Origin: a virus
DNA: 45,003 nucleotides
Reading direction: 5' to 3' (one strand)
Virus record (IMG/VR): IMGVR_UViG_3300031785_000010
Span: 1-45,003 of that record
The notes beneath the pieces were generated by a model that saw nothing but the letters and a program-made list of their open reading frames with translations, was not told where the DNA came from and made no database searches. This document shows, piece by piece, positions 1-45,003 of the stretch. Numbering within the stretch: position 1 is the first letter of the stretch; each line of letters begins with the position of its first letter. Made by a program: the position numbers and the translations under genes.

Positions 1-327
1 AGCTATGACCTGGATTAAATCCTTGTCAGTATAATTATTGCGAGTAGGTAAGTAAGCGCTGGTTGTTAAATCCTCTGTGTAGGCTTCATATGGCCCTAAG
101 ATCTCATGCTGGACCTTCCAGGTCTCATAGTTTTTCCAACCGTTGTAGGTGTCTTTGCACTCTTTTGAAATTTTTTCCATATTTTTTGCTTTTAAATATT
201 TTTTATAATCTTCTTTAACTTCATTTAATGTTTCTTCAAGGTCTGTTAGTTCATAATCAAACACTGAGCTTTTCATCCAACGTGCAACTGAGTCTAATGT
301 TTCAATTGCTTTTTCTTTATGTGTCAT
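1..327 (-). CDS. Hypothetical small early protein, C-terminus beyond the left edge
   Basis: The reading frame starts at ATG 327 on the minus strand and stays open for 109 codons to the window edge, so the C-terminal part is missing. The protein begins MTHKEKAIETLDSVARWMKS and has a charged helical N-terminal half. It then carries a YNGWKNYETWKVQHE stretch (about residues 61-75), a kind of motif I associate with short uncharacterised phage proteins. Its start codon overlaps the stop of the upstream gene as ATGA, implying translational coupling as the third member of a minus-strand operon. No enzymatic motif, signal peptide or membrane segment is visible. The function is unknown; an early or host-takeover role is only a guess from strand and position. 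Confidence 0.6.
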   Translation of the reverse strand, partial: MTHKEKAIETLDSVARWMKSSVFDYELTDLEETLNEVKEDYKKYLKAKNMEKISKECKDTYNGWKNYETWKVQHEILGPYEAYTEDLTTSAYLPTRNNYTDKDLIQVIA

Positions 328-506
328 AATTGATTTATTATTTTATTTTTTAATTCATTTACAAATTCTATGTATCTATCTCCTGATAAATTTTCAGTGT
401 ATTCGTTGCCATCTGTTTGCCACGCAATTGTTTCTTGTATGTATTCACTAACAACTGGTGTGATCTCATCGGCTAAATGTTCTAATGCTTTTTCTTTATT
501 TTTCAT
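324..506 (-). CDS. Hypothetical small protein (60 aa), middle gene of a coupled operon
   Basis: This 60-residue acidic, probably helical protein begins MKNKEKALEHLADEITPVVS. Its N-terminus resembles that of the next gene downstream (both have a KEKA motif just after the start), so the two could be distant paralogues. The start overlaps the previous stop by ATGA and the stop overlaps the next start by ATGA, which makes a tightly coupled three-gene unit. No Shine-Dalgarno sequence is needed or seen. I recognise no family. The double overlap and biased amino-acid composition support it as a real gene. Confidence 0.6.
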   Translation of the reverse strand: MKNKEKALEHLADEITPVVSEYIQETIAWQTDGNEYTENLSGDRYIEFVNELKNKIINQL

Positions 507-700
507 AATTTTACTTTATCAAGTTGGTTATAAATTTCATCTATATAGATTTCAATTTCAGACGAGCTATGATATTCTAGCATCGTTTTAAGTATGGTTA
601 ATTTAGCCAGGCATTTGCCTATATCAGTTGCTCTATCAAATCTTTGGTCTTGGACAGGTTTTTGTGTCTTATCTAAATGGTAATTAATAGTGTCTTGCAT
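503..700 (-). CDS. Hypothetical small protein (65 aa), first gene of a coupled operon
   Basis: This 65-residue protein begins MQDTINYHLDKTQKPVQDQR and ends in an acidic, Ile-rich helix-like segment. It is the promoter-proximal gene of the minus-strand trio and overlaps the following gene by ATGA. The 95 bp between it and the next upstream gene contain no obvious Shine-Dalgarno sequence, and I do not find the 36-bp promoter-like element there. It may be transcribed from a promoter I cannot define or by read-through from 918. No domain is recognised and the function is unknown. Confidence 0.55.
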   Translation of the reverse strand: MQDTINYHLDKTQKPVQDQRFDRATDIGKCLAKLTILKTMLEYHSSSEIEIYIDEIYNQLDKVKL

Positions 701-795
701 CGTTTAAGGGTGTTAATTAGTTTGTATATTTATTTTGTCTTAGTGTTGTAATGATTAATGTGTATGTACATTAAATTATTTTTCGTTTAACTTTA

Positions 796-918
796 TTATA
801 TTTTTTCTAATTCATTAAATAATTTAAGGCTTAATTCTTCAATAGCAGACCATTTATCTTGTCTTTTTATAGTATCTATGGCATATTGTAATGTGTTCAA
901 ATCAATTTTATTTTTCAT
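796..918 (-). CDS. Hypothetical very small protein (40 aa)
   Basis: A minus-strand frame of 41 codons starts at ATG 918 and ends with TAA at 796-798. The product begins MKNKIDLNTLQYAIDTIKRQ and is probably one or two amphipathic helices. Two things support it. It begins with the MKNK/MTHK-type start seen in its neighbours, and it lies about 20 bp downstream of the promoter-like element at 939-974, which is shared with the other minus-strand unit. No family is recognised. Its small size keeps the confidence moderate. Confidence 0.45.
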   Translation of the reverse strand: MKNKIDLNTLQYAIDTIKRQDKWSAIEELSLKLFNELEKI

Positions 919-938
919 AATTATATATTTTAAATTTA

Positions 939-974
939 TTATATTATCAGATCACTAACGTATTTTTTTTGCAA
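939..974 (-). promoter_or_regulatory. 36-bp promoter-like element, copy 1
   Basis: Read on the minus strand, this element starts TTGCAAAAAAAATACGT and ends TGATAATATAA. A second copy with the same length and the same conserved ends lies at 1422-1457. Each copy sits 20-30 bp upstream of the start codon of a minus-strand gene. The outer blocks look like a -35 (TTGCAA) and a -10 (GATAAT) box, but the spacer is about 20 bp, longer than the sigma70 norm, so part of the conservation may be an operator. Confidence 0.5.
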
Positions 975-976
975 GG

Positions 977-993
977 CTTCGATTCGGTCGAAG
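977..993. other. Small perfect hairpin in a GC-rich island
   Basis: CTTCGA and TCGAAG form a 6-bp stem with a 5-nt loop. An 8-bp palindrome GGTCGACC lies just beyond at 1001-1008. The island (about 971-1020) is much richer in G and C than the surrounding DNA and lies between the stop of the 1022-1174 gene and the promoter-like element. It lacks a U-run in either orientation, so it is not a canonical terminator. It could be a processing site or a protein-binding site. Confidence 0.3.
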
Positions 994-1021
994 ATAGTGA
1001 GGTCGACCGGGAGTGTGAGGT

Positions 1022-1174
1022 TTAAAGTGTTTTAGCTATCTTAATTAGATTACTTGGACTTTTATTTACTTCATGCAAATACCAGGTACCTCCACGCTCT
1101 GTCCAAAGCTCCCACATATTTATTGTTAAAGATCCTCGGATTTCCCAATTAGTAATGCTGTGTATAGTTTTCAT
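1022..1174 (-). CDS. Hypothetical small protein (50 aa)
   Basis: A minus-strand frame from ATG 1174 to TAA 1022-1024 encodes 50 residues beginning MKTIHSITNWEIRGSLTINM. It is rich in Trp and aromatic residues (WELW, GGTWYLHEV), consistent with a small compact beta-rich protein. It starts 6 bp after the stop of the 70-residue gene at 1181-1393, so the two probably share the promoter-like element at 1422-1457. No family is recognised. Spacing and composition support a real gene. Confidence 0.5.
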   Translation of the reverse strand: MKTIHSITNWEIRGSLTINMWELWTERGGTWYLHEVNKSPSNLIKIAKTL

Positions 1175-1180
1175 AGTTTT

Positions 1181-1393
1181 TTATTTTTTTAAATTTTCTA
1201 TTTCTTCCAAAGTTGTATTTTCAATTTGATATAATAAATCTTTAATTAAATCTTCATAATTTTCATTATCTTCTAAATCACATTCATTATAAACAAACAT
1301 TTCTACACTTTCCTTCATTTTTTCATTTCCTTCACTTTCTTTTAAAAGTTGGAAAAAATCTAAAGTTTCTGGATTCCAATAAAAAGTTTTCAT
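1181..1393 (-). CDS. Hypothetical acidic protein (70 aa)
   Basis: This 70-residue protein begins MKTFYWNPETLDFFQLLKES. It is strongly acidic, with clusters such as ECDLEDNENYEDL, and is probably all-helical. It is the first gene after the promoter-like element at 1422-1457, 29 bp from the start codon, and is followed after 6 bp by the 50-residue gene. Small acidic phage early proteins often act as DNA mimics or host-protein inhibitors, but nothing here proves that role. The function is unknown. Confidence 0.55.
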   Translation of the reverse strand: MKTFYWNPETLDFFQLLKESEGNEKMKESVEMFVYNECDLEDNENYEDLIKDLLYQIENTTLEEIENLKK

Positions 1394-1421
1394 ATTATAT
1401 TTTATTAATTATTAATTATAT

Positions 1422-1457
1422 TTATATTATCAAATAGACTACGTATTTTTTTTGCAA
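1422..1457 (-). promoter_or_regulatory. 36-bp promoter-like element, copy 2
   Basis: On the minus strand this copy shares TTGCAAAAAAAATACGT and TGATAATATAA with copy 1 at 939-974 at identical spacing, while the middle 8 bp differ. It precedes the start of the 1181-1393 gene by 29 bp. Conserved ends with a variable centre fit a promoter or a bipartite operator. Confidence 0.5.
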
Positions 1458-1550
1458 AAGATCTACAAACTTTCTTAAAAAAAATTTTAAATAGTGTGTG
1501 TAATTTTTAAAAAAAAGTCTAAAAATATTTTCTTAATTAAAAAAAAAGAC
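1441..1550. other. Phased A/T-tracts, possible intrinsic DNA bend
   Basis: Homopolymer A or T tracts of 8-9 bp are centred near 1449.5, 1480.5, 1512.5 and 1543. The spacings of about 31, 32 and 30.5 bp are close to three helical turns, and a further A5 lies one turn away at 1521-1525. Such phasing is expected to curve DNA. It lies between the leftward and rightward transcription units in a stretch without genes (1394-1767). Confidence 0.35.
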
Positions 1551-1571
1551 TAGGGGGTGGTGTTTTAAAAT

Positions 1572-1619
1572 ATGGGTTTGTGTAACGTGCTGATTGTCAA
1601 ATACATACGCGCAACCCAT
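1572..1619. repeat. Inverted repeat around a weak promoter candidate
   Basis: ATGGGTT at 1572-1578 and AACCCAT at 1613-1619 are perfect inverted 7-mers separated by 34 bp. Between and across them, TTGTCA (1594-1599) is followed after 17 bp by CATTAT (1617-1622), a weak sigma70-like pair pointing right. The layout parallels the stronger module at 1651-1703. It may be a tandem promoter or an operator; a folded RNA is less likely because the inner part does not pair well. Confidence 0.3.
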
Positions 1620-1650
1620 TATTTCTCAATATCTTATAGTTTTTTTAGTG

Positions 1651-1703
1651 AAGTGTGACAAAAGCTTATTAAATATATATAATAGCACCCTATCGTCACA
1701 CTT
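1651..1703 (+). promoter_or_regulatory. Rightward sigma70-like promoter flanked by an inverted repeat
   Basis: GTGACA (1655-1660) and TATAAT (1678-1683) are separated by exactly 17 bp. The perfect 9-bp inverted repeat AAGTGTGAC (1651-1659) and GTCACACTT (1695-1703) has one arm over the -35 box and the other around the expected start of transcription. This is the best rightward promoter candidate in the window and would serve the plus-strand genes from 1768 on. The repeat is placed like an operator for a dimeric repressor or activator. Confidence 0.5.
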
Positions 1704-1767
1704 ATGTAAAATTTGTAAGATGCACGTAACTTAAGTGATTATAAAAAGAAGGTAATTATATTTAATT

Positions 1768-1965
1768 ATGAAAAAAAATGAAGTTCTCATTAAGTCCAAT
1801 GGTCTGAGAAACGAATTAAAAGAGATACGGAAGAGTATCGACAAACTAACTAACGCGCTTATTAAAATAAATAACGCACAAACAAACACACATGAAAACA
1901 ACAATAATAACATTGCTAGCGATGACGATAGTATCGTGCGCAACAACGCGAGAAGCAAAGATTAA
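1768..1965 (+). CDS. Hypothetical small coiled-coil protein, overlaps a lipoprotein gene
   Basis: This 65-residue protein begins MKKNEVLIKSNGLRNELKEI. Residues 1-40 look like a charged helical or coiled-coil segment. The C-terminal third is Asn/Asp-rich low complexity and is encoded by DNA that also encodes the next gene's signal peptide in another frame. It is the first gene after the promoter candidate at 1651-1703, with AAGAAGG about 14 nt upstream of the start, one of the few purine-rich leaders here. It has no membrane segment, so it is not a standard inner-membrane spanin despite the overlap with a lipoprotein. Function unknown. Confidence 0.5.
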   Translation: MKKNEVLIKSNGLRNELKEIRKSIDKLTNALIKINNAQTNTHENNNNNIASDDDSIVRNNARSKD

Positions 1966-2083
1966 AAAGTTTAAAGAGCTAACTAAAGACATGCATATTG
2001 AAACAAAAGAAGAAACACGGCTTGTCCAACTCTTGTATTTAAATATAGTAAACAATAAAAAAGAATATTATGAAAGCAATTAA
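1892..2083 (+). CDS. Small lipoprotein, o-spanin-like candidate
   Basis: The protein is 63 residues. It begins MKTTIITLLAMTIVSCATTR, a short positive N-terminus, a hydrophobic core and an IVSC lipobox with the acceptor Cys at position 16. The mature part would be about 48 residues, charged and helical. It overlaps the preceding gene by 74 nt in another frame and the following gene by 14 nt. A tiny lipoprotein overlapping an upstream gene is the usual arrangement of phage outer-membrane spanins, which help disrupt the Gram-negative envelope at lysis. The usual inner-membrane partner is not the overlapped gene, so the role remains an inference; superinfection exclusion is an alternative. Confidence 0.5.
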   Translation: MKTTIITLLAMTIVSCATTREAKIKKFKELTKDMHIETKEETRLVQLLYLNIVNNKKEYYESN

Positions 2084-2258
2084 AGGAATGCCTATGTTTT
2101 CTCCTGTAAAAGGTAATGCATTTGGAAAAGCAATGGCCGATGCCGGTGGAGATTACGAAAAAGCAAAAGCAATATTAGACAACGATGTTGCTACTATGAA
2201 GATCCAATATGGTACAGGATCGCCTACTACACTTAAAAATAGTAAAATATTTAAATAA
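2070..2258 (+). CDS. Hypothetical small protein (62 aa)
   Basis: This 62-residue protein begins MKAIKGMPMFSPVKGNAFGK and contains a short helical segment, GDYEKAKAILDND. It overlaps the end of the lipoprotein gene by 14 nt and ends 6 bp before the first fibre gene, so it belongs to the same rightward transcript. Composition (K, G, A, M) resembles small phage virion-associated proteins, but no family is recognised and no membrane segment or catalytic motif is visible. Confidence 0.45.
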   Translation: MKAIKGMPMFSPVKGNAFGKAMADAGGDYEKAKAILDNDVATMKIQYGTGSPTTLKNSKIFK

Positions 2259-2264
2259 CAGCAA

Positions 2265-3320
2265 ATGGCAGTAATATATTCCTATCCTAAGGCAACTCCG
2301 ACCTCAGCGGACCTGCTTATAGGTACGTTAACATCAGATGCAAGTGGAGAAAACCCAACTAAAAGCTTTAGTATAGCAGATATTATAGGTTTAGTACCCG
2401 CAGCAGGAACAGGAGGTACTGTTACTTCTGTTGGATTAACTAATACCGATACTTTTTTAACTATAAGTAACTCTCCTATTACAACTGCTGGTAATATAAA
2501 TATAAATCTTACAAATAATGGAGGTACGCCTAGTAATACTACATTTTATAGAGGAGACGGGCAATGGGCAGCACCAGTAGGTACAGGTAATCAAAAAACA
2601 TATGCATTAAGTTCTCAGTCAAATGCATTAAATACTGATGTTATTTTAACAGAAACAGATAGCACGGGCGCTACTGTACAATCTGTGGTTAAATTAATAC
2701 CTAACGCACCTATATCAATAGCTAATAATAATTCAAATAGTGAAATTACTATTGGTAGTTCGGCACTTACTAGTATAACAGCCGCATCGGCCGCAGGCAC
2801 AGCTACAGCACCGTCATTTATTGTTATAGACAGCTCAGCTCCAGCAACACCTACTATAGCGCTTACAGCTGCAGGGCTTGGTACACCGGCGGCAAACTAT
2901 TCATTACGCGGTGATGGGACTTGGGGGTTAATAACAAGCGGTGGTACTATGAGCAGCTGGAATTTAACTGCTGATTCTGGAACACCTGAACAAGTAGACA
3001 ACGCAGAAACAGTAACTATTACAGGTGGTTCGGGTATAGACACATCAGTAGCTTCAACTAATACAGTAACGGTTGCATTAGCATCTACAGTGCCACAAAC
3101 AATAGCTGCAGGAGTTACCTCACAAGTTTATGATGCTGCAAATACTACTAAGAATTTATCAATAAGTGGTACTCAAAGTACAACAATATCATTATTAAAT
3201 GTATTATCAAATTCCACAGATGCATATACAACCCCTAAAGTAAATAATGTAATTTCATTAACACAAACAGAATATAATGGAATTACTCCAGATGCGAACA
3301 CTCTTTATATTATAGTATAA
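2265..3320 (+). CDS. Tail fibre / adhesin protein with SYP-ATP anchor
   Basis: This 351-residue Ser/Thr/Ala/Gly-rich protein has the repetitive beta composition typical of trimeric phage fibres. The N-terminus MAVIYSYPKATPTSADLLIG matches that of the 605-residue fibre at 4589 (MAIINSYPLATPETTDLVLG), including a shared TKSFS-A segment near residue 33, so both probably attach to the same virion site. Two RGDG-W repeats (FYRGDGQWA near residue 93 and LRGDGTW near residue 217) are common in phage fibre shafts. The C-terminus ends PDANTLYIIV, a short hydrophobic cap. It is followed directly by the next start codon (TAA then ATG). The receptor is unknown. Confidence 0.7.
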   Translation: MAVIYSYPKATPTSADLLIGTLTSDASGENPTKSFSIADIIGLVPAAGTGGTVTSVGLTNTDTFLTISNSPITTAGNININLTNNGGTPSNTTFYRGDGQWAAPVGTGNQKTYALSSQSNALNTDVILTETDSTGATVQSVVKLIPNAPISIANNNSNSEITIGSSALTSITAASAAGTATAPSFIVIDSSAPATPTIALTAAGLGTPAANYSLRGDGTWGLITSGGTMSSWNLTADSGTPEQVDNAETVTITGGSGIDTSVASTNTVTVALASTVPQTIAAGVTSQVYDAANTTKNLSISGTQSTTISLLNVLSNSTDAYTTPKVNNVISLTQTEYNGITPDANTLYIIV

Positions 3321-4568
3321 ATGCCATCTTCAAATATATATTTAGGATCAAACCAAATTTTAGAGGCTCAAGGAAGTAGGAGGATGTACTTAGGTACTCA
3401 GCTAATATGTAAAGCATACCTTGGTTCAAACTTAGTATTTGATAATTGTGGGTATATTCCATATACTACAACTATGCTATACAGCGGTGGTGTTAGTGGT
3501 GATGCTATTGGATATAGTATTTCAGGAAATACCTCTGGATCTACAGTTTCAGGACAAGGAGGTGTTGATACATATTCTTTTACAACAAGTGTAAGTACAG
3601 CAAACGGTTATTCAGGTAACCCTACAGTAAACGGTAGTGCATCTTCAACTTTATCAGGTACCATACCAATAGGTGGTTCTACCGTATATATGAATTTTGC
3701 AGGCTCAGTTACTCCACCTGCTCCACCTACCTTTACTGATACTTATGTAGCTGCGACAGATTCAGGGTTAAGTTCAGGGAATACATCAGTATCGCCAACT
3801 TCGGTTACCGGTGTTCAAAATGCCACATCAGAAGCAACATGGACTTTTACAGGAAGTGCTAGTTATACATATTCAAATATGCAAATAAACGTTGGAGGTT
3901 CTTTATATAGCATGTCAGGAGGGCCAACTTCTTACACATATACAAATACTGGTAATACAATATCTAGTTCAGATAGAACAATAACTGGTACTGTACAAGG
4001 AACTCAAACATTAAATACAAGTAATCACGTAATAAATCTTTCTCAAGTAATTGGAGGTTTAGGTGCTTCTTATACAGATACTGAATATGGTATTTCAGGT
4101 AGCAATATTACGGCTGTAACTGGCAGCTTAACAGGTAATTTAAATTCAGGTAGTGTTTCAGTTGAAATTAACGGAACAGGCACTGCAACTATAGTTATAG
4201 TATCATCTGCGGATGGAGGTTATTACTTAGTGGATAGTAATAGCACATCAACATCTATTACAGTTGGAACAGGATCACCTACAAATTTAACATTTAATAA
4301 TACTACTATAGAAACGGCACATACATCATATGGAAGTGGCCCTTATCAAAGTTTATCAGCAGCACAATTTGGTGGTGGTCCATCAATGACTTTTGAGTAT
4401 AACGGAGGTAGTGAAGGTGTAATGCCTGCGTATGGTAGTCGTGTATATACTAGTTGGATTCCGGCAAATTATCCAAATGTATTTAGTGGTGAATTAACTA
4501 GTTATAGATGGTATGTAGATGAAGAAAGTAATGTATTTTATTACTATAACGGAACATCAGCTCCATAA
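3321..4568 (+). CDS. Tail fibre-like protein with YLGSN N-terminal repeats
   Basis: The protein has 415 residues. Near the N-terminus are three short repeats (IYLGSNQI, MYLGTQL, AYLGSNLVF) within the first 40 residues, probably a beta-strand anchor. The rest is extremely Ser/Thr/Gly-rich with alternating polar residues, as in extended beta-helical or immunoglobulin-like fibre shafts. The C-terminus is aromatic (YRWYVDEESNVFYYYNG), a possible tip or trimerisation region. The start codon immediately follows the preceding stop, and the gene lies between two fibres sharing the other anchor, which supports a role in the adsorption apparatus. No enzymatic domain is visible. Confidence 0.6.
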   Translation: MPSSNIYLGSNQILEAQGSRRMYLGTQLICKAYLGSNLVFDNCGYIPYTTTMLYSGGVSGDAIGYSISGNTSGSTVSGQGGVDTYSFTTSVSTANGYSGNPTVNGSASSTLSGTIPIGGSTVYMNFAGSVTPPAPPTFTDTYVAATDSGLSSGNTSVSPTSVTGVQNATSEATWTFTGSASYTYSNMQINVGGSLYSMSGGPTSYTYTNTGNTISSSDRTITGTVQGTQTLNTSNHVINLSQVIGGLGASYTDTEYGISGSNITAVTGSLTGNLNSGSVSVEINGTGTATIVIVSSADGGYYLVDSNSTSTSITVGTGSPTNLTFNNTTIETAHTSYGSGPYQSLSAAQFGGGPSMTFEYNGGSEGVMPAYGSRVYTSWIPANYPNVFSGELTSYRWYVDEESNVFYYYNGTSAP

Positions 4569-4588
4569 AAAAATTTAAAAAATAAAAC

Positions 4589-6406
4589 ATGGCAATAATT
4601 AATAGCTATCCATTAGCTACCCCCGAAACAACAGACTTAGTATTAGGTACTAAAAAAGGTAGTAACGGTAGAAATCAAACTAAAAGTTTTTCTGTAGCAA
4701 GCCTTCAAGCAATAACAGCCGGTGTAACTTCTATAACATCAAGTACGCCTACAACTATAACAATTGGGGGCACTTCTCAAATACCATCTATTGGTACTAT
4801 AACTGGCACAGTGCAAGATAACGGTACAGCTTTAGCAACGGGAGATCAAATATATGATTTTGTAACAGGTAAAATTACAGGTACAATAAATACAGTACCT
4901 ATATGGACAACTACAACTTCATTTGGTGATTCATTAATAAGTCAGGCAAACAATGGAGTTGTTATTAATGGTAATAGTACAGACGGTAAATTAACACTTA
5001 ATTGTTCTGCTGGTACTCACGGAGTAACCATACAAAGCCCAGCACATTCAGCTGGAGCTACATATACTTTAATATTGCCAACAACGACAGGTAGTGCAGG
5101 ACAGGTGCTTACTTCAGGTGGAGGGGCCACGGATCAATTAACTTGGTCAACAAATGGAAATGTTGGCGGAACAGGTACTCAAAATAAATTAGCTAAATGG
5201 AATAATTCTACCACGCTTGCTGACTCTAATATAGAAGATACAGGCACATTGGTAACTATATCTAGCGCGACTAAAGTAACAGGTGACTTAGAACTTGATG
5301 CAGACTTAATAGATATTAACGGAGCAACCGGTACAGCTGGTCAATTATTATCATCATTAGGTACTGGTAATGGTGTTGATTGGGTAGATGCACCAGTTAG
5401 TGGCGTTACAAGTTTAGATACAACTGATACAAATTTATTAACTATAACCGGTACAGGAGCAGGGCCATATACAGGAGCTGTTGTAGCTACTCCTAATACT
5501 GCAGCCGTATCATCAGCTTCAAATAATTTAGCAACAGGTGCGCAAATTCAAACAGCAATTAATGCAGCACTTGCTGGAGCAGTTACATTTAAAGGAACGT
5601 TTAATGCTAATACTGGTCAAATAACCGGTGGTAGCAACTATATATATAATCCAGGTGCTAGTTCAAATACTATAGCAATAGCCATAGGGGATATGTATAT
5701 TGTTAGTACAGGTGGTAATTTTTATGGTAATGCAGCAACACCATTAAATGTAGGAGATGAAGTTATAGCCGTATCTGCAGCTGGTATAGGTGCATCGGCT
5801 GAAAGTGATTGGAATGCGGTACCGTCAGCAGGCGGTGGTGTAACAGATGTTACTTCAGGTAATACCACTGCAATAGGTATAACACCAACAACAGGTAGTG
5901 TTGTAGTTACTTCAAATGCTTATGCTGGAGGTGCTAATGTAGGTCATGTACCATCTGGAGGAAGTGCAGGTAAATATTTAGATGGTGCATCAGGTGCTTG
6001 GACAACTTTACCAGCAGGAGATACATATACATTACAAGCCGGGGCTAAAGTATCTACTAGTGTCCCTTTGCAATTAGATGCAGCAGCAGGTACAGATTCA
6101 GTTGTTAATTTAAAAGAAGGTACTAATATAACTTTAACACAAAATAGTGCTACTGAAATTGAAATAGCTGCCGCAGGGGGTAGTAGCTTACCAACTAAAA
6201 CAGTTGATCAAACAACAATAGCAAATGCTACTACAGGAACAATAAATTTAAGTGTTACCCCATCTTCCGAAAATTATACTGATATGTATGTTTCCGGGGT
6301 ATATCAAAATAAATCTACATACACTTTATCAAGTAATACAATAACATTAGACGGAGGGGCATATTTTCCAAACGGTGCTATTGTAGAAGTAGTTTCAACA
6401 ACATAA
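4589..6406 (+). CDS. Tail fibre protein with SYP-ATP anchor
   Basis: This 605-residue protein has the same N-terminal anchor as the 2265 gene (MAIINSYPLATPETTDLVLG, then TKSFSVA), followed by a long Thr/Gly/Ser/Ala-rich shaft with recurring GTG, LTWS and TSGG motifs. The C-terminal domain carries VSGVYQNKSTYTLSSNTITL, a segment frequent at the ends of marine phage fibres and likely the receptor-facing head. It starts after a 20-bp A-rich leader without a Shine-Dalgarno sequence and is followed 1 bp later by the glycine-rich adhesin. Its paralogy with 2265 suggests alternative or hetero-assembled fibres. Confidence 0.7.
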   Translation: MAIINSYPLATPETTDLVLGTKKGSNGRNQTKSFSVASLQAITAGVTSITSSTPTTITIGGTSQIPSIGTITGTVQDNGTALATGDQIYDFVTGKITGTINTVPIWTTTTSFGDSLISQANNGVVINGNSTDGKLTLNCSAGTHGVTIQSPAHSAGATYTLILPTTTGSAGQVLTSGGGATDQLTWSTNGNVGGTGTQNKLAKWNNSTTLADSNIEDTGTLVTISSATKVTGDLELDADLIDINGATGTAGQLLSSLGTGNGVDWVDAPVSGVTSLDTTDTNLLTITGTGAGPYTGAVVATPNTAAVSSASNNLATGAQIQTAINAALAGAVTFKGTFNANTGQITGGSNYIYNPGASSNTIAIAIGDMYIVSTGGNFYGNAATPLNVGDEVIAVSAAGIGASAESDWNAVPSAGGGVTDVTSGNTTAIGITPTTGSVVVTSNAYAGGANVGHVPSGGSAGKYLDGASGAWTTLPAGDTYTLQAGAKVSTSVPLQLDAAAGTDSVVNLKEGTNITLTQNSATEIEIAAAGGSSLPTKTVDQTTIANATTGTINLSVTPSSENYTDMYVSGVYQNKSTYTLSSNTITLDGGAYFPNGAIVEVVSTT

Positions 6407-6407
6407 T

Positions 6408-7484
6408 ATGTCAATAACAAAAGTAAGAGCTTCTAGTATAGATCTCACAACTGATACAACACAGTTGAGTATAGCTAAAGGCACTACTGCTCAAAGGCCA
6501 AGTGGTAGTATAAGCTCTTTATCTGTTGAATATTTAATTGTTGCTGGCGGTGGAGGAGGCGGTGGCTTTGGAGGCGGTGGTGGCGCAGGCGGCTTACTTA
6601 CTAATACAATTACGATGCCATCCTTAACTGATATAGGTATAACTATAGGTACAGGTGGTGCTGGTGATCCTGCAGGCTCTCCATATACAAATGGCACAAA
6701 TGGAAATAATTCTTCAATAATAGCTACTGGTATAAATACTATTACTGCAATAGGCGGTGGTGGTGGTGGATATTTTAATAATAATGTAGGTTTAGCAGGT
6801 GGTTCTGGTGGTGGCGGTGGTGCTGCTACAGGTTTAGGAACAGGGGCTGTTGGCCCTAACGGTGGAGCTGGAACTACAGGGCAAGGCAACGCTGGCGGTA
6901 AAGCTGGTGGCCAATTAGGTTCTTCTCCATATTACTATGAAGGCGGCGGTGGTGGCGGAGGTGCCGGTGCTGTAGGCGGTAATGGTTATGGAAATACTTA
7001 TGGCCAAGGAGGCAGCGGTGGTGATGGTATACAATCAAGTATAACCGGAGTAGCAACATATTATGCCGGAGGCGGTGGAGGATATAGTGATGATAGAAAT
7101 GCCGGTGTATCAACAGGTAGTCCTGGTGGACAAGGTGGAGGAGGTGCAGGTGATGCAGCAAATAATAATGGAAGTGATGCTACTAACGGATTAGGTGGCG
7201 GAGGTGGTGGCGGCGGATATAGTTATAGCCAAGGAGGTGCAGGCGGCAATGGTGTTGTAATTTTTAAAGTACCAGATAATGTATTAATTAATACTATAGC
7301 AGGTACTGCTCCTACTTTAAATCCTGATGGTGCTGTTTCAAATTATAATATATATAAATTTCTAAACAATGCAATCATACAATTTTATGATAGTAGCTTA
7401 GAAAACGGGACGATTAGGTTTAATACTGATACCGGAAAAGTTGAATTTTTTAAAGGATCATGGCATCAAGTTGTTTATGTTTAA
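6408..7484 (+). CDS. Glycine-rich phage adhesin with KGTTA-RP anchor
   Basis: The protein has 358 residues. The N-terminus (residues 1-40) includes IAKGTTAQRPSG, an anchor related to that of the 9981 gene. It is followed by VEYLIVAGGGGGGGFGGGG and about 200 residues dominated by runs of Gly separated by short variable loops. This pattern resembles the polyglycine-II adhesin tips known from T-even gp38-type proteins, in which loops between Gly strands determine the receptor. The C-terminal 60 residues contain GTIRFNTDTGKVEFFKGSWH, a short domain common in phage tail proteins. The very GGN-rich DNA produces long antisense reading frames that are not genes. A receptor-binding role is likely; the receptor is unknown. 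Confidence 0.7.
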   Translation: MSITKVRASSIDLTTDTTQLSIAKGTTAQRPSGSISSLSVEYLIVAGGGGGGGFGGGGGAGGLLTNTITMPSLTDIGITIGTGGAGDPAGSPYTNGTNGNNSSIIATGINTITAIGGGGGGYFNNNVGLAGGSGGGGGAATGLGTGAVGPNGGAGTTGQGNAGGKAGGQLGSSPYYYEGGGGGGGAGAVGGNGYGNTYGQGGSGGDGIQSSITGVATYYAGGGGGYSDDRNAGVSTGSPGGQGGGGAGDAANNNGSDATNGLGGGGGGGGYSYSQGGAGGNGVVIFKVPDNVLINTIAGTAPTLNPDGAVSNYNIYKFLNNAIIQFYDSSLENGTIRFNTDTGKVEFFKGSWHQVVYV

Positions 7485-7494
7485 AGATTAAAAT

Positions 7495-9978
7495 ATGGCA
7501 ATAACTAAAGTTATAAACGATGCGGTTAATTTAAATCAGACTAGCGATTATTCAGGCTTAAAATTACCCGTTGGAACAACTGAACAACAAGGCCTAACTT
7601 TTAATGTAGATTACCTTATTGCTGCTGGTGGCGGCGGTGGAGGTATGGCAAATAGTGCTTCTACTATAGGCACAGGTGGCGGTGGCGGTGCAGGAGGCTT
7701 TATTACTTCTTATAATAATTCTTCTACTACTACAAATACTACAAACTTTCCAACTGGCAAGACGGCATTGGCTACATATATGTTAAACGGTAATGCTACA
7801 GATGTTTCCGGAACTTATAGTGGTACAGCAAATAGTTATGTATCTTATAACACAGGACAATATGGAGGAGGTGCAATATTTAATGGTACTAGTAGTTATA
7901 TTGATTTGCCTGCCGGTTTAGCTCCGCCTATAAGGACAGCAGCTAAATTTGCCGTTTCTCTTTGGTTTAAAAGAGATGGCAATCAAATTAATTCTTACGG
8001 CGGTAGATTAATTCAGCTTTTAAATGACATTTATATAAACATAAATTTACAAACAGACAATACTGTTAAAGCCTTAGTAGTAACTTCAACCCCGAGTTAT
8101 CCTGAAACAGTAACAGGAGTGGTGGCAGATAATACTTGGAATCATATAGTATTTACAGGTGATAGTAATGGCATAAAATTATATTTAAATAAGTCTTTAG
8201 CTGATAGTGATAGTTGGGATGGAACTTTTATGACTTATACTAATAGTAATTATAAATTTAATAGGATAGGTTATTCAGGTTCAAGTGTTGCATATTATAC
8301 AGGAGAAATAGATCAAGTAAGAATTTATAGTGATGTTTTAGACCAAACTGACGTTGATAATATTTATAATAATGAAGCACAAATAAATTCTGGCGGTGGC
8401 ACAGTTGCTGCATCTACTTTAGCATTAACAGGTGGAACTAATTATACTGTTACAGTAGGTGAAGGAGGAGCAGGTGGAGTATATGGTACATCTTATCCAA
8501 CTTCAGGTAGCAATTCTGTATTTTACAATATAACAAGTACAGGCGGTGGACGTGGTGCTAGCTATGGTGCCCCTGGCCTAAATGCCGCTAGTGGAGGTTC
8601 AGGTGGTGGAGCTGCATATAGTTATTCATTAGGTGCAGGAACTGCAGGTCAAGGTTATTCTGGTGGTAATAATTTACAAAATGCTTACGGATATGGTAAT
8701 GGAGGCGGCGGTGGTGCTGCTGCATTAGGTGGTGATGCTACTACTACTAATTCAGGAAGTGGAGGTATAGGTGTAATTAGTTCTATCTTAAATGCTACAA
8801 ACGCAACAGCTTCATATGTTGGACAAGTTTCTGGTGGTAATATATATTATGCCGGGGGTGGTGGCGGCGGTGTAGTTTCCGGCTATGGAACAGGGCCAGG
8901 CGGATTAGGAGGCGGTGGTGCTGGTGGTATTGGTGTAAATAATAATGGAGTAAGTGGTTTATATAATACTGGCGGCGGAGGTGGTGGCGCTGGAAAAAAT
9001 GCTCAAAGCGGTGGCGTATCTGCAGACGGTGGAGCAGGTGGAGCGGGTGTTGTTATACTTCGTTATGCAACAGCTGATGTAACTAGCTTTACAACTTCAG
9101 GTACTTTAATAACTCCTTCTACTACAGATACTTTAGCAAGCACTACATATCCTATAACAAATTTAGCATATTATAAATTAGATGGAGATGTTTCCGATGC
9201 GACAGGATCTTATGATGGAAATTTATCAGGATCAACAGCTTTTATTAATGGCATATATAATCAAGGTATTGAATTTAAAACAGATACATCATATATAGAT
9301 ACAGGAATAAGTCCTTCAACATTAGGTTCTTCATTTGCTTTATCTTGTTGGGTATATTTTAAACAAAATTCAAATACATCTGCAGGTGATTATTATGCTA
9401 TTTCAGGCGCATATCAGGCAGCCAGTGGTGGCAACCAAGCGTGGATATTTTACAATTGGGGGGGAACATTAACTTTCTTTACTAATTTATCAGCAGGAGG
9501 TGGTATTTATGTCACTAGCGGTACGATTAGTTTAAATCAATGGCATCACGTTGTATTTTCTGTTGAAGATCAAACTGAAATAAATGTATATTTAGATAAT
9601 GTAAAAACAACATCATCTATTTCTTCATCAGTATTATCAAATAACGTGAATTTATATTTAGGAGCTTTGGACGCTAGAGTTTCTAATAGAGGCATGCTTG
9701 GTTTAATGGATCAAGTTAGAATATTTAATACAAATTTAACTGATGCAAATGTAACTGATTTATACAATGAACATTATAGAACATTATATACTGAAGGTAG
9801 TGATACTGTATTAATATTTAATAAAGGTACAGGAAATATAAATTTTACTCAAGCAGGTTCTGGACCACCAGTTGGATCAATTAGAACAAATACAGATTTA
9901 TCGCCGGGCAGTGCAAATAGTGGATTAGAGGTTTTTAACGGTACAGAATTTAAAACATTTTCCGCAACACTTAGTTAA
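7495..9978 (+). CDS. Chimeric adhesin: glycine-rich modules plus two LamG/ConA-like domains
   Basis: This 827-residue protein starts with a short anchor (KLPVGTTEQQ) and DYLIAAGGGGGG like its neighbour. A LamG/concanavalin-like jelly roll covers about residues 90-295, marked by AIFNGTSSYIDLP, WNHIVFTG, LYLN and EIDQVRIYSDVL. A second glycine-rich block spans about 300-540, and a second LamG-like domain about 550-765 (SCWVYFK, WHHVVFS, MDQVRIFNTNL). The C-terminal segment ends in a tail-type motif (SIRTNTD...LEVFNGTEF). LamG-like folds usually bind carbohydrate, so this protein may recognise surface glycans. Interleaving of lectin-like and glycine-rich modules suggests assembly by domain shuffling. 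Confidence 0.7.
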   Translation: MAITKVINDAVNLNQTSDYSGLKLPVGTTEQQGLTFNVDYLIAAGGGGGGMANSASTIGTGGGGGAGGFITSYNNSSTTTNTTNFPTGKTALATYMLNGNATDVSGTYSGTANSYVSYNTGQYGGGAIFNGTSSYIDLPAGLAPPIRTAAKFAVSLWFKRDGNQINSYGGRLIQLLNDIYININLQTDNTVKALVVTSTPSYPETVTGVVADNTWNHIVFTGDSNGIKLYLNKSLADSDSWDGTFMTYTNSNYKFNRIGYSGSSVAYYTGEIDQVRIYSDVLDQTDVDNIYNNEAQINSGGGTVAASTLALTGGTNYTVTVGEGGAGGVYGTSYPTSGSNSVFYNITSTGGGRGASYGAPGLNAASGGSGGGAAYSYSLGAGTAGQGYSGGNNLQNAYGYGNGGGGGAAALGGDATTTNSGSGGIGVISSILNATNATASYVGQVSGGNIYYAGGGGGGVVSGYGTGPGGLGGGGAGGIGVNNNGVSGLYNTGGGGGGAGKNAQSGGVSADGGAGGAGVVILRYATADVTSFTTSGTLITPSTTDTLASTTYPITNLAYYKLDGDVSDATGSYDGNLSGSTAFINGIYNQGIEFKTDTSYIDTGISPSTLGSSFALSCWVYFKQNSNTSAGDYYAISGAYQAASGGNQAWIFYNWGGTLTFFTNLSAGGGIYVTSGTISLNQWHHVVFSVEDQTEINVYLDNVKTTSSISSSVLSNNVNLYLGALDARVSNRGMLGLMDQVRIFNTNLTDANVTDLYNEHYRTLYTEGSDTVLIFNKGTGNINFTQAGSGPPVGSIRTNTDLSPGSANSGLEVFNGTEFKTFSATLS

Positions 9979-9980
9979 TT

Positions 9981-12521
9981 ATGGCAAATACAAATATAAA
10001 TAGAGCTTCGATATTAAACTTAGATTCATCAACATCAGGAACTGTATTAGCAAAAGGTACAACAGCTGAAAGACCATCTTCATCAATACCAGATGGTGCG
10101 TTTAGATTTAATACAACTTTAAATAAGCTTGAATATTATGATGGTAGTAATTGGTATACAGTAGATGATGAAGCTGCTGCTGGCTCAACAATTACAGCTT
10201 TAAATAATTTTGATACTAAATTATATAGTGGCAACAATAGTCAACAATCTATAGGCGGTTATATAAAAGGTGCAGGTGGTTTTAATGGAAGTAGTAGTAT
10301 AATAGCATTACCATCTTCATCTCCTTTTGGCGATAATGATACAATAAAAGCTATTAGTGCTTGGGTTAAATTAAACACAACTACATCAAAAGGAATTGTT
10401 TATACTGTTTCTTCTAGTACTAATTTGAATGATTATTTTACAATGCAAGTTAGAGGTGATTCAAATTTAGTATATATTGCTTCAAGAAATGGTTCTACTT
10501 CAAACTCTTTTTTAACATCTGTTAGTATAACTCCTGATACAAATTGGCACCATTACGTTTTTCAACTTGGTAGTTCAAGTCGAGAAATTTATATTGATGG
10601 TGTTCAACAATCTGTAACAGACACAAATAATGGTTCTGCAACGAGTACGTCTTGGATTTCTTATCCATCATATGACAATACAATTCATTCTGATATAGGT
10701 ATAGGAAGAAGAAGTAGTGCTTATTACTCTGCTATGTCTTTAGATCAAGTAAGAATATATAATTCAGCATTAAGTGCTACAAATATAACAGATCTTTATA
10801 ACGAAACAGCTTCAACTGCAACTACCGCTGCATACCCATCTGGAAAAACAGCAACAGCAACTTATACAATGGATACTAGTGTTAATGGTCTTTTAACTAC
10901 TACAGATTTAAGTACAGTTAATTACCCTTCAGGCGCAGGTTGTATTGCACTATATGAAATGAATAATACGGCAAATGATACTAGTGGAACATATGACGGC
11001 ACACCAACTAGTATTACTTATGAATCAGGTTGTTTTGATCAGGCTGCGGTATTCAATGGTAGTAGCAGTGAAATAACCGCTAGTAGCTTTGCATCTTTAA
11101 GTCAAGTTGGTATATCTATGTGGGTTAATATGCCTGATATATCACAACAAGCAGGTTTAATTGCAAGATATGGTACTAATAGAGAGTTTGCAATTTATAT
11201 GTATGGAGGTACTTTAACTGCATCAATTTATTATAATGGAAATAACGGTAATGCAACACAAGTTACTGCAAGTACATATATGTCTAATAATACTTGGCAT
11301 CATATCGCATATACAGCTAATGGTTCTACAGCACCAAAACTATATATTGATGGTACAGAAGTAGGCACACCACAATATACAGATCCGGCAAAGTGTGCTT
11401 ATTACACATCTTCTGAGCCTTTAGATATTGGACACTTTGCGGGTATTTCTTCTTATAATTATGAAGGCTTAATAGACCAGGTAAGAATATTTAACACAGC
11501 ACTTAGCGCTTCAAATGTTACAACTTTAGCTAGAGGTATTGCTACATCATACAGTGGTGCTAATAATAATGTAACCTTTAATGGCTTTTTAAATTTTCAA
11601 CCAGATTTGGTTTGGATTAAAGTTAGAAGTGCGGCTGGTTACAATCATAATTTATATGATACAATTAGAGGTGCTACATATAGGCTTATGAGTAATTTAC
11701 CTAATGCTCAAGATGCAAATGGAAAACTAACATCTTTTGATTCTTATGGATTTTCTTTAAGCGCAGGGGGAGATGCAAATCCAAGTCAAGACATGGTTTC
11801 ATGGAATTGGAAAGCAGGAGGCGCTGCGGTTTCTAATAATAATGGAACTTTAACAAGCACCGTTAATGTTAATCAAGGTGCTGGATTTAGTATTGTAAAA
11901 TATACAAGTACCGGCACAAATGGTTCTACCGTAGGTCATGGGCTTTCTTCGGCTCCTGACATTGTATTTTTTAAATGCATATCAAATACAAGTACAAATT
12001 GGATTACAAGTATAACAAATATTATTTCTAATAAATATTTGTATCTTAATAATGACGGTTTAGGAGGTACTGGTGGATTTTCAATAGACGGAACAAATAT
12101 AACTCTTAATAATACTTACGGCGATGCTAATACTAACACCCGTACTTATGTAGCATATTGTTGGCATTCAGTCTCTGGATATAGTAAAATAGGAACTTAT
12201 TCTGGAAATGGAAATGCAACTGGACCAATAGTATATACAACTGATAACGGTACATCAGGTGGTAGTAATGGTTTTGAGCCATCTTGGCTTATGATTAAAA
12301 GAACAGATGCAACAGGTGAATGGAATATTTTTGATAATAAAAGAGACACTAGTGATCCAAGAAACGTAACTTTATGGGCACAATCTGATGATAGTGAATC
12401 AACAGCATCTCAGGGTTATATTTACGATGTAGATTTTTTAGCTAATGGTTTTCAAATTAAAAACACTTATAGTCCTTTTAACAATTCTTCTGGTACTTAT
12501 TTATATATGACATTTGCGTAA
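9981..12521 (+). CDS. Large adhesin with two LamG-like domains and a marine-phage fibre C-terminus
   Basis: The 846-residue protein has an N-terminal anchor with VLAKGTTAERPSSSIPDGAF and RFNTTLNKLEYYDGSNWYTV (residues 23-64). Two LamG-like domains lie at about 70-275 and 305-525, each with a GxFNGSSS strand, a WHHY or WHHIAYT strand, YIDG and LDQVRIYN/F. Residues from about 535 to the end have the pattern LVWIKVRS, DTIRGATYRLMSN, MVSWNWKAG and YVAYCWHS, which I recognise from tail fibres of marine phages and cyanophages. It closes the fibre array. Likely role: binding of cell-surface glycans. The high Ser/Thr/Asn content is typical of secreted beta proteins. Confidence 0.7.
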   Translation: MANTNINRASILNLDSSTSGTVLAKGTTAERPSSSIPDGAFRFNTTLNKLEYYDGSNWYTVDDEAAAGSTITALNNFDTKLYSGNNSQQSIGGYIKGAGGFNGSSSIIALPSSSPFGDNDTIKAISAWVKLNTTTSKGIVYTVSSSTNLNDYFTMQVRGDSNLVYIASRNGSTSNSFLTSVSITPDTNWHHYVFQLGSSSREIYIDGVQQSVTDTNNGSATSTSWISYPSYDNTIHSDIGIGRRSSAYYSAMSLDQVRIYNSALSATNITDLYNETASTATTAAYPSGKTATATYTMDTSVNGLLTTTDLSTVNYPSGAGCIALYEMNNTANDTSGTYDGTPTSITYESGCFDQAAVFNGSSSEITASSFASLSQVGISMWVNMPDISQQAGLIARYGTNREFAIYMYGGTLTASIYYNGNNGNATQVTASTYMSNNTWHHIAYTANGSTAPKLYIDGTEVGTPQYTDPAKCAYYTSSEPLDIGHFAGISSYNYEGLIDQVRIFNTALSASNVTTLARGIATSYSGANNNVTFNGFLNFQPDLVWIKVRSAAGYNHNLYDTIRGATYRLMSNLPNAQDANGKLTSFDSYGFSLSAGGDANPSQDMVSWNWKAGGAAVSNNNGTLTSTVNVNQGAGFSIVKYTSTGTNGSTVGHGLSSAPDIVFFKCISNTSTNWITSITNIISNKYLYLNNDGLGGTGGFSIDGTNITLNNTYGDANTNTRTYVAYCWHSVSGYSKIGTYSGNGNATGPIVYTTDNGTSGGSNGFEPSWLMIKRTDATGEWNIFDNKRDTSDPRNVTLWAQSDDSESTASQGYIYDVDFLANGFQIKNTYSPFNNSSGTYLYMTFA

Positions 12522-12538
12522 AATTAAAAAAAACAAAT

Positions 12539-12946
12539 ATGAACTTACCTAAAAATGGGGTAGCCCGAGACATTCGCCATTTTTTTGGCAGCCTTTTGGT
12601 GTTTGGTATGATAGTATGTATTATGTATTATTTAACACAATATGAAATACCTAATTCTAACAGAGATTTATTAACTACTCTTGTAGGTATGCTAGCGGCA
12701 TCACTTGCAATGATTATAGCGGCAATTACAGGATCTAAACCTAATGAATTAGAAGAAGCTAAAAAAAATATATCTTCATTGCAAATGAAAATAGATATGT
12801 TAGTAACACAAAAAGATTCTTTAGAAAATATGGTTATTAAACTGCAAGATGATATGATAGATCGATTACTTTTGAATAAAGCTTTAGAAGTAGATAATAA
12901 AAAATGTATTTGCGGTGAAAATAGCTGTAGTTGTAAAGGAGAATAA
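12539..12946 (+). CDS. Two-TM membrane protein with coiled coil and Cys-rich tail
   Basis: The protein has 135 residues. Hydrophobic segments at about 15-33 and 44-63 predict a membrane hairpin, followed by a charged coiled-coil region (about 70-118) and a C-terminal tail with four Cys (residues 123, 125, 130 and 132; KKCICGENSCSCKGE). Such hairpins are seen in class II holins, while a membrane anchor plus coiled coil resembles inner-membrane spanins. The Cys cluster could bind a metal or form disulfides. It lies between the fibre genes and the chaperonin cassette. A lysis role is plausible but not shown. Confidence 0.55.
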   Translation: MNLPKNGVARDIRHFFGSLLVFGMIVCIMYYLTQYEIPNSNRDLLTTLVGMLAASLAMIIAAITGSKPNELEEAKKNISSLQMKIDMLVTQKDSLENMVIKLQDDMIDRLLLNKALEVDNKKCICGENSCSCKGE

Positions 12947-12996
12947 AACCAAGTAATTATAAAATAAACCTTTATATTAATTTAAAACCAAAACCA

Positions 12997-13287
12997 ATGA
13001 CACTATTTTATCAGACTCATTCTTGGTCTAGTCAACCAAAAATTTCCAGTGAAACCCTAAAGCTTTGGAAACATATAGTAGAAAAAGCAAATTGGCGTAT
13101 CACCCAATTACCAAATGGTTTTTACCAAACTGAATACCAAGATATTATAAATGAAGATACTTGGCATGATGTAACCCGAAGAGAAACTATAGAAGGCGCA
13201 GAGCAGGCTATAGAATCTTCTATTGAACATTATAATAAAAAATTAGAATTTTTAAACGGGCCTAAAGTCGTAAAAACTTTTAACTAA
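12997..13287 (+). CDS. Hypothetical protein (96 aa)
   Basis: This 96-residue mixed alpha/beta protein begins MTLFYQTHSWSSQPKISSET and is rich in Trp and Tyr (NGFYQTEYQDI, EDTWHD). It has a helical C-terminal half. The 50-bp gap before it holds an AT-rich, A/C-containing leader without a Shine-Dalgarno sequence. No signal peptide, membrane segment or catalytic motif is visible, and no family is recognised. Its position just upstream of groEL places it in the same transcript, but no functional link can be shown. Confidence 0.5.
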   Translation: MTLFYQTHSWSSQPKISSETLKLWKHIVEKANWRITQLPNGFYQTEYQDIINEDTWHDVTRRETIEGAEQAIESSIEHYNKKLEFLNGPKVVKTFN

Positions 13288-13300
13288 ATATTTTATAACT

Positions 13301-13320
13301 TTAATTTAATTTAATTTAAT
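13301..13320 (+). repeat. Four TTAAT units directly before the groEL start codon
   Basis: Four perfect TTAAT pentamers end 1 bp before ATG 13322. They replace any Shine-Dalgarno sequence and make an unstructured AT-only leader. Repeat slippage could vary the leader length. Confidence 0.5.
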
Positions 13321-13321
13321 T

Positions 13322-14875
13322 ATGACAGACGCAATAGTCAAAGATCTTAGCTTTGGAGATGAAGCTAAAAAGAAAATATTTAAAGGTATTGATAAACTCA
13401 CAAAAGCCGTTAGTTCTACATTAGGAGCTAGCGGCAAACGTGTAATTTTAGAAGACAATACTGGTAATCCTATAATAACAAAAGATGGTGTTACCGTTGC
13501 TGATTCTATAATACTTTTAGATCCAGTAGAAAATATAGGGGCAAAACTTATTAAAGAAGCCGCTAAAAAAACAGTTAAAGAAGCAGGAGACGGAACAACT
13601 ACAGCTACTGTATTAGCATATTCTATTCTTCACCATGCTGGTAATGAGTTAAACAACTTAGGGCCAAGAAAATTAAAAGAGGGTATAGATAGCGCTGTAG
13701 AAAAAGTAATAAATTATTTAGAAAAATCTTCAGTTAAAGTTAGAGGAAAAATGATAGACCAAGTAGCGGGTATATCTACAAATAATGATACTATTTTAGG
13801 AAATATAATCGCAGACGCTTATAGATCAGTTGATGAAACGGGTGTAGTTATTATGGAAACTACAGAAAATTCTGAAACTACCTCAGAACTAATAGACGGT
13901 ATCCAATATGCAAAAGGATTAACTAATTCAAATTTTATAACTAGAAAAGATACAAGAGTAGCGGAGCTAGAAAATCCTTTAGTTTTAATTGTAGAATCTC
14001 CAATTGAAAATATTAGAAAAATTCAATCAGTATTAGAGTTTGTTATAAAAAATAATAAATCATTATTAATTATTGCTGATGTTGATCCTAAGGTTATTTC
14101 TACTTTAGCGATGAATAAAATGAAAGGTAATATTAAAATAAATATTATTAATGCACCTACTTACGGGGTATCAAAAAAAGACATGTTAAGCGATCTGGCT
14201 TTACTAACTAAAGCTACAATAGTTAATGAAGATTTAGGTGATGATATGGATTTGATTCAACCTGATTTTTTAGGGCATTGTGTAAAATCAATAACTACTG
14301 ATACAGAAACAGTTATTAAAGTAGCCGAAATAGAAGATAGCGTAAAAAGCATTATTGAAAATGTTAAATCTGAAATAAGCAATACTAAAAATACTGCAGA
14401 AATACAAAGATTAGAAAAACGATTAGCCAGATTATCGGCTAAAATAGCTACAGTTAAAGTTGGAGCAGAAACAAGTATTGAACTTCAAGAAAAAGCTGAC
14501 AGAGTAGAAGATGCAATATTTGCTACTAAAGCAGCTATTAAAGAAGGTATAGTGCCAGGCGGAGGAGTTGCTTTATTAAATGCGGCTCAAAATATAATAC
14601 CTTTAAATGAAGCAGAAAATATATTATTAGAAGCAATTAAATCTCCATATAATACAATTTTAGAAAACGCTAATTTGCCTTTAAATTATAATAATAAAAA
14701 AGGGTGGGGAGTAGATGTAATTACAGGAGAAAAAAAGAATATGACTAATTCAGGAATTATTGACCCATTATTAGTTACTAAAACTGCTTTAAAAAATGCC
14801 GCCTCTGTAGCCACCACTATTTTATCAACTGATTGTGTAATTAATAATTTAAGAACTAATGAAAGCGGTGGGTAA
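13322..14875 (+). CDS. groEL: Phage-encoded chaperonin GroEL
   Basis: This 517-residue chaperonin has the ATP-binding and hydrolysis motifs intact: IITKDGVTVADS with Asp55, EAGDGTTTATVLA with Asp90, and RVEDAIFATKAAIKEGIVPGGG with Asp397, corresponding to E. coli Asp52, Asp87 and Asp398. It is about 30 residues shorter than E. coli GroEL and lacks the C-terminal GGM tail, ending in LRTNESGG. The apical substrate groove is altered: the E. coli segment GYLSPYF is GLTNSNF here, and IREMLPVL is IRKIQSVL, so several hydrophobic contacts are replaced by polar ones. It overlaps groES by 17 nt and lies in the late region, so it probably folds capsid or tail proteins together with the phage co-chaperonin. 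Confidence 0.95.
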   Translation: MTDAIVKDLSFGDEAKKKIFKGIDKLTKAVSSTLGASGKRVILEDNTGNPIITKDGVTVADSIILLDPVENIGAKLIKEAAKKTVKEAGDGTTTATVLAYSILHHAGNELNNLGPRKLKEGIDSAVEKVINYLEKSSVKVRGKMIDQVAGISTNNDTILGNIIADAYRSVDETGVVIMETTENSETTSELIDGIQYAKGLTNSNFITRKDTRVAELENPLVLIVESPIENIRKIQSVLEFVIKNNKSLLIIADVDPKVISTLAMNKMKGNIKINIINAPTYGVSKKDMLSDLALLTKATIVNEDLGDDMDLIQPDFLGHCVKSITTDTETVIKVAEIEDSVKSIIENVKSEISNTKNTAEIQRLEKRLARLSAKIATVKVGAETSIELQEKADRVEDAIFATKAAIKEGIVPGGGVALLNAAQNIIPLNEAENILLEAIKSPYNTILENANLPLNYNNKKGWGVDVITGEKKNMTNSGIIDPLLVTKTALKNAASVATTILSTDCVINNLRTNESGG

Positions 14876-15119
14876 AAATTTAATTATACAAAAAGAAAAA
14901 CAAGGGGTTTCAAAAACCAAAGGCGGATTACTTTTAACTGAAAATAATAGAGAAGACTTAAGATATAATAAAGCAAAAGTAATTTCTACAGGCAGTGAAG
15001 TAAAAGGCGTTCAAAAAAATGATAATATTTTTTATGACAAGCATGCGGGACATGATGTTGAATATGAAAAAGAAATATTTCAAGTTATACAAGTTCAAGA
15101 TGTTGTTATTGTTTTATGA
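14859..15119 (+). CDS. groES: Phage-encoded minimal co-chaperonin GroES
   Basis: The protein has 86 residues versus about 97 in E. coli. A GroES barrel is recognisable: KAVGKNLIIQKE as the first strand, a mobile loop ending GGLLL (residues 22-26, the E. coli GGIVL contact), KAKVISTG, NDNIFYDKHAG, and a C-terminal DVVIVL strand. The roof hairpin between the ISTG strand and the NDNI strand is reduced to a few residues, so the dome opening may be wider, as reported for the T4 co-chaperonin Gp31. It starts inside groEL, and its stop overlaps the next start as ATGA. The order groEL then groES is the reverse of the usual bacterial operon. Confidence 0.9.
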   Translation: MKAVGKNLIIQKEKQGVSKTKGGLLLTENNREDLRYNKAKVISTGSEVKGVQKNDNIFYDKHAGHDVEYEKEIFQVIQVQDVVIVL

Positions 15120-15562
15120 GACAACTAACACCTGAGCAGTTAAAAAAATTAAATTTATTTAAACATTATCGCATTATAAGAAAATGGGCAAGTAGAAATA
15201 ATAATTTAAAAGAACCGGATTTAGAACTATTAATTTATTTAGATTGTATTGAATTATTTAGTAAAATAGATTTTAAAGAAGGAACTTATTCTTATAGTTG
15301 GGATAATAGAAGATGGAATAAATTATTAAAATATGGCTGGATTAAAATTTGGCGCGAAAGAAATAGAACTACACAAAAATATAATATATATAGTTTAACT
15401 TTTAAATCTAAAAGATTAATAAATACTATTTATAAAATTATATTAGGGGAAATAGATATACCTATTAGTACTAGAAGAAATAAAATTATGTTGGGTAAAA
15501 CATATACAGAAAAAGTTTTACAAAAATCAATACATAATGTAAATAAAGATAAATATAGATAA
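15116..15562 (+). CDS. Conserved phage protein, possible winged-helix fold
   Basis: This 148-residue very basic protein begins MRQLTPEQLKKLNLFKHYRI. A helical N-terminal half (RKWASRNNNLKEPDLELLIY) is followed by YSYSWDNRRWNKLLKYGWIK and a beta-like stretch TTQKYNIYSLTF, an order compatible with a winged-helix DNA-binding domain. The C-terminus has a conserved-looking KTYTEKVLQKSIHNVNKDK. Its start overlaps the groES stop as ATGA, so it is translationally coupled to the chaperonin cassette. I recall similar proteins in uncultured marine phages but cannot name a function. A regulator or DNA-binding virion protein would fit. Confidence 0.6.
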   Translation: MRQLTPEQLKKLNLFKHYRIIRKWASRNNNLKEPDLELLIYLDCIELFSKIDFKEGTYSYSWDNRRWNKLLKYGWIKIWRERNRTTQKYNIYSLTFKSKRLINTIYKIILGEIDIPISTRRNKIMLGKTYTEKVLQKSIHNVNKDKYR

Positions 15563-15563
15563 A

Positions 15564-15770
15564 ATGAGAAAAAAAACACCAGCAGTTATTAAAGCAGAAG
15601 AAGGAGTTGTCGGAGCAGAAGCACTATGGAGCGGTCCATTATCTACACAAGGATTCCCTATGGCCCCTGGGTCAAGCTCAGGTATAAAAGGAATGCAAAT
15701 AAAAAAAGCTCCTACAATGTATAAAGCCGGCCCTATTACTCAAATAGCAAAATCTGTAAGGGGCGAATAA
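15564..15770 (+). CDS. Hypothetical small protein (68 aa)
   Basis: This 68-residue Gly/Ser/Pro-rich protein begins MRKKTPAVIKAEEGVVGAEA and contains GPLSTQGFPMAPGSSSGI. It is probably disordered and has a basic C-terminus (ITQIAKSVRGE). It is spaced 1 bp from the previous stop and 1 bp from the next start, so it is packed within the operon. No signal peptide, membrane segment or motif is seen. It could be a minor virion component like its basic neighbours, but there is no direct evidence. Confidence 0.5.
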   Translation: MRKKTPAVIKAEEGVVGAEALWSGPLSTQGFPMAPGSSSGIKGMQIKKAPTMYKAGPITQIAKSVRGE

Positions 15771-15771
15771 A

Positions 15772-15918
15772 ATGAATTTAGCAGACCTAAAATTATATAC
15801 TATAAATTCAGTAACATTAGGAGTTACTATGATGGATATTGAGTGGTGGTTAAAAATTATACTTTTATTAGTTACTATTGGTTATACAGTGACTAAATGG
15901 TGGAATATTAAAAAATAA
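15772..15918 (+). CDS. Single-TM small membrane protein (48 aa)
   Basis: A frame from ATG 15772 to TAA 15916-15918 encodes 48 residues. After about 24 residues (MNLADLKLYTINSVTLGVTM at the N-terminus) comes a hydrophobic segment WWLKIILLLVTIGYTV flanked by Trp and Lys, then a basic tail KWWNIKK. The Trp-flanked helix and the spacing of 1 bp to the gene before and 3 bp to the gene after support a real gene. Small single-TM proteins in this position are often holins or antiholins, and a 3TM holin-like gene lies 2 kb downstream. The role is unproven. Confidence 0.5.
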   Translation: MNLADLKLYTINSVTLGVTMMDIEWWLKIILLLVTIGYTVTKWWNIKK

Positions 15919-15921
15919 AAA

Positions 15922-16236
15922 ATGGCTTACGTGCAATCTAACTCACCCTTTTTAAAAAAAGGAGACGCACCATCACGTAAAAAATCTTTAGGCTATTATA
16001 ATAAAGCTAAAGATTCAGGCACAGGGGCGGCTGCCGGGGGCGGTATGTCCGAAAAAGGCGTAAAAAAATATAGAAGAGATAATCCAGGTAGCAAACTTAA
16101 AACAGCAGTAACTACCGACCCTAAAAAATTAAAAAGGGGAAGTAAAGCTTGGAAAAGAAGAAAATCTTTTTGTGCAAGATCAAAGGGGTGGAAATCAAAA
16201 AGAGGTAGAGCAGCGAGACGTCGTTGGAACTGCTAA
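15922..16236 (+). CDS. Very basic small protein with KRRKSFCARS motif
   Basis: The protein has 104 residues with extreme Lys/Arg content. Features are GGGMSEKGVKKYRRDNPGSK, then LKTAVTTDPKKLKRGSKAWK, KRRKSFCARSKGW and the terminus ARRRWNC. The SFCARS plus C-terminal RRWNC pattern matches a family I recall in phages and large DNA viruses (DUF5872-like), in which two Cys are conserved. The charge suggests nucleic-acid binding, perhaps a DNA-condensing virion protein. It lies beside another basic protein with KSPAK repeats. Family assignment is from memory and the function is inferred. Confidence 0.6.
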   Translation: MAYVQSNSPFLKKGDAPSRKKSLGYYNKAKDSGTGAAAGGGMSEKGVKKYRRDNPGSKLKTAVTTDPKKLKRGSKAWKRRKSFCARSKGWKSKRGRAARRRWNC

Positions 16237-16266
16237 ATATTAATTAGTTAACTAAATAAACATATA

Positions 16267-16968
16267 ATGGACGCGACAAAGTACAATTTAAAAGAAGCCT
16301 TCGATAAGAAGCTTACAGGTAAAGCAAGATTGCATTATCTAGAAAATTATGAACACGATATGTACACCCGCAAAGGACATTCTGGTGAGTATACAGGCAA
16401 CCATCCTAAATATTCAAGAGGAGTATCAATGATGGGAAATCCTATGAACCCAATAAAAGCTATGGATGATGATTTAAAATTTATGCCAGTAGAAGATATA
16501 GCGGGACAAGGTACCGAAGGTGTAAATATGAAAAGCAATCCTATATTTCTTAAAGAAAAAGAAAATACTAAAAAACAAACGGTTGGTGGAAAAAGAAAAT
16601 TAGGAACAGAGGGTATGACTTTTGAAGAAAAAATGAAATTTTATGAAAAACAAAAAGTAGGCTCAAAATCAAAACCAAATCCTAAAATTAAAATGGGTAT
16701 TGGCACAAGCACAAGTAGCATAAGAATGGGCCATGAATCACCCACCAAAAAGGCAAAATATGGCGGTAATAAAGGTGATTTAAGCAGATCTCGTAGAGAT
16801 TTTGAAGGCCCAAGTATGATGAAAACTCCTGCTAAAATGGGACATAAGTCACCTACTAAAATGGGTCACAAGTCTCCAGCTAAAATGGGGCATAAAAGTC
16901 CTGCTAAGATGGGGCATAAGTCTCCAGCTAAAATGAAAGGTAAAGTTACCTTTGGAAGAAAAAATTAA
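16267..16968 (+). CDS. Basic protein with C-terminal KMGHKSPA octapeptide repeats
   Basis: The protein has 233 residues. The N-terminal part (about 1-60: MDATKYNLKEAFDKKLTGKA, then LHYLENYEHDMYTRKGHSGE) looks folded. The rest is Lys/Gly/Met-rich and probably disordered. The C-terminus holds four tandem KMGHKSP(A/T) octapeptides followed by KMKGKVTFGRKN, with a diverged earlier copy (RMGHESPTKK). S/T-P-x-K motifs resemble the DNA minor-groove binding units of histone H1 tails. The repeats differ at synonymous positions, so the peptide itself appears selected. A role in DNA condensation or packaging is an inference. Confidence 0.6.
   Translation: MDATKYNLKEAFDKKLTGKARLHYLENYEHDMYTRKGHSGEYTGNHPKYSRGVSMMGNPMNPIKAMDDDLKFMPVEDIAGQGTEGVNMKSNPIFLKEKENTKKQTVGGKRKLGTEGMTFEEKMKFYEKQKVGSKSKPNPKIKMGIGTSTSSIRMGHESPTKKAKYGGNKGDLSRSRRDFEGPSMMKTPAKMGHKSPTKMGHKSPAKMGHKSPAKMGHKSPAKMKGKVTFGRKN
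16834..16929 (+). repeat. Four 24-bp tandem repeats encoding KMGHKSP(A/T)
   Basis: Units start at 16834, 16858, 16882 and 16906 and are in frame. They vary at third codon positions (for example GGA, GGT and GGG for Gly) but almost never in amino acids. The only change is T or A in the last position. Confidence 0.85.
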
Positions 16969-17010
16969 CCATAAACATAAACATTAACATAAACACAAAC
17001 AACAACAATC
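16969..17010 (+). repeat. A/C-rich leader of CATAAA-type hexamers
   Basis: The 42 bp before ATG 17011 consist of degenerate CATAAA hexamers (CATAAA, CATAAA, CATTAA, CATAAA, CACAAA) and then CAACAACAATC. There is almost no G, so it is an unstructured leader with no Shine-Dalgarno sequence. It may enhance translation of the 17011 gene in a Bacteroidetes-type host. Confidence 0.5.
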
Positions 17011-17313
17011 ATGGCAAAATTTATCAAAATTAAAAAAGAAAACTTTGCATCAAGTTTAAACTATACAGCTGATATGCTTATAGGAGTAGATAGCATTGCA
17101 TTAGTTAAAAAAGGAACAAACAGTGCAATTAATTCAGATGCTGCAACAATCTTTTTTCAAGATGCAAGCTCTTATATTACTTTTACAGATACAGCTAAAG
17201 GTGTAGACATTGCAACCGGCATTAATAGTGCTCTTACAGCTAACCCAGGAGGAGTGGTCGCTACAGTAGCGCTTGCTTCTGATGTAGAAATTACAGCAAT
17301 TACAGTAGCTTAA
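17011..17313 (+). CDS. Small putative virion protein (100 aa)
   Basis: This 100-residue protein begins MAKFIKIKKENFASSLNYTA. It is rich in Ala, Thr, Ile and Val, with beta-strand-like alternation throughout (SYITFTDTAKGVDIATGINS) and a terminus VEITAITVA. The balanced small residues and a strong unstructured leader (16969-17010) suggest an abundant structural protein, for example a head decoration or fibre-base subunit. No enzymatic motif or membrane segment is visible. The assignment as virion protein rests on composition and position only. Confidence 0.5.
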   Translation: MAKFIKIKKENFASSLNYTADMLIGVDSIALVKKGTNSAINSDAATIFFQDASSYITFTDTAKGVDIATGINSALTANPGGVVATVALASDVEITAITVA

Positions 17314-17315
17314 TT

Positions 17316-17468
17316 ATGAAATCTATTGGTCTTGGTGATGACATACATAAATTTACTACTAAGACTGGTATTAAGTCAATAGTAGACAGAGTCAGCGAGG
17401 GATTAAATATCCCTTGCGGCTGTGCTGCTAGACAAGAATGGTTTAATAAAAAATTTCCTTATAAATAA
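17316..17468 (+). CDS. Hypothetical small protein with CGC motif (50 aa)
   Basis: A frame from ATG 17316 to TAA 17466-17468 encodes 50 residues: MKSIGLGDDIHKFTTKTGIK, followed by a segment with NIPCGCAARQEWFNKKFPYK at the end. The CGCAARQEW-NKKFPYK ending resembles short phage proteins I have seen elsewhere. The two Cys in CGC could bind metal. The gene starts 2 bp after the previous stop and ends 1 bp before the metallopeptidase start, so it is embedded in the operon. Function unknown. Confidence 0.55.
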   Translation: MKSIGLGDDIHKFTTKTGIKSIVDRVSEGLNIPCGCAARQEWFNKKFPYK

Positions 17469-17469
17469 A

Positions 17470-17775
17470 ATGGGATTTAAACTACCGCCGCCTCCTTATA
17501 AAAAATTAGGAGTACCTATTTATCTTCAAGATTTAGGAGATGATACATTAGGTAAAGCTAATAATAATGAAACTATTTTAATTAATAGTAAATTAGATCC
17601 ATCAGAAAGAGGTAGTGTTATTAAACATGAAATGGTACATATAGACCAATTTCGTAGAGGTGATTTAGATTATGATGGAAAAAATGTATATTGGAAAGGA
17701 AAAGTATATCCAAGAAATAAAATGAAAGAAGGTGCTAAAAATTTACCTTGGGAAAAAGAAGCATATAATGTATAA
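17470..17775 (+). CDS. Small zinc metallopeptidase-like protein (HExxH)
   Basis: The chosen start at ATG 17470 lies directly after the preceding stop. An in-frame ATG at 17422 would overlap that gene by 47 nt and is less likely. The 101-residue product has VIKHEMVHIDQFRRGDLDYD with the zinc-binding HEMVH at residues 53-57, and downstream NLPWEKEAYNV supplies Glu95 or Glu97 as a possible third ligand. The N-terminus is Pro-rich (MGFKLPPPPYKKLGV). It is much shorter than typical secreted proteases and has no signal peptide. Adjacent to a holin-like gene, it might act on the envelope or on virion proteins. The zincin assignment is firm by motif; the substrate is unknown. Confidence 0.65.
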   Translation: MGFKLPPPPYKKLGVPIYLQDLGDDTLGKANNNETILINSKLDPSERGSVIKHEMVHIDQFRRGDLDYDGKNVYWKGKVYPRNKMKEGAKNLPWEKEAYNV

Positions 17776-17779
17776 TTAA

Positions 17780-18160
17780 ATGTTAAAATTTATATTAGGA
17801 CTTTTAAAAGGCGGAAACGGCCGTAAGTCTGCAGCGGGCAATTTAGCCTGGGAAATAAGAGAAGCTATTAAGGGGAAAGAATTAGATCCTAACGAGCTTA
17901 TATCTATTCAAACAAAAATAAATGAAATTGAAGCTGGGCATAGAACAGTTTTTGTCGCGGGCTGGAGACCCTTCATAGGGTGGGTATGCGGAGTAGCATT
18001 AGCTTATAATTTTGTTATAAGAGATTTATTTATTTGGATTACAAAAACAGCAGATGCTCCCCCTGCTTTACAAATGGAGCATTTAATGACCGTATTACTA
18101 GGGATGCTAGGCTTAGGCGGATTAAGAACATTTGAAAAAGTAAAAGATAAAACAAAATAA
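17780..18160 (+). CDS. Holin-like protein, GTA/3TM holin family
   Basis: The protein has 126 residues. A hydrophobic N-terminal segment (MLKFILGLLKGG) is followed by an acidic helical stretch. Then comes AGWRPFIGWVCGVALAYNFV (residues 60-79), a second part IRDLFIWI, and LMTVLLGMLGLGGLRTFEKV (residues 102-121). The GWRPFIGW and LGMLGLGGLRT-EK motifs are what I associate with the 3TM holin family (GTA_holin_3TM). Holins permeabilise the inner membrane to time lysis. It follows the small metallopeptidase by 4 bp and precedes a putative virion protein by 1 bp. Confidence 0.75.
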   Translation: MLKFILGLLKGGNGRKSAAGNLAWEIREAIKGKELDPNELISIQTKINEIEAGHRTVFVAGWRPFIGWVCGVALAYNFVIRDLFIWITKTADAPPALQMEHLMTVLLGMLGLGGLRTFEKVKDKTK

Positions 18161-18161
18161 A

Positions 18162-18746
18162 ATGGGAAGTTATCAAAATAATTTTAGTGATTTTGCAGTT
18201 AGTGCAATAGATATGTTGGCACAAAAAACTTTAAAAGCACAGAACTTAAGTAATTTAAGTTCAAATAATACAGCCAATATAGCTGCCAATGGAGTGGCAA
18301 TTGCATATGCATCAGGCGGAACATATACAGGATCTGCTAGCAGCGCACAATATACCGGAGCTAAATTTGAAATTACAGCCGATGGAGCTGGGGCAGTTGC
18401 TTCTATAAAAGTAATAGATCAAGGCCCTAACGTAGGTGCCGCAACTGAAACAATTATATTTGATGCAGCTTCGCTTAATTTAGCTTATGGAGTAAGTAAT
18501 ATAACAGGATCCGTAACAGCTACTTTAGCGGGTAGCGATTTAGAAGTGCCTAGTGGAGTTTTTAATGGAAGACTTCCTTCTGTTTATGTAGGATCTAATG
18601 GCAATCTTAAAGTAACATTAGCAGAGGATACTAATCCTATAACGCTAACGGGATTAACGGCAAATACATTTGTGCCTGTAACATGCAAGCAAATATTTAA
18701 TACCGACGCGGCTACTACGGTAACTAATTTAGTAGCACTATTTTAA
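18162..18746 (+). CDS. Putative spike-base or capsid-decorating virion protein
   Basis: This 194-residue protein begins MGSYQNNFSDFAVSAIDMLA. It is Ala/Thr/Gly-rich and predicted mostly beta. The C-terminal 50 residues (SNGNLKVTLAEDTNPITLTG, then TANTFVPVTCKQIF and TNLVALF) follow the pattern of small phage spike-base proteins (RCAP_Rcc01079-like). In these, a V-VTL-GLT-G--P--V--I motif ends in a VALY-type strand. The gene is 1 bp after the holin-like gene. Virion association is likely by composition and motif, but its exact place is unknown. Confidence 0.55.
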   Translation: MGSYQNNFSDFAVSAIDMLAQKTLKAQNLSNLSSNNTANIAANGVAIAYASGGTYTGSASSAQYTGAKFEITADGAGAVASIKVIDQGPNVGAATETIIFDAASLNLAYGVSNITGSVTATLAGSDLEVPSGVFNGRLPSVYVGSNGNLKVTLAEDTNPITLTGLTANTFVPVTCKQIFNTDAATTVTNLVALF

Positions 18747-18773
18747 AACAATTACTAATTTAAATTTAATTAA

Positions 18774-19043
18774 ATGAAAAACGTAGAAAAAAAAATTACA
18801 GAAGATGAACTTAAAAAAATTAAAGATCATCAACTTACAATGAACAATGTTTTGCGAGATATAGGAAATGTTGAAAACCAAAAACACCTTTTATTGCATG
18901 ATTATGCGGGGCTAATAAAAGATAACGAAGACCATAAAAAAGAATTAGAAGAAAAATACGGTGCGGTAAGCATTGATCTTGAAACAGGCGTATATAAACC
19001 TGTTGAACAAGAAAATAAAACAGAAAATAAAAAAGATGTCTAG
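18774..19043 (+). CDS. Small coiled-coil protein (89 aa)
   Basis: The protein has 89 residues, almost entirely charged and helical: KKITEDELKKIKDHQLTMNN, then ENQKHLLLHDYAGLIKDNED, and a Glu/Lys-rich tail. Its pattern strongly predicts a coiled coil without membrane or signal segments. The stop overlaps the next start by 8 nt. It is the first of five overlapping genes leading into the terminase, so a role in assembly or packaging is plausible. No family is recognised. Confidence 0.55.
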   Translation: MKNVEKKITEDELKKIKDHQLTMNNVLRDIGNVENQKHLLLHDYAGLIKDNEDHKKELEEKYGAVSIDLETGVYKPVEQENKTENKKDV

Positions 19044-19266
19044 TATTATAAGAAAAATCAGTATTGGTTCTGACTATAAAAATGATGCTATGCATTACTC
19101 CTTAGGACAAGAGGTCTACGGGGGTCATAAAATAGCTTACATCATATTTGACGATTCTGATAATTCTTATAATATTCATATTAAAAAAAATAAAGAAGTA
19201 TTACCATGGAAAAAATTTAATAGCAATATGGCCGTTTCCGTAGAATACAATTTAGAATATGAATAG
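19036..19266 (+). CDS. Conserved hypothetical protein (76 aa)
   Basis: The start chosen is ATG 19036, which gives an 8-nt overlap with the preceding gene. An in-frame ATG at 18973 would add a Lys-rich extension encoded entirely inside the previous gene. The 76-residue protein begins MSSIIRKISIGSDYKNDAMH and has a beta-rich middle (YGGHKIAYIIFDDSDNSYNI). I recall similar short proteins next to terminases in uncultured marine phages. No catalytic motif is visible. It overlaps the tandem GroES-like gene by 8 nt. Confidence 0.6.
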   Translation: MSSIIRKISIGSDYKNDAMHYSLGQEVYGGHKIAYIIFDDSDNSYNIHIKKNKEVLPWKKFNSNMAVSVEYNLEYE

Positions 19267-19864
19267 CATTTATGATTTTATTGTTGAGCCAATAGGTGAA
19301 AGATATAATAATAAAAAAGCTATAGGTAAAAAATCTTTAATTTTAAATACAAGTATTGAATCATTTAAATTTATTAATAAACAAGCTAAAGTAATTGCTA
19401 TTCCTCTAGCATATAAAACTCCAATAAATGTAGGAGATAAAATAATAATTCATCATAATGTTTTTAGACGTTATTATGATATAAGAGGACAAGAAAAAAA
19501 TAGCAGTAAGTATTTAAATGAAGATCAATATTTTTGTCAAATAGACCAAATTTATTTATATAACAATAATAATAAATGGCATACTTTTGGCGATAGATGT
19601 TTTGTTAAACCTTTAGTAAATAAAGACAATTTAAAGCTTCAAAAATTACAAGATCATATTGGTATATTAAAATATGACAATAGCTCTTTAAACAAGCTTA
19701 AAATTAAGACTGGAGACTGTGTGGGATTTACACCTAATTCAGAATTTGAATTTTTAATTGAAAATGAGTTTTTATATTGTATGAAATCTAATGATATTGT
19801 AATTAAATATGAACACCAAAAAAACAAAACTGAATATAATCCAAGCTGGGCAGAAAGCGGTTGA
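19259..19864 (+). CDS. Tandem GroES-like (double co-chaperonin fold) protein
   Basis: This 201-residue protein appears to contain two GroES-type barrels. Domain 1 (about 5-102) has DFIVEPIGER, a loop ending KKSLIL, KQAKVIAIP, INVGDKIIIHHNVF and YFCQIDQIYLY. Domain 2 (about 108-185) has GDRCFVKPL, DHIGILKY, LKIKTGDCVGFTPN and FEFLIENEFLYCMKSNDIVI. Both follow the GroES order: first strand with V-P, loop, a strand like KVIA, then V-GD-V, then a final D-I-v strand. Chloroplast Cpn20 is a known tandem GroES protein. It lies upstream of the terminase rather than in the groEL/groES cassette and overlaps both neighbours. It may be a second co-chaperonin, or a virion protein built on the same fold. 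Confidence 0.6.
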   Translation: MNSIYDFIVEPIGERYNNKKAIGKKSLILNTSIESFKFINKQAKVIAIPLAYKTPINVGDKIIIHHNVFRRYYDIRGQEKNSSKYLNEDQYFCQIDQIYLYNNNNKWHTFGDRCFVKPLVNKDNLKLQKLQDHIGILKYDNSSLNKLKIKTGDCVGFTPNSEFEFLIENEFLYCMKSNDIVIKYEHQKNKTEYNPSWAESG

Positions 19865-20081
19865 GGAATTAATTAAAGTTGCAGAAGAAGAAATTATAGT
19901 AAATGATGCTTCAGAAGATTTGGCTGCGGATAGACTTAAAAATGCAGCAGCAACTAAAAAATTAGCAATTTTTGATGCTTTTGAAATATTAACAAGAATT
20001 GAAACTGAAAAAAATTTATTAGAAGAAATAACATCTAATAAATCAAAATTTGGAGGGTTTGCTGAAAAAAGAGCTAAATAA
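19809..20081 (+). CDS. Small helical protein, candidate small terminase subunit
   Basis: This 90-residue protein begins MNTKKTKLNIIQAGQKAVEE and is mostly helical, with a basic end (KFGGFAEKRAK). It overlaps the preceding gene by 56 nt and the large terminase by one base (TAATG). Location directly before terL, small size, and the helical DRLKNAAATKKLAIFDAFEI stretch are compatible with a small terminase subunit that recognises packaging sites. No clear helix-turn-helix is visible, so the assignment is positional. Confidence 0.5.
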   Translation: MNTKKTKLNIIQAGQKAVEELIKVAEEEIIVNDASEDLAADRLKNAAATKKLAIFDAFEILTRIETEKNLLEEITSNKSKFGGFAEKRAK

Positions 20082-22300
20082 TGTATAAGCAGAATTTATA
20101 TAAAATATTAGATAATTATATTAAGCCTAATATTTTAAAAAAATATAATAAAACTAAAAAGTGGCTATACGGGTATAATAAAGAACATGATATTGTTATT
20201 ATTAGCAAAACAGGCCAAATAGGTGAAATTTATGAAATAGAAAATTTAAAAATTGCACTGCCTTTAACAACAACAGTTTATAAAAGATCTAATAAAATAA
20301 AAGAACAATATTGGGAAAAATTAGAATATCCTAAATCTTTACAAAAAATTAAAACTGTATTTGATTGGAATAATTATCCTGATAGCTTTAAAGAGCAATG
20401 GTACGATTATATTGATAATGAATTTAAACGACGAGATGAGGGATTTGTCTTTTTTAATAATGGAAAAGCTACTTATATTACTGGTTCTCATTATATGTAC
20501 TTGCAGTGGACTAAAATTGACGTTGGTGCTGCTGAATTTCGCGAGTCCAACCGTTTATTCTACATATTTTGGGAAGCTTGCAAAGCCGATTCCAGATGTT
20601 ATGGTATCTGCTACCTCAAAAATAGACGGTCTGGATTTAGTTTCATGGCGTCGTCCGAACTTGTTAACCAAGCAACCGTATCAAGTGATTCCCGATTCGG
20701 GATACTTTCAAAGACAGGGGCTGACGCTAAAAAAATGTTCACGGACAAAGTTGTCCCAATCAGTGTTAATTACCCCTTCTTTTTCAAGCCCGTGCAAGAC
20801 GGAATGGATCGCCCCAAAACAGAGCTTGCTTACCGAGTTCCCGCCTCCAAATTAACTCGGCGCAAGATAGAAATAGGCGAACAGTTACAAGATATTGACG
20901 GGCTTGATACTACTATTGATTGGAAAAATACTGGGGACAATTCATATGATGGGGAAAAATTAAAATTGTTAGCTCATGACGAATCCGGTAAATGGGAAAA
21001 GCCAGATAATATAATTAATAATTGGAGAGTTACAAAAACAACATTAAGACTAGGGAGTAGAATAGTTGGAAAATGTATGATGGGTTCAACTTCTAATAGT
21101 TTAGATAAAGGAGGCTCTAATTTTAAAAAAATATATGATAATTCAAATGTCCGAAACCGAAATCGTAATGGCCAGACTCGCTCGGGATTATATTCTTTGT
21201 TCATTCCTATGGAATGGAATTACGAGGGATTCATTAATTTGTATGGATTACCTGTCTTCGATACCCCTATTAGACCTGTCAGAAGCATCGACGGAAGTAT
21301 TATTGAGGTAGGGGTAATTGATCATTGGATTAATGAAGTTGATGGTTTAAAAGCAGATCAAGATGCTTTAAATGAGTTTTATAGGCAATTTCCTAGAACT
21401 ACTCAACATGCGTTTAGAGATGAAACTAAAGAATCCTTATTTAATCTAACAAAAATTTATGAGCAGATTGATTATATTGAAGAAACTAAAAATGATAATT
21501 TAATCTCACAAGGTAATTTTCAATGGCTAGGTGGTGTTAAAGATACTTCTGTAATGTTTGTACCTAATAATAATGGCCGATTTTTAATTAGTTGGGTGCC
21601 TCCTATGCATTTGCAAAATAAAATGATATTAAAAAATAATTTAAAATACCCAGCAAATGATCATATAGGTGCTTTCGGGTGTGATAGTTATGATATATCA
21701 GGCACAGTAGATGGAAGAGGATCTAAAGGGGCTTTGCACGGGCTAACTAAATTTACTATGGAAAATGTTCCTATAAATATGTTTTTTTTAGAATATATAT
21801 CAAGGCCTGATAATACAGAAATATTTTTTGAGGATGTTTTAATGGCAATTGTTTTTTATGGCATGCCTATATTAGCTGAAAATAATAAACCGCGATTACT
21901 ATATTATTTAAAACGAAGAGGTTATAGAGGGTATTCAATGAATAGACCCGATAAATTAAAAAATAAATTATCTATAACAGAAAAAGAAATAGGTGGTATT
22001 CCAAATTCAAGTGAAGATATGAAACAAGCTCATGCCGCGGCTATTGAATCTTATATAGATGAAAATATAGGTTTTAAAAATGATTCATATGGTAATATGC
22101 CTTTTTTAAGAACATTAAATGATTGGTCTAAATTTAATTTAAACAATAGAACTAAACATGATGCCTCTATAAGTTCAGGGCTTGCAATTATGGCCTGTAA
22201 TAAAAATAAATACGCTCCTGTAGCTAAAAAAATTTTTAAACCTGTAAATTTAGGTATTAAAAAATATAATAATGAAGGATATACTTCAAAACTAATATAA
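20081..22300 (+). CDS. terL: Terminase large subunit
   Basis: The protein has 739 residues. The ATPase half has a Walker A-like KNRRSGFS (180-187), a Walker B LKLLAHDE with Asp300 and catalytic Glu301, and a coupling motif GKCMMGSTSNS (330-340). The nuclease half has an RNase H-like core with IGAFGCDSYDISGT (Asp535), ILAENN (Glu600) and TKHDASISSGLAIMA (Asp694). It packages DNA into procapsids through the portal encoded next, which starts 4 bp after its stop. The Walker A lacks the usual GK[ST] and has Arg and Gly-Phe-Ser instead. Positions 20521-20880 are about 46% G+C by hand count, far above adjacent parts of the gene, suggesting mosaic origin. Confidence 0.95.
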   Translation: MYKQNLYKILDNYIKPNILKKYNKTKKWLYGYNKEHDIVIISKTGQIGEIYEIENLKIALPLTTTVYKRSNKIKEQYWEKLEYPKSLQKIKTVFDWNNYPDSFKEQWYDYIDNEFKRRDEGFVFFNNGKATYITGSHYMYLQWTKIDVGAAEFRESNRLFYIFWEACKADSRCYGICYLKNRRSGFSFMASSELVNQATVSSDSRFGILSKTGADAKKMFTDKVVPISVNYPFFFKPVQDGMDRPKTELAYRVPASKLTRRKIEIGEQLQDIDGLDTTIDWKNTGDNSYDGEKLKLLAHDESGKWEKPDNIINNWRVTKTTLRLGSRIVGKCMMGSTSNSLDKGGSNFKKIYDNSNVRNRNRNGQTRSGLYSLFIPMEWNYEGFINLYGLPVFDTPIRPVRSIDGSIIEVGVIDHWINEVDGLKADQDALNEFYRQFPRTTQHAFRDETKESLFNLTKIYEQIDYIEETKNDNLISQGNFQWLGGVKDTSVMFVPNNNGRFLISWVPPMHLQNKMILKNNLKYPANDHIGAFGCDSYDISGTVDGRGSKGALHGLTKFTMENVPINMFFLEYISRPDNTEIFFEDVLMAIVFYGMPILAENNKPRLLYYLKRRGYRGYSMNRPDKLKNKLSITEKEIGGIPNSSEDMKQAHAAAIESYIDENIGFKNDSYGNMPFLRTLNDWSKFNLNNRTKHDASISSGLAIMACNKNKYAPVAKKIFKPVNLGIKKYNNEGYTSKLI

Positions 22301-22304
22301 ATAA

Positions 22305-24719
22305 ATGGTTTATACAAATTATAACAGTTCATTCCCAGATCAGGTAGTACCAGACGCAGTAAAGAACAGTTATGAATATGGGCTGCAAGTTGCGCAAGCT
22401 ATTGAAAATGAATGGTTTAATCAGGATTATAGTGGAGATAGGTATTTGCAAAACTTTCAAAATTTTCATAGATTACGTTTATATGCGCGAGGTGAGCAAC
22501 CAATACAAAAATATAAAGATGAATTATCTATAAATGGAGATTTATCTTATTTAAATTTAGATTGGAAAATTGTACCAATTTTACCAAAATTTGTAGATAT
22601 TATAGTTAATGGCATGACTGACAAAGGTTATGAAATTAAATCTTTTGCTACAGACCCTTTCGCTTTAAAAAAACGAACCGATTTTGTTTTTAATGCAATA
22701 AGAGATATACGTAATAAAGAATTAATTGAGCAATTAAATCAAATAATGCAAACTAATTTATTCGCTAGCGCTAATATTAATGATTTACCGGAAAGCGAAG
22801 AAGAATTAGAATTATATACTCAATTAAATTATAAACAAAGTGCAGAAGTAGCTGAAGAAGAGCTAATAAATAATGTTTTTGATTATAATAAATATAATGA
22901 AATTAAAAGAAGATTAGCCTATGATTTAGCTGTTATAGGAATAGGTGCATCTAAAACAAATTTTAATTTATCTGAAGGAGTTACAGTAGATTATGTAGAC
23001 CCCGCATCTATGGTTTATTCTTACACTGAAGATCCAAACTTTAATGATATTTATTATGTTGGCGAAGTTAAAAATTTAAGTATATCTGAAGTAAAAAGAT
23101 TATTCCCTGAGCTTACTGATTCAGAATTAAAAGAAATACAAAAATATAAAGGGCCGGCTAGTTACAGTAATTATGTAAAAAATTATGGTGGACAAGATGA
23201 CTATAATTTAATTCCTATATTATTTTTTGAATATAAAACATATACTAATCAAGTTTTTAAAATTAAAAAAACTGATCAGGGATTAGAAAAAACCATAGAA
23301 AAAGATGATACTTTTAATCCACCAGAAAATGAAAACTTTAATAAAGTAGCGAGGAGTATTGAAGTCCTATATACAGGTGCAAAGGTTTTAGGCATGAGCA
23401 AAGTTATTAAATGGCAATTGTCTGAAAATATGACACGACCCTACGGGGATGTTACTAAAGTTAATATGAATTATAGTATTTGTGCTCCTCGAATGTATAA
23501 AGGAAGAATTGAATCTTTAGTAAGCCGTATTACTAGTTTTGCGGATATGATTCAATTAACTCACTTAAAATTACAACAAGTTCTCGCTAGAGTAGTTCCT
23601 GATGGGGTTTATTTAGATATGGATGGCCTTGCCGAAGTAGATTTAGGTAATGGAACAAATTATAATCCTACCGAAGCACTTAATATGTATTTTCAAACCG
23701 GTAGTATTGTCGGTAGATCTTTAACACAAGACGGTGAATTAAATAGAGGCAAAGTGCCTATACAAGAATTGCAGTCATCAAGTGGTTTAGCTAAAATTCA
23801 ATCATTAATACAAACGTATCAATATTATTTACAAATGATAAGAGATACAACAGGATTAAATGAAGCAGTAGATGGTAGCACTCCTGATAAAAATGCATTA
23901 GTTGGATTACAAAAAATAGCTGCTGCAAATTCTAATACAGCTACGCGGCATGTACTAAAAGCTTTAATGTACATAACTATACGTACTGCAGAAAATATTA
24001 GTTTGCGCGTAAATGACGCTTTAAATTTTCCTTTAACAAAAGAAGCATTGCTTAATAGTATTAATACATTTAATGTAAAAACACTAGAAGAGCTAGAAGA
24101 AATTAGTTTACATGATTTTGGCATTTTTTTAGAATTAGAGCCCGATGCTGAAGAAAAAAACCAACTTGAACAAAATATTCAAATAGCTTTAAAAGCAGGA
24201 GGTATTAATTTAGAAGATGCTATTGATATTAGAGAAATTAGTAATATTAAATTAGCTAATCAATTACTAAAATTAAAGCGTAAGCAAAAAATTAAAAAAG
24301 ATCAAGAAATTACACAAGCTAATATTCAAGCTCAAGCGCAAGCAAATGCCAAAGCATCTGAGGCAGCTGCTTTAGCGGAAGTTCAAAAACAACAAGCTTT
24401 AGCAGAAACTAAAGTACAAATTGAAAAAGCAAAATCAGATTTTGAAATTAATAGAATGGAGCAAGAATCATTAATTAAAAAAGAATTAATGGCCCAAGAA
24501 TTTCAATATAATATACAATTAGCTCAAGCGCGAGCGCAAAATGAAACTACAAGAGAAAAAGAAATTGAAGATAGAAAAGATGAAAGAGTTCGAATACAAG
24601 GAACTCAACAATCTGAACTTATAGATCAAAGAAAAAATGATCTTTTACCTAAAAATTTTGAATCTGCAGGATTTGATAATTTAGATGGGTTTGGCTTAGA
24701 ACAATTTGAGCCGAGATAA
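22305..24719 (+). CDS. Portal protein
   Basis: This 804-residue protein follows the large terminase by 4 bp. The N-terminal two-thirds show the portal pattern: LNLDWKIVPILPKFVDIIVN (about residues 84-103), YDLAVIGIGASKTNFNLSEG, YVDPASMVYSY and ESLVSRITSFADMIQLTHLK. The last 160 residues form a long Gln/Ala/Lys-rich coiled coil (QAQAQANAKASEAAALAEVQ). Size and order match portals of crAss-like and related podoviruses, which are unusually long. It would form the dodecameric DNA channel at one capsid vertex. The C-terminal coiled coil may be the tunnel or barrel extension. Confidence 0.85.
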   Translation: MVYTNYNSSFPDQVVPDAVKNSYEYGLQVAQAIENEWFNQDYSGDRYLQNFQNFHRLRLYARGEQPIQKYKDELSINGDLSYLNLDWKIVPILPKFVDIIVNGMTDKGYEIKSFATDPFALKKRTDFVFNAIRDIRNKELIEQLNQIMQTNLFASANINDLPESEEELELYTQLNYKQSAEVAEEELINNVFDYNKYNEIKRRLAYDLAVIGIGASKTNFNLSEGVTVDYVDPASMVYSYTEDPNFNDIYYVGEVKNLSISEVKRLFPELTDSELKEIQKYKGPASYSNYVKNYGGQDDYNLIPILFFEYKTYTNQVFKIKKTDQGLEKTIEKDDTFNPPENENFNKVARSIEVLYTGAKVLGMSKVIKWQLSENMTRPYGDVTKVNMNYSICAPRMYKGRIESLVSRITSFADMIQLTHLKLQQVLARVVPDGVYLDMDGLAEVDLGNGTNYNPTEALNMYFQTGSIVGRSLTQDGELNRGKVPIQELQSSSGLAKIQSLIQTYQYYLQMIRDTTGLNEAVDGSTPDKNALVGLQKIAAANSNTATRHVLKALMYITIRTAENISLRVNDALNFPLTKEALLNSINTFNVKTLEELEEISLHDFGIFLELEPDAEEKNQLEQNIQIALKAGGINLEDAIDIREISNIKLANQLLKLKRKQKIKKDQEITQANIQAQAQANAKASEAAALAEVQKQQALAETKVQIEKAKSDFEINRMEQESLIKKELMAQEFQYNIQLAQARAQNETTREKEIEDRKDERVRIQGTQQSELIDQRKNDLLPKNFESAGFDNLDGFGLEQFEPR

Positions 24720-24747
24720 TTATTAACAAATTTTATATTATTATATT

Positions 24748-25962
24748 ATGTCAACAGAAGTGAAAGAACAAGTAAAAGAAGAAGGTACATTTAAAATTAA
24801 AAAAAAGATACCTAAAAAATTAATTGGTGAAAACCAAGTAATAAAAGTAGATTTAACAAAAAAACCAGAAAACGATGCCATTCAAGAGCAAAGCACAAAT
24901 GAGGTTTCTATACGCAACGAATCCGAAACTAGCGAAGGAGTTCAAAAGCGAGACGAGCTCAAGCCAAATGAAGAACCTCCCGGAAAAAATAATAACGATG
25001 TTGAGGAAAAATTAGAATCCCCATTAGAGCTTATTGAAGATGAAAACAATAAAACTGACGAGGCACGAGTGGATTCAAGCGTTGAAGTTACCACTACCAC
25101 ACCGGAACAAAAAGAAATATTACAAGAAAATAAAACACAAGAATTACCAGATGGAGTAAATAAACTTTTAGAGTTTATGAAAGATACTGGCGGTTCTATA
25201 CAGGACTATGCTAGATTAAATGCAGATTATAGTAATGTTGATAATAATACCTTAATTAGAGAATATTATAAACAAACTAAACCTCATTTAGATACTGAAG
25301 ATGTTAATATTATATTAGAAGACTTTGACTACGATAAAGAAGTTGACGAGCCAAAAGATATAAGAAAAAAACAAATAGCATATAAAGAAGAAGTTGCAAA
25401 AGCTAAAAACTTTTTAGAGCAAACTAAAGAAAAATATTATGAAGAGATTAAGTTAAGACCTTCAGAAAATAGTGAGCAAAAAAAAGCTATAGACTTTTTT
25501 AACCGATATAAACAAGAAGAGCAAAATAAACAAAATATAAGACAAGGGTTTATTGATAAAACTAATAATTACTTTTCAAATGAATTCAAAGGTTTTGATT
25601 TTAACTTAGGAAGTAAAAAATTTAGATATGCCGTTAAAGACCCTAATAATGTAGCTCAAGCACAACAAGATTTATCTGAATTTGTTGGGACGTTTCTCAA
25701 TAAAGAAGGAGTAATGGAGGATGCTGCAGGTTATCATAAAGCTGTTTATGCTGCTAGAAATGCTGATACTATAGCAAATCACTTTTACGAACAAGGAAAA
25801 ACAGATGCAATTAAAGAACAAATTGCAAAAACTAAAAACCTAACAACTGAGCCTAGGCAAACAGCTTCTGGCGAAGTGTTTGTAAACGGTTTAAAAGTAA
25901 AAGCTATTAGCGGCCTTGACTCTTCAAAACTTAAAATTAAAACTAGAAAATTTAAAAATTAA
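24748..25962 (+). CDS. Candidate scaffolding protein
   Basis: The 404-residue protein lies between portal and capsid genes, the usual scaffold position. Residues 1-125 are highly charged and probably disordered (EEGTFKIKKKIPKKLIGENQ, then many Glu/Asn/Lys). The central region is helical (DIRKKQIAYKEEVAKAKNFL), and a compact C-terminal part ends SSKLKIKTRKFKN, basic as in scaffold capsid-binding tails. No catalytic protease motif is seen, so proteolytic maturation is not indicated here. The stretch around 24901-24960 is G+C-richer than its surroundings. Role inferred from order and composition. Confidence 0.6.
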   Translation: MSTEVKEQVKEEGTFKIKKKIPKKLIGENQVIKVDLTKKPENDAIQEQSTNEVSIRNESETSEGVQKRDELKPNEEPPGKNNNDVEEKLESPLELIEDENNKTDEARVDSSVEVTTTTPEQKEILQENKTQELPDGVNKLLEFMKDTGGSIQDYARLNADYSNVDNNTLIREYYKQTKPHLDTEDVNIILEDFDYDKEVDEPKDIRKKQIAYKEEVAKAKNFLEQTKEKYYEEIKLRPSENSEQKKAIDFFNRYKQEEQNKQNIRQGFIDKTNNYFSNEFKGFDFNLGSKKFRYAVKDPNNVAQAQQDLSEFVGTFLNKEGVMEDAAGYHKAVYAARNADTIANHFYEQGKTDAIKEQIAKTKNLTTEPRQTASGEVFVNGLKVKAISGLDSSKLKIKTRKFKN

Positions 25963-25967
25963 AAAAA

Positions 25968-27434
25968 ATGGCAAACGTAGCTCCCCAATTTGGGGCAATT
26001 AAACCGAGTGCTAAACAGCAAGTTCTGTCAACTAACTTTATCCAATTTACGGATAGTGGTACTGCAGCAACTTTTTCTGATTTTGCACAACAATATCTTC
26101 CTGAGATCTACGAACAAGAAGTAGAACGATATGGAAATAGAACACTTTCTGGTTTCTTACGTATGGTAGGAGCAGAAATGCCTATGACTTCTGATCAGGT
26201 TATTTGGTCAGAGCAAAATAGATTGCACGTAGCTTACAACGATGTAAGCAAAGCTGCAAATAATACAGATTTAACTTTTACATTAAATGCAACTTTAGGG
26301 CCAGATTTTGTTGATAACAACATTTCTATAAATGATACATTAGTTGTTATGAATCCGGCTACTGGAGCAGAAGTAAAAGCTTTAGTTACTAATAGTGTAG
26401 GTACTGTAGCAGGCGGTAATGCAACCGCTACAATTACTGTAGCTACTTATACTGGAGCCAATTTATCTACTACTTTAGGTTCTGCTGGTAATGTATTAGC
26501 CGGTCTTAAAATATTTGTTTATGGTTCAGAATATCGTAAAGGAACAGGGGATACTGATATTAAAAGCATTACTCCAATTTTAACTCAATTTAGCAATCAA
26601 CCAATAATTATTAAAGATAGATATGAAATTAATGGTTCAGATATGGCTCAAATTGGTTGGATTGAAGTTGCTACTGAAGACGGAACTTCTGGTTACTTAT
26701 GGTATTTAAAAGCTGAATCTGAAACAAGATTAAGATTTGAAGATTATTTAGAAATGGCAATGGTAGAAGGTGAAGTACCTGCTGCTGGATCTGGAGTTGC
26801 TGGTCTTGCTCCTATTAGACAAGGAACAGAAGGATTATTTTCTGCTATTAATTCAAGAGGTAATGTATTAAATAATTTTAGTGCAGCCGCTGGATTAGGA
26901 GAGTTTGATAGTATTTTGAAAAATTTAGATACTCAAGGCGCTATTGAAGAAAATATGCTTTTCTTAAATCGAAGTACTTCATTAGATATTGATGATATGC
27001 TAGCAAGTATTTCTACGGGAATGCAAGGTGGTACAGCTTTTGGATTATTTGAAAACTCAGAAGAAATGGCTTTAAATCTTGGATTTAGTGGTTTCCGTAG
27101 AGGATCATATGATTTTTATAAAACTGATTGGAAATATTTAAATGATGCATCTACTCGTGGAGCTGTAGCAGTTTCGTCAATAGACGGGGTTCTTATTCCC
27201 GCTGGTACATCAACTGTATATGATCAAATATTAGGGTCTAATATAAGAAGGCCTTTCTTACACGTTCGATACAGAGCTTCTCAAACAGAAGATAGACGTA
27301 TGAAATCTTGGATAACAGGTTCTGCTGGGGGCGCATTTACTACAGATGTTGACTCGATGGTTGTACATTTTTTATCTGAAAGATGTTTGTGTGTACAAGG
27401 TGCTAATAACTTTGTATTATTTACATCTTCGTAG
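25968..27434 (+). CDS. Major capsid protein
   Basis: The 488-residue protein begins MANVAPQFGAIKPSAKQQVL and has FAQQYLPEIYEQEVERYGNR (about 39-58), SDQVIWSEQNRLHVAY, and a C-terminal region with LHVRYRASQTEDRRMKSWIT. The balanced composition, length and position after portal and scaffold, followed by a strong terminator, fit the HK97-fold capsid of crAss-like-type phages. The gene starts after an A-only leader and is likely expressed at a high level. Its fold cannot be proven from sequence alone here. It is the best capsid candidate and a likely client of the phage chaperonin. Confidence 0.85.
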   Translation: MANVAPQFGAIKPSAKQQVLSTNFIQFTDSGTAATFSDFAQQYLPEIYEQEVERYGNRTLSGFLRMVGAEMPMTSDQVIWSEQNRLHVAYNDVSKAANNTDLTFTLNATLGPDFVDNNISINDTLVVMNPATGAEVKALVTNSVGTVAGGNATATITVATYTGANLSTTLGSAGNVLAGLKIFVYGSEYRKGTGDTDIKSITPILTQFSNQPIIIKDRYEINGSDMAQIGWIEVATEDGTSGYLWYLKAESETRLRFEDYLEMAMVEGEVPAAGSGVAGLAPIRQGTEGLFSAINSRGNVLNNFSAAAGLGEFDSILKNLDTQGAIEENMLFLNRSTSLDIDDMLASISTGMQGGTAFGLFENSEEMALNLGFSGFRRGSYDFYKTDWKYLNDASTRGAVAVSSIDGVLIPAGTSTVYDQILGSNIRRPFLHVRYRASQTEDRRMKSWITGSAGGAFTTDVDSMVVHFLSERCLCVQGANNFVLFTSS

Positions 27435-27443
27435 TATTTATTT

Positions 27444-27487
27444 AGGCGGAAGGGGGGTGAAGCTTTTACCCCCTCATGCCTTTTTTT
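27444..27487 (+). terminator. Rho-independent terminator after the major capsid gene
   Basis: AGGC and GCCT flank a G-run and C-run stem (GGGGGT with ACCCCC) with a loop around GAAGCTTTT, followed directly by seven T. It lies 10 bp after the capsid stop codon and would partly end transcription there, raising the capsid-to-downstream mRNA ratio. Confidence 0.9.
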
Positions 27488-27509
27488 AATTATTTAATTT
27501 TATTTTATC

Positions 27510-28322
27510 ATGGAAAAAACAATGGCGAAGGCGCCTCAAACTAAAAAAGCAGCTAAGCCTGCAATTAAAACAGCAACACCAAAAAATAATTGGGAAATTA
27601 AAGATCGTACATATATATTGCTTAGCGATTTAAGCCCTTTAACATATACAATTTCATCAAGACATACATATAAATATCCATTGTTATGGTTTGATGAAAC
27701 TACTAATCAACAAAGAGAATTAAGATATGCGACAAATCAAACTTCGCCATTTGTAGATGAACAAAAAGGTGAAGCAACTTTAGGGCATATAATATTTAGG
27801 AATGGCACATTAACGGTACCTAAAGCTCAACAAAATTTGCAAAAGTTATTATCATTATATCATCCCTTAAAAGATAAAAAATATAAAGAATTTGATCCTG
27901 TTGTTGAAGCAGTTGATGATTTAGATTATATGGAAGTAACTATAGAGGCTTTAAATGCTGCGCGTGAAATTGAAATAGATTTAGCTGAAGCAATTTTAAG
28001 AGTTGAGGTGGGATCTAAAGTAAATAAAATGAGCTCTAAAGAAATAAAAAGAGATCTTTTAATTTACGCAAAAGATAATCCAGAATTATTTTTAGAATTA
28101 GCTAATGACGAAAATGTTCAATTAAGAAATGTAGCTATAAACGCTACGGAAATGGGTATTATTAAATTATCACAAGATCAAAGATCATTTAGTATTGCTA
28201 AAACAGGACGTAAAATAATGAATGTTCCGTTTGATGAAAATCCGTATTCTGCTATGGCCGCATATTTTAAAACAGATGAAGGCGTTGATTTGTATAAAAC
28301 TATACAGAAAAAATTAGGATAA
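27510..28322 (+). CDS. Conserved head-region protein (270 aa)
   Basis: The first 26 residues are a Lys/Ala/Pro-rich tail (TMAKAPQTKKAAKPAIKTAT). A second ATG at codon 5 is an alternative start. The body has a beta-rich N-terminal part (IKDRTYILLSDLSPLTYTIS) and a helical C-terminal part with VEAVDDLDYMEVTIEALNAA and MSSKEIKRDLLIYAKDNPEL. Location between capsid and connector genes fits a head accessory protein. I know similar proteins in this position in marine podoviruses but not their function. It is flanked by a terminator and a hairpin. Confidence 0.6.
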   Translation: MEKTMAKAPQTKKAAKPAIKTATPKNNWEIKDRTYILLSDLSPLTYTISSRHTYKYPLLWFDETTNQQRELRYATNQTSPFVDEQKGEATLGHIIFRNGTLTVPKAQQNLQKLLSLYHPLKDKKYKEFDPVVEAVDDLDYMEVTIEALNAAREIEIDLAEAILRVEVGSKVNKMSSKEIKRDLLIYAKDNPELFLELANDENVQLRNVAINATEMGIIKLSQDQRSFSIAKTGRKIMNVPFDENPYSAMAAYFKTDEGVDLYKTIQKKLG

Positions 28323-28340
28323 TACGTAATATATATAATA

Positions 28341-28365
28341 ACTGGGCTGCATAAAGCGGCCTAGT
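28341..28365 (+). terminator. Hairpin between the head accessory and connector genes
   Basis: ACTGGGCTGC and GCGGCCTAGT form a 10-bp stem (two G-U pairs) around the loop ATAAA. It is followed by an AU-rich tract rather than a U-run. It may be a weak terminator or an RNA-processing or stability hairpin. Confidence 0.5.
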
Positions 28366-28386
28366 ATTATATTATAAAAAATTAAT

Positions 28387-29142
28387 ATGGCTATAAATGT
28401 AAACACTGTATATCAAACAGTGTTGACAATATTAAACAAAGAACAAAGGGGGTATATGACTCCTGATGAATTTAATAATGTTGCAACACAGGTACAATTA
28501 GAAGTATTTGAAAAATATTTTGAAGATTTAAATCAACAAATACGAGTACCTCAAACCGACATGAACTATGCGGATAGAGTCGAAAATATTGATGAAAAAA
28601 TAGCTGTATTTAAAACATTTGGTAATGCAGTTTATAACGCTGCCGCGGTAACTACAGATAAATATTTTACTTTGCCTAACACCGATGCATACGGAAAATC
28701 CGTTACTTTATATCGTATAGGTGAAGTTACTTATAAAAACGAAGTGCTTGTTCAAAGACTTCAAAGAAACGACTTTTATACTTCTGAAAAGTCAAAATTA
28801 ACAAAAGCAACAGAAACTTTCCCAACATATTTATTTGAGAATAATTATTTATTTGTTAGACCAACCACTATACAAAGCGATATTGAGGTAGAATATGTTC
28901 GTAAACCAGTAGATGTAGTATGGGGTTTTACTGTAGGCTCTCTTGGTCAATATGTTTATAATACCGCTGTTTATAATGCGGCAACGAATACTGGTTCACA
29001 AGATTTTGAATTAGATATAAGTGAACAAACCGAAGTGATATTAAGAATATTAATGTATTCTGGTATAATTATTAAAGATCCTCAAATTGTTCAAGCAGCT
29101 GCTCAACAAGTGCAAATGGACGAAATAAATAAAAAATCATAG
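28387..29142 (+). CDS. Connector / ring protein (head-tail junction)
   Basis: This 251-residue protein begins MAINVNTVYQTVLTILNKEQ. It has a helical N-terminus (RGYMTPDEFNNVATQVQLEV), a central beta region with VTLYRIGEVTYKNEVLVQRL and NNYLFVRPTTIQSDIEVEYV, and a helical end (AAAQQVQMDEINKKS). The pattern of two helical ends around a beta core fits head-tail connector (ring) proteins. The gene order portal-capsid-connector-connector-stabilisation protein supports this. No catalytic motif is visible. Confidence 0.6.
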   Translation: MAINVNTVYQTVLTILNKEQRGYMTPDEFNNVATQVQLEVFEKYFEDLNQQIRVPQTDMNYADRVENIDEKIAVFKTFGNAVYNAAAVTTDKYFTLPNTDAYGKSVTLYRIGEVTYKNEVLVQRLQRNDFYTSEKSKLTKATETFPTYLFENNYLFVRPTTIQSDIEVEYVRKPVDVVWGFTVGSLGQYVYNTAVYNAATNTGSQDFELDISEQTEVILRILMYSGIIIKDPQIVQAAAQQVQMDEINKKS

Positions 29143-29145
29143 AAT

Positions 29146-30372
29146 ATGGCAAGCCCAGATGGTGGATTAATTCAAGAAACAAGTTCGCAATATTATGCAG
29201 GTGTACAAAGCTTTGTTGCAGATGGCACTACTAATGTATATACAACTACATTTAATACTGATTTAGTTTTTGGTAATTATGATCCTAACACCGTTGATTA
29301 TGCTAAAAATAATTTTAAATTATATACTAGTCCTAATGGTATGCCAGGCACTTTTACTGAGTATACGTCGGCTTATACTGTTGTAAATAATGTAATTACA
29401 ATTACAGCAGTGCCTGCCCAATATACGAACATAGTAGTTCAACTTAAAATATTAACAGGTGGTTATTATGGTAATAATGATGCGTATGGAAATGTTGTAG
29501 AAGAAAATTATGGAGGGTACGGATTTGTAAAAGTTTCCGATTTAGTAACAAACTTTTTAGTAGGATACGTAGGGGCAGGTAAATTAATAGAAAAAGTTAA
29601 ACGTACGGATATTATATTTCATGTAAAGCGAGCGCTACAAGAATTTAGCTATGATACTTTACAAAGCATTCATTCACAAGAGGCGACAATACCTGATAAT
29701 TTAACTTTGCCTTTGCCTCAAGACTATGTTAATTATGTAAAATTTTCTTGGATTGATACATTAGGTGTTAAGCATATTATATACCCTACAACATTAACTT
29801 CAAATCCTTATAGTTTATTGCCACAAGATTGGCAAGCAATACCGATACAAGATAACTTTGAAAATGGTTTAAATACAACTTCTATAACTGAAGAAAGATG
29901 GGGAAGTGCAAATGATAGGCTAATTACTGGTAATATTGATGTTAATAATATAAATTCAGGAGTATATCCAGGCGCTTTTTATGGCTATGGTTATGAAGGG
30001 TTTTGGGGTGAAAGATATGGCCTTAATCCTGAAACAACACAAAAAAATGGCTGGTTTACTATGAATTACCGTGAGGGTAAAGTATCTTTTTCTAGTAATT
30101 TAAGAGATCAACTTATAATATTTGAATATATATCAGATGGTTTAGCATATGATATAGATTCTAAAGTTCCTAAATTAGCTGAAGATGCAGTTTATGCTTA
30201 TGTTAACCATGCGGTCCTTGCTAGTAAAAAAAATACCCCCGAATATATTGTTAGAAGATACCGTGACGAAAAAAGCGCAAAACTAAGAAATGCAAAAATT
30301 AGATTATCTAATATTAAACTAGACGAAATTGTTCAAGTAATGCGCAATAAATCTAAATGGATTAAAACTTAA
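29146..30372 (+). CDS. Second connector / ring protein
   Basis: The 408-residue protein has a beta-rich N-terminal domain (SFVADGTTNVYTTTFNTDLV) and a helical core with KRTDIIFHVKRALQEFSYDT. That core resembles the P22 gp4-like head-tail adaptor family. The C-terminus is helical and basic (RYRDEKSAKLRNAKIRLSNI, then VQVMRNKSKWIKT). It is spaced 3 bp from the previous gene and 4 bp from the next. It likely forms a ring under the portal. Assignment rests on the conserved helix motif and position. Confidence 0.65.
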   Translation: MASPDGGLIQETSSQYYAGVQSFVADGTTNVYTTTFNTDLVFGNYDPNTVDYAKNNFKLYTSPNGMPGTFTEYTSAYTVVNNVITITAVPAQYTNIVVQLKILTGGYYGNNDAYGNVVEENYGGYGFVKVSDLVTNFLVGYVGAGKLIEKVKRTDIIFHVKRALQEFSYDTLQSIHSQEATIPDNLTLPLPQDYVNYVKFSWIDTLGVKHIIYPTTLTSNPYSLLPQDWQAIPIQDNFENGLNTTSITEERWGSANDRLITGNIDVNNINSGVYPGAFYGYGYEGFWGERYGLNPETTQKNGWFTMNYREGKVSFSSNLRDQLIIFEYISDGLAYDIDSKVPKLAEDAVYAYVNHAVLASKKNTPEYIVRRYRDEKSAKLRNAKIRLSNIKLDEIVQVMRNKSKWIKT

Positions 30373-30376
30373 ATAG

Positions 30377-33300
30377 ATGCCTGAGGTTAAAAATGCTTTT
30401 ATAAAGTCAAAAATGAACCTTGACCTTGACGCAAGATTAATACCGCGTGGGGAATATAGAGAAGGTAGCAATATTCAAGTTAGTAAATCAGAAAGCGCGG
30501 ACGTTGGAGCTTTAGAAAATGTTTTAGGTAATCAATTATTAGCAGATTTTAATGTATTAACAAGCACGTCAGCTAACAATCTACAAATAATAGGTCAATT
30601 TACTAATACTAATGACGATACTATATATATATTTTTAACTGATTATACTGATCCGAATTATTTAACAGATATTACTTTTAGTTCTACCGCTAAAAATTAT
30701 ATATATTCATATAATGTAGCTACGGCCGCATCTACAATTTTAGTTTCTGGTAGTTTTTTAAATTTTTCAACTACTAATTTAATTACCGGTGTAAATTTAA
30801 TTGAAGAATTATTATTTTTTACTGATAACAGAAATCAACCTCGTAAAATAAATGTAAGACTTGCAACTGAAAATGTTAATTATTATACAAATGAAGATCA
30901 AATTTCTGTTGCAAAATATGCACCATACCAACCTATAAATTTATATAAACAAACAACAACGACTGATTTATCTGGATATGAAACTACAATGTATGATGTT
31001 GTTAGCCCTACTTTAGCTGATAATACTACACAAAATCCTTATTTTCAAGGAACACCAAATCCTTATAACTCAACGTATCCAGGGGACCCAGATTATTTAG
31101 AAGATAAATTTGTAAGGTTTAGTTATAGATTTAGATTTGATGATAATGAATATTCCCTTTTTGCCCCTTTTACACAAGCAGCATATATTCCTAAACAAGA
31201 CGGTTTCTTTTTAGATGGCGATGAAGATAAAGCCTATAGAAGTACTATAGTTGAATATATGGAAAATAAAGTAAATGAAATTAAATTACAAATTCCATTA
31301 CCTTTAGATAACAGTAATAACCCGGTTACTGGTAATAATCTTTTTTCTTATTTTAAAATAAAAGAAATAGATATTTTATATAAAGAAGACGGATCTCAAA
31401 ACGTTCAGGTATTAAATACAATAGAACAATCTGATTTTGGGACTGCAAGTATTATTGAGTTTACTTATCAAGCTACTAAGCCTTATAAAACATTACCTGA
31501 AGCTGAAATAATAAGAGTATATGATAAAGTACCAGTAAGAGCTTTATCGCAAGAAATAATTTCTAATAGAGTAGTTTATGGAAATTTTCAAGATAAACAC
31601 ACACCTCCTACAAACTTAAATTACAATGTAGGTGTAAGCCAAAAATCAACATTTGCATTGCCTTCTCCGGCAAATCCAACAGGCTATACAGGCATTACAG
31701 AATATCCTAATAGCACTGTTAAACAAAATAGAAATTATCAAGCAGGTATTGTTTTAAGTGATAGATACGGCAGATCTTCAACAGTAATACTTTCTAATAG
31801 CCAAATACAAAATGTAATCGGTAATGATGCATTTGATGCTGCTACAATATATCATAACTATAGAACAAGTGCTGAATCGTCTTCATTACCTATTTCTACT
31901 TTAAGTGGAGATTCAATTAAATTACTATTTAATGACCAAATTACAAGTAATCGTACACTAAGTTCGGGCGCTCCAGGTTTATATAATGGTGACGCGGGAA
32001 GCGCAGATTATAATCCTTTAGGTTGGTATTCTTTTAAAGTTGTTATTAAACAAACTGAACAAGAATATTATAATGTTTACTTGCCAAGTATTATGCAAAA
32101 CTATCCTAATGGGGTTACTGCGGATGATCCAGTAGGTACGATAGGGTTTATTACATTAATAAATGATAATATAAATAAAATTCCTAGAGATTTAGTTGAA
32201 GTAGGGCCCGATCAAAAACAATTTAGAAGTAGTGTTGAAATATTTGGAAGAGTAACACCAGAGTTTACAAGTACTACAGCACCGTCGTATAATGAAGCTT
32301 TTTATCCTAATACTTCAACTGTTACAAGTATACCTAATACTGTAATAGCTATTGCAGATCAATCAGATATGTTTGGTAGTGCTGCAACGGGTATAACAGA
32401 CTTATATGAAACAAAAAGTAATCCTTTAGTAGCTAGATTTTCTCAAATTACAGGAAATTTAATAGGCGGTTCAGGCGCTTCAGGTACATATACATATAAA
32501 TTAGGAGTGTTTGAAACAACACCGGTTGAATCATTGTTAAATATATATTTTGAAACTTCTACTACAGGATTGATTTCATCATTAAACAACGCAATATTAA
32601 CAGGTAATACAGGACTAGCTACAGGCCTTTTTAATTATACTTTTTCTTTGAATGAAGGTATGACTTTAAGCTCAACAGAAACTATTGTTGCAAATCAATT
32701 TGCAGTACAATCAGCAGCTTCTGCAGCTAATAATGATAGCCCGGTGCAAACCTCTAATTTAACTATTGTTAATATTACAAATGGAAATAATGAAATAATA
32801 CAAGAAGGAGATAACGGGCCGTATTTTATTATGACAAAAAGTAATAATAATGGTCAAACTTTAGATAAAAATGATCCTGCAACATATGATAATTATACAC
32901 TTAAAACCGCTAGACTTTTTTATTATGGTCCAAATTCAAATGTAACTGATCAATATACTTTTACTTATAATAATGATGGAGCTACTCTAACATCAACAGG
33001 TTCATTACAAAATGTAGCACCCATCATAAGCCCTAAACCTTCAACTATTTCTACGCAAGTTGGCCAAACAAGCATTAATGCATCAAATAGTTTATTTAGT
33101 GCCGTAAATGGAAGCGCAGATACTTCACCAGTAAGTGGTGCAGGAACTACAGTAAATAAGCAAGATTTAGAATTTAGTATAACTTCTCAACCAGCAGGGA
33201 ATCAATTTAGCATAGATAGTGTAACAGGCGAAATAACCGTGACTGGTACTCCATCAGGGCTCAATAATTTAACAATACAAGTAAAAGACGCTGGTGAATT

Positions 33301-34786
33301 AACTGATTCATTTACTACAGATGTTATTTTTGGCAATGCAGCAGTAAATTCAGGGTGGGGTCGAGGTACAAATGTAGCACAAGAATCTTTATTATCTGCT
33401 GGGGGGTCGTCACTAGCCATATATTGGACAAGTGATGCAACTAATTCAGTTAATACAGGAGCTAGTGTTGCACCCATTTTAGATAGAACCATGAACGCTT
33501 ATGTAGGCACTGGTAATAATACTTTAGTTTTAAGTAGCACTTTACCTACTTCAGGTAACTATATTGAAACTAAAACAATAAATACTACTTCCGGTGGTAT
33601 AACTTATGAATATGCTAATAGTAATTATAACGCTATTGGTAGTGCACTAACAGCTACTCCGCAAAGTGAAGGTGGCCTTACTAGGGGTACAGCCTATGTG
33701 CTAGTAGATATATCAATAGATAACGATGCGGTTTCTGAAACTTATACTCAAGCTCTACAGGACGTAGATTTAATGAGAGTGCAATTTCCTATAACTTTAC
33801 AATACAGACCAGCTGGAGCAGCCGCAGATGCGTGGGAAATAGCAAAAGATATAGAAGGTAATGAAATTAGATGGGGAAGTACCACACAAAATCGATATGC
33901 AGATTATACTCTTTACCCTATAAGTCAAAACGGGGGCCTTTCTTTCGAGGGTCGTTTGAAAGATGCAACAAATGCAGATGCAGGATTTGGGTCATTTGTA
34001 AATGATCCTAGTTCTACTAATAGTTCAAATCAAAGTGATTATCTTCAATTAAACATTGACACAATGTCTATGCACAACCAAGATGTTTTATCGACTCAAG
34101 GTAAAAAAATATTTTGTATAGGTGCAGCCGCAACAAAAGATAATGTAAAAGTATATTCTGATGAAGTAGATCGTTTTGGGGATTATAGATTAATAATACG
34201 TTATCCTTATGGAAGAAGTAACGAAAGTTTTAATCCTGCCCCTATAGTACCTGGTTGGCCGGATAGTGTATTATCTGGAGGGCAGTTACCTTCTAATACA
34301 TATGCTAATGGGTCATATTTTATATATAATATTGATTGGGGTGATATGTATTATCCATATACTAGAACTAATCCTAGCATTACTTCTTATGCATATCAAG
34401 TTACTACGACTGGAGCAAATACAGCAAAAGCAGCAAGTGCTTTAGCAGTTGGTACAGGAGGAAAAGTTACAGTTTGGGCAAGAGAACCATTTTTACAATA
34501 TATAACGCAATTCTATACAGATCAAGCATTAACTAATATATGGAACCCGCCAAGCTGGAGTGCTAGTACTTCTTGGAGAGGATATAATATTTTGGCTGGT
34601 CAAGATTTTTATCCACAATTTGATGGAACACAAACGTCAAATGTATCACAGTCAGGTACAAATATATTACAACAAAGTTATGGTATTGTAGGTGCTTTAA
34701 CACCTTTTAGAATATGGTCTGCTAATTTTGATTCAAATGGTTTAAAATTAAAAGGCACAGCTGTACCATCTCAAATTGATCCTTAG
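30377..34786 (+). CDS. Large tail protein, stabilisation-protein-like (1469 aa)
   Basis: The N-terminus MPEVKNAFIKSKMNLDLDAR, followed by LIPRGEYREGSNIQVSKSES, matches the start of tail stabilisation proteins from crAss-like and many marine podoviruses (M-K-LDeRLiP-GeYrdg-Ni). Residues 1-500 are beta-rich with repeated FTDNRNQPRKINVRLATEN-type blades, compatible with a propeller. About residues 875-985 resemble a cadherin-like Ig domain (FSITSQPAGNQFSIDSVTGE, then ITVTGTPSGLNNLTIQVKD). The rest is Asn/Ser/Thr-rich beta. It would cap the portal channel and form part of the short tail. Its length is large for this family, suggesting an added receptor-facing part. Confidence 0.65.
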   Translation: MPEVKNAFIKSKMNLDLDARLIPRGEYREGSNIQVSKSESADVGALENVLGNQLLADFNVLTSTSANNLQIIGQFTNTNDDTIYIFLTDYTDPNYLTDITFSSTAKNYIYSYNVATAASTILVSGSFLNFSTTNLITGVNLIEELLFFTDNRNQPRKINVRLATENVNYYTNEDQISVAKYAPYQPINLYKQTTTTDLSGYETTMYDVVSPTLADNTTQNPYFQGTPNPYNSTYPGDPDYLEDKFVRFSYRFRFDDNEYSLFAPFTQAAYIPKQDGFFLDGDEDKAYRSTIVEYMENKVNEIKLQIPLPLDNSNNPVTGNNLFSYFKIKEIDILYKEDGSQNVQVLNTIEQSDFGTASIIEFTYQATKPYKTLPEAEIIRVYDKVPVRALSQEIISNRVVYGNFQDKHTPPTNLNYNVGVSQKSTFALPSPANPTGYTGITEYPNSTVKQNRNYQAGIVLSDRYGRSSTVILSNSQIQNVIGNDAFDAATIYHNYRTSAESSSLPISTLSGDSIKLLFNDQITSNRTLSSGAPGLYNGDAGSADYNPLGWYSFKVVIKQTEQEYYNVYLPSIMQNYPNGVTADDPVGTIGFITLINDNINKIPRDLVEVGPDQKQFRSSVEIFGRVTPEFTSTTAPSYNEAFYPNTSTVTSIPNTVIAIADQSDMFGSAATGITDLYETKSNPLVARFSQITGNLIGGSGASGTYTYKLGVFETTPVESLLNIYFETSTTGLISSLNNAILTGNTGLATGLFNYTFSLNEGMTLSSTETIVANQFAVQSAASAANNDSPVQTSNLTIVNITNGNNEIIQEGDNGPYFIMTKSNNNGQTLDKNDPATYDNYTLKTARLFYYGPNSNVTDQYTFTYNNDGATLTSTGSLQNVAPIISPKPSTISTQVGQTSINASNSLFSAVNGSADTSPVSGAGTTVNKQDLEFSITSQPAGNQFSIDSVTGEITVTGTPSGLNNLTIQVKDAGELTDSFTTDVIFGNAAVNSGWGRGTNVAQESLLSAGGSSLAIYWTSDATNSVNTGASVAPILDRTMNAYVGTGNNTLVLSSTLPTSGNYIETKTINTTSGGITYEYANSNYNAIGSALTATPQSEGGLTRGTAYVLVDISIDNDAVSETYTQALQDVDLMRVQFPITLQYRPAGAAADAWEIAKDIEGNEIRWGSTTQNRYADYTLYPISQNGGLSFEGRLKDATNADAGFGSFVNDPSSTNSSNQSDYLQLNIDTMSMHNQDVLSTQGKKIFCIGAAATKDNVKVYSDEVDRFGDYRLIIRYPYGRSNESFNPAPIVPGWPDSVLSGGQLPSNTYANGSYFIYNIDWGDMYYPYTRTNPSITSYAYQVTTTGANTAKAASALAVGTGGKVTVWAREPFLQYITQFYTDQALTNIWNPPSWSASTSWRGYNILAGQDFYPQFDGTQTSNVSQSGTNILQQSYGIVGALTPFRIWSANFDSNGLKLKGTAVPSQIDP

Positions 34787-34820
34787 TAATTTAAATTATA
34801 AATAAGTGATTATAAAATAA

Positions 34821-36350
34821 ATGAGTGCAATAGTAGAAGTAAGATATTTTAACAGCTTTGTTTTAAAAAAAGTAGTTGATTCGGGTAATACACCTGTTTG
34901 GAATGGATCATATGGTATACCAAATTATAATCCAGGAGAAACTGGTGTAAGTTCTTATGGGACTATAACGCCTCAAACTAATAATGAAACGCGAAACTGG
35001 ATGATTGAAGAATCGCGTATACGAGGTGGTTATAATAATACTAGTACAACATTCGGCCCAAGAGCTTATTTAGTCGAAGAAGAGCCAAGCGCTAGGTTTA
35101 GAGGCCATGCATTAATTTATTCTGGAATTTTTAATTCAACAACTGGAATTAATGAAAGTAATGTTTTTAGCGTAGGAGAAGATATAACTAAAAGTTTAGA
35201 TCCCGCTAAAGGAACAATACAAAAATTATACGCAGAAGATTATTATTTAAATATATTTCAAGAAGATAAAGTAAGCCGCGCGCCTATTAATAAAAATATA
35301 ATCTATAGTGCTGAGGGAAATCCAACTGTTACAACTAGTAATATGGTAATAGGTGAACCTCAAGCTTATAACGGCGAATTTGGCATCAGTCGAAACCCAG
35401 AAAGTTTTGCTCAATACGGATTCAGAAAATATTTTACTGATAAGGATAGAAATGCTGTGATGAGATTATCTAGAGATGGTTTAGAAGAAATTCAACGCTA
35501 TGGAATGTATGATTTTTTTAGAGATAAGCTAAGCGGATTAGACAGCCAATACGGCTTAGGAAGAGCTTTCGGAATGTGGGATATACATACTAAACAATAT
35601 GTTCTTTCATTACAACCAAATCAACCTTATACAGTTAGCCCAACAGGCGAAAATATAACAGCAGAATATTATACTACATCTTTCGATGAATCTGTTAAAG
35701 GTTGGACTAGTTTTTATAGTTATGAACCAGCTATGGGCACTAGTTTAAAAAATATTTTTTATACTTTTAATAATGGTACTAGTTCTGTTAAACAAGCACA
35801 GTTATATAGACATAATAGCGAATCAGTTAATAGGGCTAATTTTTACGGGGTACAATATAAAGCAAGTATAAAATTTATATTTAATCCAGAAATTAGTGCT
35901 TCAAAAGTTTTTAAAACTATTAATTACGAAGGAAGTAACGGCTGGCAAGTAGATAAAATTATATCAGATAAAACAGGTATTGGATCAATTGACACAGGAT
36001 GGGAAACAACCTCAACGGGTCAAAATTTTGATAAATCTGATACTAATGACAGCATAGCTTTAATATATAGCTATAATGAAGGGGCGTATGATAATTTTGG
36101 AAATCAGTTTCCAGCATTAATGACTCCGCCTATAAATAGAGCAGGGTTTGATAGAAAAGAAAATAAGTATTTTGCAAATATAGTTAATAACAGTCCCGCT
36201 ACCTCAGGTGAAGTTAGGTTTGGTAATCAAATAACAGGTATAAAAGGATATTTTACAACTGTAACAATATCAACTGATACCAACACAGATCCAGGAGGTA
36301 TGAAAGAAATATTTGCTGTATCTTCACAATATAACGTAGCATCTTATTGA
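34821..36350 (+). CDS. Tail protein companion to the stabilisation protein (509 aa)
   Basis: This 509-residue beta-rich protein contains ARFRGHALIYSGIFNSTTGI, YFTDKDRNAVMRLSRDGLEE and GRAFGMWDIHTKQYVLSLQP. I associate the TDKxRxAVxRLSxDGL pattern with the C-terminal region of crAss-like tail stabilisation proteins, which suggests that one ancestral protein is split into this and the preceding gene. A 34-bp AT-rich gap without a Shine-Dalgarno sequence separates them. It is likely part of the tail hub or a spike. No enzymatic motif is visible. Confidence 0.55.
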   Translation: MSAIVEVRYFNSFVLKKVVDSGNTPVWNGSYGIPNYNPGETGVSSYGTITPQTNNETRNWMIEESRIRGGYNNTSTTFGPRAYLVEEEPSARFRGHALIYSGIFNSTTGINESNVFSVGEDITKSLDPAKGTIQKLYAEDYYLNIFQEDKVSRAPINKNIIYSAEGNPTVTTSNMVIGEPQAYNGEFGISRNPESFAQYGFRKYFTDKDRNAVMRLSRDGLEEIQRYGMYDFFRDKLSGLDSQYGLGRAFGMWDIHTKQYVLSLQPNQPYTVSPTGENITAEYYTTSFDESVKGWTSFYSYEPAMGTSLKNIFYTFNNGTSSVKQAQLYRHNSESVNRANFYGVQYKASIKFIFNPEISASKVFKTINYEGSNGWQVDKIISDKTGIGSIDTGWETTSTGQNFDKSDTNDSIALIYSYNEGAYDNFGNQFPALMTPPINRAGFDRKENKYFANIVNNSPATSGEVRFGNQITGIKGYFTTVTISTDTNTDPGGMKEIFAVSSQYNVASY

Positions 36351-36359
36351 TAATAAAAC

Positions 36360-37481
36360 ATGGAACAAATAATTGAAATTTTAAAACTTATATGGTACGG
36401 CCATGAAATTGAAGGGTTAATAAGGCTAGAGCCTATAAGTGCCGCAACTGGAGCTATTATAGGAGGCGCAATAAATTTATTTGGAAGTATTTTTGGTGCA
36501 AGTAAAGCTAGTAAAAGAGCTCGCCGAGCAGCTGCCGAAAGACGACGTCTTGAAAATGAATTAAAAAATTTAGAAAAAAATAGACAACCAATAATAAATC
36601 CTTATCAAAATGTTGAAGACATATCAGGAATGTTTCAAGATTTGTCAGGAATGGTAAGTAATCCATATGCAAATTTAGGTGTAGCCACTAAAGCCGCAGA
36701 AATTCAAATAGAACAAACTGATCAAGCATTAGCTAATACTCTTGACTTTCTAGCAGCTACAGGCGCAAGTGCAGGAGGAGCAACTGCATTAGCTAGAGCC
36801 GCAGCTCGAGGAAAAAGAGGTGTAGCGGCAAATATAGAACAACAAGAATTGCAAAATGAAAGATTACGTGCGCAAGGAGAAGCTAGATTAGAATTAATAC
36901 AAATGCGAGAAGCTGGAAGACTTCAAGGGGCTCAAGTATCTGAAGCGTTAAGATTACAACAAGCTGACGTTGCTGCAAAAGATTTTGAATTTTCTACACG
37001 TGAAAGAAGAGAAACTGAGCAGTTAAATAGAAAACAAGCACAAATAACTAATGCGGCTCAAGCTCAAGCAAATGAAAGAGCAAATGCGGCGGCTATATTG
37101 GGTTCTGGAATTCAAGGAGTTACTAGTACTACTAATGCATATTTACAAAGCCAATACGAGCCAAATAGCCAGATGCCTCAAAACCAGGAGGTACCTTTAT
37201 CAAGTCCATCGCCACCACCGTCAAGCCCTTCTAATCCGTATGCGGGTTTTACAGGAACTTTTTCTGATAGAAGATTAAAGAAAAATATTAAACTTATTGG
37301 TAAATCTAAAGAAGGAATAAATATTTATATTTTTGAATATATAGATAAAATATTTGGTAACGGAATATTTCAAGGCGCAATGGCTGATGAAGTTAATCCT
37401 AATGCTGTTTTTAAACATCCTAATGGATATAACATGATTAATTACTCTATGATTGATGTTAAATTTAAAAAATTAAACTAA
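36360..37481 (+). CDS. Internal virion / pilot-like protein with C-terminal S74 chaperone domain
   Basis: The protein has 373 residues. Residues 28-48 form an Ala/Gly/Ile-rich hydrophobic segment (AATGAIIGGAINLFGSIFGA), followed by a basic coiled coil (KRARRAAAERRRLENELKNL) and Gln/Ala/Arg-rich helices up to about residue 260. This layout resembles DNA-ejection or pilot proteins. A Pro-rich linker (SSPSPPPSSPSNPY) leads to an S74-type intramolecular chaperone domain: SDRRLKKNIKLIGKS with Ser302 and Lys307 in the catalytic spacing, then YIFEYID and GAMADEVNP. S74 domains normally trimerise fibres and cleave themselves off. The domain is short but keeps the key residues. Confidence 0.65.
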   Translation: MEQIIEILKLIWYGHEIEGLIRLEPISAATGAIIGGAINLFGSIFGASKASKRARRAAAERRRLENELKNLEKNRQPIINPYQNVEDISGMFQDLSGMVSNPYANLGVATKAAEIQIEQTDQALANTLDFLAATGASAGGATALARAAARGKRGVAANIEQQELQNERLRAQGEARLELIQMREAGRLQGAQVSEALRLQQADVAAKDFEFSTRERRETEQLNRKQAQITNAAQAQANERANAAAILGSGIQGVTSTTNAYLQSQYEPNSQMPQNQEVPLSSPSPPPSSPSNPYAGFTGTFSDRRLKKNIKLIGKSKEGINIYIFEYIDKIFGNGIFQGAMADEVNPNAVFKHPNGYNMINYSMIDVKFKKLN

Positions 37482-39016
37482 TGGGTGCATACGAAAATCC
37501 AAACTTCGTTGATGAAAGTAGAGCAGGTTTAGTGTGGGCTAATGTTATGAATAATATTAGTCAGCAAACTACTGATTATATACAATTTACAAAACAAAAA
37601 GATAACGAAGAAGCCGCTCGGGTACAAAAAATACTTGACGAAACAGCAGAATATGCAATTAATAGACAAAATGATGTTTATAATAATTTATATAAATTAA
37701 AAGCTAATCCACAATTATTTGAAGAAGTTAGTAAATTATTAGATGAAGAAACTAATGCTTATCTTAATATGCGTAACTCTTCTGACCCGGCTTTAAGAAA
37801 AAAATATTTAGAAAAACAAAATATATATTCTACGGGGCTGGGGAAATTATACGGTCTATTAAATGATGGCATAGAATCGAACGCTTTTTATGCTGAAACT
37901 TATGACCCTGTTTTAGCCGGCGGCCCAGGAGGTATTAGCCGCACACAACCGGGAATAGATAAATATGTTGAAGGTATGTCTGTAAGAACTGGCACAAAAG
38001 AAGGCACGCAGTCTTTAACAATGGATGAAAGTGGTAATTGGATTATTAATATTAAAGATAACAGTGGCAAAACTATAGTAAATGAGCCTGCCGAGCTATT
38101 TTTTAATTATACCCCTACACTTATAACTGACTTGCCAGCCGAAATTAAAAAAATATATGCTTCAAACGGAATATCAAACGAAGATGGATATTTGTCAGAA
38201 CAATATCAATCTAAAGAAAATGAATTTATATATGGGGCTAAGGGCATTGTACAATTTAGAAAAAAAATTAATGCAGGTAAAGTAGCAACAGTTGTTGGAG
38301 GGCAACTTAATGCAAAGGTACAAGCACTTATAGAAGATCCTTTACAAGCAGAAGCAATATGGGGTGTTATAAGAACAAAAGATGATCCTGAAAAAATAAA
38401 TATTGCTAAACTATTATCTGACGAAAAATTAAGAATGAAATTTTATGAAAGATTTAATTCATTTGCCGCGGAATTATTGCCCGTATCTGAAGCAAGTAAA
38501 GCTTTCGATTATCGAGATTTTAATAAAACAGGTGGTAGAGGGAGTAGTGGTGCGAGTAAAAAATTTGATCAACGTAAAATACAAATAGTTTCAGATATAG
38601 CTTCATCAGTGAAAGAAGTTATAAAACAAAAAGCAGCTTTTATACCTGAAACTCAATTTGCACCTGGAACGGTAGAATCAGTTACCGGCATGATAGTAAA
38701 TCAGCCGACCTCAGAACTTGAAATTAGTGCTGTAGATGCTGCAAAAATATTAAATAGCTACGGAGTTAATAATGTAAAAGCCGATAAAGGTAAACTTTTA
38801 TTCGACACAGGAAAAAGAAATAAAAATAACGAGCGAATTTTTCAGATTATAAAAGCTTTTGATAATAATAAAAATATTTATGGTGTTTTAGAAGCTTATA
38901 GATTTACTTTACCAGCTAGTGAAAAAAATGAAATAGATGATATTGCAGAATTATTACAGCTATATGTAAAACCATCTATAGACGAATTTGAAGAATATAA
39001 AGTAAAAGAAGATTAA
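37481..39016 (+). CDS. Putative internal virion protein (511 aa)
   Basis: The start overlaps the previous stop by one base (TAATG). The 511-residue protein begins MGAYENPNFVDESRAGLVWA and is mostly helical in the first 130 residues (DNEEAARVQKILDETAEYAI). It has a Gly/Ser-rich stretch (KTGGRGSSGASKKFD) near residue 350 and ends acidic (IDEFEEYKVKED). Its position between the pilot-like protein and the giant protein matches internal virion proteins ejected with DNA in podoviruses. No lytic transglycosylase or other catalytic motif was found. Confidence 0.5.
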   Translation: MGAYENPNFVDESRAGLVWANVMNNISQQTTDYIQFTKQKDNEEAARVQKILDETAEYAINRQNDVYNNLYKLKANPQLFEEVSKLLDEETNAYLNMRNSSDPALRKKYLEKQNIYSTGLGKLYGLLNDGIESNAFYAETYDPVLAGGPGGISRTQPGIDKYVEGMSVRTGTKEGTQSLTMDESGNWIINIKDNSGKTIVNEPAELFFNYTPTLITDLPAEIKKIYASNGISNEDGYLSEQYQSKENEFIYGAKGIVQFRKKINAGKVATVVGGQLNAKVQALIEDPLQAEAIWGVIRTKDDPEKINIAKLLSDEKLRMKFYERFNSFAAELLPVSEASKAFDYRDFNKTGGRGSSGASKKFDQRKIQIVSDIASSVKEVIKQKAAFIPETQFAPGTVESVTGMIVNQPTSELEISAVDAAKILNSYGVNNVKADKGKLLFDTGKRNKNNERIFQIIKAFDNNKNIYGVLEAYRFTLPASEKNEIDDIAELLQLYVKPSIDEFEEYKVKED

Positions 39017-39017
39017 T

Positions 39018-42000
39018 ATGCCTCTATATAAATCAAATGGTATTACTTATGATCTGCCGCCCGAGCAGGTGGCGAGATTTAAAATGTTAAACCCAGAAGC
39101 AATTTTGTTAGAAGAAAAACAAATTGTAGAAGTGGAAAAGACAAACCCTTCGCAGGAGACAAAGAGTGCGGCTGTGAAGGAAAATGTTGCACTCAAACCC
39201 GCCATTACGGATTCCATGTTGGAAGATATTTCTTTGGAATTACCAAAAAATAGTATAAGAAAAAAAGTTCGGCAACAAGATTTAGAAAGAATTAAATTAA
39301 AAAAAGATGAAGACCGCACTATAAATGATAATACAGATTATTTATCTGAATTATTAAAAGCTGGCGATTTATCGTTAGGAGAAGCAATTTTTAGTATTCC
39401 TGGATTTTTATATGGCGTTACTAAAGATTATACTCCTATAGGTATTGCAGCTCAAAAAATTAATGAGTTAATGGATTTGCCGCCTATGTGGTCAACGAAA
39501 GAATTTAATGAAAAAATTAATGCTCAACCTATAATTGAATCATTAATAGAAGAAAGAGAAGACCGTTTAAAAAAAGTACAAAATTTCCAACAACAAAGAG
39601 ATTTACAAAACGATATATTAGAAAATTTAGATGGCACAGCAGAAGGATATAAAAAAGCAGCTTTAGTAACTGCAGGGCAATTAGCTCAAAGTTTGCCTAC
39701 AACTGCTGCTATTATGGCCGGGGGTGTTGCTGGGCTTGGTAGGCTAGGAATGATGGCTGGCACAACAACGCTTTTAGGCGGGCCTGAAGCTAGACAACAA
39801 GCAATAGAAAATCCTGAACAATCAGAAGCTATAAATACACTAAAAGGATTAGGTATGGCAGCGGCTGAAGGCTTTTTTGAAAGTTTAATGGGGGCTGGCG
39901 CTATAGGAAATGTATATAAAGATATTATATTTAGAGAAGGCCCTGAGGTTGGTCAAAGAGTATTTAAAAATTGGTTGGTAGAATCTTATGAAACAGCTTT
40001 AAAAAAATTAGGTATTCCCGTGGCTATGGTTGGCGAAGGCACAGAAGAAGTAGCAACACAGATTACGCAAAATTTAATTAATAATAAAGACCCTTTTGAA
40101 GGTGTAAGTAATGCTTTTATATTAGGTGTTGCTGGCGGAGGTGCATATGGCGCGCCTATAAATATTGTAAAAATTAGAAACGGAATTAAAGATGCAATGG
40201 TTTTATCTAAAATTAATAAAGATTTAAAACCAACTGAATATACAAATATTAGTTATGCATTTGATCCAATAAATATTGCCGATCAAGCTCAAGTAAATAT
40301 TGCACAAATTAAAGGAGCAGATAAAATATTAAATGATAAAGTTAATAGAGAAGTTTTAGGAGGTAGAATAACTAAAGCCAAAGGAGAAGAAATAAAATTA
40401 AATTTTAGAGCAACACAACAAGCGACTAGCCAAATAAAAAATATAGCTTTTAATAATGCACAAAAAGTTGAGGCTGTTGAGTTATTAAAAAGAGGTAATG
40501 CTTTAACAAATCAAATTAAAGAACAAGATAATGAAGGTCTTAATCGGCCACTAATAGGAGAATTAAAAAATATAAATGAAAGATTAAATACTTTAGCATT
40601 AGACGCTCAAACAGGAACAATTACTAAAGCCATAAAAGGAAAAAATATTATTCGAGCTAAAAATAGTGAAGAATTAAAAAATAAATATAATATTACAAAT
40701 AAGCAGGCCCTAACAGCGGGGGCTTTTGTAAATCCAGCCGATAATAAAATATATATTAATGAAGAAGTAGCTGTTGAAACGGGGGACATAGATGTTGCAC
40801 AACACGAGTTGCTACATGTAATTCTGCAAGATCAATTTAAAAGTGCAAAAGATAAAGGTAAAAATTTAATAGAAGAATTTAAAAATATTGTAGGCAAAGA
40901 AAATTCAAAAATCGTTGATGATATAATTAAAAATGAACCTGCATATGATGAAAATTATATGCGAAATAACCCTGATGAATTTTTAACTCAGTTTAGTAAT
41001 GCTGTTTTAGAAGATAGAGTTAATTATAATGAAACAATATTTACTAAAATAAAAGATTTTTTACAAAAAATTTTTGGTTCTAAAGGTTTTAAAAGTAAAT
41101 TTAAAACAGGTAAAGACGTATATAATTTTATGCGTAATTATTCTCAAAATATTAAACAAGGTGAATTATCTACAAAGGTTTTAAAATTAGTTCCAGAAGA
41201 AATACAGGTTGATGATGTTGTAATGTCAAAAAAGGCATCAGAAAAAGTACAAAAATTATATGAAGAAAAAGGTCCTGATGAAGCCGCTTTTGAAATAATA
41301 CAAGAATTTAAACCTATAACTTTAGATTTAACCCGTAAAAGAAGAAATGCCCCTAATTATAATGAAGAAGAATTAGTAAGTGAAATAGAAACTGGTAAAG
41401 GTGGTATTTTTGATTTAATTAGAAGTTATAAAAAAGATTCGGGGGTTCCGCTAGCTGCATATATAAATAGTTTATTACCAAAAAGAACTATTGCTGCGTC
41501 TAAAAGAGTTTTAGGCGAAGAGTTTACCGCTGATATAGCCGATGTACAGATAGCTGAAACACAAGCGACTGAGCCAGAAGTTATTGAAACCGCTGTTCAA
41601 GAAGAGCTGCCAAAAATTAAAATAGCTGAAAGAATTTTTACGCCTGAAGAACAAACAAAACTAAAAGAAAAAGTTAGTCAGGAGCTTCCAAATATCACAG
41701 AGGAACAATTAACTTTTAAAACCTTACCTAACTTAACAGCAGAAGTTATTGCTGAAAAGTTAAATATGCCCGCTAAAAAACTTACAGGCGCTGCTAATTT
41801 TACGCAAGATGAGTTTGGTCGTGTACAACAATTTATAAAAGATAATATTAAAACTGTTAAACTTGCTTTACCGCAAGCGGCTGTATTAGAAGGCGAAGCT
41901 GTAAGTGAAGAGTTAATAGGTACTGCAACTAATGTGCCAAATAAATTATTAAAAAATCCTAAGCTATATACCAGATTAGAAAGAACTACAAAAAAAGCCG

Positions 42001-45000
42001 GGTTAGTTCCATATCAAAAAAATAAAAACATTCAGGATGTAGACATATTAGAAGCAATAGGTATTATAGAGGATAAATTAACTAAAGGGCCGCGAGATCC
42101 TGAAGCCCAGACAGCTAAAGGTATGCTCAACATATTAGGAAGAACCGCAGCTAATCAGGAAGTCCGCGAACAAGGTGCACAAACAGAAACGCTTTCTAAA
42201 TCTCAACAATTAGATACTAGGGCGGGTATAGGAGATAATATTTTATTTAGTGCGAAAGGTAAAAAAGTTTCTAATAAAATAGTAGACAAAGCTTTTAGAG
42301 ATCCTAAAGAAGTTAAAAAGGCTAGAGAAGCATTAATAGATACATTAAAATTACTAGGTATAGAAAATGCTATTCAATATATAATTCCTACAGCCCGAAG
42401 ATCAACAGCAAAAAAAGTAACATATAAAGTTATTGAAGAAATAGGAAATGAATTAAGGGTTAAAGAACTCGATGGGCAAAATTCAACACGTTATTTTTTA
42501 GTTGAAAATCAATCTGACTTTGTTAATAATTTATTAAAGAAAGCTTTTCCAAATGATAATATAAAATTAACAAAAGGAAACCAAGCTATATCTGTAAATG
42601 GAAAAGAAATTATCACTCCTAAATTTACTAATATAGGTCAAAGCCCTAAAGGATTTACAGACGGAACATTTGAAAATAATATTCAAGAAAGAGTAAATTT
42701 TGCTTTAGAGCAAAGAGCAGGAATGAAAAAAATTGTTGAAGCTTTAACGTCATTATATAATAATAATGTTATAGATGAAAATCAATTGTTTATGATTTTA
42801 CAAACATTTAATTCTTCTGTTGAAGCATTAATTAGAACTGCCGCTATTCCTAAATTTTATTTTAAAGGAACTGGAAAAACTGATGAGGATTATAGATATG
42901 AGCATACGCAAACTGCTAGTGATACATTAGTTGAAATTTTTAGATTAATAGTAAAGCCTAATACAGGTTATACATTTGATCAAATAATGGAAGGATTTGA
43001 TGTAGCGATTATTCCAAAAGTTTATGATAATATAATAAATACGGAGCATCGAAGTGAAGGCCCAAAATTAGATGGAACAAAAACAGGTAAATTAATTTTA
43101 GGCAAAGGAAAAAATATTAAAAGATATTTAACTCCAAATGTAAAAAGAAAAATTAAAGAGGCTAATCTACCTCCTTTAAATTTAAAAGAATTTAAATATA
43201 GTGTTCCACAAGAAAATAAAAATATATTATTTTCTAAAAAGAAAGCGGCATCTAAAAATAATAGTAAATTACCTAAAAGTAAACAAGCAAAAAAAGGAAG
43301 CACTAATCAGTTAGTTTTAGATAACATGAAATTAATTGATGAAGAAATAAATCAAAGACGTAAAGAATTTTTTGATACTGAAAAGCTTAGCCAAGACTTT
43401 AATAAAATAATAGAAAATAAAACTGGTATTGCTAAAGAAAAAAAATATAGCGATGCTAGAGCTCAAACAGTTGGTGCTAACAAGGGCAGGTTTAAGTTTT
43501 TTATACCCCCGTCGGCAGAAGATTTTGTTGGATTATTATATAATACTTTAGGTAAAGGAAAGCTTGGTGAACAACAGATGGCTTGGTATAAAGAAAATTT
43601 ACTAGATCCATATGCTAGAGCTATGAACGAAATATCTTCTGCTAGAGTAGCGTTGTATGAAGATTATAAAACATTAAAAAAGGATTTAAAAATTATACCT
43701 AAAAATTTACGCAAAAAAATACCTGGAGACGATTTTACAGTAGAGCAAGCTGTGCGAGCTTATATATGGAATAAGCAAGGTATGGAAGTCCCGGGGCTTG
43801 ACAATGCTGACGTGCGTGAATTAATATCTTATGTAGCTAATAATAATGAGTTAGTTGTATTTGCAGATAATTTAATTGATATAAATAAAGGTGATGGTTA
43901 TCCTGAACCTGATGCGGGCTGGGAAGCAGGTACTATTACTACAGATTTAATAAATGGTATAAATACAACTCGCCGTGCAGAAGCATTACAACAATGGCAA
44001 GAAAATGTAGATATAATATTTTCTAAAGATAATTTAAATAAACTTCAAGCGGTATATGGTACAGGATATAGAAAAGCATTAGAAAATATTTTAACTCGAA
44101 TGAAGACGGGAAGAAATCGTGGTTTTAATAATGATTCTCTTACTGGTAGATTTACAGATTGGATTAATAATTCAGTTGGAGCAATTATGTTTTTTAATAT
44201 GCGATCAGCTTTATTGCAAACTATATCTAGTGTAAACTTTATTAATTACTCCGATAATAATATATTTAAAGCAGCTAAAGCTTTTGGTAACCAAAAACAA
44301 TATTGGTCTGACTTTAAGTTTTTGTTTAATTCTGACTTTTTAAAAGAAAGGCGTGGCGGTTTAAGATTTAATGTTAGCGAATCCGATATAGCCGATATGG
44401 CAAAAGAAGGTGGCGCAAGAGGAGTATTAAGTAAAATACTTCAAGCTGGATTTTTACCTACGCAAGCTGCTGATAGTTTTGCTATTGCATCAGGAGGTGC
44501 TACATTTTATAGAAACAGAATTAATGCTTTAGTTAAAGAAGAGTATAATAATAGAATAAATAAATATTTAGCTGATGCTCGATCAACAAACCAGCGCGTG
44601 TCCGCTAAAGAAATTAAAAGAAAAGTTGATTCTGAATTAAAAGAAATAGAAAAAAAAGCACAAGAGCAAGCATTTTTAGATTTTAGAGAAGTTGCTGAAG
44701 AAGCACAACAATCAAGTAGGCCTGATAGAATTAGCGCTCAGCAAGCGGGCTCATTAGGGCGCATTATATTAGCTTTTGCTAATACGCCAGCTCAGTATGC
44801 TAGATTAACTAAAAAAGCTCTTTCAGATGCCGTAAACAACCGTGGTAGCCGTATAGAAAATATATCTAAAGCTATTTATTATGTAGCTGTACAAAATTTT
44901 ATATTTACCGCTTTACAAAATGCTTTATTTGCTTTAGCTTTTGATGACGAAGAAGAAGAGGATAAAAAGAAAGAACAAAAATATTTGCGTATGGCAAATA

Positions 45001-45003
45001 ACA
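39018..45003 (+). CDS. Giant polyvalent virion protein with HELLH zincin motif, partial at the right edge
   Basis: The frame opens at ATG 39018 and shows no stop through the window end, so at least 1995 residues are encoded and the C-terminus is missing. Residues 212-260 are hydrophobic (LPTTAAIMAGGVAGLGRLGM). AQHELLHVILQD places the zinc-binding HELLH at 596-600, with following acidic residues as possible third ligands. Repeated short ILFSKK-type segments occur at 735, 1075, 1403 and 1666. The region after about 1430 contains RFKFFIPPSAEDFVGLLYNT, and about 1711-1980 contains FFNMRSALLQTISSVNFINY and a hydrophobic end before an acidic patch (FDDEEEED). Such giant proteins are probably ejected into the host. 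The role is inferred. Confidence 0.75.
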   Translation, partial: MPLYKSNGITYDLPPEQVARFKMLNPEAILLEEKQIVEVEKTNPSQETKSAAVKENVALKPAITDSMLEDISLELPKNSIRKKVRQQDLERIKLKKDEDRTINDNTDYLSELLKAGDLSLGEAIFSIPGFLYGVTKDYTPIGIAAQKINELMDLPPMWSTKEFNEKINAQPIIESLIEEREDRLKKVQNFQQQRDLQNDILENLDGTAEGYKKAALVTAGQLAQSLPTTAAIMAGGVAGLGRLGMMAGTTTLLGGPEARQQAIENPEQSEAINTLKGLGMAAAEGFFESLMGAGAIGNVYKDIIFREGPEVGQRVFKNWLVESYETALKKLGIPVAMVGEGTEEVATQITQNLINNKDPFEGVSNAFILGVAGGGAYGAPINIVKIRNGIKDAMVLSKINKDLKPTEYTNISYAFDPINIADQAQVNIAQIKGADKILNDKVNREVLGGRITKAKGEEIKLNFRATQQATSQIKNIAFNNAQKVEAVELLKRGNALTNQIKEQDNEGLNRPLIGELKNINERLNTLALDAQTGTITKAIKGKNIIRAKNSEELKNKYNITNKQALTAGAFVNPADNKIYINEEVAVETGDIDVAQHELLHVILQDQFKSAKDKGKNLIEEFKNIVGKENSKIVDDIIKNEPAYDENYMRNNPDEFLTQFSNAVLEDRVNYNETIFTKIKDFLQKIFGSKGFKSKFKTGKDVYNFMRNYSQNIKQGELSTKVLKLVPEEIQVDDVVMSKKASEKVQKLYEEKGPDEAAFEIIQEFKPITLDLTRKRRNAPNYNEEELVSEIETGKGGIFDLIRSYKKDSGVPLAAYINSLLPKRTIAASKRVLGEEFTADIADVQIAETQATEPEVIETAVQEELPKIKIAERIFTPEEQTKLKEKVSQELPNITEEQLTFKTLPNLTAEVIAEKLNMPAKKLTGAANFTQDEFGRVQQFIKDNIKTVKLALPQAAVLEGEAVSEELIGTATNVPNKLLKNPKLYTRLERTTKKAGLVPYQKNKNIQDVDILEAIGIIEDKLTKGPRDPEAQTAKGMLNILGRTAANQEVREQGAQTETLSKSQQLDTRAGIGDNILFSAKGKKVSNKIVDKAFRDPKEVKKAREALIDTLKLLGIENAIQYIIPTARRSTAKKVTYKVIEEIGNELRVKELDGQNSTRYFLVENQSDFVNNLLKKAFPNDNIKLTKGNQAISVNGKEIITPKFTNIGQSPKGFTDGTFENNIQERVNFALEQRAGMKKIVEALTSLYNNNVIDENQLFMILQTFNSSVEALIRTAAIPKFYFKGTGKTDEDYRYEHTQTASDTLVEIFRLIVKPNTGYTFDQIMEGFDVAIIPKVYDNIINTEHRSEGPKLDGTKTGKLILGKGKNIKRYLTPNVKRKIKEANLPPLNLKEFKYSVPQENKNILFSKKKAASKNNSKLPKSKQAKKGSTNQLVLDNMKLIDEEINQRRKEFFDTEKLSQDFNKIIENKTGIAKEKKYSDARAQTVGANKGRFKFFIPPSAEDFVGLLYNTLGKGKLGEQQMAWYKENLLDPYARAMNEISSARVALYEDYKTLKKDLKIIPKNLRKKIPGDDFTVEQAVRAYIWNKQGMEVPGLDNADVRELISYVANNNELVVFADNLIDINKGDGYPEPDAGWEAGTITTDLINGINTTRRAEALQQWQENVDIIFSKDNLNKLQAVYGTGYRKALENILTRMKTGRNRGFNNDSLTGRFTDWINNSVGAIMFFNMRSALLQTISSVNFINYSDNNIFKAAKAFGNQKQYWSDFKFLFNSDFLKERRGGLRFNVSESDIADMAKEGGARGVLSKILQAGFLPTQAADSFAIASGGATFYRNRINALVKEEYNNRINKYLADARSTNQRVSAKEIKRKVDSELKEIEKKAQEQAFLDFREVAEEAQQSSRPDRISAQQAGSLGRIILAFANTPAQYARLTKKALSDAVNNRGSRIENISKAIYYVAVQNFIFTALQNALFALAFDDEEEEDKKKEQKYLRMANN

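Follow-up and report, generated by a model that had tools for sequence, protein, structure and literature searches.

Phage genes for GroEL and GroES tend to be classed as auxiliary copies of the host's own. The locus described here raises the question of whether its chaperonin is such a copy or, as a preliminary description suggested, one specialised for phage clients such as the capsid protein. We analysed the whole of virus record IMGVR_UViG_3300031785_000010, a stretch of 45,003 bases (hereafter the window), in which the chaperonin genes sit among structural, lysis and packaging genes. We assign a probability of roughly two thirds to the reading that they encode a complete group I chaperonin system of the phage, passed on by vertical descent, which comprises a GroEL ring, a short GroES lid and a tandem double-Cpn10 protein. 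The features concerned are as follows.

13322..14875, + strand: groEL, group I chaperonin of 517 aa, with Y203N and L234Q in E. coli numbering
14859..15119, + strand: groES, co-chaperonin of 86 aa, starting within the last codons of groEL (17-bp overlap)
19259..19864, + strand: tandem co-chaperonin-like protein of 201 aa, with two predicted Cpn10-like domains (residues 1-103 and 106-187)
20081..22300, + strand: terminase large subunit (context); in 80/80 relatives the tandem co-chaperonin gene immediately precedes it
22305..24719, + strand: portal protein (context)
25968..27434, + strand: virion structural protein of 52.7 kDa, a candidate major capsid protein and candidate client judging by its position, size and PHROG class

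The best relatives of the terminase are those of Manatee Spring podovirus ctfjg026 (62% identity) and Flavobacterium elemovirus (44%), followed by those of Maribacter phage Panino (41%) and of Cellulophaga phages (37-38%). From these relatives, the host is likely to belong to the Flavobacteriia. The window also holds a 233-aa protein with MGHKSPAK repeats at its C-terminal end (16267-16968) and, between groES and the tandem gene, lysis genes (17422-18160), namely a GTG-start open reading frame, whose metallopeptidase-like match (DUF6782/M78) is weak and below cut-off, and a holin gene (phrog_3427) after it. The product of 34821-36350 (509 aa) carries a Crassvirus muzzle C-terminal domain (PF25729, 51.5 bits), which links this podovirus group to crAss-like tail parts. 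A 1995-aa open reading frame (39018-45002) runs past the end of the window, which is thus an incomplete genome.

The groEL product matches Pfam Cpn60_TCP1 with 195.9 bits against a cut-off of 34.3, and its PHROG match is unambiguous as well. It passes the subfamily models NF009487 and NF000592 and scores 444.4 bits against the 582.1 required by the NCBI equivalog for cellular GroEL, TIGR02348, so that by this score it is a divergent GroEL member rather than an equivalog. Its identity to bacterial GroELs is 38-41%, with 38% to E. coli GroEL by BLASTP. The AlphaFold2 model (pLDDT 84.6) adopts the three-domain GroEL fold throughout and superimposes on E. coli GroEL (5opw_A) with a Z of 42.7 and an r.m.s.d. 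of 3.0 over 507 residues. The three ATPase aspartates that had been reported as kept (Asp55, Asp90 and Asp397) correspond to E. coli D52, D87 and D398 and are indeed invariant in 171/171 aligned GroELs. Together with GDGTTT, T30, G32 and G414-G416, they are identical in the window and in 80/80 relatives.

Other parts of the protein depart from the cellular form. The GGM tail is missing in 80/80 phage GroELs, the D83-K327 pair, R197 and K277 are altered, and the ring-ring interface loops near 426-436 and 465-469 are shortened. The window protein has N, P, N and Y in place of E. coli R452, E461, S463 and V464, which we take to be the four positions mutated in the single-ring variant SR1. Since all four are substituted, a single-ring GroEL is possible on these sequence grounds. 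The net charge of the apical domain shows no clear difference between groups.

To describe the apical groove, we used a MAFFT alignment of 171 GroELs, comprising 80 from the window and near phage relatives (viral contigs), 10 from other phages and 81 from cells; the cellular set consists of E. coli GroEL plus the phage protein's 80 nearest cellular matches, many of them from Flavobacteriia. Residues are numbered as in E. coli GroEL with Met as 1. The eight classical groove sites, Y199, Y203, F204, L234, L237, L259, V263 and V264, are among the mapped substrate- or GroES-binding residues (PMC7289027), and Y203 and V264 touch non-native Rubisco in a cryoEM structure (PMC10723157). The preliminary description had aligned GYLSPYF with GLTNSNF and Leu234 with Gln by hand. 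Both assignments are correct, as BLASTP, a six-sequence MAFFT alignment and the 171-sequence alignment agree on them. Its two own objections, that the residues might be misaligned or equally polar in hosts, were both examined and the observation stood: the three concordant alignments have no gaps near 199-204 or 234, and the groove is apolar in 81/81 cellular GroELs, Flavobacteriia included.

The claim that several groove positions had become polar holds for 203 (N) and 234 (Q) and fails for the remaining six of the eight, which are still apolar. The window residues are 199 L, 203 N, 204 F, 234 Q, 237 L, 259 I, 263 A and 264 M. Among the 80 phage GroELs, site 203 is H in 58, N in 21 and S in 1, compared with Y in 81/81 cellular sequences, and site 234 is Q in 79 and V in 1, compared with L, I, M or V in all 81. 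Elsewhere in the groove of the phage group, 199 is mostly L, F204 and L237 are invariant, 259 is mostly L or I, 263 is mostly A and 264 is always M. In another 28 GroELs, which were retrieved by way of the adjacent tandem gene and hence not selected by GroEL sequence, 203 is H or N in 27 and 234 is Q in 27. The changes at Y203 and L234 are therefore a lineage trait, fixed in the phage group and absent from hosts.

Side-chain hydrophobicity summed over the eight sites is 11.3 in cells (10.8-12.1) but 8.1 in the phage group, with 7.7 for the window protein; the phage groove is less apolar, at two sites, without being emptied. Across the protein, 169 positions are apolar in cells; 11 of these have turned polar in the phage group, and the groove accounts for two. 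This loss is not significantly concentrated there (2/8 groove versus 9/161 other sites, p = 0.087), so that the groove change is fixed yet not demonstrably targeted.

The partner of the ring has changed as well. The groES product matches Pfam Cpn10 with 43.1 bits (cut-off 21.1), again with an unambiguous PHROG match. The hydrophobic mobile loop is kept, with the pattern GGL[LI]L and, in the window, the sequence T-K-G-G-L-L-L. Residue 25 is Leu in 81/81 phage GroESs (Ile in 58/68 cellular ones), residue 27 is Leu in 80/81, residue 28 is not the Pro of cells, and residue 31, which is Ala in cells, is mostly Gln or His. The phage sequences have a gap of ~9 columns relative to E. coli GroES where the roof β-hairpin would lie. 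The same hairpin is absent from the phage T4 co-chaperonin gp31, which lacks roof loops (PMC6318259), and it is thus not defining for the GroES/Cpn10 fold.

These results bear on a plausible, if tentative, alternative in which the groove changes mainly re-pair GroEL with its own GroES, with the tandem lid or with both, making it independent of host GroES while the client range is not narrowed. GroEL L234, L237 and N265 touch GroES I25, I26, L27 and A31 (PMC7289027), so that L234Q is accounted for by re-pairing with a lid no less well than by client choice. The changes at GroES residues 25, 28 and 31 point the same way, as does a 234 that is altered in almost every phage lineage with EL-ES order. 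However, Tyr203, which directly contacts non-native substrate in the Rubisco complex, has changed too, and elemovirus retains L234 despite encoding its own GroES.

The order of the two genes, described earlier as reversed, is so throughout the group: groEL precedes groES in 81/81 phage loci, and groES precedes groEL in 69/69 cellular loci in which groES was located. The phage genes are adjacent in 81/81 cases and overlap by 17, 20 or 23 bp in 78/81. The EL-ES order is thus a trait of the phage group and not peculiar to the window genome. It is shared by elemovirus, Panino and ctfjg026, and the ES-EL order is found in immuto, SJC03 and Pervagoviridae. A sigma-70 and terminator scan of 12900-15600 returned no more than shuffled background.

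The ancestry of the locus argues against a generic or recent copy of a host gene. In a maximum-likelihood tree, the phage GroELs form one clade (100/99) outside all bacterial GroELs and far from those of Bacteroidota, next to the GroELs of ctfjg026, elemovirus and Panino (88/88); long branches limit the deeper joins. On this phylogeny the phage GroEL is an old clade, and a recent capture of host groEL is ruled out. The suggestion that the gene is no generic host copy is borne out by this tree and by groove changes that are fixed and absent from hosts.

Capture of a host groEL for chaperonin dosage, followed by neutral drift of the groove, is very improbable. The overall identity to bacterial GroELs noted above would allow it, and such captures do happen in phages: the GroEL of Bacteroides phage SJC03 (MT074146), labelled 'hypothetical protein', nests among those of Bacteroidota. 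The separate clade speaks against it, as do a Q234 that stays nearly invariant at 62-88% protein identity and a dN/dS of about 0.1 for the gene. GroEL-positive records labelled as 'Listeria', 'Salmonella' or 'Acinetobacter' phages (e.g. AGRM01000005, OR848861) resemble bacterial sequence and were left out of the analysis.

Against near relatives, dN/dS is 0.08-0.12 for groEL, 0.09-0.17 for groES and 0.13-0.27 for the tandem gene, and all three are under purifying selection and strongly constrained. Their pairwise divergences are correlated over 61 loci (r 0.80-0.84, Mantel p 0.0005), as co-inheritance predicts.

The third member of the set, at 19259-19864, was not remarked on in the preliminary description. 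Its product matches PHROG 13932 'co-chaperonin GroES' over its full length (E 9.7e-23) and on its own stays under the Pfam Cpn10 cut-off (15.4 versus 21.1). The AlphaFold2 model, built from an alignment of 30 relatives, has two domains and a pLDDT of 79, with low values mainly at two putative mobile loops and the tail. Foldseek returned a single PDB match with E < 0.001, 7ekq_R, to which the model aligns in VIA-align with a Z of 10.2 over 159 residues (1-185), well above other chains; sequence identity to this nearest solved chain is 14%. The entry is titled CrClpP-S2c, and its chain R has 194 residues, a length at which it should be one of the tandem co-chaperonins. The Chlamydomonas ClpP complex has been reported with CPN11, CPN20 and CPN23 (PMC8889267).

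The two halves differ in how readily they are recognised. The C half is Cpn10-like by sequence profile (E 3e-7 in profile comparison), its model matches GroES with a Z of 7.3, and the C half of the homologue gp096 of Cellulophaga phage phi18:3 matches a cellular GroES profile (iE 4e-6). The N half (1-103) has no usable profile match to the C half or to GroES, and its model resembles T4 gp31 (Z 6.8) and GroES 2c7c (Z 6.5). Searches of PDB chains with the whole protein gave no match for the single sequence and, for the profile, only weak, unrelated ones with no Cpn10. The protein is thus predicted to comprise two Cpn10 domains in tandem, the N-terminal one by its model only and not by sequence. 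Putative mobile-loop motifs are kept in both halves, [LIV]-[IV]-[LV]-N-T at ~27-31 and G-I-L-K at 135-138.

In 80/80 relatives the tandem gene immediately precedes the terminase gene, on the same strand and no more than 1.5 kb away, and 20/20 tandem-gene contigs with at least 9.9 kb upstream carry groEL as well as groES. Together, these data establish the presence, conservation, gene order, co-occurrence, purifying selection and predicted folds of the chaperonin set. Related and named phages label the tandem protein 'cpn10', 'co-chaperonin GroES' or hypothetical. We found no paper on a tandem phage lid in the literature searched, which excludes the viral-chaperonin survey of Marine et al. 2017 (ISME J). 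Phage GroEL and GroES are already known; what is unexpected at this locus is the double lid, more than the groove change.

The invariable position next to the terminase would also suit a protein of head assembly or packaging that uses a GroES-like fold, as would the presence of a tandem-type protein in a phage that has no GroEL. We consider this unlikely, since an apolar motif is kept in both halves at the equivalent of the GroES mobile loop and the model comes closest to a chain from the complex of Chlamydomonas ClpP with its co-chaperonins. The GroEL-less phage itself is informative: phi18:3 (KC821620, a complete Cellulophaga phage) encodes an 84-aa cpn10 and a 200-aa tandem-type cpn10 adjoining the terminase, and an HMM search of the whole record gave no GroEL. 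Its 200-aa cpn10 (gp096) is not among the virion proteins labelled from MS/MS in the record, which, with the missing GroEL, favours a lid for host GroEL, the role that gp31 has in T4, over a virion part.

Several known systems can be set beside that of the window. Elemovirus, Pervagoviridae (phi38:1, phi40:1, Calle), Panino and ctfjg026 likewise have groEL with groES nearby, all carry a relative of the tandem protein, and their terminases are 37-62% identical to that of the window. The GroELs of the Flavobacteriia phages are nevertheless only about 36-41% identical to the window protein. Pervagoviridae have one gene between groES and groEL, and each phage lineage has its own substitution at 203. 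GroELs of marine 'group 2' Bacteroidetes phages (Nishimura et al. 2017, PMC5332604) are among the closest known, and the GroEL of phi38:1 has been detected by mass spectrometry in infected Cellulophaga (PMC13288928).

With E. coli and Bacteroidota GroEL/GroES, the window proteins share the fold, the nucleotide pocket, the mobile loop and most groove residues. They differ in the absence of Y203, L234, the GGM tail, the D83-K327 pair and the GroES roof hairpin, in the reversed gene order and in the shorter ring-ring interface loops. Phage T4 offers a co-chaperonin whose lack of roof loops recalls the small GroES of the window, and phi18:3 resembles T4 in having lids without a GroEL, whereas the window phage encodes a GroEL of its own and a tandem lid besides the small one. 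The GroEL homologue encoded by Pseudomonas phage EL, gp146, likewise has an altered groove, but its identity to GroEL is just 22%, its cleft is narrowed and it lacks a co-chaperonin (PMC7185714); with its canonical fold, its lids, a groES that overlaps groEL and an identity of 38% to the E. coli protein, the window chaperonin is not EL-type. Chloroplast Cpn20 also has two head-to-tail Cpn10 domains and occurs alongside a single-domain Cpn10, although the N half of the phage protein is recognisable by predicted structure only.

For a vertically inherited set of ring and two lids, the GroEL ring would most likely run the canonical ATP-driven cycle, in which clients are captured on the apical groove, a lid then binds through its hydrophobic mobile loop, and folding inside is followed by release. 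The groove retains its apolar core of F204, L237, I259, A263 and M264, and N203 and Q234 may tune it to the phage's own lid or lids and to a narrower set of phage clients. Both this specificity for partners and clients and the way in which the two lids are used are what we infer from the comparisons above. Since the set is co-inherited, constrained and located among structural, lysis and packaging genes, its most likely task is the folding of proteins that are made late and in abundance; those it folds are probably encoded by the phage itself. The likeliest clients would be structural proteins of this kind, for instance the capsid candidate of ~53 kDa, and by analogy with T4 gp23 (~56 kDa) and gp31, the protein encoded at 25968 is a natural suspect.

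As for the lids, CPN20/23 and a Cpn10-type subunit of the Chlamydomonas chloroplast form rings of seven GroES-like domains, which cap Cpn60 (PMC5780408). One might speculate, by analogy, that one 86-aa and three 201-aa subunits make up seven domains in the phage (1 + 3x2 = 7). A fuller version of this idea, which we regard as doubtful, is a composite lid of one GroES and three tandem subunits, convergent with the chloroplast CPN10/CPN20 lid. It would sit on a GroEL with a remodelled groove, possibly a single ring, that is devoted to head proteins, and the same lid pair would capture host GroEL in GroEL-less relatives such as phi18:3.

In summary, a ring, a lid and a double-domain lid are inherited together over a large group of marine phages. 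Of the two fixed changes at mapped groove positions, one affects a substrate-contact residue (203) and the other a GroES contact (234). The group has cultured relatives in Flavobacterium elemovirus, Cellulophaga phi38:1 and the GroEL-less phi18:3, so that narrowing of the client range and re-pairing with the lid can be told apart directly by specific point mutations. The occurrence of a tandem Cpn10 beyond plastids would also bear on how a lid with an even number of domains fits a seven-fold ring.

Follow-up and report, generated by a model that had tools for sequence, protein, structure and literature searches.

A giant, putatively particle-borne protein of a marine podovirus joins a predicted gluzincin to a domain resembling sigma-70 region 2

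Introduction

The closest described relatives of the protein discussed here, in build if not in detectable sequence, are the polyvalent proteins of phages (Iyer et al. 2017, PMC5512222), among them N4 gp50 and P1 DdrB: giant multi-module proteins encoded beside virion genes, with an internal zincin-like MPTase, mosaic effector cassettes and a C-terminal helical module. All of these traits recur in the giant protein of a marine phage that we describe below – the last of them as a fold similarity to PolyVal/LPD proteins – and the protein itself is probably carried in the particle. Unlike the described examples, however, it has no catalogued polyvalent domain by sequence, and it carries a sigma-2-like domain. 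The terms ‘sigma factor’ and ‘sigma-70’ find no match in PMC5512222, and in those portions of the literature that were searched we found no description of a sigma domain inside a polyvalent protein.

Two cultured phages offer a positional comparison. In Flavobacterium phage vB_FspP_elemoA_7-9A (Elemovirus; NC_055852), gp21 likewise closes the same structural operon, and its product of 3694 aa, annotated as a structural protein, carries a homologous zincin (residues 1526–1665, HEIFH, 36 bits with the zincin profile described below), but no sigma-like, EH or C-terminal module detectable by sequence; it also has a DUF3293. In Cellulophaga phage phi18:3 (NC_021794), gp123 is the last gene of a syntenic operon and is annotated as a virion protein from MS/MS; HExxH, however, is absent from it, and neither the family HMM nor the zincin profile detects any similarity to the giant protein. 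More distant points of reference are sigma-70 region 2 (PF04542; WhiG, SigK, RpoS) and LPD38 (PF18857), a phage-type polyvalent domain, both of which are taken up with the modules that resemble them. Although the polyvalent kind is known, neither the architecture of the giant protein nor its sigma-like domain and linker motif was found described in the literature searched.

Genomic setting

The window – by which we mean the whole 45,003-base virus contig analysed – terminates within the giant gene. No later gene is seen in the structural operon to which it belongs and which also encodes the terminase, the portal, the capsid and further virion proteins. The phage is a podovirus with a terminase closest to those of flavobacterial phages: an uncultured podovirus shares 62% identity with it, Flavobacterium elemoviruses about 44% and Cellulophaga phages about 38%. 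It is this terminase relationship that points to a host.

The giant gene, the features within it and the two genes ahead of it all lie on the + strand. Two genes upstream (36360–37481) is a virion structural protein recognised by its family match (phrog_6121). This family provides the nearest recognised upstream gene in 84 of 101 relatives, with a gap that would fit another gene, and it matches gp99 of phage phi38:1, which stands two genes ahead of the giant gene of that phage. In the window the intervening position is occupied by a 511-aa gene (37481–39016) with no PHROG family, a homologue of which adjoins the giant gene in 14 relatives. The position of phi38:1 gp101 is the one that the giant gene has here, with no detectable sequence similarity between the two. 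Presence in virions had been proposed as a check, and since phi18:3 gp123 is not detectably homologous either, the support for it is indirect and comes from gene position. A separate observation, made by eye only, is that the C-terminus of the 36360–37481 product (SDRRLKKNI...MADEVNP) resembles an intramolecular chaperone of the peptidase S74 type.

Extent and overall build of the giant protein

The first-pass annotation had described an open-ended reading frame of at least 1995 residues, with an HELLH at 596–600 and several distinct regions, and each of these points was borne out. The frame (39018–45003) starts with an ATG at 39018 and runs free of stops to 45002, where its 3′ end is open; the HELLH is encoded at 40803–40817; and four separable modules follow one another in the same order across relatives. 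Two relatives, L004 and L003, continue for 171 residues beyond the last aligned residue of the window protein, so that about 171 residues are probably missing and the full length can be estimated at about 2165 aa. The same annotation had noted hydrophobic segments near both termini. Both are present, albeit weak, as the best 19-residue Kyte–Doolittle means (1.44 at residues 366–384 and 1.42 at 1956–1974) fall under the level usual for a membrane span. Residues 1–566 (39018–40715) form a variable N-terminal region of low conservation and weak hydrophobicity, with Gly/Ala-rich stretches.

One scan yielded 36 relatives, and a profile of the C-terminal module at least 598 confirmed loci. MAG contigs on which the module occurs bear several bacterial labels (several of these Bacteroidota) and one archaeal label. 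The family is thus common, and yet neither Pfam nor PHROG offers a significant match to the window protein. The comparisons below use a set of 103 full-length ORFs with a median of 2498 residues. In 49 ORFs the modules stand in the order zincin, sigma-like, EH and tail, and the remaining ORFs hold subsets of these in the same order. Cultured phages gave no match in a direct tblastn with the giant protein; when the HMM of the whole family was compared with four cultured giant proteins it matched none of them, and only the zincin profile crossed over.

The zincin module

Residues 567–725 (40716–41192) form a predicted gluzincin module, recognised by an iterative profile, by the elements of an AF2 model and by weak Pfam zincin matches among its members. 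Within it, HELLH (residues 596–600) would supply the His pair of zinc ligands and the catalytic Glu, and E654 (40977–40979), in the motif EFLTQFSNA, is the predicted third ligand. Whether the motif is kept in homologues had been proposed as a check, and it is kept in the form HExxH: 89 of the 103 full-length relatives have it, against 0.4% of shuffled copies, which argues that its presence is no accident, and all 89 except one have exactly one copy. H596, E597, H600 and E654 are among the very few near-invariant columns in an otherwise fast-evolving region.

The iterative profile, seeded with residues 546–735, reaches 94 ORFs. HExxH and the downstream Glu occur together in 82 of 98 aligned rows, the remainder being split alignments of single proteins and eight rows from one clade with EELFH (L005, L006, L069, L070, L076, L079, L087 and L138), in which the downstream Glu is kept and whose sequences suggest an inactive zincin or an altered metal site. 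Alignment A7 shows no variation at E597, H600 and E654 and next to none at H596 and Y643. In the AF2 model, HELLH and E654 sit on two successive helices, with a small sheet before them; the predicted order of elements is strand, helix, strands, HExxH helix and Glu helix, and this is the arrangement described for polyvalent MPTases (PMC5512222). Among 75 members, the weak Pfam matches are led by Peptidase_M78 (16 of 75), with SprT-like, DUF3267, DUF5700 and ATLF also listed. A PDB sequence search with the profile returned no zincin among its matches, so the assignment draws on the motif together with the predicted elements and the weak Pfam matches; nor was there a zincin chain among the matches listed when the model of residues 540–1440 was compared with PDB by Foldseek. 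The conservation of its active site makes it likely that the internal gluzincin is an active zinc peptidase.

Comparison of sequences indicates that this module is exchanged between relatives while its motif is kept. The tail of L004 is 90% identical to that of the window protein and residues 735–1070 are nearly identical for the most part, but the HExxH module is a different one.

The window also encodes a second, separate HExxH protein, a 117-aa ORF with HEMVH (17422–17775, +) that has weak matches to phage metallo-protease families. In L015 a homologue of this ORF (33% identity, E 1e-11) is fused downstream of the C-terminal module, and this fusion links the 117-aa protein to the giant protein.

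The sigma-like domain

The zincin is followed by a domain at residues 737–1056 (41226–42185), for which an iterative profile collected 78 ORFs and Foldseek returned sigma-factor matches from two libraries. When the model of residues 540–1440 was compared with PDB, RNA polymerase–sigma entries made up most of the best 50 matches, each with an E of at least 0.25, the listed chains being taken as sigma subunits from their chain letters and lengths; against BFVD, the matches included several phage sigma factors with a probability of up to 0.95. Sequence profiles point the same way. Of 11 PDB matches to the 737–1056 profile, most are sigma factors (best sigma E 0.0077), and a narrower region-2 profile matched 11 PDB chains of which seven are sigma factors from several subfamilies (WhiG, SigK, ECF SigE). 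The similarity centres on a core resembling sigma-70 region 2 at residues 745–862 (41250–41603), with GGIFDLIRSYKKDSGVPLAAYINSLLPKR.

Each sigma match is weak when taken individually (most have an E of 0.01–2), and profile–profile comparison (hhalign) with a small set of sigma factors was not significant, though the expected segment was the one aligned. Pfam Sigma70_r2 was matched by only two of 64 members. The likeness to sigma-70 region 2 is one of fold and motif, from which residues 745–862 depart in falling under the Pfam threshold, in being embedded in a giant protein and in lacking the tryptophan pair of region 2.3 that serves promoter melting, SL standing at the aligned positions of the window protein. 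Matches from different subfamilies align at one segment in these four separate searches, and we consider that residues 745–862 probably have a sigma-2-like fold. That the domain would also bind RNA polymerase is a reading of the fold match to which we give less credence than to the fold itself. The first-ranked match to the sigma-like profile was in fact a histone H2B (E 0.0019); it covers another segment and comes from a single family, and was treated as a probable chance match.

EH module, HAD cassette and C-terminal module

The third module, at residues 1157–1349 (42486–43064), was recognised in 83 ORFs and is named EH for its two near-invariant residues, E1295 (82 of 83) and H1296 (83 of 83). 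One Foldseek row had raised a MuF-C/PBECR identity, which was set aside because no coherent picture came out of sequence searches of Pfam and PDB. In 31 of the 103 relatives a HAD phosphatase-type motif stands ahead of the tail; none was found in the giant protein of the window. A match to phrog_415, ‘polynucleotide kinase’, covers this HAD motif, and in the absence of convincing P-loops a P-loop kinase was rejected as its explanation.

The C-terminal module (residues 1452–1995; 43371–45002) continues past the end of the record and has roughly 50–65% identity to relatives in most 50-residue bins. For the L004 homologue, AF2 predicts an all-helical tail with moderate confidence (pLDDT 63, pTM 0.62). 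Searched with Foldseek against BFVD, this model matches, beyond close relatives, phage proteins that include ART-PolyVal, LPD and MuF-C entries, with E from about 1e-9 to 1e-3 and 11–16% identity. A PDB sequence search with the tail profile gave no match. Membership of LPD38 (PF18857) was tried and rejected, there being no HMMER match at the curated cut-off and only a weak hhalign match (P 0.15) to LPD38-carrying proteins.

Two smaller features of the tail may be recorded. Relative to its homologues, the window protein has an insertion at residues 1843–1877 (44544–44648), an exception to the identity range given above. In L031 (5419–9654 and 10034–11881) and L013 (9167–12073), the ORF that holds the C-terminal module is a separate one or is much shorter, an arrangement of the sequence which suggests that it can work apart from the zincin, although the L031 case may be a frameshift.

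Linkers between the modules

Two short linker motifs of the window protein, both ILFS, stand out as candidate processing sites: one between the sigma-like and EH modules (residues 1075–1078; 42240–42251) and one ahead of the C-terminal module (residues 1403–1406; 43224–43235). Across relatives, sigma–EH linkers contain the general form [ILVM]xFS 31 times, where 5.2 would be expected, and EH–tail linkers 40 times, where 10.7 would be, counts that are not independent events, since some sites are inherited, and that come from the very sequences in which the motif was first spotted. With similar linkers removed, it is still found 27 times against 4.9 in the former (the maximum in 2000 shuffles being 14) and 23 times against 5.5 in the latter. 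Inside the modules, by contrast, it is depleted, with one occurrence against 6.6 in EH and two against 8.7 in the sigma-like domain, and within the zincin it is slightly under expectation (6 against 9.8). FS is the most enriched of all 400 dipeptides in the sigma–EH linker, but not in the EH–tail linker. Judged by this distribution, the [ILVM]xFS linkers could be cleavage sites between the modules.

The internal zincin is a likely candidate for the enzyme. In N4, the virion RNAP enters the particle uncleaved although it has an MPTase of its own (PMC5512222), which counts against a self-processing reading. The zincin might instead cleave host proteins after injection and leave the giant protein alone, the linkers then being hinges or sites for some other protease, such as a prohead protease. 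Host targets are one option given by Iyer et al. (PMC5512222), and host conflict would be expected to leave near-identical genomes with different protease modules and an otherwise constant protein; the sequence does vary widely around a fixed active site. Against this stand the concentration of the motif at module borders and its depletion inside two modules, which fit processing of the chain itself, and the fact that no host target is known; on balance we regard cleavage of host proteins as an unlikely reading, albeit one to be taken seriously.

A possible role at infection

Two of the marks by which polyvalent proteins are recognised are a place among virion genes and a combination of at least two disparate domains. 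The giant gene lies among virion genes, and its product joins zincin, sigma-like, EH and tail modules, to which HAD is added in relatives. The first-pass annotation had proposed a polyvalent protein and had suggested a search for LPD families as a check; that search reached neither LPD nor any other catalogued polyvalent domain by sequence. The proposal gains from the modular build, the HAD cassettes of relatives and the fold matches of the tail to annotated PolyVal/LPD phage proteins; the sigma-like domain, the EH module and the linker motif go beyond what that annotation had noted. We give an even chance to the view that these proteins are a new branch of phage polyvalent proteins that is packaged, is injected and is then split into effectors, for which its own zincin may be responsible.

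On this reading, the giant protein, whose gene stands among the structural ones, would be loaded into the particle, perhaps by means of the conserved helical C-terminal module, a role that we infer for it from its conservation, position and fold match. At infection it would enter the cell along with the DNA, where the internal gluzincin would most likely cleave the chain at the [ILVM]xFS linkers. Cleavage would free the sigma-region-2-like domain, whose fold similarity suggests that it could bind the RNA polymerase of the host, and would also free the enzyme-like EH module. A more specific version is that a polyprotein carried in the virion brings in an RNA polymerase binder of the sigma-region-2-like kind, freed by its own zincin at ILFS-type linkers, and so captures host transcription before phage expression and without a phage polymerase; this version is unlikely. 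No RNAP, ART or lysozyme domain was found in the giant protein.

The place of the gene beside structural genes and the conserved helical tail would also suit a protein that is mainly an internal head or ejection protein, comparable to the internal core proteins of podoviruses; its enzyme-like modules would then be of minor importance or in decay, and its likeness to sigma that of a generic helical bundle. The weakness of the sigma matches one by one and the loss of the first His in the EELFH clade favour such a protein, but near-invariant residues of catalytic type in the zincin and EH modules, and HAD motifs in nearly a third of the full-length relatives, are unexpected for a passive structural component, and a generic bundle sits poorly with the agreement of different sigma subfamilies on one segment; we judge it improbable. 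Another reading is a maturation protease that works at assembly on itself, and perhaps on further virion proteins, and stays out of the host cell. It has a precedent in P1 DdrB, which is processed before packaging with its own MPTase as the predicted cause (PMC5512222), but it leaves the sigma-like, EH and HAD modules without an evident role in assembly and is very unlikely.

Should the sigma-like domain of the preferred polyvalent reading prove real and bind RNA polymerase, podoviruses would have one more way of seizing transcription within the first minutes of infection. It had been suggested earlier that the modules of polyvalent proteins are released by internal zincins; thanks to the linker motif, a single active-site change and two short sites suffice for a direct test of this, and the homologous zincin of the cultured elemoviruses makes the protease part testable in a Flavobacterium host.

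A C. baltica protein-methylation paper (PMC13288928), in which gp101 of phi38:1 goes unmentioned, lists the GroEL of that phage among methylated virion proteins, and near its terminase the window likewise encodes a phage GroEL (13322–14875), a GroES (14859–15119) and a second GroES-like protein (19259–19864).
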